64,000 nucleotides of DNA from Maribacter luteus (GTDB lineage Bacteria; Bacteroidota; Bacteroidia; Flavobacteriales; Flavobacteriaceae), in the NCBI RefSeq assembly GCF_009674825.1, contig NZ_WKJH01000024.1, forward strand, positions 124,001 through 188,000. The letters run 5' to 3'. The notes below the pieces were generated by a model, which was not told the DNA's origin, did no database searches, and was given only the letters and a program-made list of their open reading frames with translations. The translations under genes were made by a program, and so were the position numbers. Positions 1-64,000 of the stretch are shown here, piece after piece (position 1 is the stretch's first letter; every line of letters starts with the position of its first letter).

Positions 1-521
1 TAATCGAATCCGTGGGTATTAGGTCCGTTTTTAACCGGTATGGTATAATCTACCTGGGGACGGGCCTTTAGATGGTCTATACCCAATGAGTCGGTATTTT
101 CCAAGGTCCAATCCCACCCTAAGTGCCATTTGCCGATATATGCCGTAGCATACCCATTTTCATTCAAAAAATCGGCAACCGTGGTTTCCTCTTGTTGTAT
201 GAGTGATTTGGAATACCCGCTTAACACCCCTTTTTTAAGGGTGGTACGCCAATTATAACGTCCTGTCAAAACACCATAACGGGTGGGGGTACAAACCGAA
301 GAACTGGTATGTGCATCGGTGAACATGACGCCTTCTGATGCCAGGTTATCGATGTACTGTGTCTTTATCTTGGAATTCTCATTATACGATGAAACATCGC
401 CATACCCCAGATCATCGGCCAATATATAAATGATATTGGGTTGTACTGGCTCCTTTTTTGACTTGCACGAACATAGTACAATACTGAGTACCGCTATTTT
501 CAGGATCGATTGTATTGACAT
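1..521 (-). CDS. S1-family sulfatase lipoprotein (5' part only)
   Basis: Formylglycine-dependent sulfatase, expected to remove sulfate esters from a glycan in the periplasm or at the cell surface. The reading frame starts at the ATG ending at 521 and runs off the window, so only about 173 residues are visible. A lipoprotein signal (LSIVLCSC, Cys near residues 17-19) is followed by PNIIYILADD, the first metal-binding Asp pair, and by the CTPTR motif with the catalytic Cys at about residue 77. The start overlaps the stop of the upstream sulfatase (TAATG), indicating translational coupling within the PUL operon. The family is certain from the motifs; the sulfated substrate cannot be told, and the C-terminal subdomain lies outside the window. 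Confidence 0.9.
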   Translation of the reverse strand, partial: MSIQSILKIAVLSIVLCSCKSKKEPVQPNIIYILADDLGYGDVSSYNENSKIKTQYIDNLASEGVMFTDAHTSSSVCTPTRYGVLTGRYNWRTTLKKGVLSGYSKSLIQQEETTVADFLNENGYATAYIGKWHLGWDWTLENTDSLGIDHLKARPQVDYTIPVKNGPNTHGFD

Positions 522-1903
522 TATTTCTTTAATAAATGTTCCTTATTCCTTTTGTTCCCTTGTAGCTCCTTATCAAACCCTTCCATCATTTTTTGCAATT
601 TTTCAACGATTTTAGGATGTTCGGAGGCTATATTCCTACTTTCCGAAATGTCTTCCTTCAGGTTATATAAAGCGACCCCGTCTGTGGTAACCCTTAATTT
701 CCAATCGCCTTTTCGCACGGCTTCCAAGGTTGATTCCTTATAGTAATAAAACCCTTCCTTGTAATGGGGTGATTTACTTTTCTTACCGGACAACAATTTC
801 CAGATATTCTTGCCATCGATAGGTTTTTCGGGTAAATCACTATGGGTCAAATAGGCTAATGTAGGTAAGATATCAATCGTTGAAGCAAGCTCGTTGCAAA
901 CGGTATTCGCAGGTATTTTCCCCTTATATTGTGCGATCATGGGTTCACGCATGCCGCCTTCGTAGGTGTCGAACTTATAACCCCGCAATGGATAGGCGCT
1001 ACCGCCATGTCCGTTCTTTAAATCCCACGGTCCGTTATCCGAAGTAAAGATCACCAAAGTATTGTCGTCCAAGCCTAAAGTGTCCAGAGTTTTTAAAATT
1101 TCACCCACACTCCAATCAATTTCCTCGATTACGTCCCCATACAGACCTCGTTTACTCTTTCCCTTAAATGCTTCTGAGGCATGTAAAGGAATATGGGGCA
1201 TTGAGTGTGCCAGGTATAAAAAGAAAGGGCCTTCTTTATGCTCTTTAATAAACTCCACTGCCTTTTTGGTATAGCGCTGGGTCAATGTGTTTTGATCTAC
1301 GGGATATTCGATGATTTCGTTTTGCTCGGTTAACGGAACTTTACCTTTCCTCCATTTCTTTTGCCTAAGGCTATCCATGGTCATCCCTTCCCTGAATAAA
1401 ATGTGTTTTGAGACCTTTGCTTCTGGATAAACCGACATATCGTTGCTATATGGAATACCATAATACATATCGAACCCTTGAGCGGTCGGCATATATTGAT
1501 CCCTATCCCCTAAATGCCATTTCCCGATACATGCAGTGGCATACTCTTGGGTTTTAAGCATATCGGCTATCGTATACTCCTCATTCGACAATCCCCCGGG
1601 TATGTTGGGCCATAGCACTTCTGGCACTCCGATACGGGGAGGGTATGCCCCTGTTAACAACGCCGCCCTCGAGGGTGAACATACTGAGGATGCAGAATAA
1701 AAATCGGTAAACTTCATCCCGTTTGATGCCATCGTATCCAGGTTTGGCGTACTGATCAAAGGCGACCCAAAAACCCCGACATCCTGATAGCCCTGATCGT
1801 CGGTGAAAATCAGTATCACGTTGGGTTTTTCTGTTTTCTTCTGGGCCAAGACCAAATGGCTCCAACCAAAAACAAGGGTCAAAAGGATTGCTAATTTTTT
1901 CAT
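521..1903 (-). CDS. S1-family sulfatase
   Basis: About 460 residues. I place the start at the ATG ending at 1903 because it opens a Sec signal peptide (MKKLAILLTLVFGWSHLVLA) and lies 10 bases after the upstream GH95 stop; a longer open frame to 1990 would overlap that gene. Motifs: PNVILIFTDDQG (metal site) at 27-38, the formylglycine motif CSPSR with Cys near 75, GKWHLGD, and SDNGPW with the second metal-binding Asp/Asn. The length is normal for a complete S1 sulfatase. There is no lipobox, unlike most sulfatases in this run, so it may be soluble and periplasmic. Substrate position unknown. Confidence 0.93.
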   Translation of the reverse strand: MKKLAILLTLVFGWSHLVLAQKKTEKPNVILIFTDDQGYQDVGVFGSPLISTPNLDTMASNGMKFTDFYSASSVCSPSRAALLTGAYPPRIGVPEVLWPNIPGGLSNEEYTIADMLKTQEYATACIGKWHLGDRDQYMPTAQGFDMYYGIPYSNDMSVYPEAKVSKHILFREGMTMDSLRQKKWRKGKVPLTEQNEIIEYPVDQNTLTQRYTKKAVEFIKEHKEGPFFLYLAHSMPHIPLHASEAFKGKSKRGLYGDVIEEIDWSVGEILKTLDTLGLDDNTLVIFTSDNGPWDLKNGHGGSAYPLRGYKFDTYEGGMREPMIAQYKGKIPANTVCNELASTIDILPTLAYLTHSDLPEKPIDGKNIWKLLSGKKSKSPHYKEGFYYYKESTLEAVRKGDWKLRVTTDGVALYNLKEDISESRNIASEHPKIVEKLQKMMEGFDKELQGNKRNKEHLLKK

Positions 1904-1913
1904 GTCTGCTTTT

Positions 1914-4247
1914 TTATAATGATTGTAATGTGCCATCAAAAGAATATGTTCCGCCCTTTTCGGTTTCCAATTCCATTTGCTTATCCCCATATACCAAAAT
2001 ACACTTACCCCCAGCTTTCGATAATACCTTGACGCCGGTCAGCCGCGAATCTTCCCAAGTGAAATCCAACTCAAAACCACCTCGGGCGCAAACGCCGGAA
2101 ATACTTCCTTGTGGTAGTGCCTGCGGTAAAGCCGGTAGTAGTTCTATCTTCCCCAATTGACTTTGGATAAGCATTTCCAAGATACCCGAAGCCCCTCCGA
2201 AATTACCGTCGATTTGAAACGGTGGATGTGCATCGAACAAATTGGAATACGAGCCACCCCCGACTTTACCATCCGGTTTTTCGGCAGGACTCAGTAGTTT
2301 ATGCAATAGTTCATAAGCATGATCCCCATCTTTAAACCTGGACCAGAAATTGATTTTCCAAGCCAAACTCCATCCCGTGCCATTGTCCCCTCTGAATCTT
2401 AAGGATTGTTTTGCCGCCTCCATGAATTCGGGGGTATCCTCATAGTTGATTTCATTCCAAGGGTGAACCCCCCATAAATGGGATACATGCCTATGATGCA
2501 CCTCGGGATCGTCCTTATCTTCCAACCACTCTTGTAACTGCCCATGTTTACCGATCTGGTTTGGCGCTATTTGTGGAATAAGGGTTTTTAATTCCGCTGC
2601 AAAATCGGTATCCTCACCTAAAATAGCAGCTGCCTCAATAGTGATATCGAACAATGCCCTTATAATCTGATGGTCCATGGTCGGCCCGGCAACCAAACCT
2701 CCTATTTCCGGGGAATTGGATGGGGAACTTATTAAATATCCTGTTTGTGGGTCTTTGTATAAATATTGGGAATAGAACAAGGCCGCCTCCCGAATAAGCG
2801 GATATCTTTCTTTTAAAAACCCTTTGTCCTGTGTAAACAGATAGTGCTCCCAAATATGGGTACTTAGCCAACCTGCCCCTCCCAACCAAATACCATGGTG
2901 TGAAGCATTTACCGGGGCCGCACCACGCCAGATATCCACATTATGGTGTGCGATCCAACCGTCGGCATTGTAATGCGCCTTAGCAACCTTTGCCCCCGTA
3001 ATCGATAGGTCTTCAATTAAATCGAACAAGGGTTCGTGGCATTCACTTAAATTATACATTTCTACCGGCCAGTAGTTCATTTCCAAATTAATATTCGTGG
3101 TGTAACTACTAAACCAAGGGGGAGTTAATTGATCATTCCAAATACCCTGAAGTGTAGCTGGTTTTGTTCCCGGACGACTACTGGCAATGGTCAAATAGCG
3201 TGCGTATTCCACATACAAGGCCACCAATTGCGGATCATTGGGATCTTTCCAGAAATCGTAAATCCTTTGGTTGGTCGGATTTGCCGATTTACCGTTATCC
3301 CCAAAACTGATCTCAAAACGGTTGAATAACGTTTGATAATCCGCAATGTGTTTCGACTTAACGGCTTCGTAATCGGTATTCGAAACCTTGGCCAAGGTTT
3401 CCGGAACTATTTTTTCAGGGTTACCCGACACATCTTCAAAATCGATATAATTCGTTGCAGCGGTCAAATAGACCGTCGCTTTTGAAGCTTCGGTTATTTG
3501 AAGTTTCCCTTCGGTGTTTTCAATATTCCCGTCGGTTATTATCTTTAAGGTTGAAACACCTCTTAAAACACCATCCTTCACCTTTACCACCAAGGTTTGC
3601 GAATCGTTTGTCGTCATTACGGATTTGTCTTCATGGATGGCATCCAACCACAAGTCGAAATTAAGGGCTTTGGCTTTACTCGCCGTTAAGTGTATGGCAA
3701 TAACTTGATCAGGAAAACTGGAGAATACCTCCCGCTTATAATCCACATCGTTAACCGTATATGATACCGAACCAACGGCATTATTTAAATTTAGTTCGCG
3801 TTTATAGTTTTTGAAGTTGTCGTGATCTTTAAAATCGATATAAATATCGCCAAACGGCTGATAATGAATTTGTTTTATGGGATCGCTCATAAAATGGTCC
3901 TGAGCCAATTTTTGAGCTTCAAGCTGTTTACCCTCAGTTAATAATTCCCTGATTCCCCCGAGATATTTGCCTGCACCTTCGTGGGCATAATCGTGGGGCT
4001 GTCCACGCCAAAGGGTTTCTTCATTAAACTGGATATGTTCCTGGGCCACACCTCCATAAATCATGGCGCCTAAACTGCCATTTCCAATAGGTAATGCTTC
4101 CGTCCATTTTTCAGCTGCTTCAATGTACTGAAGATCAAGATTTTCTTTTTGTTTTTCCCTTTCCTTGGGTTTTGCACAAAAAGTCAACGTAACACATAAA
4201 AACAGTACTGGAAGCTTCTTAATCATATCGTTAATTTCAGTTTTCAT
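1914..4247 (-). CDS. GH95-family alpha-L-fucosidase (or alpha-L-galactosidase)
   Basis: Exo-acting glycosidase of family GH95, which releases terminal alpha-L-fucose (some members alpha-L-galactose). The N-terminal domain begins with AEKWTEALPIGNGSLGAMIYG, typical of the family. The catalytic barrel carries TNINLEMNYW, whose two Asn residues match the catalytic-base pair known in GH95, then a SPSNSPE segment and IDGNFGG with the conserved Asp. A lipoprotein signal (LPVLFLCVTLTFC) anchors it. Start uncertain: the frame is open to a TTG at 4271, but the ATG ending at 4247 has an AGGG Shine-Dalgarno-like element, and another ATG ends at 4226 directly before the hydrophobic stretch. It is complete and lies between two sulfatases, consistent with defucosylation after desulfation. 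Confidence 0.88.
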   Translation of the reverse strand: MKTEINDMIKKLPVLFLCVTLTFCAKPKEREKQKENLDLQYIEAAEKWTEALPIGNGSLGAMIYGGVAQEHIQFNEETLWRGQPHDYAHEGAGKYLGGIRELLTEGKQLEAQKLAQDHFMSDPIKQIHYQPFGDIYIDFKDHDNFKNYKRELNLNNAVGSVSYTVNDVDYKREVFSSFPDQVIAIHLTASKAKALNFDLWLDAIHEDKSVMTTNDSQTLVVKVKDGVLRGVSTLKIITDGNIENTEGKLQITEASKATVYLTAATNYIDFEDVSGNPEKIVPETLAKVSNTDYEAVKSKHIADYQTLFNRFEISFGDNGKSANPTNQRIYDFWKDPNDPQLVALYVEYARYLTIASSRPGTKPATLQGIWNDQLTPPWFSSYTTNINLEMNYWPVEMYNLSECHEPLFDLIEDLSITGAKVAKAHYNADGWIAHHNVDIWRGAAPVNASHHGIWLGGAGWLSTHIWEHYLFTQDKGFLKERYPLIREAALFYSQYLYKDPQTGYLISSPSNSPEIGGLVAGPTMDHQIIRALFDITIEAAAILGEDTDFAAELKTLIPQIAPNQIGKHGQLQEWLEDKDDPEVHHRHVSHLWGVHPWNEINYEDTPEFMEAAKQSLRFRGDNGTGWSLAWKINFWSRFKDGDHAYELLHKLLSPAEKPDGKVGGGSYSNLFDAHPPFQIDGNFGGASGILEMLIQSQLGKIELLPALPQALPQGSISGVCARGGFELDFTWEDSRLTGVKVLSKAGGKCILVYGDKQMELETEKGGTYSFDGTLQSL

Positions 4248-4267
4248 TGCTTGAACCCTATTAGTTA

Positions 4268-6040
4268 TCAACCATTTATTTCAACATAAAATGGATAGTA
4301 GAATTTTAATTCCCCTTCTTTCTCTACATACATTTTCGGCATAATGGTTATTTCACCTTTATTCAATTTCACATTCGGAAATTTTAAGCTGGTTTGTCCT
4401 TCACCCTTAAATTCGATGGTTTTGGTCTCATCCCCAATAATCAATTCCAATTTGCCATTCGTATCCATCTCACGATCTAAATGAACCGTAATATCAAAAG
4501 ATTTAGAGGCATCGATGACTACATCCCAATACATCAATTGCTTTTTTGAACCTTCTTGTTTTTTAAAATGTGCATCGTTTTGATTTAACATTACGGGATT
4601 CTCGTACGCCGTACCTATGATAGGCTTAGGGGAATTTAGTATATGCTCGGAAGACTCCATGGAATCGAGCCATTTGTCCATTTCCGATTTTAGTTCGGTC
4701 ACCATCCCACTATTGTTTTCAGAAATATCATTTTGTTCAAAGGGATCTTTGACCAAATCGAACAATTCGAACTTATCATTACCCTCATCGTCCTTGCCAA
4801 CACCTACAAGTTTTAGATCTCCTTTTCTGGTAGATACGTTTCGGTACCTTACCGGAGCTGCCCTCGCCCAATACCTACTGATATACCGTTCTGGAAGATC
4901 TGTGTTAGACTTGGTCAATAAAGGCATTAGACTCCTTCCTTCTATAGCCAAATCGGTCGGTATCTTGGCACCGGTCAATTCTGCTATGGTTGGCAAAATA
5001 TCGTAATGGGCGGCAGGGGTCTTTATGTCCCTAGCTTCTTTAAAAGCCTTTGGATAATACCAAAAACTCGGTACCCGTACCCCACCTTGGAACACTGATC
5101 CTTTTCTACCACGCATACCGGCGATATATCTTGGGTGCTGTGGACCATTGTCCGTCATAAAAATGACCAACGTATTCTCCTCTAGACCCAAGGTTTCCAA
5201 TTTATTGAAGAGCAAACGTAGGTTGTCATCGATATTGGTAACCATACCGTAAACCTTCCTGGCATTTTCACGACTTTGCTCCGTTACTTTTGGATATGGC
5301 ATGCCCTGGTCTATCAACCCCGCATCGGGATCCGTATCCTTATACATGTCATAGTACTTTTGTGGTAATTGTAACGGTCCGTGAGGAGCGTTGAACGATA
5401 GATAAAGAAAAAAAGGATTCTCTTTGTTATCCTCAACAAAATCCATGGCAGCTTCCGTAAAAACGTCTGAGCAATACCCCTTTGTCTGTACCTGCTTCCC
5501 ATTTTTCCAAAGAACGGGATCAAAGTAGCTGCTATCCCTTTTTAAGGTATTGGGCCAATCCCCGTACTGGCCTATGCCTCCTGACAAATGGTTCAAAGTA
5601 TATTCGAACCCTTGATCCTGGGGGCGCATGGGATAATTGTCCCCTAAATGCCATTTGCCGATCATACCTGTTTTATAGTCAGCTTCTTTTAGTAACTCGG
5701 CAATCGTAACTTCTGAAGGTGCCATCATGGCCCCACCCATATAGGTGTCATGCACCCCAGTACTCATACAGTATTTACCGGTCATAATCGCCGAGCGGGT
5801 CGGGGCACAAACCGGATTTACCAAAAACTCATCAAAACGTACACTACGCTCTGCCAAACTATCCAAAACAGGGGTTTTGATATTGGGGTTCCCGTAATAT
5901 CCCAAATCCCCAAAACCTTGATCATCGGTAATGATCAATATAACATTGGGTTTCGTTGGTGCTTCCTCTTTTTTGGCCTCGGAACAACTTCCAAAAGCCA
6001 ACAGTAACGCCAAAAGGCATGCGTAAATAATCTGCTTCAT
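4268..6040 (-). CDS. S1-family sulfatase with C-terminal extension (590 aa)
   Basis: Lipoprotein sulfatase: the lipobox is LAFGSC with Cys19, then PNVILIITDDQG, the formylglycine motif CAPTR with Cys near 78, GKWHLGDNYP, and MTDNGPQ for the second metal site. At 590 residues it is about 100 longer than its neighbours. The extra C-terminal part (from about residue 480) is beta-rich, without recognised catalytic motifs, and may be a binding or packing domain. The gene is 6 bases downstream of the next sulfatase's stop and its own stop is close to the GH95 start, so it sits inside one transcription unit. Family certain, substrate not. Confidence 0.92.
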   Translation of the reverse strand: MKQIIYACLLALLLAFGSCSEAKKEEAPTKPNVILIITDDQGFGDLGYYGNPNIKTPVLDSLAERSVRFDEFLVNPVCAPTRSAIMTGKYCMSTGVHDTYMGGAMMAPSEVTIAELLKEADYKTGMIGKWHLGDNYPMRPQDQGFEYTLNHLSGGIGQYGDWPNTLKRDSSYFDPVLWKNGKQVQTKGYCSDVFTEAAMDFVEDNKENPFFLYLSFNAPHGPLQLPQKYYDMYKDTDPDAGLIDQGMPYPKVTEQSRENARKVYGMVTNIDDNLRLLFNKLETLGLEENTLVIFMTDNGPQHPRYIAGMRGRKGSVFQGGVRVPSFWYYPKAFKEARDIKTPAAHYDILPTIAELTGAKIPTDLAIEGRSLMPLLTKSNTDLPERYISRYWARAAPVRYRNVSTRKGDLKLVGVGKDDEGNDKFELFDLVKDPFEQNDISENNSGMVTELKSEMDKWLDSMESSEHILNSPKPIIGTAYENPVMLNQNDAHFKKQEGSKKQLMYWDVVIDASKSFDITVHLDREMDTNGKLELIIGDETKTIEFKGEGQTSLKFPNVKLNKGEITIMPKMYVEKEGELKFYYPFYVEING

Positions 6041-6046
6041 GATTAA

Positions 6047-7375
6047 TTATTTTTTGGTGGATATATATACATCTTCAGTCCAAGCTTTTAATTTTTCCAG
6101 CATTGTTCCAACCCTTTCAGGATGTTGCCCCGCTACATTATCATTTTCCCCGATATCTTCCTTTAGGTTGTACAATAAAGGCTCGGCATCCTTTTTTTGT
6201 AAAATGAGTTTCCAGTCGCCTTGTCGTATGGCTTTTCTACCGGCATACCCCCAAAATAAATCCCGTTGTGGCAAGGCTTCCCCTACAAGGAGGTTATTCT
6301 TGACACTAAGACCATCCAATCCTTTTGGAATTTCAGCTCCGACCAAATCCATAATGGTGGGCAAAAGATCCATGGTTAAAATAGTTTCATCATTAACCTG
6401 ATTTGGGGCGATTTTACCCGGATACCATGCCATGGCGGATACCCGATGTCCCCCTTCCCATAAGGTGGATTTGTAGCCTCTTAAACCGCCATTGCTGCCA
6501 ACTTTTCTTGAAGCACCGTTATCCGAACAAAAGAACACCAAAGTGTTTTTATCAAGCTTCAGTTTTTTTAAGGTTTCCATAACCTCACCAATGCCTTCAT
6601 CCATAACTTCGACCATTTCTTTATAAATGGCGTTAAGTTCTTCTTCGGATACTTTCTTTTTCTGTTTGGCTCCGTCTTTCCAACCTACATAGCGTTCAGC
6701 TTCCGATTTACGCCCTTGAAACGGTCCGTGAGGTGCTTCATGCGGAATGTAGAGTAAAAAAGGTTCGTCTTTATGGCGTTCAATAAAATCCACGGAATGT
6801 TTCGTGATCAAATCTGTTGAATACCCTTTTTCATTTTTTATGGTATCCCCTACCCACCAATCTTCGTATCCTTCCTGATCAATATGGGAATGATAGTCCA
6901 CATTACCCGAAACATAACCGATATACTCATCGAAGCCTTGCTGTATGGGGTTGAATTTGGTTTGATACCCAACATGCCATTTCCCGAACATGCCCGTAAC
7001 ATACCCTGCTTCTTTTATGGCTTCAGCAAACGTTTTTTCACTGGGATCCAAACCTTTGTCACGATCATGTTTGGCCGTTACGACTCCATCTATACCAACA
7101 CGTTGTTGATATTTCCCTGTCAAAAGGGCCGCCCGTGTAGGACTACAAACGGATCCGTTGGCATGAAAGTCGGTAAACCTGATTCCTTCAGCCGCTAAAT
7201 TATCCAAGTTGGGTGTATTGATCAATGTACTCCCGTAACATGATAAATCGCCATACCCCATATCATCGGCCATAATAATGATGATATTCGGTTTTTCCTG
7301 TCTTTGTGCCGTACAATGGGTCATTGCCAAGGCAAAAAGGAAAAGGATGGGAAGTTTGATAAGTTTATCGATCAT
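6047..7375 (-). CDS. S1-family sulfatase
   Basis: 442-residue sulfatase with a lipoprotein signal (ALAMTHC, Cys21). It has PNIIIIMADDMGYGD, the formylglycine motif CSPTR with Cys near 77, GKWHVGYQ, HEAPHGP and CSDNGAS, which cover the usual S1 active-site ladder. The compact length matches the core sulfatase fold with its short C-terminal subdomain. It lies 29 bases downstream of the preceding sulfatase gene and 6 bases upstream of the 590-residue sulfatase. Substrate is unknown; three sulfatases in a row suggest that several distinct sulfate positions on one glycan are removed in turn. Confidence 0.92.
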   Translation of the reverse strand: MIDKLIKLPILFLFALAMTHCTAQRQEKPNIIIIMADDMGYGDLSCYGSTLINTPNLDNLAAEGIRFTDFHANGSVCSPTRAALLTGKYQQRVGIDGVVTAKHDRDKGLDPSEKTFAEAIKEAGYVTGMFGKWHVGYQTKFNPIQQGFDEYIGYVSGNVDYHSHIDQEGYEDWWVGDTIKNEKGYSTDLITKHSVDFIERHKDEPFLLYIPHEAPHGPFQGRKSEAERYVGWKDGAKQKKKVSEEELNAIYKEMVEVMDEGIGEVMETLKKLKLDKNTLVFFCSDNGASRKVGSNGGLRGYKSTLWEGGHRVSAMAWYPGKIAPNQVNDETILTMDLLPTIMDLVGAEIPKGLDGLSVKNNLLVGEALPQRDLFWGYAGRKAIRQGDWKLILQKKDAEPLLYNLKEDIGENDNVAGQHPERVGTMLEKLKAWTEDVYISTKK

Positions 7376-7404
7376 AACGGTTTTAGAAAATAGTTCGGAT
7401 TAAA

Positions 7405-8979
7405 TCAATCGTTCCAATGTTTTTCAACAATCGCCAATATTTCCGGATTATCAAGATCCGTATCGCCCAAGTTTTCACGTTGTTGTAAAATCTCGGTTTT
7501 CATTTCGGCAATGATGTCTTTGTATTTTGGGTCGTTATAGGCGTTATGCAACTCATGGGGATCTTCTTGTAAATCATAGAAATCCCAGAATTGGTCTTGT
7601 GCGGCCCCCTTAAATCCGTTGCCATAAAAGAATGCCAATTTGTAACGCTGACCACGGATACCGAAATGCCCCGGTCTGTCTTTCGAATGGTCCCAGTAGC
7701 GGTAATAGCCATAATCCCTCCAATCGTCTGGAGTATTTCCTTTTAAATTCTCACGGAAGCTGCGTCCTTGCATGGTCTTTGGATAATCAATCTGCGCATA
7801 ATCGGCAAACAGGGCCGAAAAATCGACATTTTCAATAAGGTCCTTATTTCTGGCACCGGCCCTAACTTCTTTTGGGTATCGGATCACAAATGGCATATGA
7901 ATGGATTCTTCAAAAATCAGGCGCTTATCAAACCAGCCATGTTCCCCCAAGAAATAGCCTTGGTCCGCGGTGTAGATGACCACGGTATTTTCTGCCAGTC
8001 CGGATGCTTCCAAATAATCCAAAAGCTTACCGATATTATCATCCACGGCCGCACCCGAACGCATAAAGTCCTTCACCATTTTTTGATACGTCTTATACCT
8101 CGCTTCTTCTTGGGTCAATCCTTCCACGGAAAATGGTAACCCCGGATAATTCATGAAATCTTTTCTTAAGGAAGTGTCTGCCGTAGCTTTTAAATATCGT
8201 TTCTTAAGGTTATCCATAGACTGACCTAAAAAAGAACGCCCTGTAGTAGATGCCCCATTATCATAAAAAGATTCGGGAGCAGGAATTTCCTGATCTTTGT
8301 ACAAATGCGCAAAACGTTCCGGATAATCATAGGGTTCGTGTGTGGCCTTAAAATGGCACATGGCCATAAAAGGCTTTTCCTTATCCCGGTTTTCAATCCA
8401 ATCAATGGTCATATCCGCAATGATATCGGTGCTATAGCCTTTGTATTGTTTACCACCCCCATAATAATCTTCCCAATTCTCCTTTGTTTTCAAAATAGGA
8501 TCGTGGTACTCCCCTTGACCCGGAAGCACACAGTAGTAATCGAAACCGGCCGGCTCTTGCTTTAGGTGCCACTTGCCGATGATAGAGGTTTGATACCCCC
8601 CTTTTTGCATTTCCTTGGCAATATTGTTATACTGTGGAGATAAGCCCGCATCCAATATCCTGACCCCATTTACATGGCTGTATTGGCCGGTAAGTATGGT
8701 GGCCCTACTAGGGGTACAAATGGAATTTGAAACCAAGCAATTATTCAAAACGGTGCCTTCGTCGGCGAGACGATGAAGGTTCGGCGTATGTACATAATCC
8801 TCCAAAATACCCCCATATATCCCCCATGCCTGTGAGGTATGATCATCGGCCATGATGAATAGGATATTAGGTCTTTCTTGTTCTTGTTTTTTTGATTCAC
8901 CTTCTGTTTTGCTTTTACAACTAGTTGCCGAAAAAGAAACCAAAAGCACTAAAGTATAAAGCCTTACCAATGTTTTCAT
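7405..8979 (-). CDS. S1-family sulfatase, paralog of the one at 17321-18949
   Basis: 524-residue lipoprotein sulfatase (FSATSC, Cys21). Metal site PNILFIMADDH; formylglycine motif CTPSR with Cys near 88; GKWHLKQEP; a VLPGQGEYHDP segment; and TADQGYFLGEHGWFDKR for the second metal-binding loop. This loop and the VLPGQG segment are shared with the sulfatase at 17321-18949 but not with the other sulfatases here, so the two are paralogs of one subfamily. That subfamily resembles choline-sulfatase-like or hexosamine-sulfatase-like S1 enzymes by eye, which does not establish the substrate. It lies 14 bases after the GH3 gene. Confidence 0.92.
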   Translation of the reverse strand: MKTLVRLYTLVLLVSFSATSCKSKTEGESKKQEQERPNILFIMADDHTSQAWGIYGGILEDYVHTPNLHRLADEGTVLNNCLVSNSICTPSRATILTGQYSHVNGVRILDAGLSPQYNNIAKEMQKGGYQTSIIGKWHLKQEPAGFDYYCVLPGQGEYHDPILKTKENWEDYYGGGKQYKGYSTDIIADMTIDWIENRDKEKPFMAMCHFKATHEPYDYPERFAHLYKDQEIPAPESFYDNGASTTGRSFLGQSMDNLKKRYLKATADTSLRKDFMNYPGLPFSVEGLTQEEARYKTYQKMVKDFMRSGAAVDDNIGKLLDYLEASGLAENTVVIYTADQGYFLGEHGWFDKRLIFEESIHMPFVIRYPKEVRAGARNKDLIENVDFSALFADYAQIDYPKTMQGRSFRENLKGNTPDDWRDYGYYRYWDHSKDRPGHFGIRGQRYKLAFFYGNGFKGAAQDQFWDFYDLQEDPHELHNAYNDPKYKDIIAEMKTEILQQRENLGDTDLDNPEILAIVEKHWND

Positions 8980-8993
8980 TATTTATTATAAAT

Positions 8994-11585
8994 TTATTCC
9001 GTTACTTCCAATTTAACTGTCTCAAAGTTGTCCGATGCCGCACCGATACCGATTTCAAATATTCCTGGCTCAACTACTTTTTCATGTTTTACCGTATCAA
9101 AAAAGGATAAATCCTCTGGGGTGATCTCAAAACTTACGATAGTCGACTTTTTAGGCTTTAAGGAGATTCTTTTGATGCCCCTCAAGCTTTTCAAGGGTCT
9201 TTTCACCGAACTTACAACATCCTTGATATAAAGCTGAACTACTTCATCCCCCTTGTATTTGCCCACATTGGTTACTTTAACCGATACTGTGGTCGAACCT
9301 GTTGCAGTAATTTTATCTTTTGCCAATTTTAATGTGCCATAACTGAAATCGGTGTAGCTTAATCCGTATCCAAAAGGATAAAGAGCCTCCCCTTCAAAAT
9401 ACCTGTATGTTCTTCCTTTCATGCTATAATTGACAAACGGGGACAATTCTTTGATTGTTTTATAAAAAGTAACCGGCAACCTACCTGACGGGTTGTAATC
9501 CCCAAAAAGCACATCCGCTATTGCGGTACCTCCAAGTTCCCCAGGATACCAAGCCTCTACAATGGCAGGTAGATTTTCATTCTCCCAGTTAACCGCCAAC
9601 GCACTACCGTTCAATAATACCAAAACAACGGGTTTGCCTGTTGCATGTAGTGCCTTTAAAAGTTCTTTTTGAACCTCTGGCAATTCAATATCGGTTTTAT
9701 CACCACCGTCAAACCCTTTGGAGTTGACCGGCATTTGCTCACCTTCCACACCTGGCGATATCCCCCCAACAAAAACTATCACTTCGGATTTTTCAGCCAA
9801 TGCAATTGCTTTTTCAAAGGAAGTTTTATCGGGTGAAGCCCATAAGAACTTCAATTTAGCAGGATACCCTTCATGGAAATACTGAATTTTAACTTGATAC
9901 GGTTTCCCTTTTTCCAATTGAACGGTTTCTTTTACGACCCTTCTTTTTAAATCTTTGGTATTATCCACTATTACCTTACCATCAATGGCCAAAGTATATC
10001 CCCTACGACTTTGTAGCCCTAGGTCGTATTCCCCGGAAACATCCACTTGAAGGCTGCCTGTATATTCCACGGCAAATTTAGCTTCGTTCAATCCTTCAAT
10101 GGGGTAAAGGTTCCAATTTGAATTGATACCTTGCTCCACTCTTGTGACAACTGGAGTCCCTGAAAATTCGTGATTGTTAAAATACTTGGCTTGTAATCCT
10201 TTTTTACTTTCAAAGCTTAGGTATGCGGCAGGGATCAATGACATGGCCGGCTCTTTGGAAATCAATTCCGTACCCGCTTCGTAATACACTTGTGTATTTT
10301 TGGAAACCTTATTTTGAATCCCTACCAAAGGGGTAAAATATTGTGACGGGAAACCGTTGTAGTTTCCTAATAGCACTTCAAGATCATTGGCATTGGGACC
10401 TATGACCGCAATGGATTTCAAATCTTTCTTAAGAGGTAGGGTATTATTGTCGTTCTTTAAAAGTACCATGGATTTTCGGGCGGTTTCCAAGGCTAATGCC
10501 CTGTGTTTTTCCGAACTTACCACACTCATGGGAATACTTGCATAGGGCACGGACTCGGGAGCATCGAACATTCCCAGTTTAAATCGTGCCTTGAATATCC
10601 TTTTTAAAGACACATCTATCTCATCCTCAGTAATATCTCCCCGTTCAACGGCGCTAATCAAATAAGAATAACGTGAACCACAATTTAAATCACAGCCCGC
10701 CTTAACAGCAACTGCAGCGGCTTCTTCTTTGGAATCCACATAATTGTGGTAATCATGAATATCCCTTATCGCATTGCAATCCGAAACAACAAATCCTTCA
10801 AAACCCCAATCTTTCCTTAGGATCTCATCAAGTAATTGATGGCTTGCACAGCAAGGCTTACCCATATACCTATTATAGGCCGCCATTATCGAATACGCTT
10901 TTCCTTCTACCACGGTAGCTTCAAAAGCCGGTAGATAGGTATCGTACAAATCACGTTCCGTAGTCGTGGCATCAAAAAAATGCCGCTCAGGTTCGGGACC
11001 GCTGTGTACGGCAAAATGTTTGGGTGTAGCGACCAATTTCAAATATTTTGGGTCGTTCCCTTGTAACCCTTTCACAAAATTGACCCCCATACGAGCGGTC
11101 AAATATGGATCTTCACCATAGGTTTCCTGTCCACGACCCCAACGAGGATCCCGAAAAATATTGACGTTTGGAGTCCAGTAGGTCAATCCTTCATAGCGTT
11201 CAAAAGAATTGTTTCGCAACGCTTCATGGTGCTTTGCCCTTGCTTCATCGGATATCACTACGGCCGAATTGTAAATTAGGTCGGTATCGAAAGTAGCGGT
11301 CAAACCAATAGCTTGGGGAAAAACGGTTGCTTTGCCGGCACGGGCCACCCCATGCAAGCACTCATTCCAATATTCATACGCGGGAACATTCAAACGTGGA
11401 ATGGCTGGGGCATCATTCATCATCTGCCCTACTTTTTCTTCCAAAGTCATTTTGGATACGAGATCGTCGACCCTTTCCTCAATACCTAGGTTTTCATCCA
11501 AAAAAGGGTACTGCGTCTGTTGGGCATTGAGACCTAATGACCATACCGCCATTACCAAAAGACTAACTACTATCGGGGTTTTCAT
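8994..11585 (-). CDS. GH3 beta-glycosidase with PA14 insert
   Basis: Family GH3 exo-beta-glycosidase, expected to release terminal beta-linked sugar; the sequence resembles the bacterial and plant beta-xylosidase/beta-glucosidase branch. A Sec signal peptide (to about residue 21) is followed by the GH3 barrel with KHF at 189-191 and the nucleophile Asp near 269 in FVVSDC. The second alpha/beta domain is interrupted by a PA14-type insert at about 462-585 and carries the likely acid/base Glu near 616 (PGVEGEQ). A fibronectin-III-like domain (GYGLSYTDF onward) ends the protein. The 863-residue length fits a PA14-containing GH3. Within the PUL it would trim beta-linked side or backbone units after desulfation. 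Confidence 0.9.
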   Translation of the reverse strand: MKTPIVVSLLVMAVWSLGLNAQQTQYPFLDENLGIEERVDDLVSKMTLEEKVGQMMNDAPAIPRLNVPAYEYWNECLHGVARAGKATVFPQAIGLTATFDTDLIYNSAVVISDEARAKHHEALRNNSFERYEGLTYWTPNVNIFRDPRWGRGQETYGEDPYLTARMGVNFVKGLQGNDPKYLKLVATPKHFAVHSGPEPERHFFDATTTERDLYDTYLPAFEATVVEGKAYSIMAAYNRYMGKPCCASHQLLDEILRKDWGFEGFVVSDCNAIRDIHDYHNYVDSKEEAAAVAVKAGCDLNCGSRYSYLISAVERGDITEDEIDVSLKRIFKARFKLGMFDAPESVPYASIPMSVVSSEKHRALALETARKSMVLLKNDNNTLPLKKDLKSIAVIGPNANDLEVLLGNYNGFPSQYFTPLVGIQNKVSKNTQVYYEAGTELISKEPAMSLIPAAYLSFESKKGLQAKYFNNHEFSGTPVVTRVEQGINSNWNLYPIEGLNEAKFAVEYTGSLQVDVSGEYDLGLQSRRGYTLAIDGKVIVDNTKDLKRRVVKETVQLEKGKPYQVKIQYFHEGYPAKLKFLWASPDKTSFEKAIALAEKSEVIVFVGGISPGVEGEQMPVNSKGFDGGDKTDIELPEVQKELLKALHATGKPVVLVLLNGSALAVNWENENLPAIVEAWYPGELGGTAIADVLFGDYNPSGRLPVTFYKTIKELSPFVNYSMKGRTYRYFEGEALYPFGYGLSYTDFSYGTLKLAKDKITATGSTTVSVKVTNVGKYKGDEVVQLYIKDVVSSVKRPLKSLRGIKRISLKPKKSTIVSFEITPEDLSFFDTVKHEKVVEPGIFEIGIGAASDNFETVKLEVTE

Positions 11586-11634
11586 TTTTAAGGCTTTTTT
11601 TTACTCGAATTGAATCTTTTTGAGTTTATTAGTT

Positions 11635-13029
11635 TTATTTATAATTCACTGTCACCACCGAAATGGTATTTGCTGGAATATCCACAACCTGTGACTGGTC
11701 GTCTTTTAACCAAAGATCGAAGGTCTTTTCGTCATCCGAATCGTTTTTAATGAACAGGTACACGTTTTTATCATCGGCAAGGGTAATGGTATCCCCATAC
11801 CAAGATGCCGATGCCACCCGTTTCATTCCTGGCCGCATAAATCTTCCAAAAAGGGCCATTGCCGCATAATCCGGATTATAGGTTACAGTTTTGTCTTGAC
11901 GATCGATTTTTATTAGACTGTTTTGTTTCCAACCCCATCCACTCGAGGAATCTTCATTTAAGATCATATTCCAGTAACAGAAGTTGGGCACGCCATGATT
12001 AATGTAGGAAGCAACTTCATTAAATCGGGAAAATGCCTGGTCGATACTGTTTTTTCCACCATAACAATTGCCTTCGGTATGTAAGAATTTGATTTCCGGA
12101 TAAATTGCCTGCATATTCTCAATCTGTCTTGAATTTATATACTGGACACCAATACCATCAACGGCTTCCCTCCAACTTTTGTTGGCTACGAACTCCAATC
12201 CATCCAGTCGTTTGGCGGTACGGAAAGAACCTGCCCAAATTTCGGCCGGTGAATTGTCTTTTTCAAATTGGGGACGCAAAAAATCGATTACGAATTCACC
12301 CATTTGTTTTGGGGGCATGTTACAAGAAGGGTATTTAGTGGATATGTCCTGCTCGTTTTGAATGACGATTCTATTGACCGATATACCTTCTTTAGCATAA
12401 GCCTCAACATATTTTGAAAAATATTGTGCATAGGCCTTATAGATTTTAGGGTCGTCTTTCAAGACATTCTTCTCCGGGAATTCTTCCCCCCTATCCATTA
12501 AACCGGATTCTTTCATCCAACCTGGAGGACTCCAAGGGGAAGCAAACAATTCCATATAAGGGTTATACTTATAGGCCATTTTAATGTAAGGGATCACGCT
12601 TGTTCTTTCCCTCTCAATGGAAAACCCCTTCATTTCAAAATCATTCGGCACTTCGCTGTAACTATAGGCATCAATTCCAAAGTCGCTGGCCCCTATTGCC
12701 GTTCTACAAACCGTGAAATTGGCACCGTTTTTATCGAACAGGTTTTTCATGACATCGTTTTGTTGATCTTCACTTAACGACATCAATGCTTCCCCTCCGA
12801 TTTCATTGAACGCCCCACCGATACCTTCAATGGTTTGAAACGAAATATCAGGATACATACGAACTGAAATACCTTTTCCTTCAGACCTGGCCTCCATCTC
12901 CTTTATGGGGTTGGCAGCTATGTCCTGCCCCTCAATAAGCTCAACATAATAAACCTTAGCCTTGTTTTGGGCGTTGATTGAAAGTGATATTATAAAAACC
13001 GTTATTACCGTAAAAACAAATTTTCCCAT
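11635..13029 (-). CDS. GH30-family glycoside hydrolase
   Basis: 464 residues with a Sec signal peptide (cut near residue 20). The GH30 barrel is recognised from FQTIEGIGGAFNE near residue 64, SPWSPPGWMK near 164, the acid/base Glu226 in IQNEQD and the nucleophile Glu319 in LHTEGN. The C-terminal beta domain is short. GH30 includes beta-glucosylceramidases, beta-1,6-glucanases, beta-xylosidases, beta-fucosidases and xylanases; I cannot assign the subfamily by reading. It lies 10 bases upstream of the next stop, inside the enzyme run, so it probably hydrolyses a beta linkage of the same glycan. Confidence 0.87.
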   Translation of the reverse strand: MGKFVFTVITVFIISLSINAQNKAKVYYVELIEGQDIAANPIKEMEARSEGKGISVRMYPDISFQTIEGIGGAFNEIGGEALMSLSEDQQNDVMKNLFDKNGANFTVCRTAIGASDFGIDAYSYSEVPNDFEMKGFSIERERTSVIPYIKMAYKYNPYMELFASPWSPPGWMKESGLMDRGEEFPEKNVLKDDPKIYKAYAQYFSKYVEAYAKEGISVNRIVIQNEQDISTKYPSCNMPPKQMGEFVIDFLRPQFEKDNSPAEIWAGSFRTAKRLDGLEFVANKSWREAVDGIGVQYINSRQIENMQAIYPEIKFLHTEGNCYGGKNSIDQAFSRFNEVASYINHGVPNFCYWNMILNEDSSSGWGWKQNSLIKIDRQDKTVTYNPDYAAMALFGRFMRPGMKRVASASWYGDTITLADDKNVYLFIKNDSDDEKTFDLWLKDDQSQVVDIPANTISVVTVNYK

Positions 13030-13039
13030 ATCCCCGTAT

Positions 13040-14632
13040 TTAATTTTTGAATTTCGCCTTTAATACCACTGGATAACTGTCACCATTTACGGCCGGCATG
13101 GTAATGGCCAAACCTTCATTGGTTTGCTTAAACTCTATTTTCCTGCCATTGTATAATTGGGTTAAACCTTTTAAAGTCCCCGGACTGACTTCGCTGGATT
13201 TTGCAAAAGAAGGAATCACAAACTCACCTCCTTTAGGGTTCATTACGATAATGTAAAAATCGTCGCCTTTAGTGGTGTAGCGAACTTCATCATGGGCAAA
13301 AGCCGGTGTGGCCGTGGTTCGTTGGTTAAAATGTTCGCCTTTCTTTTGGGCTGCTACGGCATTCCTAAGTTCCCCTTCAACGGTTTCCACTTGCTCTCCC
13401 CTAACACTTTTCCCGTCACCGAAAACCTTCCATGGGCGTGTGCCATAAATGGCTTCCCCATTGATTTTCAACCAATCGCCAACAATTTTAACGCTCTTTT
13501 CAATTTCGTGGGGAATGGTTCCATCAGGATTTAACTCCATACTCAAAAGCAAGTTTCCGTTTTTACTGACGGCTTCAATGAGCATTTCCAAAATGGTGCG
13601 TGCATTGTGTGTTAGATGGCGGTCTTTTTTATAAAACCAATCGGTAAACGTAATTTCAGACTGCCATGGGTCTTCCCTTAGGGTATTACTACCTCCCGAT
13701 TCCACTTCATTGACCGTACCTTTTTCTTTTCTCTTTAGAAGCATTACGGCATCTATGGTTCCGTTTTCTTCTAGACTATTGTTGTATAATTCCCGCGCTA
13801 CTTCTTTCCCATATTCCCCATAGGTGAAGTTAAATCCATCATTATACAATAAATCGGGTTTGTAATTCGTAACCAATTCAATATGGCGTTCCAACCAGTT
13901 TTTCTTGATATCCTCAATCATTTCGGGAGTGCGGTCTTCCGGTGCCGGACCATATAAATCTTTCGGGTCCAAGCCTTCCCACCATTTGCCTTTACCGTCT
14001 TCCTTGGTCAACCGCCCGTCATAAGGTACACCTGCTTTGTCCCCATCCTTATCCGAACCGAATGCCGGTTTCCACCAATTCAAAAAACGATCATCGTGAC
14101 TGGTAACCCCGAATTTTAAACCGGCTTTTCGTGTTGCTGATTCAAATTCGCCAATGATATCTTTTTTAGGGCCCACATCCACGGAATTCCATGGATGGTG
14201 CGAAGAATCGAACAAATCGAAATGGTCATGGTGGTTCGCCAAAGCAACAATATATTTTGCCCCGTTTTCTTTTGAAAAATCGATTAAGGCTTGTGCATCG
14301 AAATTTTCGGCTTTCCATTCATTGATTACATCCTTAAAGCCAAATTCCGACGGATGCCCGTAAGTTTGCAAGTGATAAGGATAAGCCATTTTCCCGAACT
14401 TTTGGCGGCCTACGTCCTGCATGTACATATGGCGGGCATACCAACCGCCCCCTTGTTCGGGAACGGCTTGCGGTCCCCAATGGAACCAAATACCGAATTT
14501 GGCATCCCTGAACCATTCCGGGCATTCATATTGCTCTGCCAGTTCATCCCATGGCAATTCTTTTTGTTGTGCCATGACAGAACCTGATACGGCCATAAAA
14601 AAAAGAAAACCAAAAAACTTAATTCGACTCAT
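13040..14632 (-). CDS. GH29 alpha-L-fucosidase (530 aa)
   Basis: Retaining alpha-L-fucosidase of family GH29. Signal peptide to about residue 21, then CPEWFRDAKFGIWFHWGPQ, the hallmark start of the GH29 barrel, LANHHDHFDLFDS near 131-143 and the probable nucleophile Asp265 in LLYNDGFN. After the barrel (to about residue 400) comes a C-terminal beta-sandwich with TKGDDFYIIVMNPK, as in full-length GH29 enzymes. It is complete and followed 10 bases later by the GH30 gene. Together with the shorter GH29 at 16209 and GH95 it gives the locus three fucosidase-type enzymes, probably with different linkage or sulfation tolerance (inference). Confidence 0.9.
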   Translation of the reverse strand: MSRIKFFGFLFFMAVSGSVMAQQKELPWDELAEQYECPEWFRDAKFGIWFHWGPQAVPEQGGGWYARHMYMQDVGRQKFGKMAYPYHLQTYGHPSEFGFKDVINEWKAENFDAQALIDFSKENGAKYIVALANHHDHFDLFDSSHHPWNSVDVGPKKDIIGEFESATRKAGLKFGVTSHDDRFLNWWKPAFGSDKDGDKAGVPYDGRLTKEDGKGKWWEGLDPKDLYGPAPEDRTPEMIEDIKKNWLERHIELVTNYKPDLLYNDGFNFTYGEYGKEVARELYNNSLEENGTIDAVMLLKRKEKGTVNEVESGGSNTLREDPWQSEITFTDWFYKKDRHLTHNARTILEMLIEAVSKNGNLLLSMELNPDGTIPHEIEKSVKIVGDWLKINGEAIYGTRPWKVFGDGKSVRGEQVETVEGELRNAVAAQKKGEHFNQRTTATPAFAHDEVRYTTKGDDFYIIVMNPKGGEFVIPSFAKSSEVSPGTLKGLTQLYNGRKIEFKQTNEGLAITMPAVNGDSYPVVLKAKFKN

Positions 14633-14642
14633 AAGTTATAGT

Positions 14643-16178
14643 TTACTCTTTTGACTTTTTCTTGAAATTGTAATCTTCCGGACTATCGAACAACCCGAAT
14701 TCGTTTTTATCCAATTGGGCAGGATCACCTGTTTCCTTAATAAGAACCTCCAATTCTTTCAACAAATCTTCCTTGACCGATGCATATTCTTCATTTTCAA
14801 TTAAATTGACCAACTCCCACGGGTCATTTTTCAAATTGAACAATTGATAAGTGAAAACTTCATGTTTTGCACTAACTATTAATTTGTAATCACCCTTTCG
14901 AACGGCTCTATGTCCGCCCCAGTTATTTATTTTAGGTTTAAAATTTTCTCCAGGCCAAGAATTATAGGCATATAACATACTGCTTCTCACTTCTTTTGCA
15001 TTCCCTTCGATTATGGGGGTCAAATCTTCTGTCTCAACAGATTCTGGTATTTCGAGCCCTGTTAATCCGCAAAGTGTTGGAAAAACGTCATGTAAATAGG
15101 CAAAAGCACTTGTTTTTACGTTTTCAGGAATATTTGGCCCACAAAAAATCAATGGCACGCTAACACTGTGCTCGTATACGTTCTGTTTACCCAATAATCC
15201 GTGCTGCCCTAAGGCCAAACCGTTATCACCTGCAAAAACAATAATGGTATTGTCCGCTTTACCAGAAGCTTCCAGGGCTTTTAAAATCCTGCCGATTTGG
15301 GCATCGGTTGCAGTAATCATTCCATAATAATCGGAAATTTCCTTTTGAACCGCTTCATGAGTTCTTGGGAAGGGCAATAACACTTCATCCCTAATTCTTT
15401 CATCCGCAATCTCAAAAGGGTGTTCTGGCATAAAGTTTTTAGGCAACTCTATATTTTCATTAGGATACATGTCCTTATATTCACTAGGAGGAGTACGTGG
15501 ATCATGAGGTGCCGTAAAAGCAACATACATTAAAAAAGGATTTTCTTTTTGGTATGTATTTAAAAAGTCGACCGCGGCATCGGCAAATACCTCACTACTG
15601 AATTTTTCTTTCTGCTGATAAGGTTCTGACCAACCTGATTCAGGATTATAGTCCTTTACTTTGGTTCCGAAGTGTGTTGTCATACCTCCTAAAAAGGCAG
15701 ATTTAATTTGATTAAAACCACGTTCTAACCAAATTTCACCATTATGTTGTTTTCCTGTCGCAAAAGTTTCATACCCGTTTTTTTTAAAGTATTCGGGAAA
15801 GGTTATTTTGTTACTCTTTCCCCTTTCCTCTTTTGGGAATGCGAATTGCGCATATACATTTGGTTCTATATTAAAATAGTGGCGCCCGGTCATTAACATG
15901 GCCCTACTTGGGGAACATACGGCCGCCGTCGTAGCCCCTAAAATATATGAATTCGTAAAAGAAGTACCCCTTTGGACCAAAGCATCCATATTAGGAGTCT
16001 CAACATCATATTTATCCATAGCCCCGATGGTTCCACCACGCTGGTCATCGGTAAAAAGGAACAGGATGTTGGGCTTTTCCGCCTCCTTTTTTAGTACTGC
16101 CTTTTCTTTACATCCAAAAGACAGTACCACTACCAATGCAGCTACGATCTTAATGGAATACTTAAACAAATTCCCCAT
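14643..16178 (-). CDS. S1-family sulfatase
   Basis: 511-residue lipoprotein sulfatase (VLSFGC, Cys23). PNILFLFTDDQRGGTIG provides the first metal site; the formylglycine motif CSPSR has its Cys near 88; GKQHNGEIW replaces the GKWHLG seen in the other sulfatases here, a notable change next to the active site; FAGDNGLALGQHGLLGKQ gives the second metal loop. This combination resembles the choline-sulfatase-like branch. It lies between two GH29 genes, 10 and 30 bases away. Family certain; substrate unknown, although the altered loop suggests a sulfate position different from that of its neighbours. Confidence 0.91.
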   Translation of the reverse strand: MGNLFKYSIKIVAALVVVLSFGCKEKAVLKKEAEKPNILFLFTDDQRGGTIGAMDKYDVETPNMDALVQRGTSFTNSYILGATTAAVCSPSRAMLMTGRHYFNIEPNVYAQFAFPKEERGKSNKITFPEYFKKNGYETFATGKQHNGEIWLERGFNQIKSAFLGGMTTHFGTKVKDYNPESGWSEPYQQKEKFSSEVFADAAVDFLNTYQKENPFLMYVAFTAPHDPRTPPSEYKDMYPNENIELPKNFMPEHPFEIADERIRDEVLLPFPRTHEAVQKEISDYYGMITATDAQIGRILKALEASGKADNTIIVFAGDNGLALGQHGLLGKQNVYEHSVSVPLIFCGPNIPENVKTSAFAYLHDVFPTLCGLTGLEIPESVETEDLTPIIEGNAKEVRSSMLYAYNSWPGENFKPKINNWGGHRAVRKGDYKLIVSAKHEVFTYQLFNLKNDPWELVNLIENEEYASVKEDLLKELEVLIKETGDPAQLDKNEFGLFDSPEDYNFKKKSKE

Positions 16179-16208
16179 TTTTATTTCCCGATTTTTAAAT
16201 TGCTAATC

Positions 16209-17291
16209 TTATTTAGAATTTTCCTCCCTGATCATCTTACCCACTTCCAATAAAATCTTTGCCGATTCCTCAGGTACGACCCCATTACCGTCGGGCCCTA
16301 CGTTGAGCAGGAAATTGCCACCTTTTCCGTTGATGTCCTTTAATTTTCCATAGACTTCTTCAGGGGATTTCCATAATGTGTCTTTCTTTTTAAAGCCCCA
16401 GGAATCATTCATGGTATAACAGGCTTCCCAATTATATTTTACAATGGAATCTAGATGGAATTGCTCTGGGGTCCCAAAATCTTTTTTAAAGAGTTTTCTT
16501 TTTGAAACACGGTTATTGATAATGATACTGGGTTTTAATTCCCTTATATATTGGTATAGATCGTTTCCGTCTTCAACGGTCCACCAATCAACCCAATCAC
16601 CATCAAACCAAAGGATATTCGTATCATAGTTTTCTATTAATTCCTTGATTTGGTTTTTCATGTAGGCTACGTATTTCTCTTTTTGGCCCTCATGCATTTT
16701 CATCATACCCCAACCTTTTCCTTCTTCTACGTATTGAGAACCTTCATGCCAATCGGTAATACTATAATACGTACCAAAAACGATTCCTTCTTTTTTGCAG
16801 GCATCTGCCAATTCCTGTACAAAATCCCTACCTTTCATTGGGGTGCTCGCTATGTCGAAGTCGGTGTAGTTGGAATCGTACAAACAAAAACCTTCATGGT
16901 GCTTGGTTGTTATCACCAAATATTTCATTTGAGCATCTTTGGCCAATTTTACGATTTTATCGGCATCAAAATTTTCCGGCTTCCAAGTGTCCAATAACTT
17001 TATATATTCTTCGGACGGGATATTCTGGTTCCCCTGGATCCATTCTGCATAACGGCCTTCGTCATTTCCTTTATAAATTCCTCCCAACTGGCTATAAAGT
17101 CCAAAATGGATGAACATGCCATATTTGGCATCATTGAACCATTGCATACGTTTTTGAAAGCCCTCTTCGGATTCTTCCAGGTAATTTACTTTTTCTATTT
17201 TGGATATAGTTTTTTCTTGCTTACAACTACCCAATATCAACACCGTTAGCATAACCAACAGCACGGAGAAAACTCCTTTTATTATATTCAT
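16209..17291 (-). CDS. GH29 alpha-L-fucosidase, catalytic domain only (360 aa)
   Basis: Short GH29 enzyme. A lipoprotein signal (LILGSC, Cys23) is followed by the barrel: WFNDAKYGMFIHFG near 51-64, TTKHHEGFCLYDS near 128-140 and the nucleophile Asp230 in ILWFDGDW. It ends with GGNFLLNVGPDGNGVVPEE, the end of the barrel, and lacks the C-terminal beta-sandwich usual in GH29. The ending is clean with no frameshift, so this looks like a natural short form. Membrane anchoring plus single-domain build suggests work on small oligosaccharides in the periplasm or on the surface. It belongs to the same transcription unit as its sulfatase neighbours. Confidence 0.9.
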   Translation of the reverse strand: MNIIKGVFSVLLVMLTVLILGSCKQEKTISKIEKVNYLEESEEGFQKRMQWFNDAKYGMFIHFGLYSQLGGIYKGNDEGRYAEWIQGNQNIPSEEYIKLLDTWKPENFDADKIVKLAKDAQMKYLVITTKHHEGFCLYDSNYTDFDIASTPMKGRDFVQELADACKKEGIVFGTYYSITDWHEGSQYVEEGKGWGMMKMHEGQKEKYVAYMKNQIKELIENYDTNILWFDGDWVDWWTVEDGNDLYQYIRELKPSIIINNRVSKRKLFKKDFGTPEQFHLDSIVKYNWEACYTMNDSWGFKKKDTLWKSPEEVYGKLKDINGKGGNFLLNVGPDGNGVVPEESAKILLEVGKMIREENSK

Positions 17292-17320
17292 TATCAGAAA
17301 TTTACATATTATGATTAGGA

Positions 17321-18949
17321 CTATTTGCTCAAACCTTTGGCTTTTAAGAAACGATTTAAGTTCTCTTGGTCCATTGCATCGCTATCCCCATATTTTGAGC
17401 GCATAACCTTTAATTGGTCATGCATTTCTTTCCTTACCGCGGTATACGCCGGATCGTTGTAGACGTTATGCATTTCGGAAGGGTCTTCTTCCAAATCATA
17501 CAGCTCCCATTCATCTATATCGTAGTAAAAATGAATCAATTTATACCTATCCGTTCTAACCCCATAGTGGCGTTTTACACGATGTTCCCCAGGAAACTCA
17601 TAAAACGTGTAGTACAGGGCGTCCCTCCACTCACTGGCATCGCCTTTCACTAATTTCCTTAAAGACTCCCCTTGTATACTTTCTTCAATATCAACCCCTG
17701 CATAATCCAAGAACGTTGGGGCAAAATCTATATTCTGAACCAACTCATCAACGACCGTTCCCGGCTTGATCTCTTTAGGGTATTTCATCAAGATAGGCGT
17801 TCTAAAAGACTCTTCGTACATAAAACGTTTATCGAACCAACCATGTTCCCCTAAATAAAATCCTTGATCCGAGGTATACACGACAATCGTATTCTCCTCC
17901 AAACCATTTTCCTTTAAATAATCGAGTATTTGTCCAACACCGTCATCCACGGACTGGATGGTACGAAGGTAATCTTGCATATATCTATTATACTTCCATA
18001 GTGCCAAATCTTTCCCCTGTGGGTTTTCGGCTTTGAATTCTTTAATGATAGGGTCATAATAAGCGTCCCAAGCTGCTTTTTGCTCCTCGGTCATCCTATC
18101 ATACTGTCTTTGGAACATGCCCCTGTACTTGGTCTTGATTTCTTTTTCCTTATCAAGCATTTTCAGGTCATATACCACGTCCATATCTTTATAAACCCCC
18201 ATTTCTTGCGCTGCGGCAGCTGGCCTACCTTGGTAATCGTCAAAGAAATTAGCTGGAGGGGTAAACGTTTTATCATCAAACAATGTGAAGTATTTTTCTT
18301 CCGGCATCCATGTTCTATGGGGTGCTTTTTGATGGTAAAGCAATAGGAAGGGTTTATCTTTTTCCCTTTTATTATCCAACCAATTCAACGCAATATCAGT
18401 GGTAACATGGGTTACATATCCCGGATATGTCTTTTGTACCCCGTTTTCTATAAAATCCGGAGCATAATATTGCCCTTGACCGGGAAGCACATTGGAATAA
18501 TCAAAACCTTGGGGTAAACCGTCTAAATGAATTTTACCGACCAATGCTGTTTGGTAACCGTTTCTTTGTAAGGCTTTAGCGAAATTTTCTTGGTTCCAAT
18601 CATAGGCCCGCACATTATCTACCTTGCCATTGACAAAACTATGCTTACCCGTGAGCATTGCCGCACGGCTTGGTGCACAAATGGAATTGTTAACGAACCC
18701 TTTATTGAAAATAACCCCCTCATTACCTATCCTATCGATATTAGGGGTATTATTCAACCCATGTCCATAAGCACTAATGGCCTGGTAAGCATGGTCATCG
18801 CTCATGATAAAAACAATATTCGGTTTTATCGGCTTTTCTTCGGCTACATCGTTACAGCTTGCCATGATCGCCATAAACAAGAATAACACGTAATATTTAA
18901 AATCAGGGCTTGAAATATGAAACTTATTAAGTCGTTTTATTATACTCAT
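17321..18949 (-). CDS. S1-family sulfatase, first enzyme gene after the susCD terminator
   Basis: About 542 residues. The start is the ATG ending at 18949; the frame stays open only to a TTG two codons earlier. The lipobox is AIMASC (Cys32). Metal site PNIVFIMSDDH; formylglycine motif CAPSR with Cys near 91; GKIHLDGLPQGF; VLPGQGQYYAP; and TSDQGFYLGEHGWFDKR. The last two segments make it a paralog of the sulfatase at 7405-8979. A long charged, helix-rich insert near 235-330 (YDRMTEEQKAAWDAYYDP) is absent from most of its neighbours. It is the first gene of the enzyme run, about 225 bases downstream of the susD terminator, so it needs either read-through or its own promoter, for which I see no consensus match. 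Confidence 0.91.
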   Translation of the reverse strand: MSIIKRLNKFHISSPDFKYYVLFLFMAIMASCNDVAEEKPIKPNIVFIMSDDHAYQAISAYGHGLNNTPNIDRIGNEGVIFNKGFVNNSICAPSRAAMLTGKHSFVNGKVDNVRAYDWNQENFAKALQRNGYQTALVGKIHLDGLPQGFDYSNVLPGQGQYYAPDFIENGVQKTYPGYVTHVTTDIALNWLDNKREKDKPFLLLYHQKAPHRTWMPEEKYFTLFDDKTFTPPANFFDDYQGRPAAAAQEMGVYKDMDVVYDLKMLDKEKEIKTKYRGMFQRQYDRMTEEQKAAWDAYYDPIIKEFKAENPQGKDLALWKYNRYMQDYLRTIQSVDDGVGQILDYLKENGLEENTIVVYTSDQGFYLGEHGWFDKRFMYEESFRTPILMKYPKEIKPGTVVDELVQNIDFAPTFLDYAGVDIEESIQGESLRKLVKGDASEWRDALYYTFYEFPGEHRVKRHYGVRTDRYKLIHFYYDIDEWELYDLEEDPSEMHNVYNDPAYTAVRKEMHDQLKVMRSKYGDSDAMDQENLNRFLKAKGLSK

Positions 18950-19256
18950 TCTCAACTTTATTAAAGCTTAACATTTATGATACTCGGAACTATGTCCTTT
19001 AACAAAAACAACTACCCTTAAACTTCTTAAGAATTTTCAAAGAAATGAAGTTTGTTCGACCAACAACTGATTTGAAAAGATGTTGGGTAGTGGATTCTGA
19101 TAATGGCTCGGTATTTTATCCCATTAATTCAAATGGCTAAAAAATGATTGAAATTTCTTTATTTAGGCTAAGTTAAAAAGGGAGGATTAACCTCCCTTTA
19201 TGGAAATCAAAAAAAAACTAACAAAAAACTTTCTATTGACCGGTCACTTATCAATA
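18950..19256. other. Spacer between susD and the enzyme genes
   Basis: No open frame of useful length and no homology that I recognise. It holds the minus-strand terminator described separately at 19175-19199. No TAnnTTTG match is visible upstream of the sulfatase at 17321-18949. Confidence 0.6.
19175..19199 (-). terminator. Intrinsic terminator after susD
   Basis: Read on the minus strand it is a perfect 9-bp stem (AAAGGGAGG / CCTCCCTTT) with a 5-base loop, followed by two more T residues so that the tail reads TTTTT. It lies about 60 bases downstream of the susD stop. It should stop part of the transcription between the SusCD pair and the enzyme genes, giving more transporter than enzyme. 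Confidence 0.8.
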
Positions 19257-20966
19257 TTACCAGCCTGGGTTTTGACTGATATTCGGATTAAGTGACAATT
19301 CATCTAAAGGTATCGGTTGTAAATAAGCCTTACTTTCGTCAAAATTATAATCTCCTGTACTTGCAAATGGTAATATATAACCATCAGCGTCCAAACTGGC
19401 ATCAGCGGCATCCAATGTGGTGTTTACAATACCATCTTCCAGGTAAGCACCCCTAGGTTGATCACCATCGAACAAGCTATGGGCCCTCCATCTATATAAA
19501 TCATCAGCTCTGAATCCTTCTGCCATTAACTCCACGGAGCGCTCCCTACGTACCTCATACAAGATGTCAGTTAATGTATAGCCATAATTTGGCCATTCGA
19601 GATCAGTTGTAATAGCGCCCAAAGTCATATGTGGCATACCTACCCTATCTCTTAATAAATTAATGGATCTGTCCAAATCGGATTGTGTTATTGTACCTAA
19701 TTCTGCTTTTGCTTCAGCAAAGATCAATAAAGCCTCAGCATATCTGAAGATGATCCTGGACGTATCTTCAGTGAAATCGCCGTAATCAGCATTATATTGA
19801 GCATTTCTGTATTTTTCAGATTCATAACCGGTTAATCCAGTGTTCGTTGAACTGAAATCGGGATACGACCAATAATTTTCAATACCATCAGCATCTATTT
19901 CAACCAAATCACCAGGAACCATTATCGTAGCGGCCAATCTGGGGTCTCTATTGATTTCAATAGTTGATAAATCTTTGTTGCCCATATAATTTGTACTAAC
20001 AGAAATTGGATCCCCATCTGTACATAAATAGCTATCTACCGCAAATAAAGTATAACCACATCTGTTGGGCCATTGTTGTTGTATAACGTTGGCAATATTC
20101 AATGTAATGGAGTTATAATCCCTCCATAACATTACCTCGCTATTACCACTATAACCCACTTGATTAAATAACGTTTGGTAATCACTATATAAAGAGAATA
20201 CACCACCGTTCATTACATCTTCGGCTGCTTCGGCAGCAATTTGCAAGAAAGCGGTACCATCAGAACCATCAACACCAAAATCGGTTCCTCTATGATACCT
20301 TTCCCAAGTACCTTCATACAAGGCAACCCTCGCTTTAAACAATTGGGCGACTTCTTTACTTATTCTCGGGTGACCGGAAATATCGGGGAAAGACTGTAAT
20401 AATGAAATAGCCGTATCTAGATCTGAAATCATAAAATCTACAACTTCATTTCTTGAATCCCTTGCAGCATAGATATAATCTTCATCGGTATTATCGAAAT
20501 ATTCTGGAAAAATAGGTAAATCACCATATTTTTTCAATAATTCAAAATAGTAATAGGCCCTAAAAAAATAAGCCTCACCTGTATATTGCCCAATTAGGGT
20601 TTCATCACCTTCAGCCTGGTCAACATGGTCCAATAGCCAGTTAGCTTCCCTTACTTCGTCCCAACTCCAAACAGAACCCGAGGCGGAAGTAGGAACTTCA
20701 TAACTCAATCCACTTAACCTATTACTTGGTTCCTGCGCAGTTCCCATATCGGAATACATATCCGGAAGAATATTGAATCCAATTGAAAGGGCCGACCAAC
20801 CTGGTAAGTCATTGTAAAAGCCATTTACGCCAGCTTGCAAATCTGAAGGAGTACTATAAAAAGTAACTTCAGAAACTGAATCTAAGGGTGTTCTATCCAA
20901 ATAATCTTCACATGAAGTTGAAAATAGAATAGTACCTAGAATAAGTATTTTATATATATTTTTCAT
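19257..20966 (-). CDS. susD-like: SusD/RagB-family glycan-binding lipoprotein
   Basis: 569-residue outer-membrane lipoprotein that captures oligosaccharides and acts as the lid of the SusC channel. The lipobox is LFSTSC (Cys19), then the SusD start EDYLDRTPLDSVSE. TPR-type helical segments are recognisable in YTGEAYFFRAYYYFELLKKYGDLP near 140-165 and in RIIFRYAEALLIFAEAKAELG near 380-400. It ends with the typical NPNISQNPGW. It lies 18 bases downstream of susC in the same orientation, the standard arrangement. Which sugar it binds cannot be read from the sequence; the neighbouring enzymes suggest a sulfated fucose-rich glycan. Confidence 0.95.
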   Translation of the reverse strand: MKNIYKILILGTILFSTSCEDYLDRTPLDSVSEVTFYSTPSDLQAGVNGFYNDLPGWSALSIGFNILPDMYSDMGTAQEPSNRLSGLSYEVPTSASGSVWSWDEVREANWLLDHVDQAEGDETLIGQYTGEAYFFRAYYYFELLKKYGDLPIFPEYFDNTDEDYIYAARDSRNEVVDFMISDLDTAISLLQSFPDISGHPRISKEVAQLFKARVALYEGTWERYHRGTDFGVDGSDGTAFLQIAAEAAEDVMNGGVFSLYSDYQTLFNQVGYSGNSEVMLWRDYNSITLNIANVIQQQWPNRCGYTLFAVDSYLCTDGDPISVSTNYMGNKDLSTIEINRDPRLAATIMVPGDLVEIDADGIENYWSYPDFSSTNTGLTGYESEKYRNAQYNADYGDFTEDTSRIIFRYAEALLIFAEAKAELGTITQSDLDRSINLLRDRVGMPHMTLGAITTDLEWPNYGYTLTDILYEVRRERSVELMAEGFRADDLYRWRAHSLFDGDQPRGAYLEDGIVNTTLDAADASLDADGYILPFASTGDYNFDESKAYLQPIPLDELSLNPNISQNPGW

Positions 20967-20983
20967 GATTATTTAATTTTTAG

Positions 20984-23900
20984 TTAGAATGATAGATTTA
21001 CCCCTAAAGAAAGTATTCTTGATAACGGATAGGATTGCGCACTACCGGTTAGACCTGATGTATTCGTTTCAGGATCAAAGAACATTAAATCGGTAAAGGT
21101 GAATAGGTTTTCCCCTGTGGCATAAATCCTTAATTTGTCTACATGGAACCTACTCGTAACATCATTCGGAAGGGTAAAACCAATTTGAAGGCTTTTTAGC
21201 CTAGTATAGGCTGCATTTTGCAATAACCTATCGGTATTATAACTGTAATTCTTGTTATTTCTACCACCACCGTTCAGATAAGGTGTTGGGAAATAACCAT
21301 CTGTGTTCGGACCCAATGGACTTGTGGTGTCCTCAGGTCTAAAATAATCCAAGTGACCTTCCCAAACAAAAGCGTGGAACGGACCATTAGCCGGACCTCT
21401 AAAACGTTGTTGGCTTCCAAAAGCCAGATCACGCTTACCAACACCTTGAATCAATGCATTAAAATCCCAATTTTTATAATTCATACCAAGGTTTACCGAA
21501 TATTGGTATCGTGGTGTGGAATTACCGATTACGCCAAAATCACCTGTATCACCATAAACATATTCTCCTCTATCGATTACATTATCCCCGTTTACATCTT
21601 TGTATTCGATATCTCCGGCAACACGTGCCCAACCGGTAATAAATGAATAATCAATATTTGAAGTCACCTCTGTTGCGGCTTCGTCCGTTAAGAACAAGCC
21701 TTCAGTCTGGAAGCCCCATATATCTCCTAAATCCTGACCTGCAAAATAGTTTGTCAAGGCTTTTGTGTCGTTAGGGTATTCTACGATAGACCTTTTGTAA
21801 TCACTTAAAACGGCCCTTACACTATAGCCAAAATCCCCTAATTTTTGTCTCCAGGTGGTTTCAACTTCCCATCCTTGTACCCTGGATGTGCCTATATTGG
21901 TCAAAGGGGCATTGGTACCTAATTGAGCAGGTAAATCAGCTCCCTGGGCAGCCATACCTTCTATGTCGGTTCGGTACCAAGAAAAACCTAAATCAAGTTT
22001 ACTATTAAAAGCACTTAAATCAAACCCAATATCTGTTGTTTTAACTTTTTCCCAAGTTAAATTCTCACTAGAAATATCTGGTGTTTGCGAAAAAGTCAAT
22101 CGTTCCCCATCAAACAAATAAGAGGTTCCTCCCGTATTCAACTCTATGGTTGAAAGGTATAGGTAATTATCAACATTTTGGTTTCCAAGCGTACCATATG
22201 AACCCCTTAGTTTAAAAGTGTTAATGGCATCAATAGGCCAAAATTCCTCTTTAGCTATATTATATCCTGCGGAGAAACTTGGGAACCCTGCCCATCGGTT
22301 ATCCGGTTCAAATCTTGAAGAACCATCCCTACGGTAACTGAATTCAAACAGGTATTTTTCTTTGTAATTATATCTAAACCTACTAAAAAGACCTACTGTT
22401 GACCAATGTGATATGGCCTCGGTCACTGTTTGATCATCATCCAAAGATGCGTTAAGCGAAATGATGTTATTACTGATCAAGTAATCAGATGAGGCACCAA
22501 GTGCATAATAATTATTGACCTCACTTTGAAAACCGACCGTAGCATGAAGATTATGGTCCTTAATCGATTTATCATAGGTCGCAAAAATATTAGGGGAAAA
22601 ATACTCATTGATCGATACAGTGGGACTGTATGAAGTCGATGCTTGTGAAACCTTGTCAACTAGTCCGTTGGGTACAACGGTTTGACTGGCCAAGATACTT
22701 ATCTCTTGGAAGTTATTGTCCCTTTTGTAATTGAAATTGGCATTTATCTTAAGTCCTTCGAAAGGCTCGATAATAATTCTTGGCGAAAGAACAATTTGAT
22801 TGTTTTCCGTTTTAACCCTTTGATCATCCCAAAACGGGTAGTAGGTATGTTGTAATAATTCCATTCCATAAATTGGGTCGTACTGTGGTAAGGTTGGCTT
22901 TATTTTCGTAATTAAATCCAACACCCTTGATTTGTTCCAAAATGTAGTGTTACTGTTAGCTTCCGTTGGAAAATCAGTATAGCTTTTCCTGTATTTACTT
23001 AACAACTCCAAGGTTAACCAATCATTTACTTTGCTGGAAATCTTGGCATCTAAATTATACCTTTGATAAGATTCATCCCCAACCTTGAGCAACCCTTCTT
23101 CATCATAAAGACCAGCGGATAAATAAAAATTCATTTTTTCATTTCCGCCAGTAATATTTACGCTATGTTTTACTCTTTGCGCCCATTTTTTCATGATGAT
23201 ATCATCCCAATCAGTAGCGGCTGTACCTTCGATACCAATTGTTCCATAATCCCAGCCATTTCCTGAGGCGTTGGAGACAATTGTCGGTGCACTACCTGGA
23301 TTTTCCATATTGGCCATGATATTTGCTAAATCCGTTTCGTCATAATAAGCCCCTTGATTATTATTTGTTCGGGCATCGTTGATGGTATATGCAAAGTTTA
23401 TAGGACTGGCACTTTCAGGCCAAATAGAAGGTTGGGTAATGGAATAGCTACTATTGTAATTTACTTTAATCTGCCCTTGCGAATTTTGACCACTTCTAGT
23501 GGTTACGATTACCGCACCGGCTGCGGCTTGAGAACCATAAATAGAAGCTGCCGCAGCATCTTTAAGAATGGAAACCGATTCAATATCCTCAGGATCAATA
23601 TCATTTAGGCTCATTTCTATACCATCGATAAGTACCAATGGCTCAGCATCGCCGATATCTCCCGTGCCGCCACTTGTGACGAAACCACGAATATTTATAT
23701 CTGAAGAAGCACCTGGCTCACCACCTGAAGAAGAGTTGGATATTACAAGACCGGGGGTCGTACCTTGTAACGATCTAAAAGCATTTGCAGTAGGTCTATT
23801 TTCAAAAACCTCTGAACCAACTTGTGATACTGCTGCTGTTAAGTTTATTTTTTTCTGCGTACCATAACCAACAACTACAACTTCTTCCAAAGCTGCTGCG

Positions 23901-24553
23901 TTTTCTTTCAATACTATTTGCAGATCCGTATTACCTGCAACAACGATCTCTTTTGTCGTATACCCAAGATAGGATACTTGTAAAATAGCGGCATCATTTA
24001 CAACTTGTATGATGAATTTACCATCAAAATCTGCGATTACTCCATTTTTAGTACCTTTTTCGACTATAGTCGCCCCTGCTAACAGGTTGCCATTTTCATC
24101 CATGACAACACCTGAAACTTGAAGCTTTTGATCGCTTTGTTCTTTGATTACAGGTAGCGGTTTTGGTTTCGGTGGCTTCTTCGTAGAGGTCTTCAGGACT
24201 ATATGCCTATCAACGATCGTATACTCAAGATTACTGTTAGAGAAAATTTGATTTAGGATAAATTCAATTTTCTTATTTTCAACCTTTAAAGTGATTTCAT
24301 TATCATTATTTAAATCACTTTTGCGGTAAAAAAAGCTAAATTCTGAAATGGATTCGATTTCATGGATAATCTCCAAAAATGAGGCTTTCTCCACATTTAA
24401 TGAAAGTTTCTTTTTTTGGGCATACCCCATGTTTGCCTGAAGCTGAAAAAGGGCAGTGAATAAAAAGAGTAATGAAAGCTTCATTTTTAAATTAAGTTTT
24501 GGAAAGATATACGTATTCGTACATCTTTCCCTAGAGTTCTCTAGTTTTTTCAT
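20984..24553 (-). CDS. susC-like: SusC-family TonB-dependent transporter with STN signalling domain
   Basis: 1189-residue outer-membrane transporter. Start at the ATG ending at 24553; an internal ATG ending at 24484 begins the hydrophobic signal (MKLSLLFLFTALFQLQA) and is an alternative. After the signal comes an STN domain (about 50-118, KKLSLNVEKASFLEIIHEIE onward), then a carboxypeptidase-regulatory-like beta domain (about 143-225), the EEVVVVGYGTQKK linker, the TonB plug (to about 360, with GAVIVTTRSGQ) and a 22-strand-type barrel to the C-terminal Phe. The STN domain is the part that, in ECF/FecR systems, contacts the periplasmic anti-sigma factor; both partners are encoded directly upstream, so it is a transducer as well as a transporter. 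Confidence 0.95.
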   Translation of the reverse strand: MKKLENSRERCTNTYIFPKLNLKMKLSLLFLFTALFQLQANMGYAQKKKLSLNVEKASFLEIIHEIESISEFSFFYRKSDLNNDNEITLKVENKKIEFILNQIFSNSNLEYTIVDRHIVLKTSTKKPPKPKPLPVIKEQSDQKLQVSGVVMDENGNLLAGATIVEKGTKNGVIADFDGKFIIQVVNDAAILQVSYLGYTTKEIVVAGNTDLQIVLKENAAALEEVVVVGYGTQKKINLTAAVSQVGSEVFENRPTANAFRSLQGTTPGLVISNSSSGGEPGASSDINIRGFVTSGGTGDIGDAEPLVLIDGIEMSLNDIDPEDIESVSILKDAAAASIYGSQAAAGAVIVTTRSGQNSQGQIKVNYNSSYSITQPSIWPESASPINFAYTINDARTNNNQGAYYDETDLANIMANMENPGSAPTIVSNASGNGWDYGTIGIEGTAATDWDDIIMKKWAQRVKHSVNITGGNEKMNFYLSAGLYDEEGLLKVGDESYQRYNLDAKISSKVNDWLTLELLSKYRKSYTDFPTEANSNTTFWNKSRVLDLITKIKPTLPQYDPIYGMELLQHTYYPFWDDQRVKTENNQIVLSPRIIIEPFEGLKINANFNYKRDNNFQEISILASQTVVPNGLVDKVSQASTSYSPTVSINEYFSPNIFATYDKSIKDHNLHATVGFQSEVNNYYALGASSDYLISNNIISLNASLDDDQTVTEAISHWSTVGLFSRFRYNYKEKYLFEFSYRRDGSSRFEPDNRWAGFPSFSAGYNIAKEEFWPIDAINTFKLRGSYGTLGNQNVDNYLYLSTIELNTGGTSYLFDGERLTFSQTPDISSENLTWEKVKTTDIGFDLSAFNSKLDLGFSWYRTDIEGMAAQGADLPAQLGTNAPLTNIGTSRVQGWEVETTWRQKLGDFGYSVRAVLSDYKRSIVEYPNDTKALTNYFAGQDLGDIWGFQTEGLFLTDEAATEVTSNIDYSFITGWARVAGDIEYKDVNGDNVIDRGEYVYGDTGDFGVIGNSTPRYQYSVNLGMNYKNWDFNALIQGVGKRDLAFGSQQRFRGPANGPFHAFVWEGHLDYFRPEDTTSPLGPNTDGYFPTPYLNGGGRNNKNYSYNTDRLLQNAAYTRLKSLQIGFTLPNDVTSRFHVDKLRIYATGENLFTFTDLMFFDPETNTSGLTGSAQSYPLSRILSLGVNLSF

Positions 24554-24632
24554 AATTTTGGAATGGTTTTAGTTAGTTACTACTGGAATCATTAATACGC
24601 CGGAAAGTGCTGCAACACTTTTCGGTTTTTTT
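24553..24632 (+). ncRNA. Candidate antisense RNA opposite the susC leader
   Basis: On the plus strand TAATTTTG (24553-24560) matches the Bacteroidetes -7 consensus TAnnTTTG, although no good -33 element is seen. About 40 bases further on there is an intrinsic terminator: a 10-bp stem at 24600-24609/24616-24625 with one G-T pair, then seven T. No plus-strand gene exists here. A transcript from about 24567 to 24632 would be complementary to the 5' leader of susC. Known Bacteroides PULs of the ECF/anti-sigma type carry cis-antisense RNAs at this position. Prediction only. Confidence 0.45.
24600..24632 (+). terminator. Plus-strand intrinsic terminator in the FecR-susC gap
   Basis: CCGGAAAGTG, a 6-base loop, CACTTTTCGG and then TTTTTTT. 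The T tract follows the stem only on the plus strand, so the element faces against all the genes around it. It is best explained as the end of an antisense RNA. Confidence 0.65.
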
Positions 24633-24702
24633 GTGACCTTTTTTATGTCATACGCTAAATATTTATTTCATTTATTATTGGTAACCTAGAATTCAATTTT
24701 AT

Positions 24703-25911
24703 TTAAACACTAGGTTTTATATTCACAATTATAATTTTACCATCCTCTTTATAAAATTCGAATGGTGTATGTTCTTGGCAGACTTCCAAAATCTTTTCCA
24801 AAGATTCATTTTCAAACGTGCCCGTGAATTTTTTCAACCCCAGCTCTTGGTATTCATTTTCAATCTCGACATTAAAATGGCGTTCTAATTCTTTCAACAT
24901 CAAATCAAAACTATCATCAACGAACAATAATTTATTATCCTTCCAAGCTATATACTTATTTATATTGGCCTTTTCTACCAATATCGCCTCTTCATTATAT
25001 ATTGCACGCTGTCCCGGCTTTATCTTAATGGGCTTACCGGCTTCCCCGTTATTTGATTTGTATACACTTACACTACCCTCGACCAATACCGTGGAGGTAT
25101 TGTTTTCATCCTTGTAACTAGACATATTGAATTCTGTGCCATACACTCGAGTATTCATATCGTCAGTAATAACCGTAAAAGGGCGGGACTCATCTTTTTC
25201 AACCGAAAAATAGGCCTCCCCATCTAAATAAACATTCCGCGGTGCATCCTTTAAAAAATTGATTGGATAGCGTAATTTTGTACCTGAATTTAAGTAAACC
25301 TCAGAACCATCAGATAATACGATTCCGAACTTCTTTCCATAGGGTACGGTAAGTACATTGTATTCCAAAGACCCTGATTCTTTATTTGCCTTATCATACT
25401 GCAACTTGTTTTTTTCTTGACTCACCACTTTCTTTCCCGAAGCGTCAGTAACAACCTTTGAAGAGGTCTCATCCAAGACAGCTACCGTGCCATCTTCGAG
25501 CTCAAGTGTTATTTGCGGTTGTACCACGACTGATTCAACAGGTGCCGCATCAAAAACACCTTGTGTATAGCTCACTATTCCTAAAGCAACCAACCCTACA
25601 AAAACAGCGGCTACCTTTAAGAAAACCCTGGATTTTGATTTTTGTGTTAACCGTATTTCTTTTTGTATATCATTTCTTTTTTCGATAATATGTCTCCACA
25701 TACCATCAAAATCTTTTTCAGAAAGCTTATCATTGTCAAAATCCATCAACAATACCAACCTTCTTGCTTTTTCAACCAATTCCCTTTTATTCGGATGGTC
25801 AGCCAACCAATTCTCCCAAAAACCATTGGTCATGGCATCACTGTCCAGCACCCATTTCTGGAAGTATTCATCCTTCACAAAATCTTCCAAAATGTAATTG
25901 ACATATTTCAT
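24703..25911 (-). CDS. FecR-family anti-sigma factor
   Basis: 402-residue inner-membrane regulator. The cytoplasmic N-terminal part (1-95, with WLADHPNKRELVEKAR) would hold the sigma factor. One membrane segment lies at about 96-114 (VFLKVAAVFVGLVALGIVSY). The periplasmic FecR domain contains TVPYGKKFGIVLSDGSEVYLN and the YLDGEAYFSV motif, and a C-terminal DUF4974-like region (KLLFVDDSFDLMLKELERHF onward) probably contacts the STN domain of SusC. It lies between the sigma gene and susC, all in one orientation. When SusC binds its ligand, the signal should pass through this protein to release the ECF sigma factor. Confidence 0.93.
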   Translation of the reverse strand: MKYVNYILEDFVKDEYFQKWVLDSDAMTNGFWENWLADHPNKRELVEKARRLVLLMDFDNDKLSEKDFDGMWRHIIEKRNDIQKEIRLTQKSKSRVFLKVAAVFVGLVALGIVSYTQGVFDAAPVESVVVQPQITLELEDGTVAVLDETSSKVVTDASGKKVVSQEKNKLQYDKANKESGSLEYNVLTVPYGKKFGIVLSDGSEVYLNSGTKLRYPINFLKDAPRNVYLDGEAYFSVEKDESRPFTVITDDMNTRVYGTEFNMSSYKDENNTSTVLVEGSVSVYKSNNGEAGKPIKIKPGQRAIYNEEAILVEKANINKYIAWKDNKLLFVDDSFDLMLKELERHFNVEIENEYQELGLKKFTGTFENESLEKILEVCQEHTPFEFYKEDGKIIIVNIKPSV

Positions 25912-26118
25912 TATTACCCAGAAAAAAAATGATAAACTTTATTGTTATCTAACAAGAGGGAAAAAAAGTATTATTACTTAAAAAAATTTAATTTTTTTTT
26001 AACAATACATCTAAAATAATTAGTTTTTAGCTATTAATATCTTTATCAATAACCGAGGACAAAATATAGGAAGGTGTTCTTGCTTTAAGAAAAAAATGAA
26101 GCTTGTATCGGGGATATT
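25912..26118. other. AT-rich spacer between sigma and fecR-like genes
   Basis: 207 bases, very AT-rich, with long A and T runs near 25973-26000. A weak 5-bp hairpin (AAGTA / TACTT) followed by T residues on the minus strand at about 25966-25980 might attenuate read-through. No open frame. Confidence 0.35.
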
Positions 26119-26757
26119 TTACTTGGAAAATAGATTTAATTGGTTTTTAAGAAGCTTTAGGGTATGCGCCATTAAATTGTAAATTCCTTTTTTATCAAGT
26201 GCCATGATTTCAGATATTTCATCATAACTTAAGCGACAATAATACTTTAAATGAATTATTTCCCTTTGCTTACCACTTAACTTTTGTAACTCCTTTGACA
26301 ATGCTGCCCTTTCATTATCAAACCGTTGTTTTTCTATAAGGCTTTTTTCTATTGAAGCCGTTGTTTCCACGACTTTCTCCAATTCAGTAGAACAATTGGT
26401 TTTTCTTTTTTTGGAAACTTGTGAAAGTAACTTTCTTCGTATAGATTTATATAGGTAAGATTTTATAGATCTGACCAGACCTAACTTGTGTTTAGTATCC
26501 CATAATTCTATAAAAAGATCCTGAATACAATCTTTTACCAATTCATGGTCCCTAACAAGTTTCAATCCATAACTATACAATTTTTCAACATGCAGTTCAT
26601 ATATAGTTGAAAAAGCAAGCTCACTACCTGCTTGAAATTCTTGCCATAATTGTATATCGGAAACTTCGCCTCTTTTTTCTAAGGGCCTAGATTCAAATAC
26701 GCTATTAACCTTATCTTCAATATCATTCGTCTTATGCAGGTGGCTATTCGAAGGCAA
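26119..26757 (-). CDS. ECF-type RNA polymerase sigma factor
   Basis: 212-residue sigma-70-family ECF factor. Region 2 lies at about 48-95 (AFSTIYELHVEKLYSYG, then VKDCIQDLFIELWD, which binds core polymerase and the -10 element). Region 4 is a helix-turn-helix at about 157-205 (LQKLSGKQREIIHLKYY, LSYDEISEIM). It is expected to transcribe the susCD operon when released by the FecR-like protein encoded just downstream. Odd point: the frame has no ATG. The only usual start codon before region 2 is the TTG ending at 26757, and the frame closes at a TAA ending at 26784, so translation may be weak. The first 32 residues precede the point where such factors usually begin (SDIQLWQEF). Confidence 0.92.
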   Translation of the reverse strand: MPSNSHLHKTNDIEDKVNSVFESRPLEKRGEVSDIQLWQEFQAGSELAFSTIYELHVEKLYSYGLKLVRDHELVKDCIQDLFIELWDTKHKLGLVRSIKSYLYKSIRRKLLSQVSKKRKTNCSTELEKVVETTASIEKSLIEKQRFDNERAALSKELQKLSGKQREIIHLKYYCRLSYDEISEIMALDKKGIYNLMAHTLKLLKNQLNLFSK

Positions 26758-27158
26758 AACAAAAAGGTTTATATGGTTGGTTTACGATCTAAAGATACAT
26801 AAATATTTTTTTCAGTCATTTTTATAGATTGATAAAATGATAAAAATAACACCAAATATTGAAAATAATATATTTTAAAGGCCATAATTTGCGAATTGAT
26901 AATTTTTTTGGAAAGAAATTTGAACTCGGAAAGATGTTTTGGCCTGCGTTTAATATACAATCACCTAACTATTCATGGGTGCCATTAGTTTAGAAAATCA
27001 TTTTACTCACGATTCAAGCTAAAATAATAGAAAACAAATACTCGATTCTCGATAATCTTTAACGTGCCAACTAAAAAATCAACATTCTTCAACATAAGAT
27101 TTCACCTACAAAATAAGTCGCTTCACAACAATAATTAACAAATTGTTCTGCAATTAGG
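26758..27158. other. Divergent intergenic region
   Basis: About 400 AT-rich bases between the divergent sigma gene and the beta-propeller gene. The plus-strand promoter-like box is listed separately. I see no coding remnant and no clear promoter for the sigma gene. Confidence 0.5.
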
Positions 27159-27166
27159 TAGATTTG
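27159..27166 (+). promoter_or_regulatory. Promoter -7 element of the beta-propeller gene
   Basis: TAGATTTG matches the Bacteroidetes -7 consensus TAnnTTTG exactly. Transcription would start about 7 bases later, leaving a leader of roughly 24 bases before the ATG at 27197. The -33 element is not clear (the nearest TTG is at 27143). The box overlaps a TTG at 27164 and so argues against that codon as the start. Confidence 0.55.
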
Positions 27167-27196
27167 AAAAAACAAACATTTATAAACCAATTTTTT

Positions 27197-29083
27197 ATGA
27201 AAAATTCCCTTTTTGCTCTTAGTTTATTGCTTACGGTTGTAAGCGTTAAAGCACAGAGAGCCCCCCAAAAAACAATAACCTTTGATAATAAAGTTACCGA
27301 TTTAGTGATTGTACCGGTTAACGGTATAGCAGTGATTTCTGAAGGTGAAAAAATACATGGCTACAGCCCAATAGATGAAAGCCTCATTTGGTCAGTAGAA
27401 GCCCCTAAAAAATCGGATGTAAACAAAGCGGCCCAGGTATTAACTACCGGTAACTTGAACGCTTCAGCCGATTTTACAGTAATAGAAGACACGCCTTTTG
27501 TTCAAAAATTCATCGATGACCAATTGTATGTTTTCAATAGTATAACTGGAGAAGCGATATTCAATTCAAAAGATAAAGAACGTTATTTTCAAGCAGAATA
27601 CTTATTCAATGAAAATGCTTTATTACTAAGAGGTATAGACGATAAAAATCTAATTATTGCGAAGTATTCGTTGACTAAGAAAGAAATGGATTGGAAAACG
27701 ACCGTATCAACTACCTATGGTGCTTTTTTACAATCTATGGCAAAGTTAAGCGGTAACGATACAGCCGGCCTACGCGATGTTATGGACTATTCCGATGACA
27801 AAATATTTGTTTTGGTAAAATCAAAATTTTACGTATTAAATAAAGCTAACGGTAACCTGTTGTGGAAAGAAGAAGATGCGACAGTTGCAGATTTTAAAGT
27901 GACCAATGACGCAAAAAAACTGATTACTGTTCAGACAAAAGGTCTTTTAAGCCAAAAAAGCTTAATCAATTTACACGATGCAAATACAGGTGCAAAAATT
28001 TGGGATGACCCATTAACAACGAAGTACCTTGTCCTTTTCGAAGACTGGCAGGACAAGATGTTATTAGCTCACTATAAAGGATTCAATTTTTACAACTATG
28101 AAACAGGAGAAAAAACCTGGGCTAAAGATCCTAAAGGAAAAGGAATAAAATCAGTAATTCCAATTGGATCCGACTTCTTATATGTTTACGATGATGAAAT
28201 GATGTTGTTAGATAAAAACGGAGAAAAAGCATGGAAAAAAGATGTTAGTATAAGTGATGACGAGGAAGATCCCATTTACTTCCTTGAACAAACAAACAAC
28301 AATCGTATTCTTTATGTAACAGCTACTTATGCCAATATGGTAGACTACAAAACTGGTCAAAAAATCTGGAAAGGCAATCTAAAACTAAACGAGAAGAGAC
28401 CTACATTTGCGAAGTATGACGAGACCAGAGGAGACTTCGTGATTTTCAACGATGAAGAATTATATCGATTTAATCAAACTACTGATGAAAAACCAAAACC
28501 GTATGCAAAGCTTAAATTGAAAAACGAAAAACTTATAAATAGCTTAGAAATATTTGAAAACAATGTTTCCATCTCAGGTGACAGCGAAGTTGTTGGAGTA
28601 GATAGTTCCGGTAATGTGATTTTTCATAACAAATATGTACAACCTGGTGAGGCAGGCCGACGCTTAATGAAAACAGCTTTAATTGCAGGTCAAGTAGCTG
28701 GGTCAGTAGCTACTACTAACGTAACGGTTACCACTACCTATAGAGATAGCGAAGGCAATGTAACATCAAACTCCAATTCTTATGATGTATTTGGTAAAAA
28801 AGCAGCAGCCATAGGGGAAGCAGGATACTATTCAGGCAAGTTCGGACAGCAGTTTGTAAAAAGTAGATTCAGAGCAATGCAAGAAACGGATAACTACAGT
28901 ATTATTTTTGCTAAAGGTGATAATGGCGAAAAATTACTTATTAAAGTAGATAAAGAATCAGGTGCTGAAATCGATAAGATCATCATGGAAAACAATAAAC
29001 CTATTTATGATGTAGATTATGTTTCTGATGACATTTACTACAGTAATAATAAAGAAGTACAAATTTTTATGGCCGCTGAATAG
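27197..29083 (+). CDS. Secreted PQQ-like beta-propeller protein, function unknown
   Basis: About 628 residues. The start is the ATG at 27197, which opens a clean Sec signal (MKNSLFALSLLLTVVSVKAQ). Most of the protein is repeated beta-propeller blades of the PQQ/BamB-like type, with recurrent blade endings such as NKANGNLLWKEE, DANTGAKIWDD, NYETGEKTWAK and DYKTGQKIWKG. Near residues 510-560 a glycine/alanine/threonine-rich stretch (LIAGQVAGSVATT) breaks the pattern. No cofactor-binding or catalytic residues are evident. It is single-gene, with its own promoter and strong terminator, and divergent from the PUL regulators, so a PUL role is not implied. Possible roles are envelope scaffolding or assembly. 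Confidence 0.75.
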   Translation: MKNSLFALSLLLTVVSVKAQRAPQKTITFDNKVTDLVIVPVNGIAVISEGEKIHGYSPIDESLIWSVEAPKKSDVNKAAQVLTTGNLNASADFTVIEDTPFVQKFIDDQLYVFNSITGEAIFNSKDKERYFQAEYLFNENALLLRGIDDKNLIIAKYSLTKKEMDWKTTVSTTYGAFLQSMAKLSGNDTAGLRDVMDYSDDKIFVLVKSKFYVLNKANGNLLWKEEDATVADFKVTNDAKKLITVQTKGLLSQKSLINLHDANTGAKIWDDPLTTKYLVLFEDWQDKMLLAHYKGFNFYNYETGEKTWAKDPKGKGIKSVIPIGSDFLYVYDDEMMLLDKNGEKAWKKDVSISDDEEDPIYFLEQTNNNRILYVTATYANMVDYKTGQKIWKGNLKLNEKRPTFAKYDETRGDFVIFNDEELYRFNQTTDEKPKPYAKLKLKNEKLINSLEIFENNVSISGDSEVVGVDSSGNVIFHNKYVQPGEAGRRLMKTALIAGQVAGSVATTNVTVTTTYRDSEGNVTSNSNSYDVFGKKAAAIGEAGYYSGKFGQQFVKSRFRAMQETDNYSIIFAKGDNGEKLLIKVDKESGAEIDKIIMENNKPIYDVDYVSDDIYYSNNKEVQIFMAAE

Positions 29084-29102
29084 TTGTTATAAGATTAATA
29101 TA

Positions 29103-29145
29103 ATCAAAAGGGCCGCTTACTTTATGTATGCGGCCCTTTTGATTT
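29103..29145 (+). terminator. Strong intrinsic terminator after the beta-propeller gene
   Basis: Perfect 14-bp stem (ATCAAAAGGGCCGC paired with GCGGCCCTTTTGAT) and a 13-base loop, 20 bases after the stop codon at 29083. The right arm contains TTTT and is followed by TT. Confidence 0.85.
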
Positions 29146-29898
29146 AATCACTCAACACCATGCGTATTCCAAAATTGATCTATTATATTTTGATATAGAT
29201 TTAAATTAAAGATATTATGATAAACAAGTAAAGATAAAAGAAAATCATTCTTCAATATAGTACCTAAAAATAAGAGAAGGTCAATAATTACAGCTCAAAC
29301 AAAGGATATTCCCATTTATCACTACCTATCGAATATGGTCGAAATGATGGAAACTTGTTCGCAATATGTCCAAAAAAAATAAAGGAATCACCCCTAGCGG
29401 ATATAGAAGTAAATTTACCCAAAACAACAAACTTGAAGAGTACACTTTAACCAAGGAATAATCTAAAATCATCAACAAAGGACTGTTGTTTTTAAAAAAT
29501 GAATTAGAAACGAAAACATTTTATTTCATATAGGGTATAAAACCTTCTATAATTAAAACCGATATTTATGTGGAGGTAAACCCGAAAGATATTTCGACCC
29601 AAGTTATTTAAAACATAAAATCCGACCATTTACATGATCGGATTCTCATTAGTCGGGGTGGCAGCATTAAAACCCTTGGCTTTTACCCTTTGAAAAACAG
29701 CATATTCCCGCTATTACGGCACATAAGTCTTGTGTTTTAATACTTTCATAGCGTTATCAAATCGACCCAAATAAGGTTATAGGTAAAGTCTGTATTTATG
29801 ATAAAAAATATCAGCTAGAAAATCCGGAAACATTTGAAATAAAATGGAATGCAACTTTCTAATGCTCCCTATCATCCAATATATATTTACCAATCCAT
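29146..29898. other. Gene-poor stretch with possible coding debris
   Basis: About 750 bases without an intact gene. Short open stretches look like eroded coding sequence: a 32-codon plus-strand frame from the ATG near 29367, and one reading VCIYDKKYQLENPETFEIKW and ending at the TAA at 29860-29862. None matches a family I know. It also contains the tRNA-Pro 3'-end-like repeat at 29647-29664. Together these suggest a decayed insertion site. Confidence 0.4.
29647..29664 (-). repeat. 18-bp repeat, tRNA-Pro 3'-end-like (left copy)
   Basis: CATTAGTCGGGGTGGCAG on the plus strand. It is identical at 17 of 18 positions to 35865-35882. Read on the minus strand it ends with CTGCCACCCCGA, the 3' acceptor end of a tRNA-Pro (acceptor CGGGGTG). 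Next to it is a hairpin (AATCCGA / TCGGATT, 29619-29644) placed as a tRNA terminator would be. Such tRNA 3' ends are classic integrase attachment sites. Confidence 0.5.
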
Positions 29899-31296
29899 TT
29901 ACCGAGCTGGCTGGATATTTTGATTTACCCTGAAGAAATTCTCCGGATCGTATTGTTTCTTTATGGTCGTAAGTCGTTCATAATTGCTTTTATAACTTGC
30001 CTTGATTCGTTCTTGACCTTCATCCATTATAAAGTTAAGATAGGCCCCACCGGTCGAATAAGGATGAAGTGCTTTCCAATAGTCCTTGCACCAATCTTTA
30101 ATTTTCTCTGCATTGGACGGATCGGGATCAACCCCAACGATAACCCCAGCATATTTTGCATCTCTGTTGGCCCAAGGTGTCTCTTCCTTTCCAACTCGGC
30201 TAGCGGCACCACTGATAGGATATAAATGCATTTGCGAAAGTGGCGTCGGAATTTTAGACCCAAACTCCAAATGTTTGGCCCTTACTTCCGAACCTAGGTC
30301 GTCGAAGTAGTCTGCCCTCCAGTACCATTGTAGACCAGGGGGCAACATTTCATCGAACATGGTCTGAATAGCAGGATAAGGCATTTCCCCGACATGATGA
30401 AAGATGGGTTTCATTTCTAGGACAGGTCTGAAAACTTCTTCTTGTTTCTCAGGTCCTCCCAAATAAGACCAAACTATACCGCAGAACATTTTATTATGCA
30501 ACTCTTCGGGAAAGGGCGCACCAGGGATAACCATGGTAGCTATAAAACCGTTAAGATCATCCGGGGCATCATTGATAAAGGTATGATACCATTCCATAAC
30601 CTCCTCGATTCTTTCAATGGGCCACAACGATGGGCCCCCTATGATATTCTTGACTGGATGCCCCTGAAATTTAAAGGAGGTTACAATCCCAAAATTTCCG
30701 CCACCTCCTCGGATAGCCCAGAATAAATCAGTGTTCTGTTTCGCGCTTACGGTCACAAAGGACCCATCTGCCAAGACCATATCCGCCTCCAGTAAATTGT
30801 CTATCGTTAGGCCATACTTTCTAGAAAGATAACCAACTCCACCCCCTAAGGTAAGACCACCCACTCCCGTGGTTGAAATAATACCGGCTGGAACGGCAAG
30901 TCCAAATGGATGTGTGGCATGATCTACCTCACCCCATAAATTTCCACCACCAACCCTGACCGTACTATGCTCCACATCTATATGAACGAATTTTATTCCG
31001 GAAAGATCGATGACCATTCCATCATCACAAAGTCCGAGGCCACCCCCATTATGACCACCTCCCCTAACGGCAACCAAAAGGTTGTTCTCCCTACCAAAAT
31101 TTACAGCGGATATTACGTCTGCTACGTCGGTGCACATGACGAACATTGCAGGGCGCTTATCTATCATTGCATTGTAAATTTTGCGCGTTTCGTTATAATT
31201 TGGGTCTTTAGGGAAAATGACTTTTCCCCTAATCTGAGCGGTAAAAGCATCTAAAACAGAGGCTTCCAATTCCTTAATCTTACCTTTTGTTGACAT
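29899..31296 (-). CDS. FAD-dependent oxidoreductase, berberine-bridge-enzyme type
   Basis: 465-residue oxidoreductase of the FAD_binding_4 plus BBE family. RGGGHNGGGLGL near 78-89 carries His82, the expected covalent 8-alpha FAD ligand. GVGGLTLGGGVGYLSRKYGL near 145-165 is the second FAD-binding stretch. The C-terminal BBE motif (NFFRVNQNI) closes the fold. At the place where bicovalent members have Cys (before VGVGG), this protein has STTGVGG, so FAD is probably held only by the His. There is no signal peptide, so it is cytoplasmic. Relatives oxidise sugars, alcohols or alkaloids; the substrate here is unknown. It is encoded 70 bases downstream of the cyclase fusion, in the same direction. 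Confidence 0.88.
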   Translation of the reverse strand: MSTKGKIKELEASVLDAFTAQIRGKVIFPKDPNYNETRKIYNAMIDKRPAMFVMCTDVADVISAVNFGRENNLLVAVRGGGHNGGGLGLCDDGMVIDLSGIKFVHIDVEHSTVRVGGGNLWGEVDHATHPFGLAVPAGIISTTGVGGLTLGGGVGYLSRKYGLTIDNLLEADMVLADGSFVTVSAKQNTDLFWAIRGGGGNFGIVTSFKFQGHPVKNIIGGPSLWPIERIEEVMEWYHTFINDAPDDLNGFIATMVIPGAPFPEELHNKMFCGIVWSYLGGPEKQEEVFRPVLEMKPIFHHVGEMPYPAIQTMFDEMLPPGLQWYWRADYFDDLGSEVRAKHLEFGSKIPTPLSQMHLYPISGAASRVGKEETPWANRDAKYAGVIVGVDPDPSNAEKIKDWCKDYWKALHPYSTGGAYLNFIMDEGQERIKASYKSNYERLTTIKKQYDPENFFRVNQNIQPAR

Positions 31297-31366
31297 GATT
31301 GTTTTGTTTAATTAATGATGATTTGATTGTTGTTATTACTTCTATTTTTTGAGAAGTGTTTATTTC

Positions 31367-32683
31367 TCAATGTGCATTGGACTTCATCGTATCGATTACA
31401 AAATCCAGTGCAGTATTCCAAGCTTCCATAGTTTTTAACGTCTTGTACTCTCCCAATACTTCATCAATGGTTTCGATCATCGCTTGTTTCACCACAGGGT
31501 AGTATTCGGCCTTTACACCATATTGGATATGACTTTTACCCAATTTTGCCAGCCCTTTTTTGAGATGTTCCGGTCTAGATAGGGAATAGACGATGCCACC
31601 TAACATATGGGTAAGTAACCGCCCCTGATCGGTCATGTTATTACTAAATAACGCCCTGACAAAAGGGGCTATTTCAAATACTTTATCATAGAATGTTTTG
31701 GCGAATTTATCCTCGTCCTCCAACATAATGTTCATTGAAGCCTGTAATTCAAGTTGAAGATCCATCCCTTTAAATCCTTTCAATTCAAATAAATTCAAAG
31801 GATCTTCCTTCCCTGCTAATTTGTTGCAGAACTTGCGCCCAATTATCACTGTTTCTTTATTTACATTGTCCAAGATCGTTTCCGATATTAGAATATCCGT
31901 ATTCGTTACCTTGGTTTCATTTTGGATACGACTAGCCACGTTTACTGGGTCTCCAATGACCGAGAATTGTTTATGGGTAGGATGTCCAAGATGACCTAAA
32001 AAGGCGGTCCCGAAATTGAGACCAATTCCTGATTTCAGTTTAATCTCTATGTCCTTTAAATCAGACTTGTTGAGGGAATCAAGGGCATATTGCATTCCTA
32101 ATGCAGCACGTATTGCATCTTCACAATTCTTCTCGGCTGTACCACCGGTGGCACCAAATACACCGACAATCTCGTCTCCAACATATTGGTAGATAACACC
32201 ATTGTTCATCAATATGGGCTCCCCTAATGCGGTATAGAACTTATTGAGCATATAGGCTATGTCATAATTGAGGTTTTTGGAAGAGAGGTTCGTGAAATTT
32301 CTTAAGTCACAGAAAAGAATGGCAATCGGTCTTTCTTCTGCCCTGCCCGTGGGGACTAATTCTTTTTGTAGATTGTTGACTTCTCCACTTGACCAAATCA
32401 GGCGTTGTAGTGTTACATCACCTTTAGGTCTTGCCTGACAGGCCAGTCTTATAGATGGATCCCACTTTCGGGCCTGGCTACTGGACTTCTCGAATTCTGT
32501 TTTGGGACTAAGATTCCTTACCCCATCTAGGACCCTTACCCTGCAGGTGGTACAGATACCATTTCCACCACACTCATGCAAATGGGGAATTCTGTTCGCT
32601 ATTGATAGGTCAAGTAGTGTATTGGTATTCGATTTGAACGTTACCTGTCGATTGATTGCCGAGTATGTTAAGGTTTTGACCAT
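31367..32683 (-). CDS. Ferredoxin - class III nucleotide cyclase - globin fusion
   Basis: 438 residues in three modules. (1) Residues 1-100 form a plant-type [2Fe-2S] ferredoxin with Cys38, Cys44, Cys47 and Cys82. (2) Residues about 115-305 form a class III adenylate/guanylate cyclase: metal-binding Asp126 (LFCDLRNFT) and Asp170 (YVGDEIVGVFG), and the transition-state pair Asn248/Arg252 (GDPVNVASRI), so it should be active. (3) Residues about 310-438 form a globin of the flavohaemoglobin type: FYDKVFEIAPFVRALF, then proximal His385 in KSHIQYGVKAEYYP. Likely role: a cytoplasmic sensor that makes cAMP or cGMP in response to redox state and to O2 or NO. The modules are seen directly; the signal and product are inferred. 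Confidence 0.88.
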   Translation of the reverse strand: MVKTLTYSAINRQVTFKSNTNTLLDLSIANRIPHLHECGGNGICTTCRVRVLDGVRNLSPKTEFEKSSSQARKWDPSIRLACQARPKGDVTLQRLIWSSGEVNNLQKELVPTGRAEERPIAILFCDLRNFTNLSSKNLNYDIAYMLNKFYTALGEPILMNNGVIYQYVGDEIVGVFGATGGTAEKNCEDAIRAALGMQYALDSLNKSDLKDIEIKLKSGIGLNFGTAFLGHLGHPTHKQFSVIGDPVNVASRIQNETKVTNTDILISETILDNVNKETVIIGRKFCNKLAGKEDPLNLFELKGFKGMDLQLELQASMNIMLEDEDKFAKTFYDKVFEIAPFVRALFSNNMTDQGRLLTHMLGGIVYSLSRPEHLKKGLAKLGKSHIQYGVKAEYYPVVKQAMIETIDEVLGEYKTLKTMEAWNTALDFVIDTMKSNAH

Positions 32684-32730
32684 TTGATTTTGTTTTAATA
32701 TGGTTGATTGGATAACTATTTGGCATTGGT

Positions 32731-32738
32731 CAAAATTA
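32731..32738 (-). promoter_or_regulatory. Promoter -7 element of the cyclase-fusion gene
   Basis: On the minus strand TAATTTTG fits TAnnTTTG. It lies 48 bases before the ATG ending at 32683, which would give a leader of about 40 bases. No convincing -33 element. Confidence 0.45.
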
Positions 32739-32785
32739 AATTTGAAGATTGATTTTTTTTACACCCTATTCTATGATTTATAAAA

Positions 32786-32827
32786 ATCACACTTAAGCTA
32801 GAGACACTATCACACAATTGTGTGATA
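32786..32827. promoter_or_regulatory. 20-bp perfect palindrome plus extra half-site between divergent genes
   Basis: TATCACACAATTGTGTGATA (32808-32827) is a perfect palindrome in the shared upstream region of the cyclase-fusion gene and the histidine-kinase gene. A further direct half-site ATCACAC lies at 32786-32792, exactly 23 bases before the same heptamer at 32809. This is typical of an operator for a dimeric regulator that binds on one DNA face. It is not followed by a T tract on either side, so it is not a terminator. Confidence 0.6.
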
Positions 32828-32965
32828 CTGATAATCATTGTTTTAGGTGTTGGAATACACGTAGAATTGGATAACTTTGACACAATGTAATCTTTGGTTG
32901 GGTAAATCCGAATAAACCATTGGAATCATTGGAAGTTTGATTTTTGTATCACGAAAATTATTGAC

Positions 32966-34837
32966 ATGCTGGGTAAAAAGCTATTCTTTTTATTTATTAT
33001 AATCGGTTTCAAGTTCGCGACGGGACAACCTAACGAGTTGGATAGTCTGAAGACGGTAGTAAACCTGATGTCAGAGGATTCTTTGAAATGCGAGACCTAC
33101 TTACGCATTGCCTATCTGCTATATTCAGGTGAGGAATCTGAATGGTATGGCAACAAGGCATTGAGGCTTTCCAAGAATTTGAATAGCCCTAAACTTATCG
33201 GTAGATCATATCATAGACTGGCTTGGTGTCATGGTCTGGATGAGATGGATAAGAAAACCGCCTATTTAGACAGTGCTACAATCCGGTTTACTTCGATAGC
33301 CGATAATTACGGTCTCGGAAGTGTATACGATACTAAAGGTACAATTCTAATGGCCTATGGTTCAATCAGCGAGGCTTTGAAGGCCTATCAACAAGCCTAT
33401 GATTTCTATTCAAAAATAACTGACTCTGAACGACAGGCAGGTGTACTGAATAATTGGGCGATTGCAGAATATACTGGCGGAAACACAAAAGAGGCACTTT
33501 ATAAATTTCAAAAGGCTCTGGACTATAGAATAACTGAGAAACCGATCTCGCATATCGATATCGCACGCCTCTATCAAGGCTTGGGGGAGTGCCATAGAAT
33601 AAATGGGGATTTGGAAATGGCGGCAACAAATTATCTCAAAGGATATGAGCACAGGAACGCCGTAGAAAATATTGGTGTGGTAGAATCGATGCTCAGCTTG
33701 GCTTCCCTGATTTATGAGGCCGCCGAAAAAAAAATGGATACATTGGCTATTGTAGGGCTCGTGAATGATTATGGGTTTGTTAGCTCGCTACACCTTATAG
33801 AAAGTGCAGAAAAGACAAGGGGAATAGCGGATAGAATTGGAATGAAAAACGCTATCATGGATGTGAGACGTCAACGTAATATATTGAATAAAGATTTTAA
33901 GGCTGCATACGAAATTCTGCTGAAACAGAAACAACTACAAGAGGAGTATAAGCTCAGTGAAAGTAGTTTGGAGGCTATGGCCGATATGAAGGTCAAATTC
34001 GAAAAAGACCAATTAAAGATCAAACTACTTGAGGAAGAGGTAGTCAATCAAAAAAGCCAAGATCGCATGACTATGTTATTATTTTCCCTCGGGGCGTTGT
34101 TATTAATCGCTATAATAGGGCTGCTCTATTACCAAAATCGTGTAAAGACGGGTCAACTCAAACTTAATGAAGCTCATAGGGAACAACAGATCGTCTCTAT
34201 GCGTTCTATGTTGGAAGGACAGGAAAAGGAACGTTCGCGTATTGCCCGCGATCTTCATGACGGTCTTGGAAATTTATTGTCGACCCTGAAGGTGAACATA
34301 GGTAGCCTTCAAATCAATTTCGATGATAAGAATTCAAAAAAGATTTATGGTTCGGCCAGCCAAATGATCGATGAAGCCTGTATTGAGGTACGAAAGATCG
34401 CCCATGAGATGATGCCACAGGCGCTCAAGAAATTAGGACTCCGAAAAGCTTTGGAAGATCTTGTTTTAAAAATGGACGCCATACATGAATTCGATGCGGA
34501 ATTCCATGTTCATGGAAAGGAAAGAATTTTTGATGACAGCACCAATGTGATGCTCTTCCGAATCGTACAGGAGGCATTGAACAACATTGTAAGGTATGCC
34601 AAAGCGAAAGAAGTCTCAGTGCAGATAACCTATAGTGAGGATTGGTTTGACCTCACCATTGAAGATGATGGAATAGGTTTCGACCCCAATGCATTGGATA
34701 CCGACAAAGGAATGGGCTTAAAGAGTATCGCCTTCAGGACCGAATTCATTAAGGGCACCTATGACCTTACCAGTCGCCCCGGTGTGGGAACCTTGGTAAC
34801 AATAAACATACCCTTGAACAATATTCCAGAAGCCTAA
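32966..34837 (+). CDS. TPR-containing NarL-type sensor histidine kinase
   Basis: 623 residues. Signal peptide (to about 20), then about 300 residues of TPR-like helical repeats (for example GSISEALKAYQQAYDFYSK near 132-150 and GNTKEALYKFQKALDYR near 172-188). A coiled coil follows at about 322-365, one membrane segment at about 369-389, then the HisKA_3 dimerisation domain with the phospho-acceptor His431 (RSRIARDLHDGLGN) and an ATPase domain with the N box (VQEALNNIVRYAKA) and GIGF near 565. The sensor part is therefore periplasmic and built of TPRs, a common Bacteroidetes form. The partner response regulator is encoded 20 bases downstream. Signal unknown. Confidence 0.92.
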   Translation: MLGKKLFFLFIIIGFKFATGQPNELDSLKTVVNLMSEDSLKCETYLRIAYLLYSGEESEWYGNKALRLSKNLNSPKLIGRSYHRLAWCHGLDEMDKKTAYLDSATIRFTSIADNYGLGSVYDTKGTILMAYGSISEALKAYQQAYDFYSKITDSERQAGVLNNWAIAEYTGGNTKEALYKFQKALDYRITEKPISHIDIARLYQGLGECHRINGDLEMAATNYLKGYEHRNAVENIGVVESMLSLASLIYEAAEKKMDTLAIVGLVNDYGFVSSLHLIESAEKTRGIADRIGMKNAIMDVRRQRNILNKDFKAAYEILLKQKQLQEEYKLSESSLEAMADMKVKFEKDQLKIKLLEEEVVNQKSQDRMTMLLFSLGALLLIAIIGLLYYQNRVKTGQLKLNEAHREQQIVSMRSMLEGQEKERSRIARDLHDGLGNLLSTLKVNIGSLQINFDDKNSKKIYGSASQMIDEACIEVRKIAHEMMPQALKKLGLRKALEDLVLKMDAIHEFDAEFHVHGKERIFDDSTNVMLFRIVQEALNNIVRYAKAKEVSVQITYSEDWFDLTIEDDGIGFDPNALDTDKGMGLKSIAFRTEFIKGTYDLTSRPGVGTLVTINIPLNNIPEA

Positions 34838-34857
34838 TATAATCAATCGAATATGAC

Positions 34858-35508
34858 ATGGAGATGATAAAAGTATTATTAGCCGATGACCATCAGATAA
34901 TGCTCGATGGATTAAAAGCAATTATAGCCAAAGACAGATCGCTCAAAGTAGTTGGTACGGCTTGCAATGGACTGGAAGTACTGGAGTATCTTAAGAAAGA
35001 ACCTGTTGATGTGCTGTTACTTGACCTACAGATGCCCGGCATGGATGGACTTGAGACCACTTTGCATGTTAAGAAGTCCTTCCCGAATGTAAAAGTAGTC
35101 ATGCTTACTACAAATGACGAAGGAAGTATCATTATGTCCTTGTTCAAGGTGGGTGCCACTGGATATCTATTGAAGAATGCCTCAAAGGAATACCTTATTC
35201 AAGGGATCAAGGATGCACATGCAGGGAAAAGAGTTCTCAGTTCGCATCTTACGGAAAAGATGATCGAAAGCCTTACCGAAGAGCCGAAAATCAAAGAAGG
35301 AACCATACCCAAGATTACCAAACGCGAGATTGAGGTGATAAAATTGATCGCGCAGGAATACACCACGCAAGAGATTGCAGATACACTATTCGTTAGCACC
35401 AATACTGTGGCTACCCATAAACGGAACCTATTTGTTAAAATGGAGGTAAAGAACTCCGTAGGTATGGTCAAAAAGGCTTTGGAATGGGGACTATTAGATC
35501 AGCGTTAG
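34858..35508 (+). CDS. NarL/FixJ-type response regulator
   Basis: 216 residues. The receiver domain has Asp10/Asp11, phospho-acceptor Asp56 (LLLDLQMPGMDG), Thr near 84 (MLTTND) and Lys near 105 (YLLKNAS). A LuxR-type helix-turn-helix at about 150-210 contains ITKREIEVIKLIAQEYTTQE and VSTNTVATHKRN. It is co-transcribed with the TPR kinase that should phosphorylate it. A second possible start is two codons later, at 34864. The target genes are not known; the palindrome upstream of the kinase is one candidate for autoregulation. Confidence 0.94.
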   Translation: MEMIKVLLADDHQIMLDGLKAIIAKDRSLKVVGTACNGLEVLEYLKKEPVDVLLLDLQMPGMDGLETTLHVKKSFPNVKVVMLTTNDEGSIIMSLFKVGATGYLLKNASKEYLIQGIKDAHAGKRVLSSHLTEKMIESLTEEPKIKEGTIPKITKREIEVIKLIAQEYTTQEIADTLFVSTNTVATHKRNLFVKMEVKNSVGMVKKALEWGLLDQR

Positions 35509-35831
35509 AAATTTGTTGACCCAGACACCCTTTCTTAAAGGTTTCTTTATAGGGAATATAAAGAAGTCCCTAAATGATATTCTAACGAGATTATCCACAC
35601 AATTTTGCAAGACAGATTATGGGTTCAATTGCGGGTATTTAAAGCTACCATAGGCATGGTAAATCATTTTATCAAAAATCTACAAATGCATTTTAAATTT
35701 TGAATTCTAAATAAATACCTAAATTTAATATAACAACGATAGTTAAAATCGGTAAAAAAGCCTAGGTGCTCGTGCGCTTTTAATCCCTTATTTCCAGTAG
35801 CATATAAAAGTAAGCTTCCATATTAGGAAAT

Positions 35832-35864
35832 AAAAAAGCCAGAAATCTAAAGATTTCTGGCTTT
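35832..35864 (-). terminator. Intrinsic terminator next to the tRNA-Pro remnant
   Basis: 13-bp perfect stem (AAAGCCAGAAATC / GATTTCTGGCTTT) with a 4-base loop. On the minus strand the T tract extends to TTTTTT. It lies exactly where the terminator of a minus-strand tRNA ending at 35871 would be, although only the tRNA 3' end survives. Confidence 0.7.
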
Positions 35865-35882
35865 CATTTGTCGGGGTGGCAG
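35865..35882 (-). repeat. 18-bp repeat, tRNA-Pro 3'-end-like (right copy)
   Basis: CATTTGTCGGGGTGGCAG, a 17/18 match to 29647-29664 in the same orientation. Minus-strand reading continues as a T-arm-like piece (GGGTTCAAGCCCTGCCACCC), but the 5' T-stem strand no longer pairs well and the rest of the tRNA is missing. It is therefore a remnant or attachment site, not a functional tRNA. Confidence 0.55.
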
Positions 35883-36088
35883 GGCTTGAACCCAACCACA
35901 TAAAACTTTACATACCAACAAGTTACATTCCAAAAAAACTTAACTGTTAGCCGATTTGTTGACGATACTTAAATGAACTTAAAGCAAAATGCCTTACTTC
36001 TGACGTTGCGAATATAAAATATGTTAATTATTAAAACAATCAATTTAGCAGCAAATCTTATAATAATCCATGTGTTTTATATTGTAAA

Positions 36089-36981
36089 TCAACACAATAC
36101 TTCTTTTAATGAGACAATAAATTTTCCATGCTTCTCAGGATTGGCATATTTGAGTTTAACAAGATTCCGTAGTTTCCATTGAACGGCGGGAAAACGTTTA
36201 AAATCATAGATAGCCCAATTGGGAGTCCCCTCTCCAAAACTTAATAAGAACTCTTTGTCTTTATCTGTTAGATTTTGATAGATTGTTTTTATCAATTCCT
36301 TTCTGTTTTTTTCAAAGTCCTCATAGGTAAAGGGTTCTGGACCCATACCGTCAAACTGGTTAATCAAGGTTTCTCTTTGGTCAATAAAATAGGGATGCAA
36401 CATTTCGTGTAGGGGCCTGTTGCTGCTCAAAAGGAACAATATGAAACCTTTTTTGATTTCTTCGGTGAATCCTTCATTTTCCAACAGGTATTTTACATCA
36501 AACATATCCCTAGGATGCTGACGGTCCAATGCTGCGCAGATTTTTCCGCCATACAATTGCCCTAAAGGAACCACAGGAACAACACAGAAAGCATCAAACT
36601 CCTCTTAGGTCTTTTCACATAGTGGCCATGTTAATGTTTTATCCATGACCTTCTGTTGATTTGGTTCACTTCCAATTTTATCTGTGCGTTTGAGGTCGTG
36701 ATTTGAAGTTTCAATTTGTCCCTTTTTAAGGTAATTGAAGCTACTAATAACATTTTTTAGAGTTGTGTTTTTATACGGTCAAGACCATCAATAATATTCT
36801 TAAAGGATGTCTTTCTGTCCTCTATGGGAATATAGGTCAAATCAATATCCACGGACAATCTGGGCATGTCCCATACAAAGAGGTTGATAGCCGTACCCCC
36901 ATCCAGTGGGAAAATCGGTTCCTTTGCCACTTCTGGCAATACCTGTAACAATAGGGAAACCTGTTGCTTATAATTACTCAT
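36089..36981 (-). pseudogene. abiEii: Decayed AbiEii-type nucleotidyltransferase toxin
   Basis: Toxin half of an AbiE type IV toxin-antitoxin system. The N-terminal part (start ATG ending at 36981) has FPLDGGTAINLF and the nucleotidyltransferase motif LSVDIDLTYI. The C-terminal part (36089-36574) has VPLGQLYGGKICAALDRQHP followed by RDMFDVKYLL, typical of AbiEii. In between there is an in-frame TAA at 36757-36759, a frameshift near 36645-36652, and a second TAA at 36605-36607 (probably a former CAA, since TQEEFDAF would restore the pattern). The gene is therefore inactive. Its start overlaps the antitoxin stop by 8 bases, as in intact abiE operons. Confidence 0.82.
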
Positions 36982-37738
36982 AATTTTCCAATGCTTTAGG
37001 AACAGTAATTTGATATTTGGATATATAAACACCGTCCTTTAACAAAGAACGTTTTCCTTTTCCAAGGTATATATTTTCCAAACTCATATATTTAAACCAA
37101 TCGTGCCCTACCTTTTCTGCCATATACAGGAAAAGTCTTTTCACTTTTACCGAGGTACAAGCTTCCAAAAGTCCTTGTACCTGTTTCGGCCTAAGGTTGT
37201 TCAATCCCTCCATGATTTCGTAGCACTCGACCAGTTCTTGCTTTTTGGGCGATAGGTACAGACATTCCATTAAAGCTCTTGCCGAGTTGGACACCAACAA
37301 ACTGAAAGCTCCTTGTTCCAAAGTTTGTAGTCCTATATTGGGTGGCAGAAAAGAGGAACTAAAGTAGTTTATTTTTACCTCCCAACTGTATTTTGAAAAC
37401 CAAGCGGGTAATTTTTCTTCGCTTCCCCCAAACAACGTTACCTGCTTTGTGGATAGCTCCAGATAATGGGTCTTTCCCAATAAGGATAAGGCCGTTTTAC
37501 CTCCTGGATGGACACTTAAGTTAGCTTGTTCTTGCAATGCATACAATGCTCCTTGATAGTTTGGCTTATCTCCCATTCGCATCCAAGCCCCTGGTCCTAT
37601 GGAATATATCCAACTGCTCTTTTTATATCGATTAAGCAATTGTGTTGAGAACCCATTTTTCGTTAACCATGAACTCAAATAGACAACTCCCGGAGGCTGT
37701 GAATTAAGAAGATGGTTTATTTTTTGCTCTTTTTCCAA
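36974..37738 (-). CDS. abiEi: AbiEi-type antitoxin, apparently intact
   Basis: 254-residue transcriptional repressor and antitoxin of the AbiE type IV system. The N-terminal helix-turn-helix region (VVYLSSWLTKNGFSTQLLNR near 18-38) is followed by the wing SSWIYSIGPGAWMRMG and by the AbiEi C-terminal domain (QANLSVHPGGKTALSLLGKTH near 92-112, SNSARALMECLYLSP near 160-175). No stops or frameshifts. Its 3' end overlaps the toxin start by 8 bases. In known systems AbiEi represses its own promoter through inverted repeats; one such repeat is seen at 37808-37824. With the toxin broken, the antitoxin is an orphan that may persist by drift or as a regulator. Confidence 0.82.
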   Translation of the reverse strand: MEKEQKINHLLNSQPPGVVYLSSWLTKNGFSTQLLNRYKKSSWIYSIGPGAWMRMGDKPNYQGALYALQEQANLSVHPGGKTALSLLGKTHYLELSTKQVTLFGGSEEKLPAWFSKYSWEVKINYFSSSFLPPNIGLQTLEQGAFSLLVSNSARALMECLYLSPKKQELVECYEIMEGLNNLRPKQVQGLLEACTSVKVKRLFLYMAEKVGHDWFKYMSLENIYLGKGKRSLLKDGVYISKYQITVPKALENYE

Positions 37739-37807
37739 ACTGATAGCTTCTATTATTAACTTTTTTTAAACCACAAAAAACCTTGCGGTTTATTTTATCT
37801 CAAATAC

Positions 37808-37824
37808 ACAAACTATTAGTTTGT
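37808..37824. promoter_or_regulatory. Inverted repeat upstream of abiEi
   Basis: ACAAACT-ATT-AGTTTGT, a perfect 7-bp inverted repeat 70 bases upstream of the antitoxin start. It fits an autoregulatory operator for AbiEi; no T tract follows it. Confidence 0.4.
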
Positions 37825-38111
37825 TTATTTATATTTTAATAAACTTTAATATTCCACAAAATTCAGCTTTATTTAAGCCTAATTTGACATAATCACTATT
37901 CGACACAATTAATTTTATATTTTGGATAATTTGAAAGTGCTTTTCCTATTTTGAGAACTATTGATTTAGAAGAAATAAAAAGAATTCCTGAATACGCCCC
38001 TAGCGTGAAAAAAACAGTAATAGTATACTACCCACGCCGGATGAAAGAGAACCACTGAAAAATCGATTCTATTTGTAAAGAGCCAAAGGTCTTTTTTTTG
38101 TTAAAAAGATA
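37825..38111. other. AT-rich spacer with a short open stretch
   Basis: A 43-codon plus-strand open frame from about 37930 to 38057 (contains LEEIKRIPEYAPSVKK) has no ATG and no homology that I recognise. It may be coding debris linked to the neighbouring insertion-sequence fragment. Confidence 0.3.
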
Positions 38112-38255
38112 ATGGCCAACAAACAAAAAGACATGCGAAAAGTAAAACAGATATTCAAGTTGTACAGTGAGGGCGTGAGCAAGCGCCGGATAAGTTCACG
38201 GTTGGGACTTTCCCGCAATACCTTTTTTAAGCGTGGACTTTCAACAAAAAAGTAG
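38112..38255 (+). pseudogene. istA: Fragment of an IS21-family istA transposase
   Basis: 47 codons starting MANKQKDMRKVKQIFKLY and continuing through GVSKRRISSRLGLSRNT, which matches the start of Bacteroidetes IstA (N-terminal helix-turn-helix). Homology then stops at about 38222, where the usual VKKY is replaced by FFKRG, and the frame ends at TAG 38253-38255. No istB and no terminal repeats were found, so this is a dead remnant of an insertion sequence. Confidence 0.65.
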
Positions 38256-38436
38256 ACCATTAGATCAGCCAACATGTTCTTTTCTTAATATCAATTCAAA
38301 TGTAGTAAGTCCAGATCATTACATAAATAATGTACTTAAAATTAAACATATTTTCACCTTGAATTCTCTATCTTTAATCTGTCCATATTAACCAGAAGAC
38401 GTCAATAATTCTATATTCAACAAATTAGACTTTTTA

Positions 38437-39684
38437 ATGAAATTTTTTCATGTAACGTTATTAATACTGTCAAGCTTTTTTTTATCCGCTCAAGAGCTTA
38501 TCAAATTTCAAGTTGAAACGGGTAAATATGACCGTATGGATTGCCCTATAACAGTACGTATTTCACAAGAGTCAATTCTTAAAGGAAACTACAATCTACA
38601 GCTAATTGAACATGAAACCGATGATAAAACTCCCTTGGCTGCCCAACTTGATAAAAAAGCAGGTAAATTATATTTTGTTTTAAAGGGTTTTACCCCGAAA
38701 AATACCACTAGAAAATTTTCCTTAATCCATAGCAAAATAGAATTTAGTTTTCCTGAAGTTGATATGTTATGTAGCGAAGGATCATTACAATTATCCTATA
38801 AAAACCATCCTATTTTGAACTATCAATATGATCTTGTTTATCCTCCAAAGGGCATAGATTCAATATATAAAAAATCAGGATTTATCCATCCATTGTGGTC
38901 ACCAGGTGGGGAAGTTTTGACAAGAATACAACCATCCGATCACTTTCACCACTACGGAGTTTGGGGGCCATGGACAAAAACTAAAATTGAGAATCGTCAT
39001 GTAGATTTTTGGAATTTGGGAAAGGGGGAAGGGACCGTGTTATTTAAAAAATTCATCTCTAAAAAAGTTGGTCGTGTTTTTTCCGAATTCACCACCCTAC
39101 AAGAACATATGGATTTGGTGGGCAAAAAGGAAAATAGAGTGGCTATTAACGAATACCTTGAAATACGAGCTTGGAATTTAGGTGACGAAAAACCTTGGTT
39201 AATTGATTATTCTTCCAAAATCAATAGCCCTCTTAAAGATGGTATTCTTTTAGACACATATCATTATGGTGGAGGAATAGCGTTTAGAGCAACAGAATTA
39301 TGGCAAAAAAACAATATTTCAATACTAACTTCAGAAAATAAAAACCGATCCAATGCAGATGGAAGCTCTGCAAAATGGGTCCTTATTGAGGGAACAACCC
39401 ATACAAAATCCGGTAAAGGCGGTATATTGTTTATGAGTCATAAAGAAAATAAACATTTTCCGGAACCTATGCGTCTTTGGCCTTCTGATGCTAATGGAGG
39501 TAAAGGTGATCTACTTTTCGAATTTTGTCCCATCCGTAACCAATCATGGAAACTTGATAGTAATAAAAACTACGAATTAAAGTACAGAATGCTTGTTTAC
39601 GAAGGTATTATAAATGCCGAGCATGCAGAAATAGCATGGCAAGGTTTTGTCAATCCTCCAACTGTTTTTATAGAAACCAAGTGA
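38437..39684 (+). CDS. DUF6807 (PmoA-like) secreted protein
   Basis: 415 residues with a Sec signal peptide (MKFFHVTLLILSSFFLSAQ). The core matches the DUF6807/PmoA-like family, with the histidine-rich signature RIQPSDHFHHYGVWGPW near 166-182 and DTYHYGGGIAFRATELW near 280-296. The catalytic role of this family is not firmly known; it often accompanies Gfo/Idh/MocA oxidoreductases and DUF1080 proteins in glycan loci, as it does here. It is the only plus-strand gene of the second PUL and converges with the DUF4861 gene, 16 bases away, so it is a separate transcription unit. Confidence 0.75.
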   Translation: MKFFHVTLLILSSFFLSAQELIKFQVETGKYDRMDCPITVRISQESILKGNYNLQLIEHETDDKTPLAAQLDKKAGKLYFVLKGFTPKNTTRKFSLIHSKIEFSFPEVDMLCSEGSLQLSYKNHPILNYQYDLVYPPKGIDSIYKKSGFIHPLWSPGGEVLTRIQPSDHFHHYGVWGPWTKTKIENRHVDFWNLGKGEGTVLFKKFISKKVGRVFSEFTTLQEHMDLVGKKENRVAINEYLEIRAWNLGDEKPWLIDYSSKINSPLKDGILLDTYHYGGGIAFRATELWQKNNISILTSENKNRSNADGSSAKWVLIEGTTHTKSGKGGILFMSHKENKHFPEPMRLWPSDANGGKGDLLFEFCPIRNQSWKLDSNKNYELKYRMLVYEGIINAEHAEIAWQGFVNPPTVFIETK

Positions 39685-39700
39685 TATACCCAATCTTGAT

Positions 39701-40570
39701 TCAATTGAATTTTGATTCTTTCCCCACATACTTTACAAACCTTTCAAAATTATTGACATCGGCTTCTTTTGCATTGGCTGAAGTTATCCAGCTTTCAATT
39801 CGTTTAGTAGGTTTGGAAATAAGTAAATATTCATCTTCTTTATCGATTTTTTTAATGAAATTATTAGGATCGAATATTATTGCCGCTCCTATCTCTATTT
39901 TTTCCAAGGCCACATCCTCGGGATGTAAACCCCACGTAATGAAATAATTAGATTCTTTTTTTACTTTTTGATTTGGATGATGATTAATTCCGGTTACGAA
40001 TTGCACCGGTTTCGAAGTAAGTGCAAATGCTTCCACCTTGGCTTTACGGAGACCAGTATAAACTGTTACTCTAACCAATATATCGACATTAATATTTTTA
40101 TAGGGCACTCCTTCTGAAAGCATTTCCATATAAGAGGTAGTTCCTTCCTTTACCACTCGTGCGGACCTTTTACTTACGGGGTTTAATGGTACTACTTTTT
40201 CTCCATCCCACAAGCGTATACCCCCAAGTCCAACCGTGTTTCCTGCTTTATAATAATCCGCTCCCCATCCATTTTTTTGTTGTTCCGCATTTGGGTACCA
40301 TTTCACTTTGCCCAACTCTAATCCCTTATTCGTTTTAGAGTAAATATCAATCGCGGCCAATTTATTGAAATAAATTCTAAAACCCAGCCACTCATTTTCT
40401 ATGGCAGGCCCATGATGACCTAATTCATTAAACAAATCACCTTCATTTGAGCTGACCTCATTAAGGAATTTGGTACTATCCTTTTTAAAAAAAAGACTTA
40501 CATCGGTATTATTCTGTGTACGACCAACATAGTTGAAAAACACCATGATCATAACTGTTATTAGACGCAT
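39701..40570 (-). CDS. DUF4861 secreted protein
   Basis: About 289 residues. The start is the ATG ending at 40570; the longer frame begins at a TTG. Signal peptide to about residue 19. Family features are GHHGPAIENEWLGFRIYF near 53-70, GGIRLWDGEKVVPL near 118-131 and GINHHPNQ near 195. DUF4861 proteins are common in Bacteroidetes loci for uronate-containing polysaccharides, but the reaction is not established. It is the last gene of the minus-strand PUL run, 76 bases after the GH88/GH105-type hydrolase. Confidence 0.7.
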   Translation of the reverse strand: MRLITVMIMVFFNYVGRTQNNTDVSLFFKKDSTKFLNEVSSNEGDLFNELGHHGPAIENEWLGFRIYFNKLAAIDIYSKTNKGLELGKVKWYPNAEQQKNGWGADYYKAGNTVGLGGIRLWDGEKVVPLNPVSKRSARVVKEGTTSYMEMLSEGVPYKNINVDILVRVTVYTGLRKAKVEAFALTSKPVQFVTGINHHPNQKVKKESNYFITWGLHPEDVALEKIEIGAAIIFDPNNFIKKIDKEDEYLLISKPTKRIESWITSANAKEADVNNFERFVKYVGKESKFN

Positions 40571-40646
40571 ATTCAATTGTTTTTATATTCTTTTTATTTA
40601 TATCAGGAACTATCTGATTACATAGGCCCCTGTTAATTGACGGTTA

Positions 40647-42137
40647 TTATCTAAAGGCGTATAACTGTGCCATCATACCCATTCCCATTTGGGCAATTAC
40701 CCGATAGTCACTTTGCTGCAATCCAATTCCACCCCTATTATCCTGGGCCACTCCCTTGAGGAAGCCATCTGGCGTAATGTAGTCCTGCAGACCCATCCAG
40801 CATTTTTCAGCAGCTTTATTATATGATGGATTCAGAATACCGTTTTCCACTCCTGTTACGATTGCTGCAGAAATGCCCGCGGAACCTGAGGTATCGGGTG
40901 CAACATCTTGATCCATAAAGCAATTCCACAGACCATCCTTTTGTTGCATCGATATTGCTATATCAACCCCTTCCCTAAATTTTCCTGTAATTTCTTCATC
41001 CATGAACTCTTCCTTCAATTCAGAAATCGTCCTAACAAAGCCCAGTAAGAACCAAGCTGCACCTCGTGCCCAATTCCGAAACGTTTTTTCCCGCTCATTA
41101 TAGCGCAAATAAAAATTACCACCTTCAATCAATACCAACCTATGACGGAGTTGGTCCATAGCTTTGTGCATTAAATCTTTTCGTTTCCATAACCTCCCAA
41201 CAACTGCCATCGGGTAGGCCACTGTATAACAACCTTCTGCAGTCCGGGTCATACCATCGGTTACCATCCCGTTTTCCATGGTATATGTATCCCAAGCCTT
41301 GACTACCGTCTTTAAAATCGGATGGTTGGCATCTATCCGCGCTAACGTCGCAAATGGAATGGTTGATTCAATTCCGTCCATCTGATTCAATTTGGGAATA
41401 CTCCGTGCATTTTCATAAATCAGGTTTTTATTTTCATCGAAAAACAATTTAAAATGCTTTTTGATGACTTCCAATGCCTTTTTCTCCCCCTTTTGCGAAT
41501 ATAGCTGCCACAGACCATCAAGGACGGTTCCTTCACGCCAGCCAAACGCCTGAATGGAGTTGACCGACATAAAACGGTCCAAGAAATCCTGAACGGAACC
41601 ATGCTCCTCTGTAGTAGCAAGAAAGTGTGGACATAAAGAGCCATTATCCATATCCCTTGATTGCTGATCAAAAATCCAAAGTGGTTCGGAGGCCTCCAAT
41701 AAAAGCTTCAGACCATGTTCTTTGATGGACCGTGCATGTTTTTTATCAATTTCCAGTTCATAGGGAACCAGTACGGAAGAACTCCTTATATCAATTATTC
41801 CTAATGTAGTATCCTTACCTGCTATTTTAACATGCACCAATTTTTTATCCCAAGTTTCCTGTGCCGTTGAGATTCGTAAAAAGAGGTTTGTTTCCGGAAA
41901 ATCTTTTTCTGGTTTTAAAACTATTGAATCATCAGGCCTAATTCCAATTGCAGGCCACCCAAAAGCCACTCTTTTTCCTTGAGCAATATTGATCGGATTT
42001 GAAGAAATAATTCTTAAATCAACTCGCTGTGTTCCTTTATAGTTGCCATTCGAAAACAAATTGCATGCAGTTGAGGTCCAAAGGCCAAGCCCAACACCCA
42101 CTATCGGTAGTGTTTCTAAAAATGTTCTTCGCTTCAT
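40647..42137 (-). CDS. GH88/GH105-type unsaturated uronyl hydrolase, lipoprotein
   Basis: 496 residues. N-terminus MKRRTFLETLPIVGVGLGL with a Tat-like double Arg, and a possible lipobox STAC at Cys25. An N-terminal beta region (about 35-165) is followed by an (alpha/alpha)6 toroid with WREGTVLDGLWQLY near 200, RNWARGAAWFLLGF near 357, which corresponds to the W-x-RG-x-x-W signature of GH88/GH105, and DTSGSAGISAAIVTG near 415. Such enzymes remove the unsaturated uronic acid left by polysaccharide lyases. The family is fairly clear; GH88 versus GH105 or an unclassified relative is not. Confidence 0.72.
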   Translation of the reverse strand: MKRRTFLETLPIVGVGLGLWTSTACNLFSNGNYKGTQRVDLRIISSNPINIAQGKRVAFGWPAIGIRPDDSIVLKPEKDFPETNLFLRISTAQETWDKKLVHVKIAGKDTTLGIIDIRSSSVLVPYELEIDKKHARSIKEHGLKLLLEASEPLWIFDQQSRDMDNGSLCPHFLATTEEHGSVQDFLDRFMSVNSIQAFGWREGTVLDGLWQLYSQKGEKKALEVIKKHFKLFFDENKNLIYENARSIPKLNQMDGIESTIPFATLARIDANHPILKTVVKAWDTYTMENGMVTDGMTRTAEGCYTVAYPMAVVGRLWKRKDLMHKAMDQLRHRLVLIEGGNFYLRYNEREKTFRNWARGAAWFLLGFVRTISELKEEFMDEEITGKFREGVDIAISMQQKDGLWNCFMDQDVAPDTSGSAGISAAIVTGVENGILNPSYNKAAEKCWMGLQDYITPDGFLKGVAQDNRGGIGLQQSDYRVIAQMGMGMMAQLYAFR

Positions 42138-42213
42138 ATTTGAATAATTTTGTTTAATCGGTTTTCTTTAAAAAAACAATGTGATGGTTTTAATAAATAT
42201 CACAGTGAAGGAC

Positions 42214-43014
42214 CTAACTTTTTTTTGCTATTCTTCTTAAAAAGCGAGCAGTTTTTTTGGACATTTCATCCGGTTTATATCTTATTTTCTTTGGCGATTT
42301 TCCAAACAACTCTTTAAACCAAACACTTCCAGCAAGGTAGCAGCCGTTTATATTGGCATGATACCGATCATTCAAACTCCAAAGATCAAGACCTTTCCTT
42401 TTCTTGAAAGAACGATCAAAGGCATCACCTGAATGCAAAATGACTGAATTATATCTTTGGGAAAGGGTTATATAATTTTTTTTCAACCTTTCGTACATTT
42501 GATTCGATGTAATCCCAAACCCATCTAAACGGGGACAATCCGGTGCGTATGCCCAGGTTTCATGAATATAAATTTTGGCCTGCGGTGCATATTTACTTAC
42601 ATAATCCCTGATTTTATCAGCATAAGGCTGAAATGATTCGGTTTTAAAGCTAAGAGTACTTACCTGTTGAATGGTAACTATATCCCAATCATCAGTTAAC
42701 AGCCATTCTTTTAATGACTTACCACTGTACGGTTTAATTGTGGAATCCAATTCACTTTGCTTTATAAGTTCTGCATGTTTTTCCAAATTGCATCCTCCAA
42801 TATTGGCTTTGCCAATAATAATTTCGCACCCCCTCACCGATTCGGAAATTTGTTTCAAATATTTGCTGGCATTATCCGCAAAGCTATTACCTATGGTCAA
42901 AATGCGAATTGTATCCGATGCCTTATTATGTATACTGTTCGTAAACGCTTTCGCCGGAAGCGTAAAAAGTAGAATTAATAGTAAACCATAAAAATTGATT
43001 GTTAGTTTTTTCAT
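42214..43014 (-). CDS. SGNH-like DUF4886 protein
   Basis: About 266 residues with a signal peptide (start ATG ending at 43014; another ATG ends at 43026). ILTIGNSFADNASKYL near 38-53 is the block I motif of DUF4886, an SGNH-hydrolase relative in which the Ser lies in GNS. DIVTIQQVS near 110 and DRYHANINGCYLAGSVWF near 217-234 provide the later blocks, with the His expected for the catalytic dyad. Probably an esterase acting on decorated glycans; the substrate is unknown. Confidence 0.7.
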   Translation of the reverse strand: MKKLTINFYGLLLILLFTLPAKAFTNSIHNKASDTIRILTIGNSFADNASKYLKQISESVRGCEIIIGKANIGGCNLEKHAELIKQSELDSTIKPYSGKSLKEWLLTDDWDIVTIQQVSTLSFKTESFQPYADKIRDYVSKYAPQAKIYIHETWAYAPDCPRLDGFGITSNQMYERLKKNYITLSQRYNSVILHSGDAFDRSFKKRKGLDLWSLNDRYHANINGCYLAGSVWFKELFGKSPKKIRYKPDEMSKKTARFLRRIAKKS

Positions 43015-43034
43015 AAAATAGTTCATTTAAATTT

Positions 43035-43439
43035 TTATTCAATTAATATTACAACTCCGATACTATCAGGTAACATGATGGATGCCCCCGTGGTGTTCCT
43101 CTTATATTGATCAAAGACTACATTAACGGGGGGGGGGGGGGTGGCATCTAGGTTTTTAAGTTTCGGTTTTCGGTAACGTATCGTAACCCCTGGATTCCGG
43201 TATATCTTATTAGGGGGAGCTAATTTCTCCCCAAGGTGGGTTATGAGGGAATCTCTTTGGCTTTGTTTGGCCGTAATTTGAACGGTACCAAAAAAAGCAT
43301 TTCCAAAATAAATAAAGTAATGGCCTTCATTTATTTCAACAATGTTTTTAGGCTGAAAAAAAGAGTTTTTTAAATCTGGTTTTTTCGCCTTGTGCTGTCC
43401 TTTACTATTTGCAACATTAAATAGAAGAGTGTTTTTCAT
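43035..43439 (-). CDS. Small protein of unknown function with a 14-C coding tract
   Basis: 134 residues from the ATG ending at 43439, 4 bases after the oxidoreductase stop. No signal peptide. It begins KNTLLFNVANSKGQ, which resembles the beta-sandwich strand of heparinase-II/III-type lyases, so it may be a detached C-terminal domain; I cannot confirm this. A run of 14 C on the coding strand (plus strand G at 43128-43141) encodes Pro-Pro-Pro-Pro near residue 103. Gain or loss of one base would replace the last 30 residues. A longer open frame reaching 43571 overlaps the upstream gene and is unlikely to be used. Confidence 0.5.
   Translation of the reverse strand: MKNTLLFNVANSKGQHKAKKPDLKNSFFQPKNIVEINEGHYFIYFGNAFFGTVQITAKQSQRDSLITHLGEKLAPPNKIYRNPGVTIRYRKPKLKNLDATPPPPVNVVFDQYKRNTTGASIMLPDSIGVVILIE
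43128..43141. repeat. Homopolymer tract of 14 G
   Basis: 14 consecutive G on the plus strand, in an otherwise AT-rich genome and inside the 134-residue coding sequence. Tracts of this length are prone to slippage during replication and also to sequencing error. Confidence 0.95.
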
Positions 43440-43443
43440 TATA

Positions 43444-44637
43444 TTAGGAATACTTGTAGAAAGAAGGGGCCTTGATGATTTCATTATTATACATAGCATC
43501 CAGTCCCATTTGAATACATTTAGCAGTGTTGGCACCAGTGGCGATTCCTGAAATGGGTGTTTTGTTTGCAATTACATTATCCCTAAAATCAATTAGAGCC
43601 TGTAGGCTTGGCTCCTTGTGTTCAATTTCTATTGGGAACCCCAAATTCTTGTTCCACTTGGTAGTTGCACCGGAAACACCATCAACAACACCTAATTCTT
43701 TTTTCCCTCCTTCTGGATAAAACCAAGCTTTTGTGTAATTTAAAACGATGGTACCTTTGTCTCCCATAACTTTTATTTGGTAGCCATCTTTGGCATTGGA
43801 AGTTAGACACGTGAATTTAGCTTTCACTCCTCTGGCATAATTATATATTAAGTGGATATTGTCGTAAGTTTCACGTCCGTCTTTCCAATAGTCCACTCCT
43901 CCTGTTCCCATAACCTGTGTTGGGGTTTCACCGAGCACCCAATTGACAAAATCAATTTGGTGCGAGCAAAGTTCGGCTGCAAGACCTCCCGAAAATTCAC
44001 GGTATATGCGCCAATTGATCAATTTTTCCAATTCCGGATTTGGCACCGGTCTTCTCCAATTACCATGACGGTTCCATTGGCATTCAAAAGCTGCAATTTT
44101 TCCTATTTTACCTTCTTGAATGAGATTTACGACGTGGGTATACAATCTAGAACTATGGTATTGATGTCCGGTTTGAAAGGTGAGATTACTGTATTGTTTC
44201 GCCATTTCCGCTAAATTGTCTATGGCGGCGTAACCTTTTGCCATGGTTTTCTCACAATAGACATGTTTCCCGGCATCAAGGGCTTCCATGGCCACTTTAG
44301 AGTGCATATTAAAAGGAGTTGTGACCAGAATAGCATCAATGTCCTTATTGTCCAATAGACTTCTATAGTCTTTATATCCTTTTGCTTTACCGTCCACGGT
44401 TTTTAAACCATTTTCCAATCGAAATGGCAAAACATCACAGCATGCGATAACATTAAAATTATCAATTGTATTTATATTATGGGTAAGACCGGTACCTCTA
44501 TCTCCAGTACCGATAACTCCGATGTTCAAAGTTTCATTTGCATTTTTAAAATCAAAAGCCTTGCCCATGGCAAATGCCGATGTTAAAATTGTAGCAGTCG
44601 TCATAGAGCCTTTGATTATAAACTCTCTTCGTTTCAT
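43444..44637 (-). CDS. Gfo/Idh/MocA-family oxidoreductase (397 aa)
   Basis: NAD(P)-dependent sugar oxidoreductase with a twin-Arg export signal (MKRREFIIKGSMTTATILTS). The Rossmann motif is IGVIGTGDRGTGL near 39-51, then LVTTPFNMH, the conserved CEKTMAK near 130 (the EKP-type Lys region) and NWRIYREFSGGLAAELCSHQIDFV near 218-240 with the likely catalytic His. GH109-like or glycoside 3-dehydrogenase-like enzymes have this layout. Directly upstream are a second oxidoreductase and a DUF1080 protein, so I infer it oxidises a sugar hydroxyl (C3) of a glycoside. Confidence 0.85.
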   Translation of the reverse strand: MKRREFIIKGSMTTATILTSAFAMGKAFDFKNANETLNIGVIGTGDRGTGLTHNINTIDNFNVIACCDVLPFRLENGLKTVDGKAKGYKDYRSLLDNKDIDAILVTTPFNMHSKVAMEALDAGKHVYCEKTMAKGYAAIDNLAEMAKQYSNLTFQTGHQYHSSRLYTHVVNLIQEGKIGKIAAFECQWNRHGNWRRPVPNPELEKLINWRIYREFSGGLAAELCSHQIDFVNWVLGETPTQVMGTGGVDYWKDGRETYDNIHLIYNYARGVKAKFTCLTSNAKDGYQIKVMGDKGTIVLNYTKAWFYPEGGKKELGVVDGVSGATTKWNKNLGFPIEIEHKEPSLQALIDFRDNVIANKTPISGIATGANTAKCIQMGLDAMYNNEIIKAPSFYKYS

Positions 44638-44689
44638 GTTTTAATCTTTGGGTTTCAGGCAGAAAATCACGGTTCATTAAAAAAAGAGA

Positions 44690-46039
44690 CTAAACAGGTT
44701 TTATCTCCCAGCCTGGTTCATAGGTCCTTGACCATAACTTCATGGCTTCCCTATTAAAAATACGGCCTGTATTCTCATCAACTTCAAATGACTGGTCTAT
44801 TCTGGAAGCAATATTGGCATAATGTGTCAGCATTTGGCTTATCGCACCTTGTTCAATAGGGGAGGTTAGTTCGGCCTTTCCTCTTATAGTGTCAAAAAAG
44901 TTAAGGGTATGAGCTACCGTAAGACCACCACCACCGCCTAAGGTATTTCCATTTTCAAGTCCGGAAATTACATTTTCTTTTATCAATTCCCCCTTTAGGT
45001 TATATAATTTATAGCCGTCCCTGTCTATAAAAACAGAACCTTCGGAACCATAAATCAACGTTCCTCTACCGAAGCCATATTTATCGTAACCGTTCCTACT
45101 TCGTCCGTCCCATTGAATGGTCCTATTGTTGGCAAAACGGAAGGTAGCCTCCATAGTGTCATACATTTCCCAACCATCATCTTTATAATGGAATTTTCCG
45201 GATTTCACTTCTACATGTTCAGGGTATTTTACGTCTAGGGCCCAACGGGCAATATCCAATTCATGGGTGGCATTGTTTCCCATTTCTGCGGTACCATAAT
45301 CCCATCCGTACCAATGCCAGTTGTAGTCCCAAGTATTGTCCGTATAAGGTCTTCTGGGGGCGGGACCTTGAAATAATTCCCAATCCAGACCCTCAGGTGG
45401 GTTTGTTCGTACTTGGTGTGGCACACGGCCCCTTTTATTAGTGTAGAAAGCTATCGCATTGTATACGTCCCCAATAATACCATTGTGGATTTCCTTGATG
45501 ATTTTTTGTGACTGTAATGACGAACGCTGTTGGTTACCCATTTGCACAACTTTATCGTATTTCTTTTGGTAGGCGATAAGTAATTCCCCTTCTTCAAGAT
45601 TGTGGCTACATGGTTTTTCCAGATACACATGTTTTCCTGCCTGCATGGCCATACAGGCACCTGGTGCATGCCAATGGTCCGGTGTGGCCATAAAAATGGC
45701 ATCAACTTTTTTGTCATCAAGGATTTTTCTGATATCGTTTTCCAATGCAGGTTTATGATGGCTGTTTTGTGAAACGAATGTTGCAGCCTTATCGCGTTGG
45801 CTTTTCATGACATCACATAAATAGCTTAATTCTATATTGTTTTTTTTATCTATTATGGGATTCATGTAGGAGCCATAACGCCTACCTAAACCTTGTATGG
45901 CAACGTTTATCCTATCGTTGGCACCGATTATTTTATCATAACTTTTGGCTGACATAGCATTGGCACTATTGGATACAAATGTGGCACCTACTGCACCCAT
46001 GGCGGTTTTTTTTATAAAATCTCTTCTGTTTGAACTCAT
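44690..46039 (-). CDS. Gfo/Idh/MocA-family oxidoreductase (449 aa)
   Basis: Second oxidoreductase with a Tat signal (MSSNRRDFIKKTAMGAVGAT). INVAIQGLGRRYGSYMNP near 43-60 is the NAD-binding turn with a GLG variant, then MATPDHWHAP near 116-125, YLEKPCSHN near 138-146 (conserved EKP) and EMGNNATHELDIARWAL near 250-266 with the likely catalytic His. It differs from its neighbour by about 50 residues and in the substrate domain. Encoded 18 bases after the DUF1080 gene, it probably supplies the 3-keto intermediate or reduces the released product (inference from known Bacteroides 3-keto-glycoside loci). Confidence 0.85.
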   Translation of the reverse strand: MSSNRRDFIKKTAMGAVGATFVSNSANAMSAKSYDKIIGANDRINVAIQGLGRRYGSYMNPIIDKKNNIELSYLCDVMKSQRDKAATFVSQNSHHKPALENDIRKILDDKKVDAIFMATPDHWHAPGACMAMQAGKHVYLEKPCSHNLEEGELLIAYQKKYDKVVQMGNQQRSSLQSQKIIKEIHNGIIGDVYNAIAFYTNKRGRVPHQVRTNPPEGLDWELFQGPAPRRPYTDNTWDYNWHWYGWDYGTAEMGNNATHELDIARWALDVKYPEHVEVKSGKFHYKDDGWEMYDTMEATFRFANNRTIQWDGRSRNGYDKYGFGRGTLIYGSEGSVFIDRDGYKLYNLKGELIKENVISGLENGNTLGGGGGLTVAHTLNFFDTIRGKAELTSPIEQGAISQMLTHYANIASRIDQSFEVDENTGRIFNREAMKLWSRTYEPGWEIKPV

Positions 46040-46057
46040 TGCGTATGGTCTTTATGG

Positions 46058-47434
46058 TTATTTAAGGGGGCGGACTTTTATGTTCTTAAAGGAAACCAGA
46101 TTTCCGTGGTCTTGTAATAATATTTGTCCTTTTTCCAATTCACCGAAATTAGGCCATTTTACATATTTACTTTCGGAAACCAGTTTTTTGTAAGCATCGC
46201 TTTTTCGTTCATATTCCAAAACCTTCATACCGTTCAACCAGTGTTCTACGTGGTTGTTTTTTGAAATGATATGTGCCGTGTTCCATTCACCAATAGGGTT
46301 AACGGGTTTGTTTGTATCGGCTTTTATCAAATCATACAGGGAACTAACTGTTCGGCTGCCTTCATGATTACCCAATTTAGCATCCGGGTGCAGATCATCA
46401 TCCAATATTTGATATTCCAAACCAATGGAAGAACCAGCTCCCTTGTTCAACTCTGTATCCACATAGTATTTTACTCCACTATTGGCACCGGGAGTTAATT
46501 TAAAATCGACCATGAATTCGAAATCACCAAACAGCTCGTTGGTTACAATATCGCCACCTGCTCTGGATTCCGCACCTCCGGATGCTAACACACTAAGCAC
46601 ACCATCTTCTATAACCCAGCCTTTTTCAGGGAAACCTTCTAATTTGGCACCACGCCAACCGTTCGTTGTCTTGCCATCCCATAGTAATTTCCATCCATTT
46701 TTCTTTTCACCAATGGTCAACTGGTTTTTCGTGATGATTGGCTTAATGGGGGTCTTTTTGGAATATTGTGATAGACTATCAGTTAGTATATTTATGTTTT
46801 TCCAGATAATTTCCGTTCCGGCCTCTTTATCATCATGGATGCTATGGACTTGTAAACAAATAAAACCGCTGTCGGTTTTATCGTCGATCAAATGGGCGGC
46901 TGGTACATCGTTCACCCATGTTTTAATGGTATCCCCAATGGCCTCAATTCGATAATGGTTCCATTCGTTCTGTTTAAATGCTTTTTGGGCTTCCGGATTA
47001 CCGTCCATGGTATTCAACCAGCCACGTCTGGCCTCATCATAAATACCACCGCTCCAAGCCCTATCGGAAGGGTCGATTTCAATTTGATAACCATGAACGC
47101 GTCCGTTCTTATAATAAGGAAAACTATTACTTCGAATCTGTATGCCCGAATTCATGCTCGAATCCACTTTAAAATCAACCTCAAGGATAAAGTCGGAATA
47201 CATACCGTTTGTTGTTAAAAAAGAATTTGGAGTGTCGTGTACGGTACTGCCTATTATCATACCTTCTTTAACGGTATAATTGGCCTTGCCACCTTTTTGG
47301 CTCCAACCGTTTAGATTTTCACCATTGAACAATGGTTTCCATGGCGTGTTGTCTTTTTCTGCTTGGCTGCAACTGAGGAATAAGCCTACGATTGCCACTA
47401 GCAACATTTTACTGTAAAGTCCAGAATTTTTCAT
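46058..47434 (-). CDS. Tandem DUF1080 (3-keto-disaccharide hydrolase-type) lipoprotein
   Basis: 458 residues with a lipobox (GLFLSC, Cys22). Two copies of the concanavalin-like DUF1080 domain: the first at about 30-218 (WKPLFNGENLNGW onward, SGIQIRSNSF, HGYQIEIDPSDRAW) and the second at about 247-456 (WKLLWDGKTTNGWRG onward, SGVKYYVDTE, GLEYQILDDD). Members of this family cleave or eliminate 3-keto-glycosides made by Gfo/Idh/MocA oxidoreductases, two of which follow immediately. A membrane-anchored double-domain form suggests action on two similar linkages, or one catalytic and one binding domain. Confidence 0.85.
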   Translation of the reverse strand: MKNSGLYSKMLLVAIVGLFLSCSQAEKDNTPWKPLFNGENLNGWSQKGGKANYTVKEGMIIGSTVHDTPNSFLTTNGMYSDFILEVDFKVDSSMNSGIQIRSNSFPYYKNGRVHGYQIEIDPSDRAWSGGIYDEARRGWLNTMDGNPEAQKAFKQNEWNHYRIEAIGDTIKTWVNDVPAAHLIDDKTDSGFICLQVHSIHDDKEAGTEIIWKNINILTDSLSQYSKKTPIKPIITKNQLTIGEKKNGWKLLWDGKTTNGWRGAKLEGFPEKGWVIEDGVLSVLASGGAESRAGGDIVTNELFGDFEFMVDFKLTPGANSGVKYYVDTELNKGAGSSIGLEYQILDDDLHPDAKLGNHEGSRTVSSLYDLIKADTNKPVNPIGEWNTAHIISKNNHVEHWLNGMKVLEYERKSDAYKKLVSESKYVKWPNFGELEKGQILLQDHGNLVSFKNIKVRPLK

Positions 47435-47524
47435 GTTTGTTTTTTTATATACTTTCCATTTTAAATAAAATTATCCTTCCGACCCCTTTCCAATTCATTC
47501 AGGTAAAAAAGTCGTGAATATTAA

Positions 47525-48922
47525 CTACTCCAATTCAATGATTAATGTGTTTTCACCTTTAATATTTGAATCGATTTTATAATCATCAATCTGTCGACCA
47601 TTCAACATAAATGATTTGATTTTATTTCCATTACCCAATAAAGTTATATTAAGCGTCGAATTACGATAAACAACATCATTCAACTGCAAATAATGAATAT
47701 TCTCGGGTAAATAAGGAGCGAAAACAATCCCATTGTTTTCCGGTCTCATTCCGGCCAAACCAAAATATATCATATCAATATAGGCTGTAGCTGACCAACT
47801 TTGTATACTTACAGAGTCCCACTGATGGTCACATTGCCATCCGCCATCGGGTGCTCCTGTATAAGGATTAAATATTTCCCTGAAGTTATAATTGCCTTTA
47901 TCTTCATCCAATACTAAATGTGTTAAGGCATTCAACTCAAAATCAAAATTTGTATTACTTCCGGCGATTATTGATGCTTTTGCAAAAAAACCATTTACCA
48001 TCGGCCAAATAATATTATTATGTCTACCTGGTTTTTCCGCTGAATATCTAGGGAAATCAGGATAAATTGAAGTTATACCGTATTTAGAAACGTGTGCATT
48101 TCGAATTACATATGATGCTTGACTTTTATTTAGAATTCCAAATATTGTTGCAAATGATATTCCTAAACCCTCTTGGTATTTGTGAACCTTACCCAATTGA
48201 TCAATTAAATAATACAACGCATGTTCTTCTTCAGAATAAAAATACTTTAGAATATTGGTTTTCAATTTTTTCGATTTCTCACTATAATCCTTAATCACTG
48301 AACTATTTACGTTCAAGATTTGGCCCATTTCAATTAAGGATTGGTATGAGCCATAATAAACACTATTCGTACTTAAACATTTTATTTTAGAAGAGTTTTT
48401 AAACTTCAAAATATTAGAAGCTTTGTTCGATGGTTCAAAAATAGGTTCGGGGTATCCGGCTATACCATCATTAAATACGGAGGGACCGGTAAATAACCCA
48501 TAATCTGAATCAAAAGCTATATCTTCTAATTGGTTCATTGTATTAGCGGAATATTTATAGGCCTTCCTTAAAAATTCAAGATCACCGGTTACCTTATAAT
48601 GGTTTAAAACTGCAATTGACCAAAGCATTTTGTCCCAATATTGGTGTCCAATCGTTTTATCTTTGAGGGTTACGCTCCACAATGATTTCTCCGCAACTTC
48701 TGGCCTTAAAAGGCTTACACCATTCCATGAATTTATCGCAATATCCCGTGTCCATTCACCTCCATAACCCCCGCCTGCCGCAAGAATTCCACTACGCGTG
48801 TTTATGTCAACAGTAGATATGGCAAGCTGATATGCTTCAACAATCGACTGATTATCACAACTAATTTTTTGTGCTAATAAACCATTAGCTACTAATAAGA
48901 AATAAACAAATATTATTTTCAT
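47525..48922 (-). CDS. Six-hairpin (alpha/alpha)6 glycosidase, family not assigned
   Basis: 465 residues with a short signal peptide (to about residue 17). GGGYGGEWTRDIAINSWNGV near 49-68 and YWDKMLWSIAVLNHYKVTG near 94-112 are typical of six-hairpin glycosidases (GH63, GH65, GH78 and glycogen-debranching relatives). RHNNIIWPMVNGFFAKASI near 302-320, QWDSVSIQSWSATAYIDMIY near 366-385 and a small C-terminal beta domain complete it. Acidic candidates are Asp60 and the Glu/Asp near 355-368. I cannot choose the family by eye. Role: probably an exo-glycosidase of the second PUL. Confidence 0.65.
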   Translation of the reverse strand: MKIIFVYFLLVANGLLAQKISCDNQSIVEAYQLAISTVDINTRSGILAAGGGYGGEWTRDIAINSWNGVSLLRPEVAEKSLWSVTLKDKTIGHQYWDKMLWSIAVLNHYKVTGDLEFLRKAYKYSANTMNQLEDIAFDSDYGLFTGPSVFNDGIAGYPEPIFEPSNKASNILKFKNSSKIKCLSTNSVYYGSYQSLIEMGQILNVNSSVIKDYSEKSKKLKTNILKYFYSEEEHALYYLIDQLGKVHKYQEGLGISFATIFGILNKSQASYVIRNAHVSKYGITSIYPDFPRYSAEKPGRHNNIIWPMVNGFFAKASIIAGSNTNFDFELNALTHLVLDEDKGNYNFREIFNPYTGAPDGGWQCDHQWDSVSIQSWSATAYIDMIYFGLAGMRPENNGIVFAPYLPENIHYLQLNDVVYRNSTLNITLLGNGNKIKSFMLNGRQIDDYKIDSNIKGENTLIIELE

Positions 48923-49005
48923 ACACTTTATACTTTTTAAAGATTAGGATAAAATTGAATGTCTCGCCCTTTGATTTTAAAGGACTATCTTGCTCTTTAC
49001 CCTCT

Positions 49006-49842
49006 TCAGTCTTGTTTCGATTTTAAAATTTTCAAGATATGTTTTTGTAAGATATGACTGGCCGGCCATGCCATCGTTCCGTGGTCGAAACCGGGCATCT
49101 CATAGAGGCTTGTCTCTTTATGTCCCATAACTTTCATCATCCTGTACATATAGGCATTTTCTTCATAGCGGCCCAACATCTCAATCTCTCGGTCGCCGGT
49201 TATTAGAACCAATGGCGGGGCATCGGCACGCACATGAAACAAAGGTGCATATTTATCGACCACGGGTTGCTTGTTGCCTACACCATTTTCCTTCCGTACG
49301 GTCATATGGGTAATGGTATGCCCACTAAAAGGAATCAGTCCTGCAATTGAATTCGCGTCGATACCGAACTTGGCCAAATAACTCTTGTCAAGGCCTACCA
49401 TACTGGCCAAATAGCCTCCAGCCGAATGCCCTGAAACAAAAATCTTATTGAGGTTGCCACCGTATTTTTCAATATTTTTAAAAACCCAGGCAACGGAAGC
49501 TGCAGCATCCTCTATATAGACTGGGCATTTCACTTTGGGGTGCAACCGATAATTAACAGCAACTACTGCATTGCCTTTATTTTTCAAATCATTGGGAATG
49601 GATTTCTCCCCTCCTGTCAAACCGCCACCATGGAACCAAACTACCGTTGCATAATTTTTTTGGTTTTCGGGATAATAGATATCCAGTTTGCAACGCTCTT
49701 TCATATAATCGTCCTTTTCTCCCTCGTAGACGTCGGCATAGGACAGATTTTCAATCAATTTATAGGTGATGGTTTTTTTCTGTGAGAAACCAGAAGAAAC
49801 CATAACTAAATGCAAAACAACAAGAAGAATCTTTTTTTTCAT
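49006..49842 (-). CDS. Alpha/beta-hydrolase carbohydrate esterase (BD-FAE/CE10-like)
   Basis: 278 residues with a Sec signal peptide. FHGGGLTGGEK near 70-80 is the oxyanion-hole HGGG; the nucleophile Ser is in VSGHSAGGYLAS near 135-146; Asp is in LITGDREIEM near 220; His is in PGFDHGTMAWP near 256. The triad is complete. Such secreted esterases remove acetyl or feruloyl groups from polysaccharides. It sits between the six-hairpin glycosidase and the GH105, with two further esterase genes nearby, which indicates a heavily esterified substrate. Confidence 0.83.
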   Translation of the reverse strand: MKKKILLVVLHLVMVSSGFSQKKTITYKLIENLSYADVYEGEKDDYMKERCKLDIYYPENQKNYATVVWFHGGGLTGGEKSIPNDLKNKGNAVVAVNYRLHPKVKCPVYIEDAAASVAWVFKNIEKYGGNLNKIFVSGHSAGGYLASMVGLDKSYLAKFGIDANSIAGLIPFSGHTITHMTVRKENGVGNKQPVVDKYAPLFHVRADAPPLVLITGDREIEMLGRYEENAYMYRMMKVMGHKETSLYEMPGFDHGTMAWPASHILQKHILKILKSKQD

Positions 49843-49873
49843 ACTATCCTTTTTAATTAATTTTCAATTAAAC

Positions 49874-51001
49874 TCACCTTAAAAGCGCTGTAGCACACCA
49901 GAGTAAAGGGGCTTGACCGTGCAGGTCACCCACAATACGCGGACGGTTCATATAATGGTCTCGGCTGTTCATAATGTTGGTCCCGGCACAGACTTCAGTC
50001 AATTCGTCATTAGTATTAATGTATTCTATTAAGGCCAACCAGCCCTTTCGTGCCGCGGAGCCGTAGGTTTTTTTATTCAGCCAGCCTTCTTTTACACCGG
50101 TAATCATGGCATACGTAAACATGGCTGTTGCCGAAGTCTCTTTCCAAGCTTCTTCATCATCTATAATCTGCCGCCACATACCATCATTCTCCTGATATTT
50201 GAGTAAGGCCGACATCATTTTTTGGTAGCCCGCCATGATTCGTGTCCGATCGGAATTATCCTTTGGTAGTATTCGAAGAATTTCGGCCATACCTACTGCC
50301 ATCCATCCATTTCCTCTGCCCCAACTGTAATGTGCTTCGGGTGAATGATAAAAAAGTCCGTTACCCAACTGTATCTCATCGAGATACAAGACCATTTCCT
50401 TTGCCGCTCGGTCCACGTATTCACGATTCTTGGTGGCCCTATAGGCCTGTGCCTGTATTGCGGTAATCATGAACATATCATCAATCCAAATACGGGTTTG
50501 CCATGAATATCCTTTATCTGCCCATTGTTTTTGTTCGACCTTAGCATTCTCAGGTGAAATCCATTGGCTGTCAGCATATTTCAACCCCATATCAAGGTAT
50601 TTTTTCTGCCCTGTTTTGAGATACAATTCCAGAGGGACTGCCCCGAAAACATTATTATCAACATGGTTGGGCTTTGGAAGTAGCTTCATATCATCACTAA
50701 ACAATGGCTGAAAACGATTCTCAAAACGATTAAAAAGAATATCATTTTTGGTTGCTTCCGCAAACCACATACCGCCTAGCCATGTACATACATCTGGATA
50801 GGTAATTTGTGTTGGCGGTTTTGGTGGATTCGTATTTCCATACTGGGAATGGGAAGTTTTCAAAAACTTTTCCGCAATACGTAAGCCAATTTCCTGTGGT
50901 GTTTTTCCTTCCGGAAATCGTTTTAAATTATAACTACGCTGACTCGATACTGAAAGTGTAATCAAAAGAGAAAATAAAATGGTTAATGTTTTTTTATTCA
51001 T
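49874..51001 (-). CDS. GH105-family unsaturated rhamnogalacturonyl hydrolase
   Basis: 375 residues with a Sec signal peptide. The GH105 toroid is clear: WIDDMFMITAIQAQAY near 173-188 with the catalytic Asp, HYSWGRGNGWMAVGMAE near 224-240, ETSATAMFTYAMITG near 288-302 and GTNIMNSRDHYMNRPR near 339-354. It hydrates and thereby cleaves the 4,5-unsaturated uronic acid at the non-reducing end of lyase products. Its presence implies that a polysaccharide lyase acts upstream, yet no classic lyase is recognised in the window; the 653-residue protein at 56628 is the best candidate. Confidence 0.9.
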   Translation of the reverse strand: MNKKTLTILFSLLITLSVSSQRSYNLKRFPEGKTPQEIGLRIAEKFLKTSHSQYGNTNPPKPPTQITYPDVCTWLGGMWFAEATKNDILFNRFENRFQPLFSDDMKLLPKPNHVDNNVFGAVPLELYLKTGQKKYLDMGLKYADSQWISPENAKVEQKQWADKGYSWQTRIWIDDMFMITAIQAQAYRATKNREYVDRAAKEMVLYLDEIQLGNGLFYHSPEAHYSWGRGNGWMAVGMAEILRILPKDNSDRTRIMAGYQKMMSALLKYQENDGMWRQIIDDEEAWKETSATAMFTYAMITGVKEGWLNKKTYGSAARKGWLALIEYINTNDELTEVCAGTNIMNSRDHYMNRPRIVGDLHGQAPLLWCATALLR

Positions 51002-51026
51002 ATTGAAGATTTTTATAATATATAAA

Positions 51027-52310
51027 TCAATTAATTCTTAGAATTTTACTGGATACCGTAACAGGTCTGGAATCTGAAATTGAGGCAAAGCAAAAAAATG
51101 CACCCCCCGCCTCCTCTCTGGGTATTATTACTTCAAACCAACCATTGTTCAAATTTTCGGCATCGACCGAATCCCAAATCTTTTTAGGCCAAGCATTACC
51201 ATCTTGACTAACGCTAACAGTTGGCTTTTCAACTGGTAATATGCTATTTACTTTAAACCGAACTTTAATCTTGCCTTTTTTTAATTTCGTAGTCTTAATC
51301 TTTGTAATCTTCGGGAGTGGTTTCCCAATGCCTTTCAAGTAATATTCAAAATATACCCTCTCCATTGCTAACCAACCGGGCTCTTCAGGTATTTTGCCCT
51401 GCGTACCTCCTGGAAGTTCTATTTTATGTGAATTATTAGGGGCAAATAAATGATTTGTATTCCCTTTGATTGAGTTAAGGGTTTGGGACACTGCTGGGGG
51501 ATAGAACCAATTATCATTCGCTGCTGCCGCAATAAAAAATGGAGTTTTAATATTCTTGGTTACCCTACCGGCATCCAAGTACTGCAGCCATAATGAACGA
51601 TCTTCAGAACTCATCGAATCAAGATATTTTAAGAAAGTAGATCCCTCATCGTAAAAACCACTTCCGAAAACTGAAAAAGAAGCAGTAACAGTCGAATTTG
51701 CCAATCCGGAAATAAAAGTAGTCAGATAACCTCCCCAAGAAACACCGGTTATCCCGATTTTATCTTTAATAACATCTGATTGGGAATTCAATAAATACAG
51801 CCCCTGAACCGAAGCGAGAACAGCAGAAAACAGGGTGCTGGATTTTAGATCTGGCTTAACTACAAATCGATTTTCACCGTATTTATAATTTTCCCATGGG
51901 CCATGGGACATTGGTATTTTATCAGGATCGGCAACCCCTGGTTCATCCAAAACAACAACAATATAACCTAAAGCCGCCCATTTTTTGGCCCTATCAATTT
52001 CTGCATACCCAGCGCCACCGTGCAAAGCAAGTAGACCAGGGTATTTACCATCTTTCGCTGGACGGGCAATAGCAGCGAAAATCTCGGCGTTTTTTTTCTT
52101 CCCTTTGTCATTATAGAAGTACGAATGAAAAATCACTTTTCTAAGTTTTACTCCATTTTCATTTTCTTCTCCCAAATCCTTTATAATCTCAGGAGGCTCC
52201 ATGGTAAGATATTGCCCAAAAAGGTCAGAAGGTTGACCTAACCCATTTGTTTGTGAATAACCGATCAATACCTGAATTAAAAGTAACCATAAACTAAATT
52301 TGAGCTTCAT
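51027..52310 (-). CDS. Acetylxylan-esterase-like alpha/beta hydrolase
   Basis: 427 residues with a Sec signal (MKLKFSLWLLLIQVLIGYSQ). YPGLLALHGGAGYAEIDRAK near 90-109 supplies the oxyanion region; the nucleophile Ser is in GITGVSWGGYLTTF near 195-208; Asp is in AAAANDNWFYPP near 263; His is in NNSHKIELP near 296. The C-terminal 110 residues form an added beta domain. It resembles CE7-like/AXE1 esterases and PhoPQ-activated-type hydrolases. Its 5' end (about the first 28 codons) is duplicated upstream of the GH141 gene at 54514-54666. Confidence 0.78.
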   Translation of the reverse strand: MKLKFSLWLLLIQVLIGYSQTNGLGQPSDLFGQYLTMEPPEIIKDLGEENENGVKLRKVIFHSYFYNDKGKKKNAEIFAAIARPAKDGKYPGLLALHGGAGYAEIDRAKKWAALGYIVVVLDEPGVADPDKIPMSHGPWENYKYGENRFVVKPDLKSSTLFSAVLASVQGLYLLNSQSDVIKDKIGITGVSWGGYLTTFISGLANSTVTASFSVFGSGFYDEGSTFLKYLDSMSSEDRSLWLQYLDAGRVTKNIKTPFFIAAAANDNWFYPPAVSQTLNSIKGNTNHLFAPNNSHKIELPGGTQGKIPEEPGWLAMERVYFEYYLKGIGKPLPKITKIKTTKLKKGKIKVRFKVNSILPVEKPTVSVSQDGNAWPKKIWDSVDAENLNNGWFEVIIPREEAGGAFFCFASISDSRPVTVSSKILRIN

Positions 52311-52379
52311 ATTTAAGTACTGTATTTATTGGTTTAAGTTATCTGTTCTAAAAAGGCTGGCTGGTAAATTTTCATTGTT
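52231..52379. repeat. 149-bp direct repeat, left copy
   Basis: Collinear with 54587-54735 without gaps; by eye about 15 mismatches, that is about 90% identity, with the 61 bases nearest the GH141 gene almost identical. It contains the first codons of the esterase gene, the spacer, and a copy of the last codons of the CE20 gene (NNENLPAS then FRTDNLNQ). The GH141 stop codon lies inside it. Confidence 0.88.
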
Positions 52380-54483
52380 GAACATTGGTACGCTGTTCTA
52401 TTATTTTCACCGTCTCATCAAAATGATCGGCCAATTCTGGGTCAAATCTTGCCAATTCCTTCCACTCATAGGATCCATATACACCAGCTTTTGTATAATC
52501 GAAAGGCTTAAAACCAATCTTTCGCATAACGACTTTGTTCCGAATTCTGAAATCAAAGTTTTGTGGGTCGACAAAATCAGGATCGGCAATGATCGAGTTG
52601 CGATCTTTCCCGCTTGCCTGCCATTCTTTAAACCCTAGTTTACCAAAGCGTATGTATTTGGTTCTAGTATCCCAATAGCAATTTTTATCGGTGTGTATAT
52701 TGAATTTGCCCCACCGGCTACTCAACAAGGTTCCGCTATTAAACCATACAATATTGTTGATAAAACTAAATGAAAGGTGTTCCTCAACACGGGTAGCCTC
52801 CAACTGGGCTCTTAAATTAGCTGCGAAAATATTATTCTTGATGGTGTTTTCTTTGCCGAAGTGCTGATGGAACGCCGAGTTTTTACACGCATAAACCAGG
52901 TTGCTCTCCATCATGATACCGGTTGACCCTTCATCAGTGTATAAACCCCAACCGCCATAATCATATGAATATACGTGATGTATAACATTATTGCTAACAG
53001 ATGTTCCCTCGGATTTCCCCAGACAATATACACCTCCCATATCGCTCAAATCGCCCCATCCCAAATGATGAATATGATTGTATTCAATGGTATTTCGTTT
53101 GCTAGGACTTTCGGAATAACCATAAACCCATCCGACGGAAATTCCAGAATACCGGAAATCGGCGATCTCGTTATGAGAGATTTTAGAATCGCTGGCATGA
53201 AAAATAGTGACACCCACGGCACATGGAAAAACATACCCTCCGGATCGGATGATATTATTGTCGATCGTGATATTCCGGGTTAAATCGTCTGGATTGTCAG
53301 GAATTTGACGATCTCCTATTTTTATGCCCCCAGCCCCCAGATCGTTTAGGTAACAGTGAGTAACGGAACTATTGGCACAGGCCTTCCTAAACCAAAAAGC
53401 ATTGGTTCCCGTATGGCTGATCCTGCAATTGCTAAAATTGATTTCTTGTGCATAATCCAACATAACTACCGCTTCTATAGGGGCGGCCGCTTGAGCGGCT
53501 TCGTTTCCCCATAACGGCGTGCGATACCCGGCCACCTCAAAACGTAGGTTTTCAAACCGAAGATTCCGTACTACTTTTTCCTCAGATCCTTTTATTACCA
53601 AAAATTGTTCGATTAAAGGTGCGTATACTTTAACATCAGCCATATTTTCCCCAGGCCTGGGCATATAAAACAAATCCCCATTTCGCTGTAGATACCATTC
53701 CCCGTGGGTATCCAACGCAGCTTCATAGTTTTCAATCGTAAACCGTGTGGTACTGTCCAATTTATTCCAAGGTTTCATTCCTGTGCCCACGATACAAACG
53801 GCTGAACTGTCGGCACTAAAGGAAGTTACCCGTTTGCGCGTATTGTCCCATTTATGATAAAAAGTGACCAGGGCATCGTGGTAATCATTTTTGGAGAATG
53901 TAGAAAAATCTGAGGCTGCCGGCGGAGAAAGCTTTAGATTTTGTACGGCCATGGCAGGAATACGGTCCTTACCTTGATCTATGACCGTTTCTTCAACTTC
54001 CTTCAAATAATAAAATCCTTCATTGGGAGATTTTGCCCGAACCGCACGGTTCCCGTTCACATACAACTGTTCAAAGTACAATCCATAGCGGCTTACTTCT
54101 GGCACCTTGGCCTTCCATAGTTCATCTGTTACCTTCTCCCAATTTTCGATTTGTATGCCTCCCACAAAAACCGGTTCTTCACTATTGGCAGCTATAAAGA
54201 CAACGGGGAAATCATCACTCCCCGAATCAATCCCCGTCAATTCCAAAGGCTCATTCATAAAGTAAGTTCCCCCAGAAATAATAACTCGAATTTCTTCCTT
54301 CAGGTTGTTGCTTTCCCTTAACTGTCTTATAAGGTCTCGAGCGCCATATAAACTTGCCAAGGGCTGGTCCTTAGTACCTGGTGCAGCATCGTTTCCATCT
54401 ACAGAAACATAGAGGTCCTTCCCTGAAAGATTTACACCCAGTAGAATTGTCACTATCAGCACGAAAAATCGTTTCGTATTCAT
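52372..54483 (-). CDS. GH141-like right-handed beta-helix glycosidase
   Basis: 703 residues with a signal peptide (to about 21). The start KDLYVSVDGNDAAPGTKDQP and LASLYGARDLIRQLR are typical of GH141, whose characterised members include an alpha-L-fucosidase for rhamnogalacturonan II and a xylanase. Central parallel beta-helix coils are visible as repeated ITIDNNIIRSGGY, NTIEYNHIHHLG, TSVSNNVIHHVYS and NTIKNNIFAANL (about 390-590). The gene lies between two 149-bp direct repeats and its last two codons and stop belong to the left repeat, so the C-terminus may be a junction product. Fucosidase activity is inferred only from family membership. Confidence 0.75.
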   Translation of the reverse strand: MNTKRFFVLIVTILLGVNLSGKDLYVSVDGNDAAPGTKDQPLASLYGARDLIRQLRESNNLKEEIRVIISGGTYFMNEPLELTGIDSGSDDFPVVFIAANSEEPVFVGGIQIENWEKVTDELWKAKVPEVSRYGLYFEQLYVNGNRAVRAKSPNEGFYYLKEVEETVIDQGKDRIPAMAVQNLKLSPPAASDFSTFSKNDYHDALVTFYHKWDNTRKRVTSFSADSSAVCIVGTGMKPWNKLDSTTRFTIENYEAALDTHGEWYLQRNGDLFYMPRPGENMADVKVYAPLIEQFLVIKGSEEKVVRNLRFENLRFEVAGYRTPLWGNEAAQAAAPIEAVVMLDYAQEINFSNCRISHTGTNAFWFRKACANSSVTHCYLNDLGAGGIKIGDRQIPDNPDDLTRNITIDNNIIRSGGYVFPCAVGVTIFHASDSKISHNEIADFRYSGISVGWVYGYSESPSKRNTIEYNHIHHLGWGDLSDMGGVYCLGKSEGTSVSNNVIHHVYSYDYGGWGLYTDEGSTGIMMESNLVYACKNSAFHQHFGKENTIKNNIFAANLRAQLEATRVEEHLSFSFINNIVWFNSGTLLSSRWGKFNIHTDKNCYWDTRTKYIRFGKLGFKEWQASGKDRNSIIADPDFVDPQNFDFRIRNKVVMRKIGFKPFDYTKAGVYGSYEWKELARFDPELADHFDETVKIIEQRTNVQQ

Positions 54484-54513
54484 TTAATATTATTTATTTA
54501 GATTCGGCCAGTA

Positions 54514-54666
54514 TCACCTCACCCAATTATTTATTTCAAATGGATGGTCATCTCCCCCGAGTGTAACGAGAACAAAATTATTTAAAGGTTCACCTAACCC
54601 TTTTGCTTGTGAATTACCAACCAGAACCTGAATTAAAAGTATCCAAAAACTAAATTTAAGTTTCAT
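54514..54666 (-). pseudogene. Truncated duplicate of the esterase 5' end
   Basis: 50-codon frame starting MKLKFSFWILLIQVLVGNSQ, closely matching the first residues of the esterase at 51027-52310 (through the GLGEP/GLGQP segment) and then diverging into unrelated sequence up to TGA 54514-54516. It follows the CE20 stop by 15 bases, as the true esterase start would have done before GH141 became inserted. A signal peptide with nothing useful behind it. Confidence 0.8.
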
Positions 54667-54735
54667 TTTTAAGTCCTGTATTTATTGGTTTAAGTTATCT
54701 GTTCTAAAAGGGCTGGCTGGTAAATTTTCATTGTT
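54587..54735. repeat. 149-bp direct repeat, right copy
   Basis: Partner of 52231-52379. It covers the last 18 or so codons of the CE20 gene, the 15-base spacer and the 5' end of the truncated esterase copy. The two repeats enclose 2207 bases holding GH141. Confidence 0.88.
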
Positions 54736-56604
54736 ATACAAATTGGTTTCAGGATTATTTCCCCAAGCATATCTAATAAATAAAGGCCGTACAACCTGAT
54801 CACTTTCAACGATCACCTTATTTTTTACAATTTTAGCCCTTGCCCAGACAAACTTCTTATCTGCACCCGCAATGGCAAAACCTTTTACTAGTGATGAACT
54901 ATCAATCGTCTTTAAGCCAATCTTTGAATGATCAAATGAAACTATTACTTTGCTACCCCTAAATTTTACCGATTTTAAAGTTGGTCCGGAGTAAACTAGA
55001 TGTTTCCTCCCATAATCTTTGTTCAAGGCAATCAATGCCAAGCGTAAACCTACATCCTGTTTGTTCTTTGGATGGATATCATCCGCTTCTCCCACATCGA
55101 TAATTACGGCTTCCCCAGTTTTCGGGAGTGCCAACGCTGCGGTTTGAGCCTCCCGGAGTTCTGCCCATGCACTTCTTTTAGGCTTTTCATCGGTTTTCAT
55201 ATAGTTGGGGAGCTGAACCCAATAGAAAGGAAGGTCTTCTCCCCATTTTTTGCGCCAGTCCTTAATCATATTGGAGAACAGTGTGCGATACTGCCGTGAT
55301 CTGCCAACATTGTGTTCTCCTTGGTACCAGAGTATCCCTTTTATCTTAAATCGCAGTAATGGATTTATCATGGCATTATAAAGGAGTCCGGGATATAAAT
55401 TCCGGGCATTGGGCTCATAGTTGAACATATCACTTGTAATCCCTTTTCTATAAGTCCAATCGCCCGCCAAGGAATACTTTTTATTATCAAGTTGCAGGAA
55501 TAGGTCTTCTGCCTTGCCCGCAAAGCCTCCGTTTCCACCATTGTCGTCGAGCCTTACTGCTATGGTGTTGTTGCCTTCCTGCAGAATACCTTTAGGAATT
55601 TTATAGCTGCGTTCCTCCATGTAGGTCTCCGACCCCCCTACGCTTTTTCCATTGATCCAAACCATGTCCTTTTGGTCTATAGGCCCTAAGTTGAGGATGC
55701 CAATGTTTGGAACGGCCGTACCAGGCAGATCGATCGAGGTATAAAACCACACGACCCCATCAATGTTCTTTAGCTCAGACCGGTCCCATCGTAGTGGCAT
55801 TTTACACGTTTTAAATTCGGAAGTTTTGCGTGGGAGAAAATATTGCTCATCCTTGCTGTCCTCCATAATTCGCTTCGCTTCGTAAAATGATTTTTGTGCT
55901 TTTTCCTGAGAGGCGATAAACCTAACTGAATCCTTACCAAAAACACCATCTTGATAGTGTTCCCAATATTCTGCGGGTAATTTTTTATAAGCTTTCGTAT
56001 CGGTCCAAGTTTCAATTTGAGTACCTCCCCATGAGGTATTGATAAGCGCAATGGGGATTCCTGTCTCCTCATGGACCTTTCGCGCAAAGAAATATCCCAC
56101 TGCTGAATACTGCCCCACGGTCTCGGGATTGCATTCCGTCCAATCGCCCTCCAAGCCTTCCAATGGATAATAGGCCATATTCCGCTTTACCGTAAATGAT
56201 CGTATTTCAGGATAATTTGCCTTTGCCATCTCGGTTTTAGCATCTTTAACGTATTTAACAGGAAATTCCATGTTGGACTGCCCACTGCATATCCATACGT
56301 CCCCAATCAAAATATTTTGGAGAACAATTGTATTCTCACCTTTAACGATTAGCGAATATGGGCCGCCATAAGCCATGGGTTTTAAGGTTACCTCCCATTT
56401 CCCACTTGAATCAGCCTCAGTTTTAAGTAGCTGCCCATTAAAAGCAACCTCAATTTTTTCTGCAGCATCTGCCTTACCCCAAATTTCTACCGGTTTATCC
56501 CTTTGAAGCACCATATTATCATTGAATATATTGGGAAGAGCTACTTCTGCCCTTACAAAAAAGGTAAATCCAAAGGCAATCAGAATAAGTACAATATTTT
56601 TCAT
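54682..56604 (-). CDS. CE20-type SGNH acetylesterase (sialate-O-acetylesterase family)
   Basis: 640 residues with a Sec signal (to about 19). N-terminal beta domain (ALPNIFNDNMVLQRDKPVEI), then the SGNH hydrolase core with nucleophile Ser in WICSGQSNMEF near 105-115, INTSWGGTQIETW near 188-200, and the later HP block near GEADDIHPKNKQDVG near 550. A jelly-roll insert lies at about 285-400 (LRWDRSELKNIDGVVWFY, DNGGNGGFAGKAEDL). This layout matches the SASA/CE20 family, which removes acetyl groups from plant polysaccharides. Third esterase of the locus. Its 3' end was copied during the GH141 rearrangement. Confidence 0.85.
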   Translation of the reverse strand: MKNIVLILIAFGFTFFVRAEVALPNIFNDNMVLQRDKPVEIWGKADAAEKIEVAFNGQLLKTEADSSGKWEVTLKPMAYGGPYSLIVKGENTIVLQNILIGDVWICSGQSNMEFPVKYVKDAKTEMAKANYPEIRSFTVKRNMAYYPLEGLEGDWTECNPETVGQYSAVGYFFARKVHEETGIPIALINTSWGGTQIETWTDTKAYKKLPAEYWEHYQDGVFGKDSVRFIASQEKAQKSFYEAKRIMEDSKDEQYFLPRKTSEFKTCKMPLRWDRSELKNIDGVVWFYTSIDLPGTAVPNIGILNLGPIDQKDMVWINGKSVGGSETYMEERSYKIPKGILQEGNNTIAVRLDDNGGNGGFAGKAEDLFLQLDNKKYSLAGDWTYRKGITSDMFNYEPNARNLYPGLLYNAMINPLLRFKIKGILWYQGEHNVGRSRQYRTLFSNMIKDWRKKWGEDLPFYWVQLPNYMKTDEKPKRSAWAELREAQTAALALPKTGEAVIIDVGEADDIHPKNKQDVGLRLALIALNKDYGRKHLVYSGPTLKSVKFRGSKVIVSFDHSKIGLKTIDSSSLVKGFAIAGADKKFVWARAKIVKNKVIVESDQVVRPLFIRYAWGNNPETNLYNNENLPASPFRTDNLNQ

Positions 56605-56627
56605 TTTACTTTTTATTAGAAATGCGA

Positions 56628-58550
56628 TTAATTTTTATTGATAACTGGGATGCTACCCTGCCAATTGACCGTAATCTTTGTGTCACCATCAATTATTTTA
56701 AGAGTACTGTCTCCCATATTTATAGAGGGACTTTCAATCATGGGCCACTTCCGATACCCTATGTCCTTCTTGTTTTTTATCTTTACCAAAGGGATTGATT
56801 CGGCCAGCCCAATAATACCTTTTCTCGTCAAGTGCTCGGGCATTTCATTTTCGTGAGCAATGGGCAGACCTTCCTGATATTGAATTTGCAGTTTCTCCTT
56901 TTGAGAGTCAACATAGGTAACGCTCATGGTTTCCCAATTGATGGAAAGTCGGTTCTTCTTTATGGTACGTCGGAAACGCTTGAAGCTGTCTGATTCCTTT
57001 TTACTGCCAAGCTCAAAGACAAAACCAGTCTGGGCGTGATCACTCTTAACGATATTAAAACCGTCCAACCCCTTCCCGTCCAAATCGGTCTGTTCATAAT
57101 AACTTTTTAAGGGTCTTATCCCGATATAGGTATCTCCTTCCCGAAGAAAGATCCAGCCGTTTTCCTCCACTTTTTCGTCTATTGATTTTGGATAGCGAAA
57201 CATTCCCCTTTTTATCAGATTGTCGGCATGTCCATCGCGCCAGGCCCATTTGGACGCACTAGGCGTATTGACCCACGGATCCTTTTCAGGAACGTTGAAT
57301 AAGGTGATTACTGTATTCTTGGAATGGGCGGTCTGTTGAAAGGGGGAGTTGGTCCCTTTGTACCAGGTATCCGCGGTGCGGTCCTTTTCGTCACCGTCGC
57401 TATACCAGTAGGGGTGAAAGCAATTGATATAATTGAAGCGGTCAGGGCTCTGATACACAATATTGAACCCATTGGCATCGTGGTCGGCATAATCCCCACC
57501 AGGCACCCAGCGAAAATTCCCGGTACCGATGGCATAAGTCTTGTTGCGGAATACCTTGCGCATCATCTGATGTGGAACCCCTGAACCATGGTGTCCAAAA
57601 GAAGCGGCCGAGGTTTTCAATTCAAATGGACCGGAATCATTACCGGCTATGCGAAAAAAGACGCTTGGCGGCTCTACGCCTGACAAGGCCGTGAAAATGG
57701 TATAGCTCGCTTCCTGAAAATCTTCAAACTGGTTCATCTTCACATTCGCTGTTGCAGGACCCCAGCCCCACATCAACCAATTGTAATAGGAAGTGGCCGA
57801 AATATAACTCTCATCGGAAAGATGGTCCTGCTGTGTATTCATACGTGCATAGGGGGCCATGATGGTCCCATCGAAATTGTTCAAGGACAATAAAGACCAT
57901 TTGTAGAGCATAAAGGCTTCGGCTATGGCCTTGACTTCAGGATCCTCTGCATACTCCAATAAGATTTCCACCGGGAAGTTCATTACCACTTCATAAGTAG
58001 TTGACAAGTATTCTGTATAACCATGATCATAAACGTTTTTAAAGGTCTTTCGCAAACGCTCCTTCATATCGGCCATCAGTTCCTCACTACTCATACCATT
58101 GGCCCAACGGGCATCGGGAAACAACTGCCCAAAAAGGTAGGCACTGGACCACATCATTGTGGCATGGTTCTCAGTACCGTGACCTAAGAAGCCTTCCCCT
58201 CCCTGTTTGTCTGATTTAGCCAACTTTTCCAGATCTCTTTTAATCTTTTTTAACTGTTTTTCATTAAAGCTGTCCCAGTATCGACAAAGCGCCAAGGCCA
58301 TCCCAGGAAAGTCGAACATGCTTTGATGCCTATTGTCAAGATCATTGGTTATATAGGTCAATGCCCCTTCGTCCTGCGGATTGGATTCGAGACGTGCAAT
58401 GGCTTTGGGAAGACCATGTTTTCCCCTTTCGACAAGTGTAACATCTTTTAGTGAACCAATAACCTGACTTTTACGTTCTTTATAAGATGTTTGATCTTGG
58501 GCAAAAAGTGTAGTCGAAAAAAGGACAAGAAATAAAGTAAGATTTTTCAT
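56628..58550 (-). CDS. Unassigned secreted toroid plus beta-sandwich protein, candidate lyase
   Basis: About 640 residues. The start is the ATG ending at 58550, which opens MKNLTLFLVLFSTTLFAQ; two earlier ATG codons end at 58571 and 58589. The N-terminal half is helix-rich and toroid-like, with GFLGHGTENHATMMWSSAYL near 120-140 and TEYLSTTYEVVMNFPVEILL near 180-200, conserved-looking His/Asn/Tyr positions of the kind used by polysaccharide lyases. The second half is beta-rich, with HHGSGVPHQMMR near 325 and QTAHSKNTVITLFN near 415, reminiscent of heparinase-II/III-type sandwiches. I do not recognise a named family. It is the first enzyme gene after the terminator, the usual place for the backbone-cleaving enzyme. 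Confidence 0.6.
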   Translation of the reverse strand: MKNLTLFLVLFSTTLFAQDQTSYKERKSQVIGSLKDVTLVERGKHGLPKAIARLESNPQDEGALTYITNDLDNRHQSMFDFPGMALALCRYWDSFNEKQLKKIKRDLEKLAKSDKQGGEGFLGHGTENHATMMWSSAYLFGQLFPDARWANGMSSEELMADMKERLRKTFKNVYDHGYTEYLSTTYEVVMNFPVEILLEYAEDPEVKAIAEAFMLYKWSLLSLNNFDGTIMAPYARMNTQQDHLSDESYISATSYYNWLMWGWGPATANVKMNQFEDFQEASYTIFTALSGVEPPSVFFRIAGNDSGPFELKTSAASFGHHGSGVPHQMMRKVFRNKTYAIGTGNFRWVPGGDYADHDANGFNIVYQSPDRFNYINCFHPYWYSDGDEKDRTADTWYKGTNSPFQQTAHSKNTVITLFNVPEKDPWVNTPSASKWAWRDGHADNLIKRGMFRYPKSIDEKVEENGWIFLREGDTYIGIRPLKSYYEQTDLDGKGLDGFNIVKSDHAQTGFVFELGSKKESDSFKRFRRTIKKNRLSINWETMSVTYVDSQKEKLQIQYQEGLPIAHENEMPEHLTRKGIIGLAESIPLVKIKNKKDIGYRKWPMIESPSINMGDSTLKIIDGDTKITVNWQGSIPVINKN

Positions 58551-58589
58551 GATAGCATGGCGATATGCCATAATAGTCTTAGGCCTCAT

Positions 58590-58690
58590 AGTATACGGGC
58601 TTTATAGGTTTTGTCTAGAAGTTCTTATTGTTTATAAATCAAAATCCCCTAGACAAAAAATTGTGTGTCTAGGTAAATTATAAGAAAGAA
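58590..58690. promoter_or_regulatory. Leader region with repeated TGTCTAG elements
   Basis: TGTCTAG occurs at 58612-58618 and 58666-58672 and inverted as CTAGACA at 58649-58655. The last two form an 8-bp stem (CCTAGACA / TGTCTAGG) with a 10-base loop and no T tract. Placed upstream of the enzyme run and downstream of the terminator, this may be an operator or leader structure controlling the enzyme genes. Confidence 0.4.
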
Positions 58691-58720
58691 AAGAATCGGT
58701 ACACATATGTACCGATTCTT
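58691..58720 (-). terminator. Intrinsic terminator after the second susCD operon
   Basis: 13-bp perfect stem (AAGAATCGGTACA / TGTACCGATTCTT) with a CATA loop. On the minus strand it is followed by TTCTTTCTTA, a T-rich tail. It starts 10 bases after the stop of the surface-lipoprotein gene. Confidence 0.82.
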
Positions 58721-58729
58721 ATGAAAATA

Positions 58730-59674
58730 CTATTCATCCGAGGGTTGGACTACTATGTTTATTTCTTTGACCACAGCTTCCTCTCCATAAACATTGCTCG
58801 CCTTCCCGACAAACGTTACCTTATATTCTCCCGCGGTATTGAACTGATATTCGTAATCGGGCATTGATGCCGCCATATTCTTAACCAATATTCCTACATC
58901 TGAGGTAACATGGGTCAAATCAATGGGTCCGGATATACACCAAGCCTCTGCGTCAGATGCCGTTCCTTCATCAGTGGAGCCCGTAATCACAAAATTAGTG
59001 GAACTCACGGCCCAATTATAGGAATTGACAATATTTCGGCTAATCCATCCTGGACTTGTCGTGGAGGAAATCCCATAATTATTAATCGTTGATGTACCAT
59101 GATTCGCAATGATATACGAGGTACTATCCGGTAGATTGTTTCTTACGGCTAATGATGAAATGGTCCATTTGTTTTGAACGGATCCCGGATACCCCCTATA
59201 CTTAAAAGCCAAATAAACGGGTTTATCGGAAAAATCGGTCAAATCAATGTCTCCCGATGCTTTACTTTCTCCACTATTGGCCCACGCTGCCCGATCGGTA
59301 ATATCTGACCAAGTGGCTGTTGTAATTCCCTGGGCCACAGCTGCACTATCCCTTATGCCCTCAATGGAGAGATCTTGGGACACCAATAATTGAAGGGAGG
59401 ACTCTTGGGTCCCATTTGCCAACGCCGATTTGAAACTCAAGATTGAGGTTCCTTTTTCGGAAGTACGCTCGAAGTATTCATATCGGTTTCCCACTTCCCC
59501 TGAAAAAAAAGTAACAAAGTCCGCATTACCCGTCAATTGAAATTGGGCAAGCTCACCTTCCAAATACTCCGTTTTATCCACAGAAACATTTAGAGTAGGA
59601 ATGTCTACACTATCATCTTGGCAGGCGGTAAAAAAAACACTTGCCAGTACTATAATCGAATATATATTTTTCAT
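58730..59674 (-). CDS. DUF5017-like surface glycan-binding lipoprotein
   Basis: 314-residue lipoprotein (VFFTAC, Cys18). After the anchor comes an immunoglobulin-like domain (LNVSVDKTEYLEGELAQFQL), then a jelly-roll or beta-sandwich region with WTISSLAVRNNLPD near 170 and a C-terminal DYEYQFNTAGEYKVTFVGKA strand typical of PKD/DUF5017 proteins. Encoded 24 bases after susD and before the terminator, it takes the position of the SusE/F-type or surface glycan-binding proteins that help capture substrate. No catalytic residues seen. Ligand unknown. Confidence 0.72.
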   Translation of the reverse strand: MKNIYSIIVLASVFFTACQDDSVDIPTLNVSVDKTEYLEGELAQFQLTGNADFVTFFSGEVGNRYEYFERTSEKGTSILSFKSALANGTQESSLQLLVSQDLSIEGIRDSAAVAQGITTATWSDITDRAAWANSGESKASGDIDLTDFSDKPVYLAFKYRGYPGSVQNKWTISSLAVRNNLPDSTSYIIANHGTSTINNYGISSTTSPGWISRNIVNSYNWAVSSTNFVITGSTDEGTASDAEAWCISGPIDLTHVTSDVGILVKNMAASMPDYEYQFNTAGEYKVTFVGKASNVYGEEAVVKEINIVVQPSDE

Positions 59675-59698
59675 TTCTATTTAATCTTTAAATTAAAA

Positions 59699-61300
59699 TT
59701 ACCAGCCTGGGTTTTGTGTCAATAATGGATCAAGCGAAATTTCCCGTACTGGAATAGGTAGGTAATAATCCCTTTCCGAAATATTTACCCCTGCCCGATT
59801 GAAAGTAATATGAGTCAATCCGTTGGCCCTATTAAAATCAACCATTTCACTCATTTCCTCCACCAAAATGCCCCATCGAATTAGATCCATTCTACGAAAA
59901 CCTTCAAAACACAATTCGGTATACCGCTCATCTTGAATAATTTCTAGAAACTCATCCTTCGATGTAATATTTTCTATTTCAGAAATTTGAGCCCTGTTCC
60001 GCACTCGATTAAGATATTGATGCGCTTTGGGCGTTGGGCCATTCAACTCATTTTCGGCTTCGGCGGCCATTAATAATACATCTGAAAAACGTAATACCGG
60101 GTTGTTGGTTGAGTTATAATTTTTGATTTTATCCTCTTCCAGTTCATATTCCCTTCTAAATTTACCGATTCGCCTATATACTAATTTGTTCGGGTCTTCA
60201 TAAGCCTCGCCTTGTTCATCGATCCAATATTCCTTTTCAGGTGGATTGGAATTACGGACAAACAGGTAATCGGCTATGCACCAATCCCTGCGCGTATCCT
60301 GATATTCCTCATTGTACTCAAATGTCTTGAACAATTTAGGGTGTAATCTATATCGTGCCCCAGAATATCCATATTGCGTAAGTTGTTGGGGAATACCATT
60401 ATGATTCCCCAAATCCCCAATTTCTGATGACCCAAAGACTCCTGCTGCACCGTCGGTAAAATGACCGATTTCGAAGATACTTTCTTTTGTATCATACTTA
60501 TCCTGTATTAGATTGATAAACACTTGGGCATAATCAGGGTTGAGGTCATGCAACCCTGAATTAATTACTTTCTCTGCCCAAAACAGTGCATTGGTATAGT
60601 ATTCCCTTATTTGATCTTCTGATTTATCTTTTCTATTCAGGAATCCGGCCCTATATAAACTTACCCTTGCCAAAATTCCCTGAACTGCCGATTTTGTAAC
60701 ACGCTCTGCATAGGAATAATCGGTAATCGGGTTCACTAAAGATTCCGCTTCTACCATTTCGGCATAGATGAAATCATAAACTTCAGAGGCATTGGTTCGT
60801 GCAAAACTCACGTCATTAGCCGACTCCGTAGGCTCAGTTTTCAACGGCACGGCACCATAATTTTGGACCAACATAAAGTAATAAAACGCCCTAAGGAATT
60901 TTGCTTCACCAATAGTTACCATTTTTTGATCTTCATCCATTTCGGCATCATTAATATTTTTTAGCAAAATATTGGCCCTTTCAATTCCTGTATACAAATC
61001 CCTCCATATGATACTTACACGAACATCGGATGCTGTATAATCATATACTGCAATTGAAGGGCTTGTACTTCCCCAAAACTGATCGGTAGCGTCAAATATA
61101 GTTGAGAGGCAATCACCTCCACCAAATATATAATTGGAACCAATTTTATCATACACACCATTAAGTGCATATTCAATTTCTGTGTCATTGCTAAAATAGG
61201 TAAGTGAGGATGCCATGTCCGTGGGCTCCGTATCTAGTTTGACACATGAGGTCATGAACCCCACAAGAAGTATATAAATGGAGTATATATATTTTTTCAT
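59699..61300 (-). CDS. susD-like: SusD/RagB-family glycan-binding lipoprotein (second PUL)
   Basis: 533 residues with lipobox GFMTSC (Cys19). KLDTEPTDMASSLTYFSND starts the SusD fold; helical SusD segments include GEAKFLRAFYYFMLVQNYGAVP near 125-146 and VLRFSDVLLMAAEAENELNG near 390-410; the C-terminus is LDPLLTQNPGW. It lies 25 bases after susC. It differs clearly from the SusD of the first PUL, consistent with a different glycan. Confidence 0.95.
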   Translation of the reverse strand: MKKYIYSIYILLVGFMTSCVKLDTEPTDMASSLTYFSNDTEIEYALNGVYDKIGSNYIFGGGDCLSTIFDATDQFWGSTSPSIAVYDYTASDVRVSIIWRDLYTGIERANILLKNINDAEMDEDQKMVTIGEAKFLRAFYYFMLVQNYGAVPLKTEPTESANDVSFARTNASEVYDFIYAEMVEAESLVNPITDYSYAERVTKSAVQGILARVSLYRAGFLNRKDKSEDQIREYYTNALFWAEKVINSGLHDLNPDYAQVFINLIQDKYDTKESIFEIGHFTDGAAGVFGSSEIGDLGNHNGIPQQLTQYGYSGARYRLHPKLFKTFEYNEEYQDTRRDWCIADYLFVRNSNPPEKEYWIDEQGEAYEDPNKLVYRRIGKFRREYELEEDKIKNYNSTNNPVLRFSDVLLMAAEAENELNGPTPKAHQYLNRVRNRAQISEIENITSKDEFLEIIQDERYTELCFEGFRRMDLIRWGILVEEMSEMVDFNRANGLTHITFNRAGVNISERDYYLPIPVREISLDPLLTQNPGW

Positions 61301-61325
61301 AATATTAAACTTAGTTTGATTTAAC

Positions 61326-64000
61326 TTAAAATTTTATGTTAATTCCAGTGATCAGGGTCCTTTGTCTTGGATAAGGAGAGTAATCAAAGCCAGGAGTCAA
61401 GGCTGAATTCCGAGTAGATACCTCGGGATCAACACCAGAATAGTTGGTCCATGTAATTAAATTTTGCGCAGAAACGTACGTCCTAAAACTTCGAATTCCC
61501 AATTCTTTCAAAAATTGTGATGGGATTGTATACCCTAATGAAACAGTCTTCAACCTAAGAAAAGATCCATCTTCAATTATTCTACTTGAAAAGAGTTGAG
61601 GTTCTCCTTTTGCCCTAGGAATATTTGATGTTTGATTTTCTTCGGTCCAACGATCCGTATAACTCTGATATTGGTTTCTACCTGTTAAGAAGGTACCTTC
61701 AAAAACCGACCGATTGGCATTCATTACCTCATTACCGTAAGAGAATTGGAAAAAGATACTCAAGTCAAGGTTTTTATAGTTGAAGGAATTGTTTAAGCCA
61801 CCTACGAAATCTGGATTTGGATTACCCATAACGGTATAGTCATTCAAACTAATATTTCCATCCCCATCAATATCCTTGTACTTTGCATATCCTGGCAATA
61901 TATTACTTCGTGTACTTCCGTTGGCAGGAATTTCCTCCTTTAAAACATAATTCCCGTTAGTTAACTGGTCGAAGTCCTCATATTGATATACTCCTTCATA
62001 CAAAACCCCATAGAACATGGCAACCGGCCCACCGATTTTGGCTATATAACTTGGATTACTGTTATAAACCGCACGTGTAGTAGAAGTCAATGAGGACTGA
62101 TTATCGGTCAATGCCAATACTTTGCTACGATTAAATGAAATATTAAAATCTGACTTCCACGTAAAATTATCATTGTCTATGTTTACCGTGTTTAAGGCTA
62201 ATTCAACTCCTTCGTTGGACACAGAACCTATGTTTTTATAGGCCGTTGAAAAACCTGTTGCATAAGGCAATTGGGCATTTAGTAATAGATCCTTTGTTTC
62301 CTTATAGTAGTAATCACCTGTGAACGAAATCCTGTTCTCAAAAAAACCAAGATCAAGTCCAAAATTCAATTGAGAAGTGGATTCCCATTTAAGAGCGGCA
62401 TTATCCAATCCGGACACATAGGTACCACGGCCTGGATTTTCATCCCCAAAAGAATACCCTGAATAGTTTGTTGTTCCTATTCCCGATAAATAGGCGAAAT
62501 CGCTAACTCTATTATTACCAGTCACCCCATATCCAATTCTGACTTTAGCATTAGAAACAAATTCGATAGGTTTCATGAAACTCTCTTGACTCAGGCGATA
62601 TGCCAATGCAGCCGAGGGAAAATACCCCCATCTGTTTTTTGGTGAAAATTTAGATGAGCCATCCGCCCGAATCGTAGCGGTAAAAATGTACTTGGATTTA
62701 TAATCATAATTTAAGCGAGCAAAATAAGATTGTAATGCCCAATTGGAGGAAGAAGCCCATAAATAGGTAGGCGTACCTACATCCAGACCGCTCAAACCCA
62801 ATTCTTCGTCGGTAATCTGAACCGATTCACCACCAAATAAAGAACTATTATTCTTTTGTTGTGAATACCCTGCCATAACAGTCAATGAATGAACCTTATT
62901 AAAGGTATTCCTATAGGTTAGGAGATTTTCATTTGAAAAGGTCGTACTACGATAAAACCTTTGTGAACCGTTTGGTCCGCGAGATTGTGGATGATAGGGG
63001 CCACCGTATCGTGTCTTTGAATTATAAAATGAATTGATTTCACGTAAATTATCACTAGCTCCACCTGTAATCCGAAATTTCAATCCTTTTATAATAGCCC
63101 ATTCCAGTGAAGCATTACCCAATAAACTTCGAGAGATATTCTCACGTAATACATTTTCAGCTTCGATAACGGGGTTTACCCGGTAATCCGTTGCTGGATT
63201 AACTTCAGGATCCACCAATTCCTCTTCTAGATTCACATCAACCCCTGTGGTAACCGGACGATAACTCCAGATACTGTACATTAAACTGGCACTGGTTGAC
63301 CCCCCATTGTCAGTAGCAACGACTCCATAATTTTTGCTCTTACTATAGTTCACATTGACCTTTGCTTTCAATTTTCTAGTAAGTTCTTGATCAAGGGAAA
63401 TTCTACCCTGATATCGTTCAAACCCAGTGTTTATAAATATTCCCTCTTGTTCTAAATAAGAACCGGACATATAATACTTTGTTTTCTCGTTTCCTCCTGA
63501 AATTGACAAATTATTACTCTGCATAGTACCGGTTCGCAGCACCTTATCATACCAATCAATCTTTTCGTACGTTTTATAATCCTCCAATGTTCTACCTGGT
63601 TTTTCCAAGTAAACATAAGGTGAGTTCACTGGATCAATCTCCATCTGTAAAACAGCGAAGTCATAAGGATCCATTGTTTCTATCCTCTTCAAATCATTCT
63701 GCAATCCGAAATACCTGTCAAAGCTTATAGTCGGCATACCTTCTTTACCACTTTTAGTAGTAATCATTATTACACCATTAGCACCACGTGCCCCATAAAT
63801 TGCCGTTGCAGAAGCATCTTTTAATATGTCTATTGATTCTATGTCTGACGTATTGATAGAATTGTTGTCATTATCTTCAAGCGCAAAACCATCAACAACA
63901 TACAAAGGAGAATTGTTTTGTGTAAGAGAGTTTCCTCCTCTTATCACTATTTCAGGAAGACTTCCAGGCTGGCCATCTCCTGAAACGACAGAAACTCCAG
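61326..64000 (-). CDS. susC-like: SusC-family TonB-dependent transporter (5' end outside the window)
   Basis: At least 891 residues visible. The frame is open up to the window edge, reading through [20 protein letters not shown], so the GTG at 63947 is internal and not a start. The visible part begins in the plug domain ([44 protein letters not shown]) and continues through the beta-barrel to the terminal LITGINIKF. The N-terminal signal, the carboxypeptidase-like domain and any STN domain lie outside, so it cannot be said whether this SusC also signals. Forms a pair with the SusD gene directly downstream. Confidence 0.95.

Follow-up and report, generated by a model that had tools for sequence, protein, structure and literature searches.

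What kind of enzyme results when a ferredoxin domain, a nucleotide cyclase and a globin are joined in one polypeptide, and what would its activity depend on? This question is raised by an open reading frame in the 64,000-nucleotide stretch of the Maribacter luteus genome that was analyzed here and is referred to as the window. The frame (31367..32683, minus strand) begins with an ATG start codon, encodes 438 amino acids and comprises the following parts.

31367..32683, minus strand: Fer2-class III nucleotide cyclase-globin protein (Pfam, alignment, AlphaFold2 model)
32423..32650, minus strand: Fer2 [2Fe-2S] domain, residues 12–87, with Cys 38, 44, 47 and 82 (Pfam; Cys in 33/33 rows)
32333..32407, minus strand: linker 1, residues 93–117, with a model helix at 99–109 (conservation, model)
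31853..32332, minus strand: class III cyclase catalytic domain, residues 118–277 (model core ~113–305), with Asp126/170, Asn248/Arg252, Gln166 and Ser241 (Pfam, 1wc1_C superposition, 2w01 alignment)
31385..31696, minus strand: globin domain, residues 330–433, with Tyr332, Phe346, Gln353 and proximal His385 (Pfam, 3wfw/3s1i alignment)

Domain architecture and predicted fold

All three domains scored about twice their Pfam cut-off or higher: Fer2 (residues 12–87) with E 4e-10 and 39.9 bits against a cut-off of 21, Guanylate_cyc (118–277) with E 1.5e-14 and 54.5 bits against 21.9, and Globin (330–433) with E 8.3e-13 and 49.3 bits against 22. Sequence matches to solved structures were obtained for the cyclase domain (2w01, E 7e-19; 1wc0), the globin domain (3wfw, 3s1i, 7dih and flavohaemoglobins) and the Fer2 domain (1i7h and others). 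The nearest NCBIfam models were the NO-inducible flavohaemoprotein for the globin part (49.2 bits vs a cut-off of 432), and nqrF and fdx_isc, both below cut-off, for the Fer2 part. With scores this far under the equivalog cut-offs, the protein is none of these three.

An AlphaFold2 model built from a 121-row alignment was confident (mean pLDDT 86.9, pTM 0.80), following a poor earlier model from 16 sequences (pLDDT 66.7). The modeled cyclase part superimposed on 1wc1_C with Z 27.1 and an rmsd of 1.6 over 188 residues; this fold search result concerns the cyclase part, as the match lists were filled by cyclase chains. The preliminary description of this DNA, which had called for a domain search and a structure prediction, had proposed a complete [2Fe-2S] Cys set, a class III cyclase with two metal-binding Asp residues and an Asn/Arg pair, and a C-terminal flavohaemoglobin-type globin with His385 as the proximal ligand. 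Its observation holds: the cysteines, the cyclase residues and His385 are present where it had placed them and are invariant in an alignment of 16 orthologs.

Conserved chemistry of the three domains

In a larger alignment, the four cysteines were kept in all 33 triple-domain rows that reach this region, and with the Pfam match these ligands identify a plant/adrenodoxin-type Fer2 domain. The cyclase belongs to class III by alignment and model, with the class III fold, both metal Asp residues (Asp126 in 33/33 and Asp170 in 34/34 triple-domain rows) and the Asn/Arg pair (Asn248 in 34/34; Arg252 in 33/34, with one Lys). Tyr332, Phe346, Gln353 and His385, the pocket residues at B10, CD1, E7 and F8 in globin helix nomenclature, were invariant in 34 of 34 triple-domain rows, and the PF00042 match together with the proximal His and the Tyr/Gln distal pocket assigns the domain to the F/M flavohaemoglobin-type globins. 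The protein is nevertheless not a flavohaemoglobin (Hmp), as Pfam detected no C-terminal FAD/NAD reductase domain. Nor is it a globin-coupled sensor, since these carry an N-terminal sensor-type globin ahead of the output domain (PMC1457004), whereas the globin of the window protein is C-terminal and matches PF00042. The order Fer2-cyclase-globin differs from that of globin-coupled sensors; the preliminary description had already noted that globin-coupled cyclases usually have the globin at the N-terminus and no ferredoxin.

The residue preceding the proximal His was Ser, Asn, Gln or Arg, and never Lys, in the 34 triple-domain rows, while Lys occupied this position in the single flavohaemoglobin row aligned. 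In flavohaemoglobins this Lys contacts FAD, and their catalytic triad includes a Glu. The missing Lys is consistent, at the level of sequence, with a globin that has no FAD partner. These residues bear on an enzyme-first explanation, in which the globin would be an NO dioxygenase or another haem oxidase with Fer2 as its electron supply, and the cyclase would simply report turnover through the redox state of the cluster. The invariant flavohaemoglobin-type pocket would suit such an enzyme, as would the NO-inducible flavohaemoprotein being the nearest NCBIfam model, despite its low score, and ferredoxin reductases have been linked as electron donors to globin NO dioxygenases (PMC3820574). However, the protein lacks the FAD/NAD reductase domain as well as the Lys before the proximal His, the gene cassette described below contains no reductase gene, and the protein ends shortly past a conserved Trp, so that the triad Glu has no counterpart. 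We therefore consider this explanation unlikely.

The purine-selecting positions of the window protein are Gln166 and Ser241. The first was Gln in 31 of 34 triple-domain rows and Lys in two Bradyrhizobium rows and a gammaproteobacterial row, and the second was Ser, Ala or Thr. Adenylyl cyclases use a Lys/Asp pair and guanylyl cyclases a Glu with a variable partner (PMC4215837). Gln166/Ser241 fits neither rule, so that a preference for ATP or GTP cannot be called. Gln at the first position is no hallmark of the family, as it also occurred in 20 of 33 other cyclase rows.

The linkers were conserved like the domains. Linker 1 (residues 93–117) had a majority-residue fraction of 0.80 with 8 of 25 positions invariant, compared with 0.75 and 168 of 438 positions for the whole protein, and the other linker had a fraction of 0.74 vs 0.75 overall. 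Such conservation would suit mechanical coupling between the domains.

Distribution and phylogeny

The triple-domain protein is recurrent and not a one-off. Full-length relatives were found in Bacteroidota, in two Bradyrhizobium species and, as one frameshifted copy, in a gammaproteobacterial metagenome-assembled genome (MAG). The M. luteus genome contains one copy and four further places with cyclase-only similarity. Within the genus, one of 11 other genomes (G008; completeness is only 68% for two of the 11) had a full-length match at 99%. In the family sample (Flavobacteriaceae), 15 of 397 genomes encoded the full-length protein and two more a Fer2-cyclase without globin; the corresponding numbers in a phylum sample of 395 genomes were three and two (with L131 checked by Pfam). 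The preliminary description had missed this recurrence. Literature searches of CC-licensed papers retrieved no paper describing a Fer2-cyclase-globin protein.

A scan of named genomes yielded at least 570 matches, the best 80 of which were classified. These 80 comprised 20 loci with three domains (L049–L068; Flavobacteriaceae, among them Wocania arenilitoris (L063), Algoriphagus, Echinicola, Agaribacillus, Lewinella and the two Bradyrhizobium species), the gammaproteobacterial MAG locus (L111) with its three domains split by a frameshift, 43 Fer2-cyclases behind an N-terminal region of >200 residues, and 16 matches with the cyclase only. Among 248 genomes of the family to which a Bradyrhizobium carrier belongs, only that genome matched at E 1e-70. 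Of 569 matching plasmid records, none covered >80% of the query, and rhizobial Fer2-cyclases prevailed among the matches listed. As the identical open frame occurs in many genomes, it is not an assembly artefact, and a chance fusion of unrelated frames has virtually no probability, being refuted by the conservation of frame and domain order across two phyla.

Short soluble Fer2-cyclases of ~300 amino acids with neither globin nor membrane anchor were also observed (L047, L048, L132, L133 and L139); these five rows have Asp or Glu at the first purine-selecting position. Some relatives can thus do without the globin. In a Fer2-cyclase tree of 71 rows (thinned beforehand by omitting 13 of 45 rows with the domain plan of the rhizobial cyclase CyaC, and including L111 by its cyclase part only), a branch with a support of 100 separated the CyaC-plan rows, as the sister group, from the triple-domain and short forms. 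The short forms nest inside the triple-domain forms, which hence need two changes on this tree, subject to long-branch warnings. In a globin tree, the triple-domain proteins fell on one side with a support of 25. A single fusion of the globin with later loss from the short forms is one possible history among others. The Bradyrhizobium triple-domain proteins grouped with those of Bacteroidota, apart from the CyaC-plan cyclases of Bradyrhizobium (L140, L141). A CyaC-plan cyclase at a locus titled Mesoflavibacter (L095) grouped with Rhodospirillales rows, which may reflect transfer or a mislabeled sequence.

The globin-less short forms in Bacteroidota and the two changes required on the globin branch would both be in keeping with a redox sensor only. 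In such a protein the cluster alone would control cyclase activity, much like a soluble version of CyaC, with the globin as an accessory for stability, dimerisation or haem storage. We regard this as rather unlikely, though still to be reckoned with, because the haem pocket residues are unchanged from one phylum to another, a constraint not expected of a domain with a purely structural role, and because the linker following the cyclase is short and conserved.

Comparison with CyaC and other haem-containing cyclases

The combination of haem, a [2Fe-2S] cluster and a class III cyclase is already known from CyaC (SMc01818) of Sinorhizobium meliloti, the closest characterised counterpart, with a different haem domain. 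CyaC is described as having a membrane domain of six helices that carries two haem b and as being activated on oxidation by quinones, and the [2Fe-2S] cluster is drawn in a figure of the source (PMC10463352). CyaC resembles the window protein in its two kinds of cofactor, [2Fe-2S] and haem, and in a class III cyclase directly preceded by Fer2, and differs in its N-terminal, quinone-responsive dihaem membrane anchor, whereas the window protein is soluble with a C-terminal globin.

Our sequence comparison was made through same-plan rows of other rhizobia and not with SMc01818 itself. In these rows, a hydrophobic N-terminal region is followed by Fer2 and then the cyclase; Fer2-cyclase was 28–35% identical to the window protein, the four cysteines were present in 45 of 45 rows, and the first purine-selecting position was Lys in 43 of 45. 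The window protein shares with the CyaC type a Fer2 domain beside a related class III cyclase, but its Fer2 domain starts at residue 12, leaving no N-terminal dihaem membrane anchor. Simple hydropathy detected no hydrophobic segments in the soluble relatives scanned (L049, L067, L068 and L111), compared with three to seven per row in ten CyaC-plan rows. By its anchor, the window protein is not a CyaC; given the shared Fer2-cyclase plan, it would work like CyaC with a haem domain of another type at the opposite end. In an Agrobacterium locus (L073), a possible cNMP-binding protein, judged by visual inspection, is encoded at 3570–4064, immediately upstream of the CyaC-plan cyclase.

In the Leishmania major cyclase HemAC-Lm, the globin is N-terminal and of a different globin type. 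HemAC-Lm is a globin-coupled soluble adenylate cyclase that makes cAMP on O2 binding (PMC4534343); it thus resembles the window protein in being soluble and in combining a globin haem with a class III cyclase, but it is eukaryotic and has no Fer2 domain. The top sequence matches of the window globin, Hell's Gate globin (3s1i), the HGbRL globin (3wfw) and thermoglobin (7dih), represent globins that stand alone or are fused to Roadblock or an FAD/NAD reductase, but not to a cyclase. The guanylyl cyclase Cya2 (2w01) and the Spirulina adenylyl cyclase CyaC (1wc1) share the catalytic fold and the metal and transition-state residues with the window protein, in which Gln166 replaces the Glu of Cya2 and the Lys of adenylyl cyclases.

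A conserved gene cassette around the cyclase

In the window, the cyclase gene is part of the following four-gene arrangement.

29899..31296, minus strand: FAD-binding berberine-type oxidoreductase, 465 amino acids, downstream of the cyclase and co-directional, 70 bp gap (Pfam FAD_binding_4 E 1e-30, BBE E 9e-14)
32809..32826, no strand: palindrome ATCACACAATTGTGTGAT in the divergent intergenic region, presumed operator (conservation in cassette loci)
32966..34837, plus strand: TPR histidine kinase (HisKA_3, HATPase_c), divergent from the cyclase (Pfam)
34858..35508, plus strand: LuxR-type response regulator (Pfam Response_reg E 9e-27, GerE E 7e-16)
29762..35830, no strand: mobile cassette, delimited against a second species of the genus (G008; 98.45% over 6069 bp)

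The order response regulator, histidine kinase, divergent cyclase, FAD oxidase was found at seven of 22 triple-domain loci with flanks, namely the window, Flagellimonas, Allomuricauda, two Robiginitalea and two Algoriphagus loci, the last representing another family of the phylum. Kinase and oxidase also flank the cyclase at four more short loci (L006, L034–L036), giving 11 cassette loci in total. At all 11, the oxidase adjoins the cyclase and the histidine kinase is divergent; the response regulator was present in eight, including G008, and the flank was too short to reach it in the other three. The cassette was absent at the remaining 15 of the 22 flanked loci, so the oxidase and the two-component system are not required by the triple-domain protein.

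The 18-bp palindrome was exact in eight and had ≤2 mismatches in all 11 cassette loci, and it occurred at no other locus of the comparison set. Its only site in the M. luteus genome at ≤2 mismatches is the one in the cassette, which points to a local rather than a global regulator. The divergent two-component system most likely binds this palindrome, which would then serve as an operator for cassette transcription. A TAnnTTTG box, of the Bacteroidota promoter type, faces the cyclase in seven of seven aligned intergenic regions and the kinase in most (by eye).

Positions 29762–35830 were the only DNA common to the window and G008 at E 1e-10 across 19.9 kb of G008, and at the one other locus compared between the two genomes identity was 85.9% over 2030 bp. 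A cassette identity of 98.45%, with nothing matching beside it, hence means that the cassette has moved recently. Outside the cassette, DNA did not match between genera except in close pairs (Flagellimonas/Allomuricauda throughout, and one flanking gene family in the Algoriphagus pair). By these comparisons, the cassette moves between species of Bacteroidota. A flanking PQQ-type gene was present in one of 12 genus genomes, that of M. luteus itself, and thus allowed no comparison of insertion sites.

Beside the right edge of the cassette, positions 35835–35900 contain a perfect 14-bp terminator-like hairpin and, after it, sequence similar to the 3' end of a tRNA. ARAGORN predicted no tRNA within the window, and a DNA search found the fragment to be single-copy in the genome, which leaves its reading as an attachment site unsupported. 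The cassette also adjoins a short AbiEii nucleotidyltransferase toxin piece that matches the profile end only (36089–36574) and an AbiEi antitoxin (36974–37738), together an apparently broken type IV toxin-antitoxin pair. Genes for polysaccharide or sugar-acid utilisation surround the cassette at 19257–26757 and 38437–46039 (SusD, TonB receptor, FecR, ECF sigma factor, GH88, DUF4861, DUF6807 and GFO/IDH/MocA).

The FAD oxidase outside the cassette

Close homologues of the oxidase were detected in 53 of 397 family genomes and were more common in genomes with the triple-domain protein (10/15) than in others (43/382; Fisher p 1.4e-6, uncorrected for kinship). Among the 11 triple-domain genomes without the cassette, six contained the oxidase (Fisher p 8e-4, likewise uncorrected for kinship), and five of all 15 had none at E 1e-120. 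We examined 14 of 54 non-cassette oxidase places, comprising the eight best and six in triple-domain genomes. At 12 of these the oxidase adjoins a SCO4226-like/AraC regulator and at seven a truncated haemoglobin (PF01152; one barely at the cut-off), the three genes forming a recurrent locus (L163–L169, L173, L174 and L176). The 379-amino-acid regulator gene was considered as a split cyclase, which was rejected because it encodes a SCO4226-like domain and an AraC helix-turn-helix. With the globin of the cassette and the truncated haemoglobin at these places, the oxidase is found beside a globin in two unrelated settings.

This recurrent proximity, the adjacency of oxidase and cyclase in every cassette locus and the enrichment of the oxidase in triple-domain genomes, as yet uncorrected for kinship, would also fit a cassette that serves the oxidase, with the cyclase sensing O2 or peroxide that the oxidase produces or consumes and adjusting oxidase expression. 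Against this, 15 of 22 flanked triple-domain loci have no adjacent oxidase and a third of the triple-domain genomes (5/15) lack it at the above threshold, and we judge such a role to be highly improbable.

Other genomic settings and candidate receivers

Outside the cassette clade, Pfam analysis of 20 neighbor proteins at nine named triple-domain loci revealed no consistent neighbors, but a mixture of metabolic and stress genes. Only the Bradyrhizobium pair, with nearly identical loci in B. altum and B. oropedii, had a respiratory setting in common: the cyclase gene is flanked on one side by genes for cytochrome bd (cydA in L067, cydB in L068) and on the other by the cbb3 oxidase genes ccoN and ccoP. 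These species are closely related, so that they count as one observation, and the gene neighborhood fits a possible sensing of O2 or respiratory redox state. The M. luteus genome has eight cNMP-binding places above the Pfam cut-off, and the window protein is the sole PF00042 globin found in it.

Proposed mechanism and significance

We propose that two cofactors are read by the window protein, a soluble class III cyclase that would act as a homodimer, and assign this reading, with the cassette scheme as a whole, a probability of roughly 60%. Control by redox plus gas is likely and, as we infer, the best reading of the data. The [2Fe-2S] cluster of the N-terminal domain would set or report the redox state and act on the cyclase through the conserved helix region 93–117, as the [2Fe-2S]/haem input may do in CyaC. 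The C-terminal haem would bind O2 or NO and act on the cyclase by way of the short connection that follows its final strand. As no flavin reductase domain is attached, the cluster is a possible electron source for the haem and may keep it ferrous. The cyclic nucleotide, cAMP or cGMP, would act on CRP-type receptors, for which the eight cNMP-binding proteins of the host are candidates. Two-component system, palindrome, oxidase and cyclase would together form a self-contained redox/gas-response cassette moving between Bacteroidota.

A more elaborate version of this scheme is possible but doubtful. In it, the portable cassette would encode a cyclase in which electrons cross the catalytic core from the [2Fe-2S] domain to the haem of the globin, with an output that is an AND/OR function of redox state and O2/NO. 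This output would be coupled to the FAD oxidase, and the two-component system of the cassette would tune it via a dedicated operator; the protein would then be a soluble reinvention of CyaC, with the haem domain changed in type and end.

Our searches of CC-licensed literature retrieved no account of what such cyclases do in Bacteroidota. If the proposed control holds true, the protein would offer, in soluble and expressible form, a single catalytic unit with a redox cofactor on either side, and the path from cluster state and haem ligation to second-messenger output would become testable within one polypeptide. The comparison with CyaC poses the question of how one Fer2-cyclase core takes haem input from either end. 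For Bacteroidota, the enzyme would represent a defined cyclic-nucleotide input and a redox cyclase traveling with its own regulators, and one second messenger may report redox state and oxygen or nitric oxide together.
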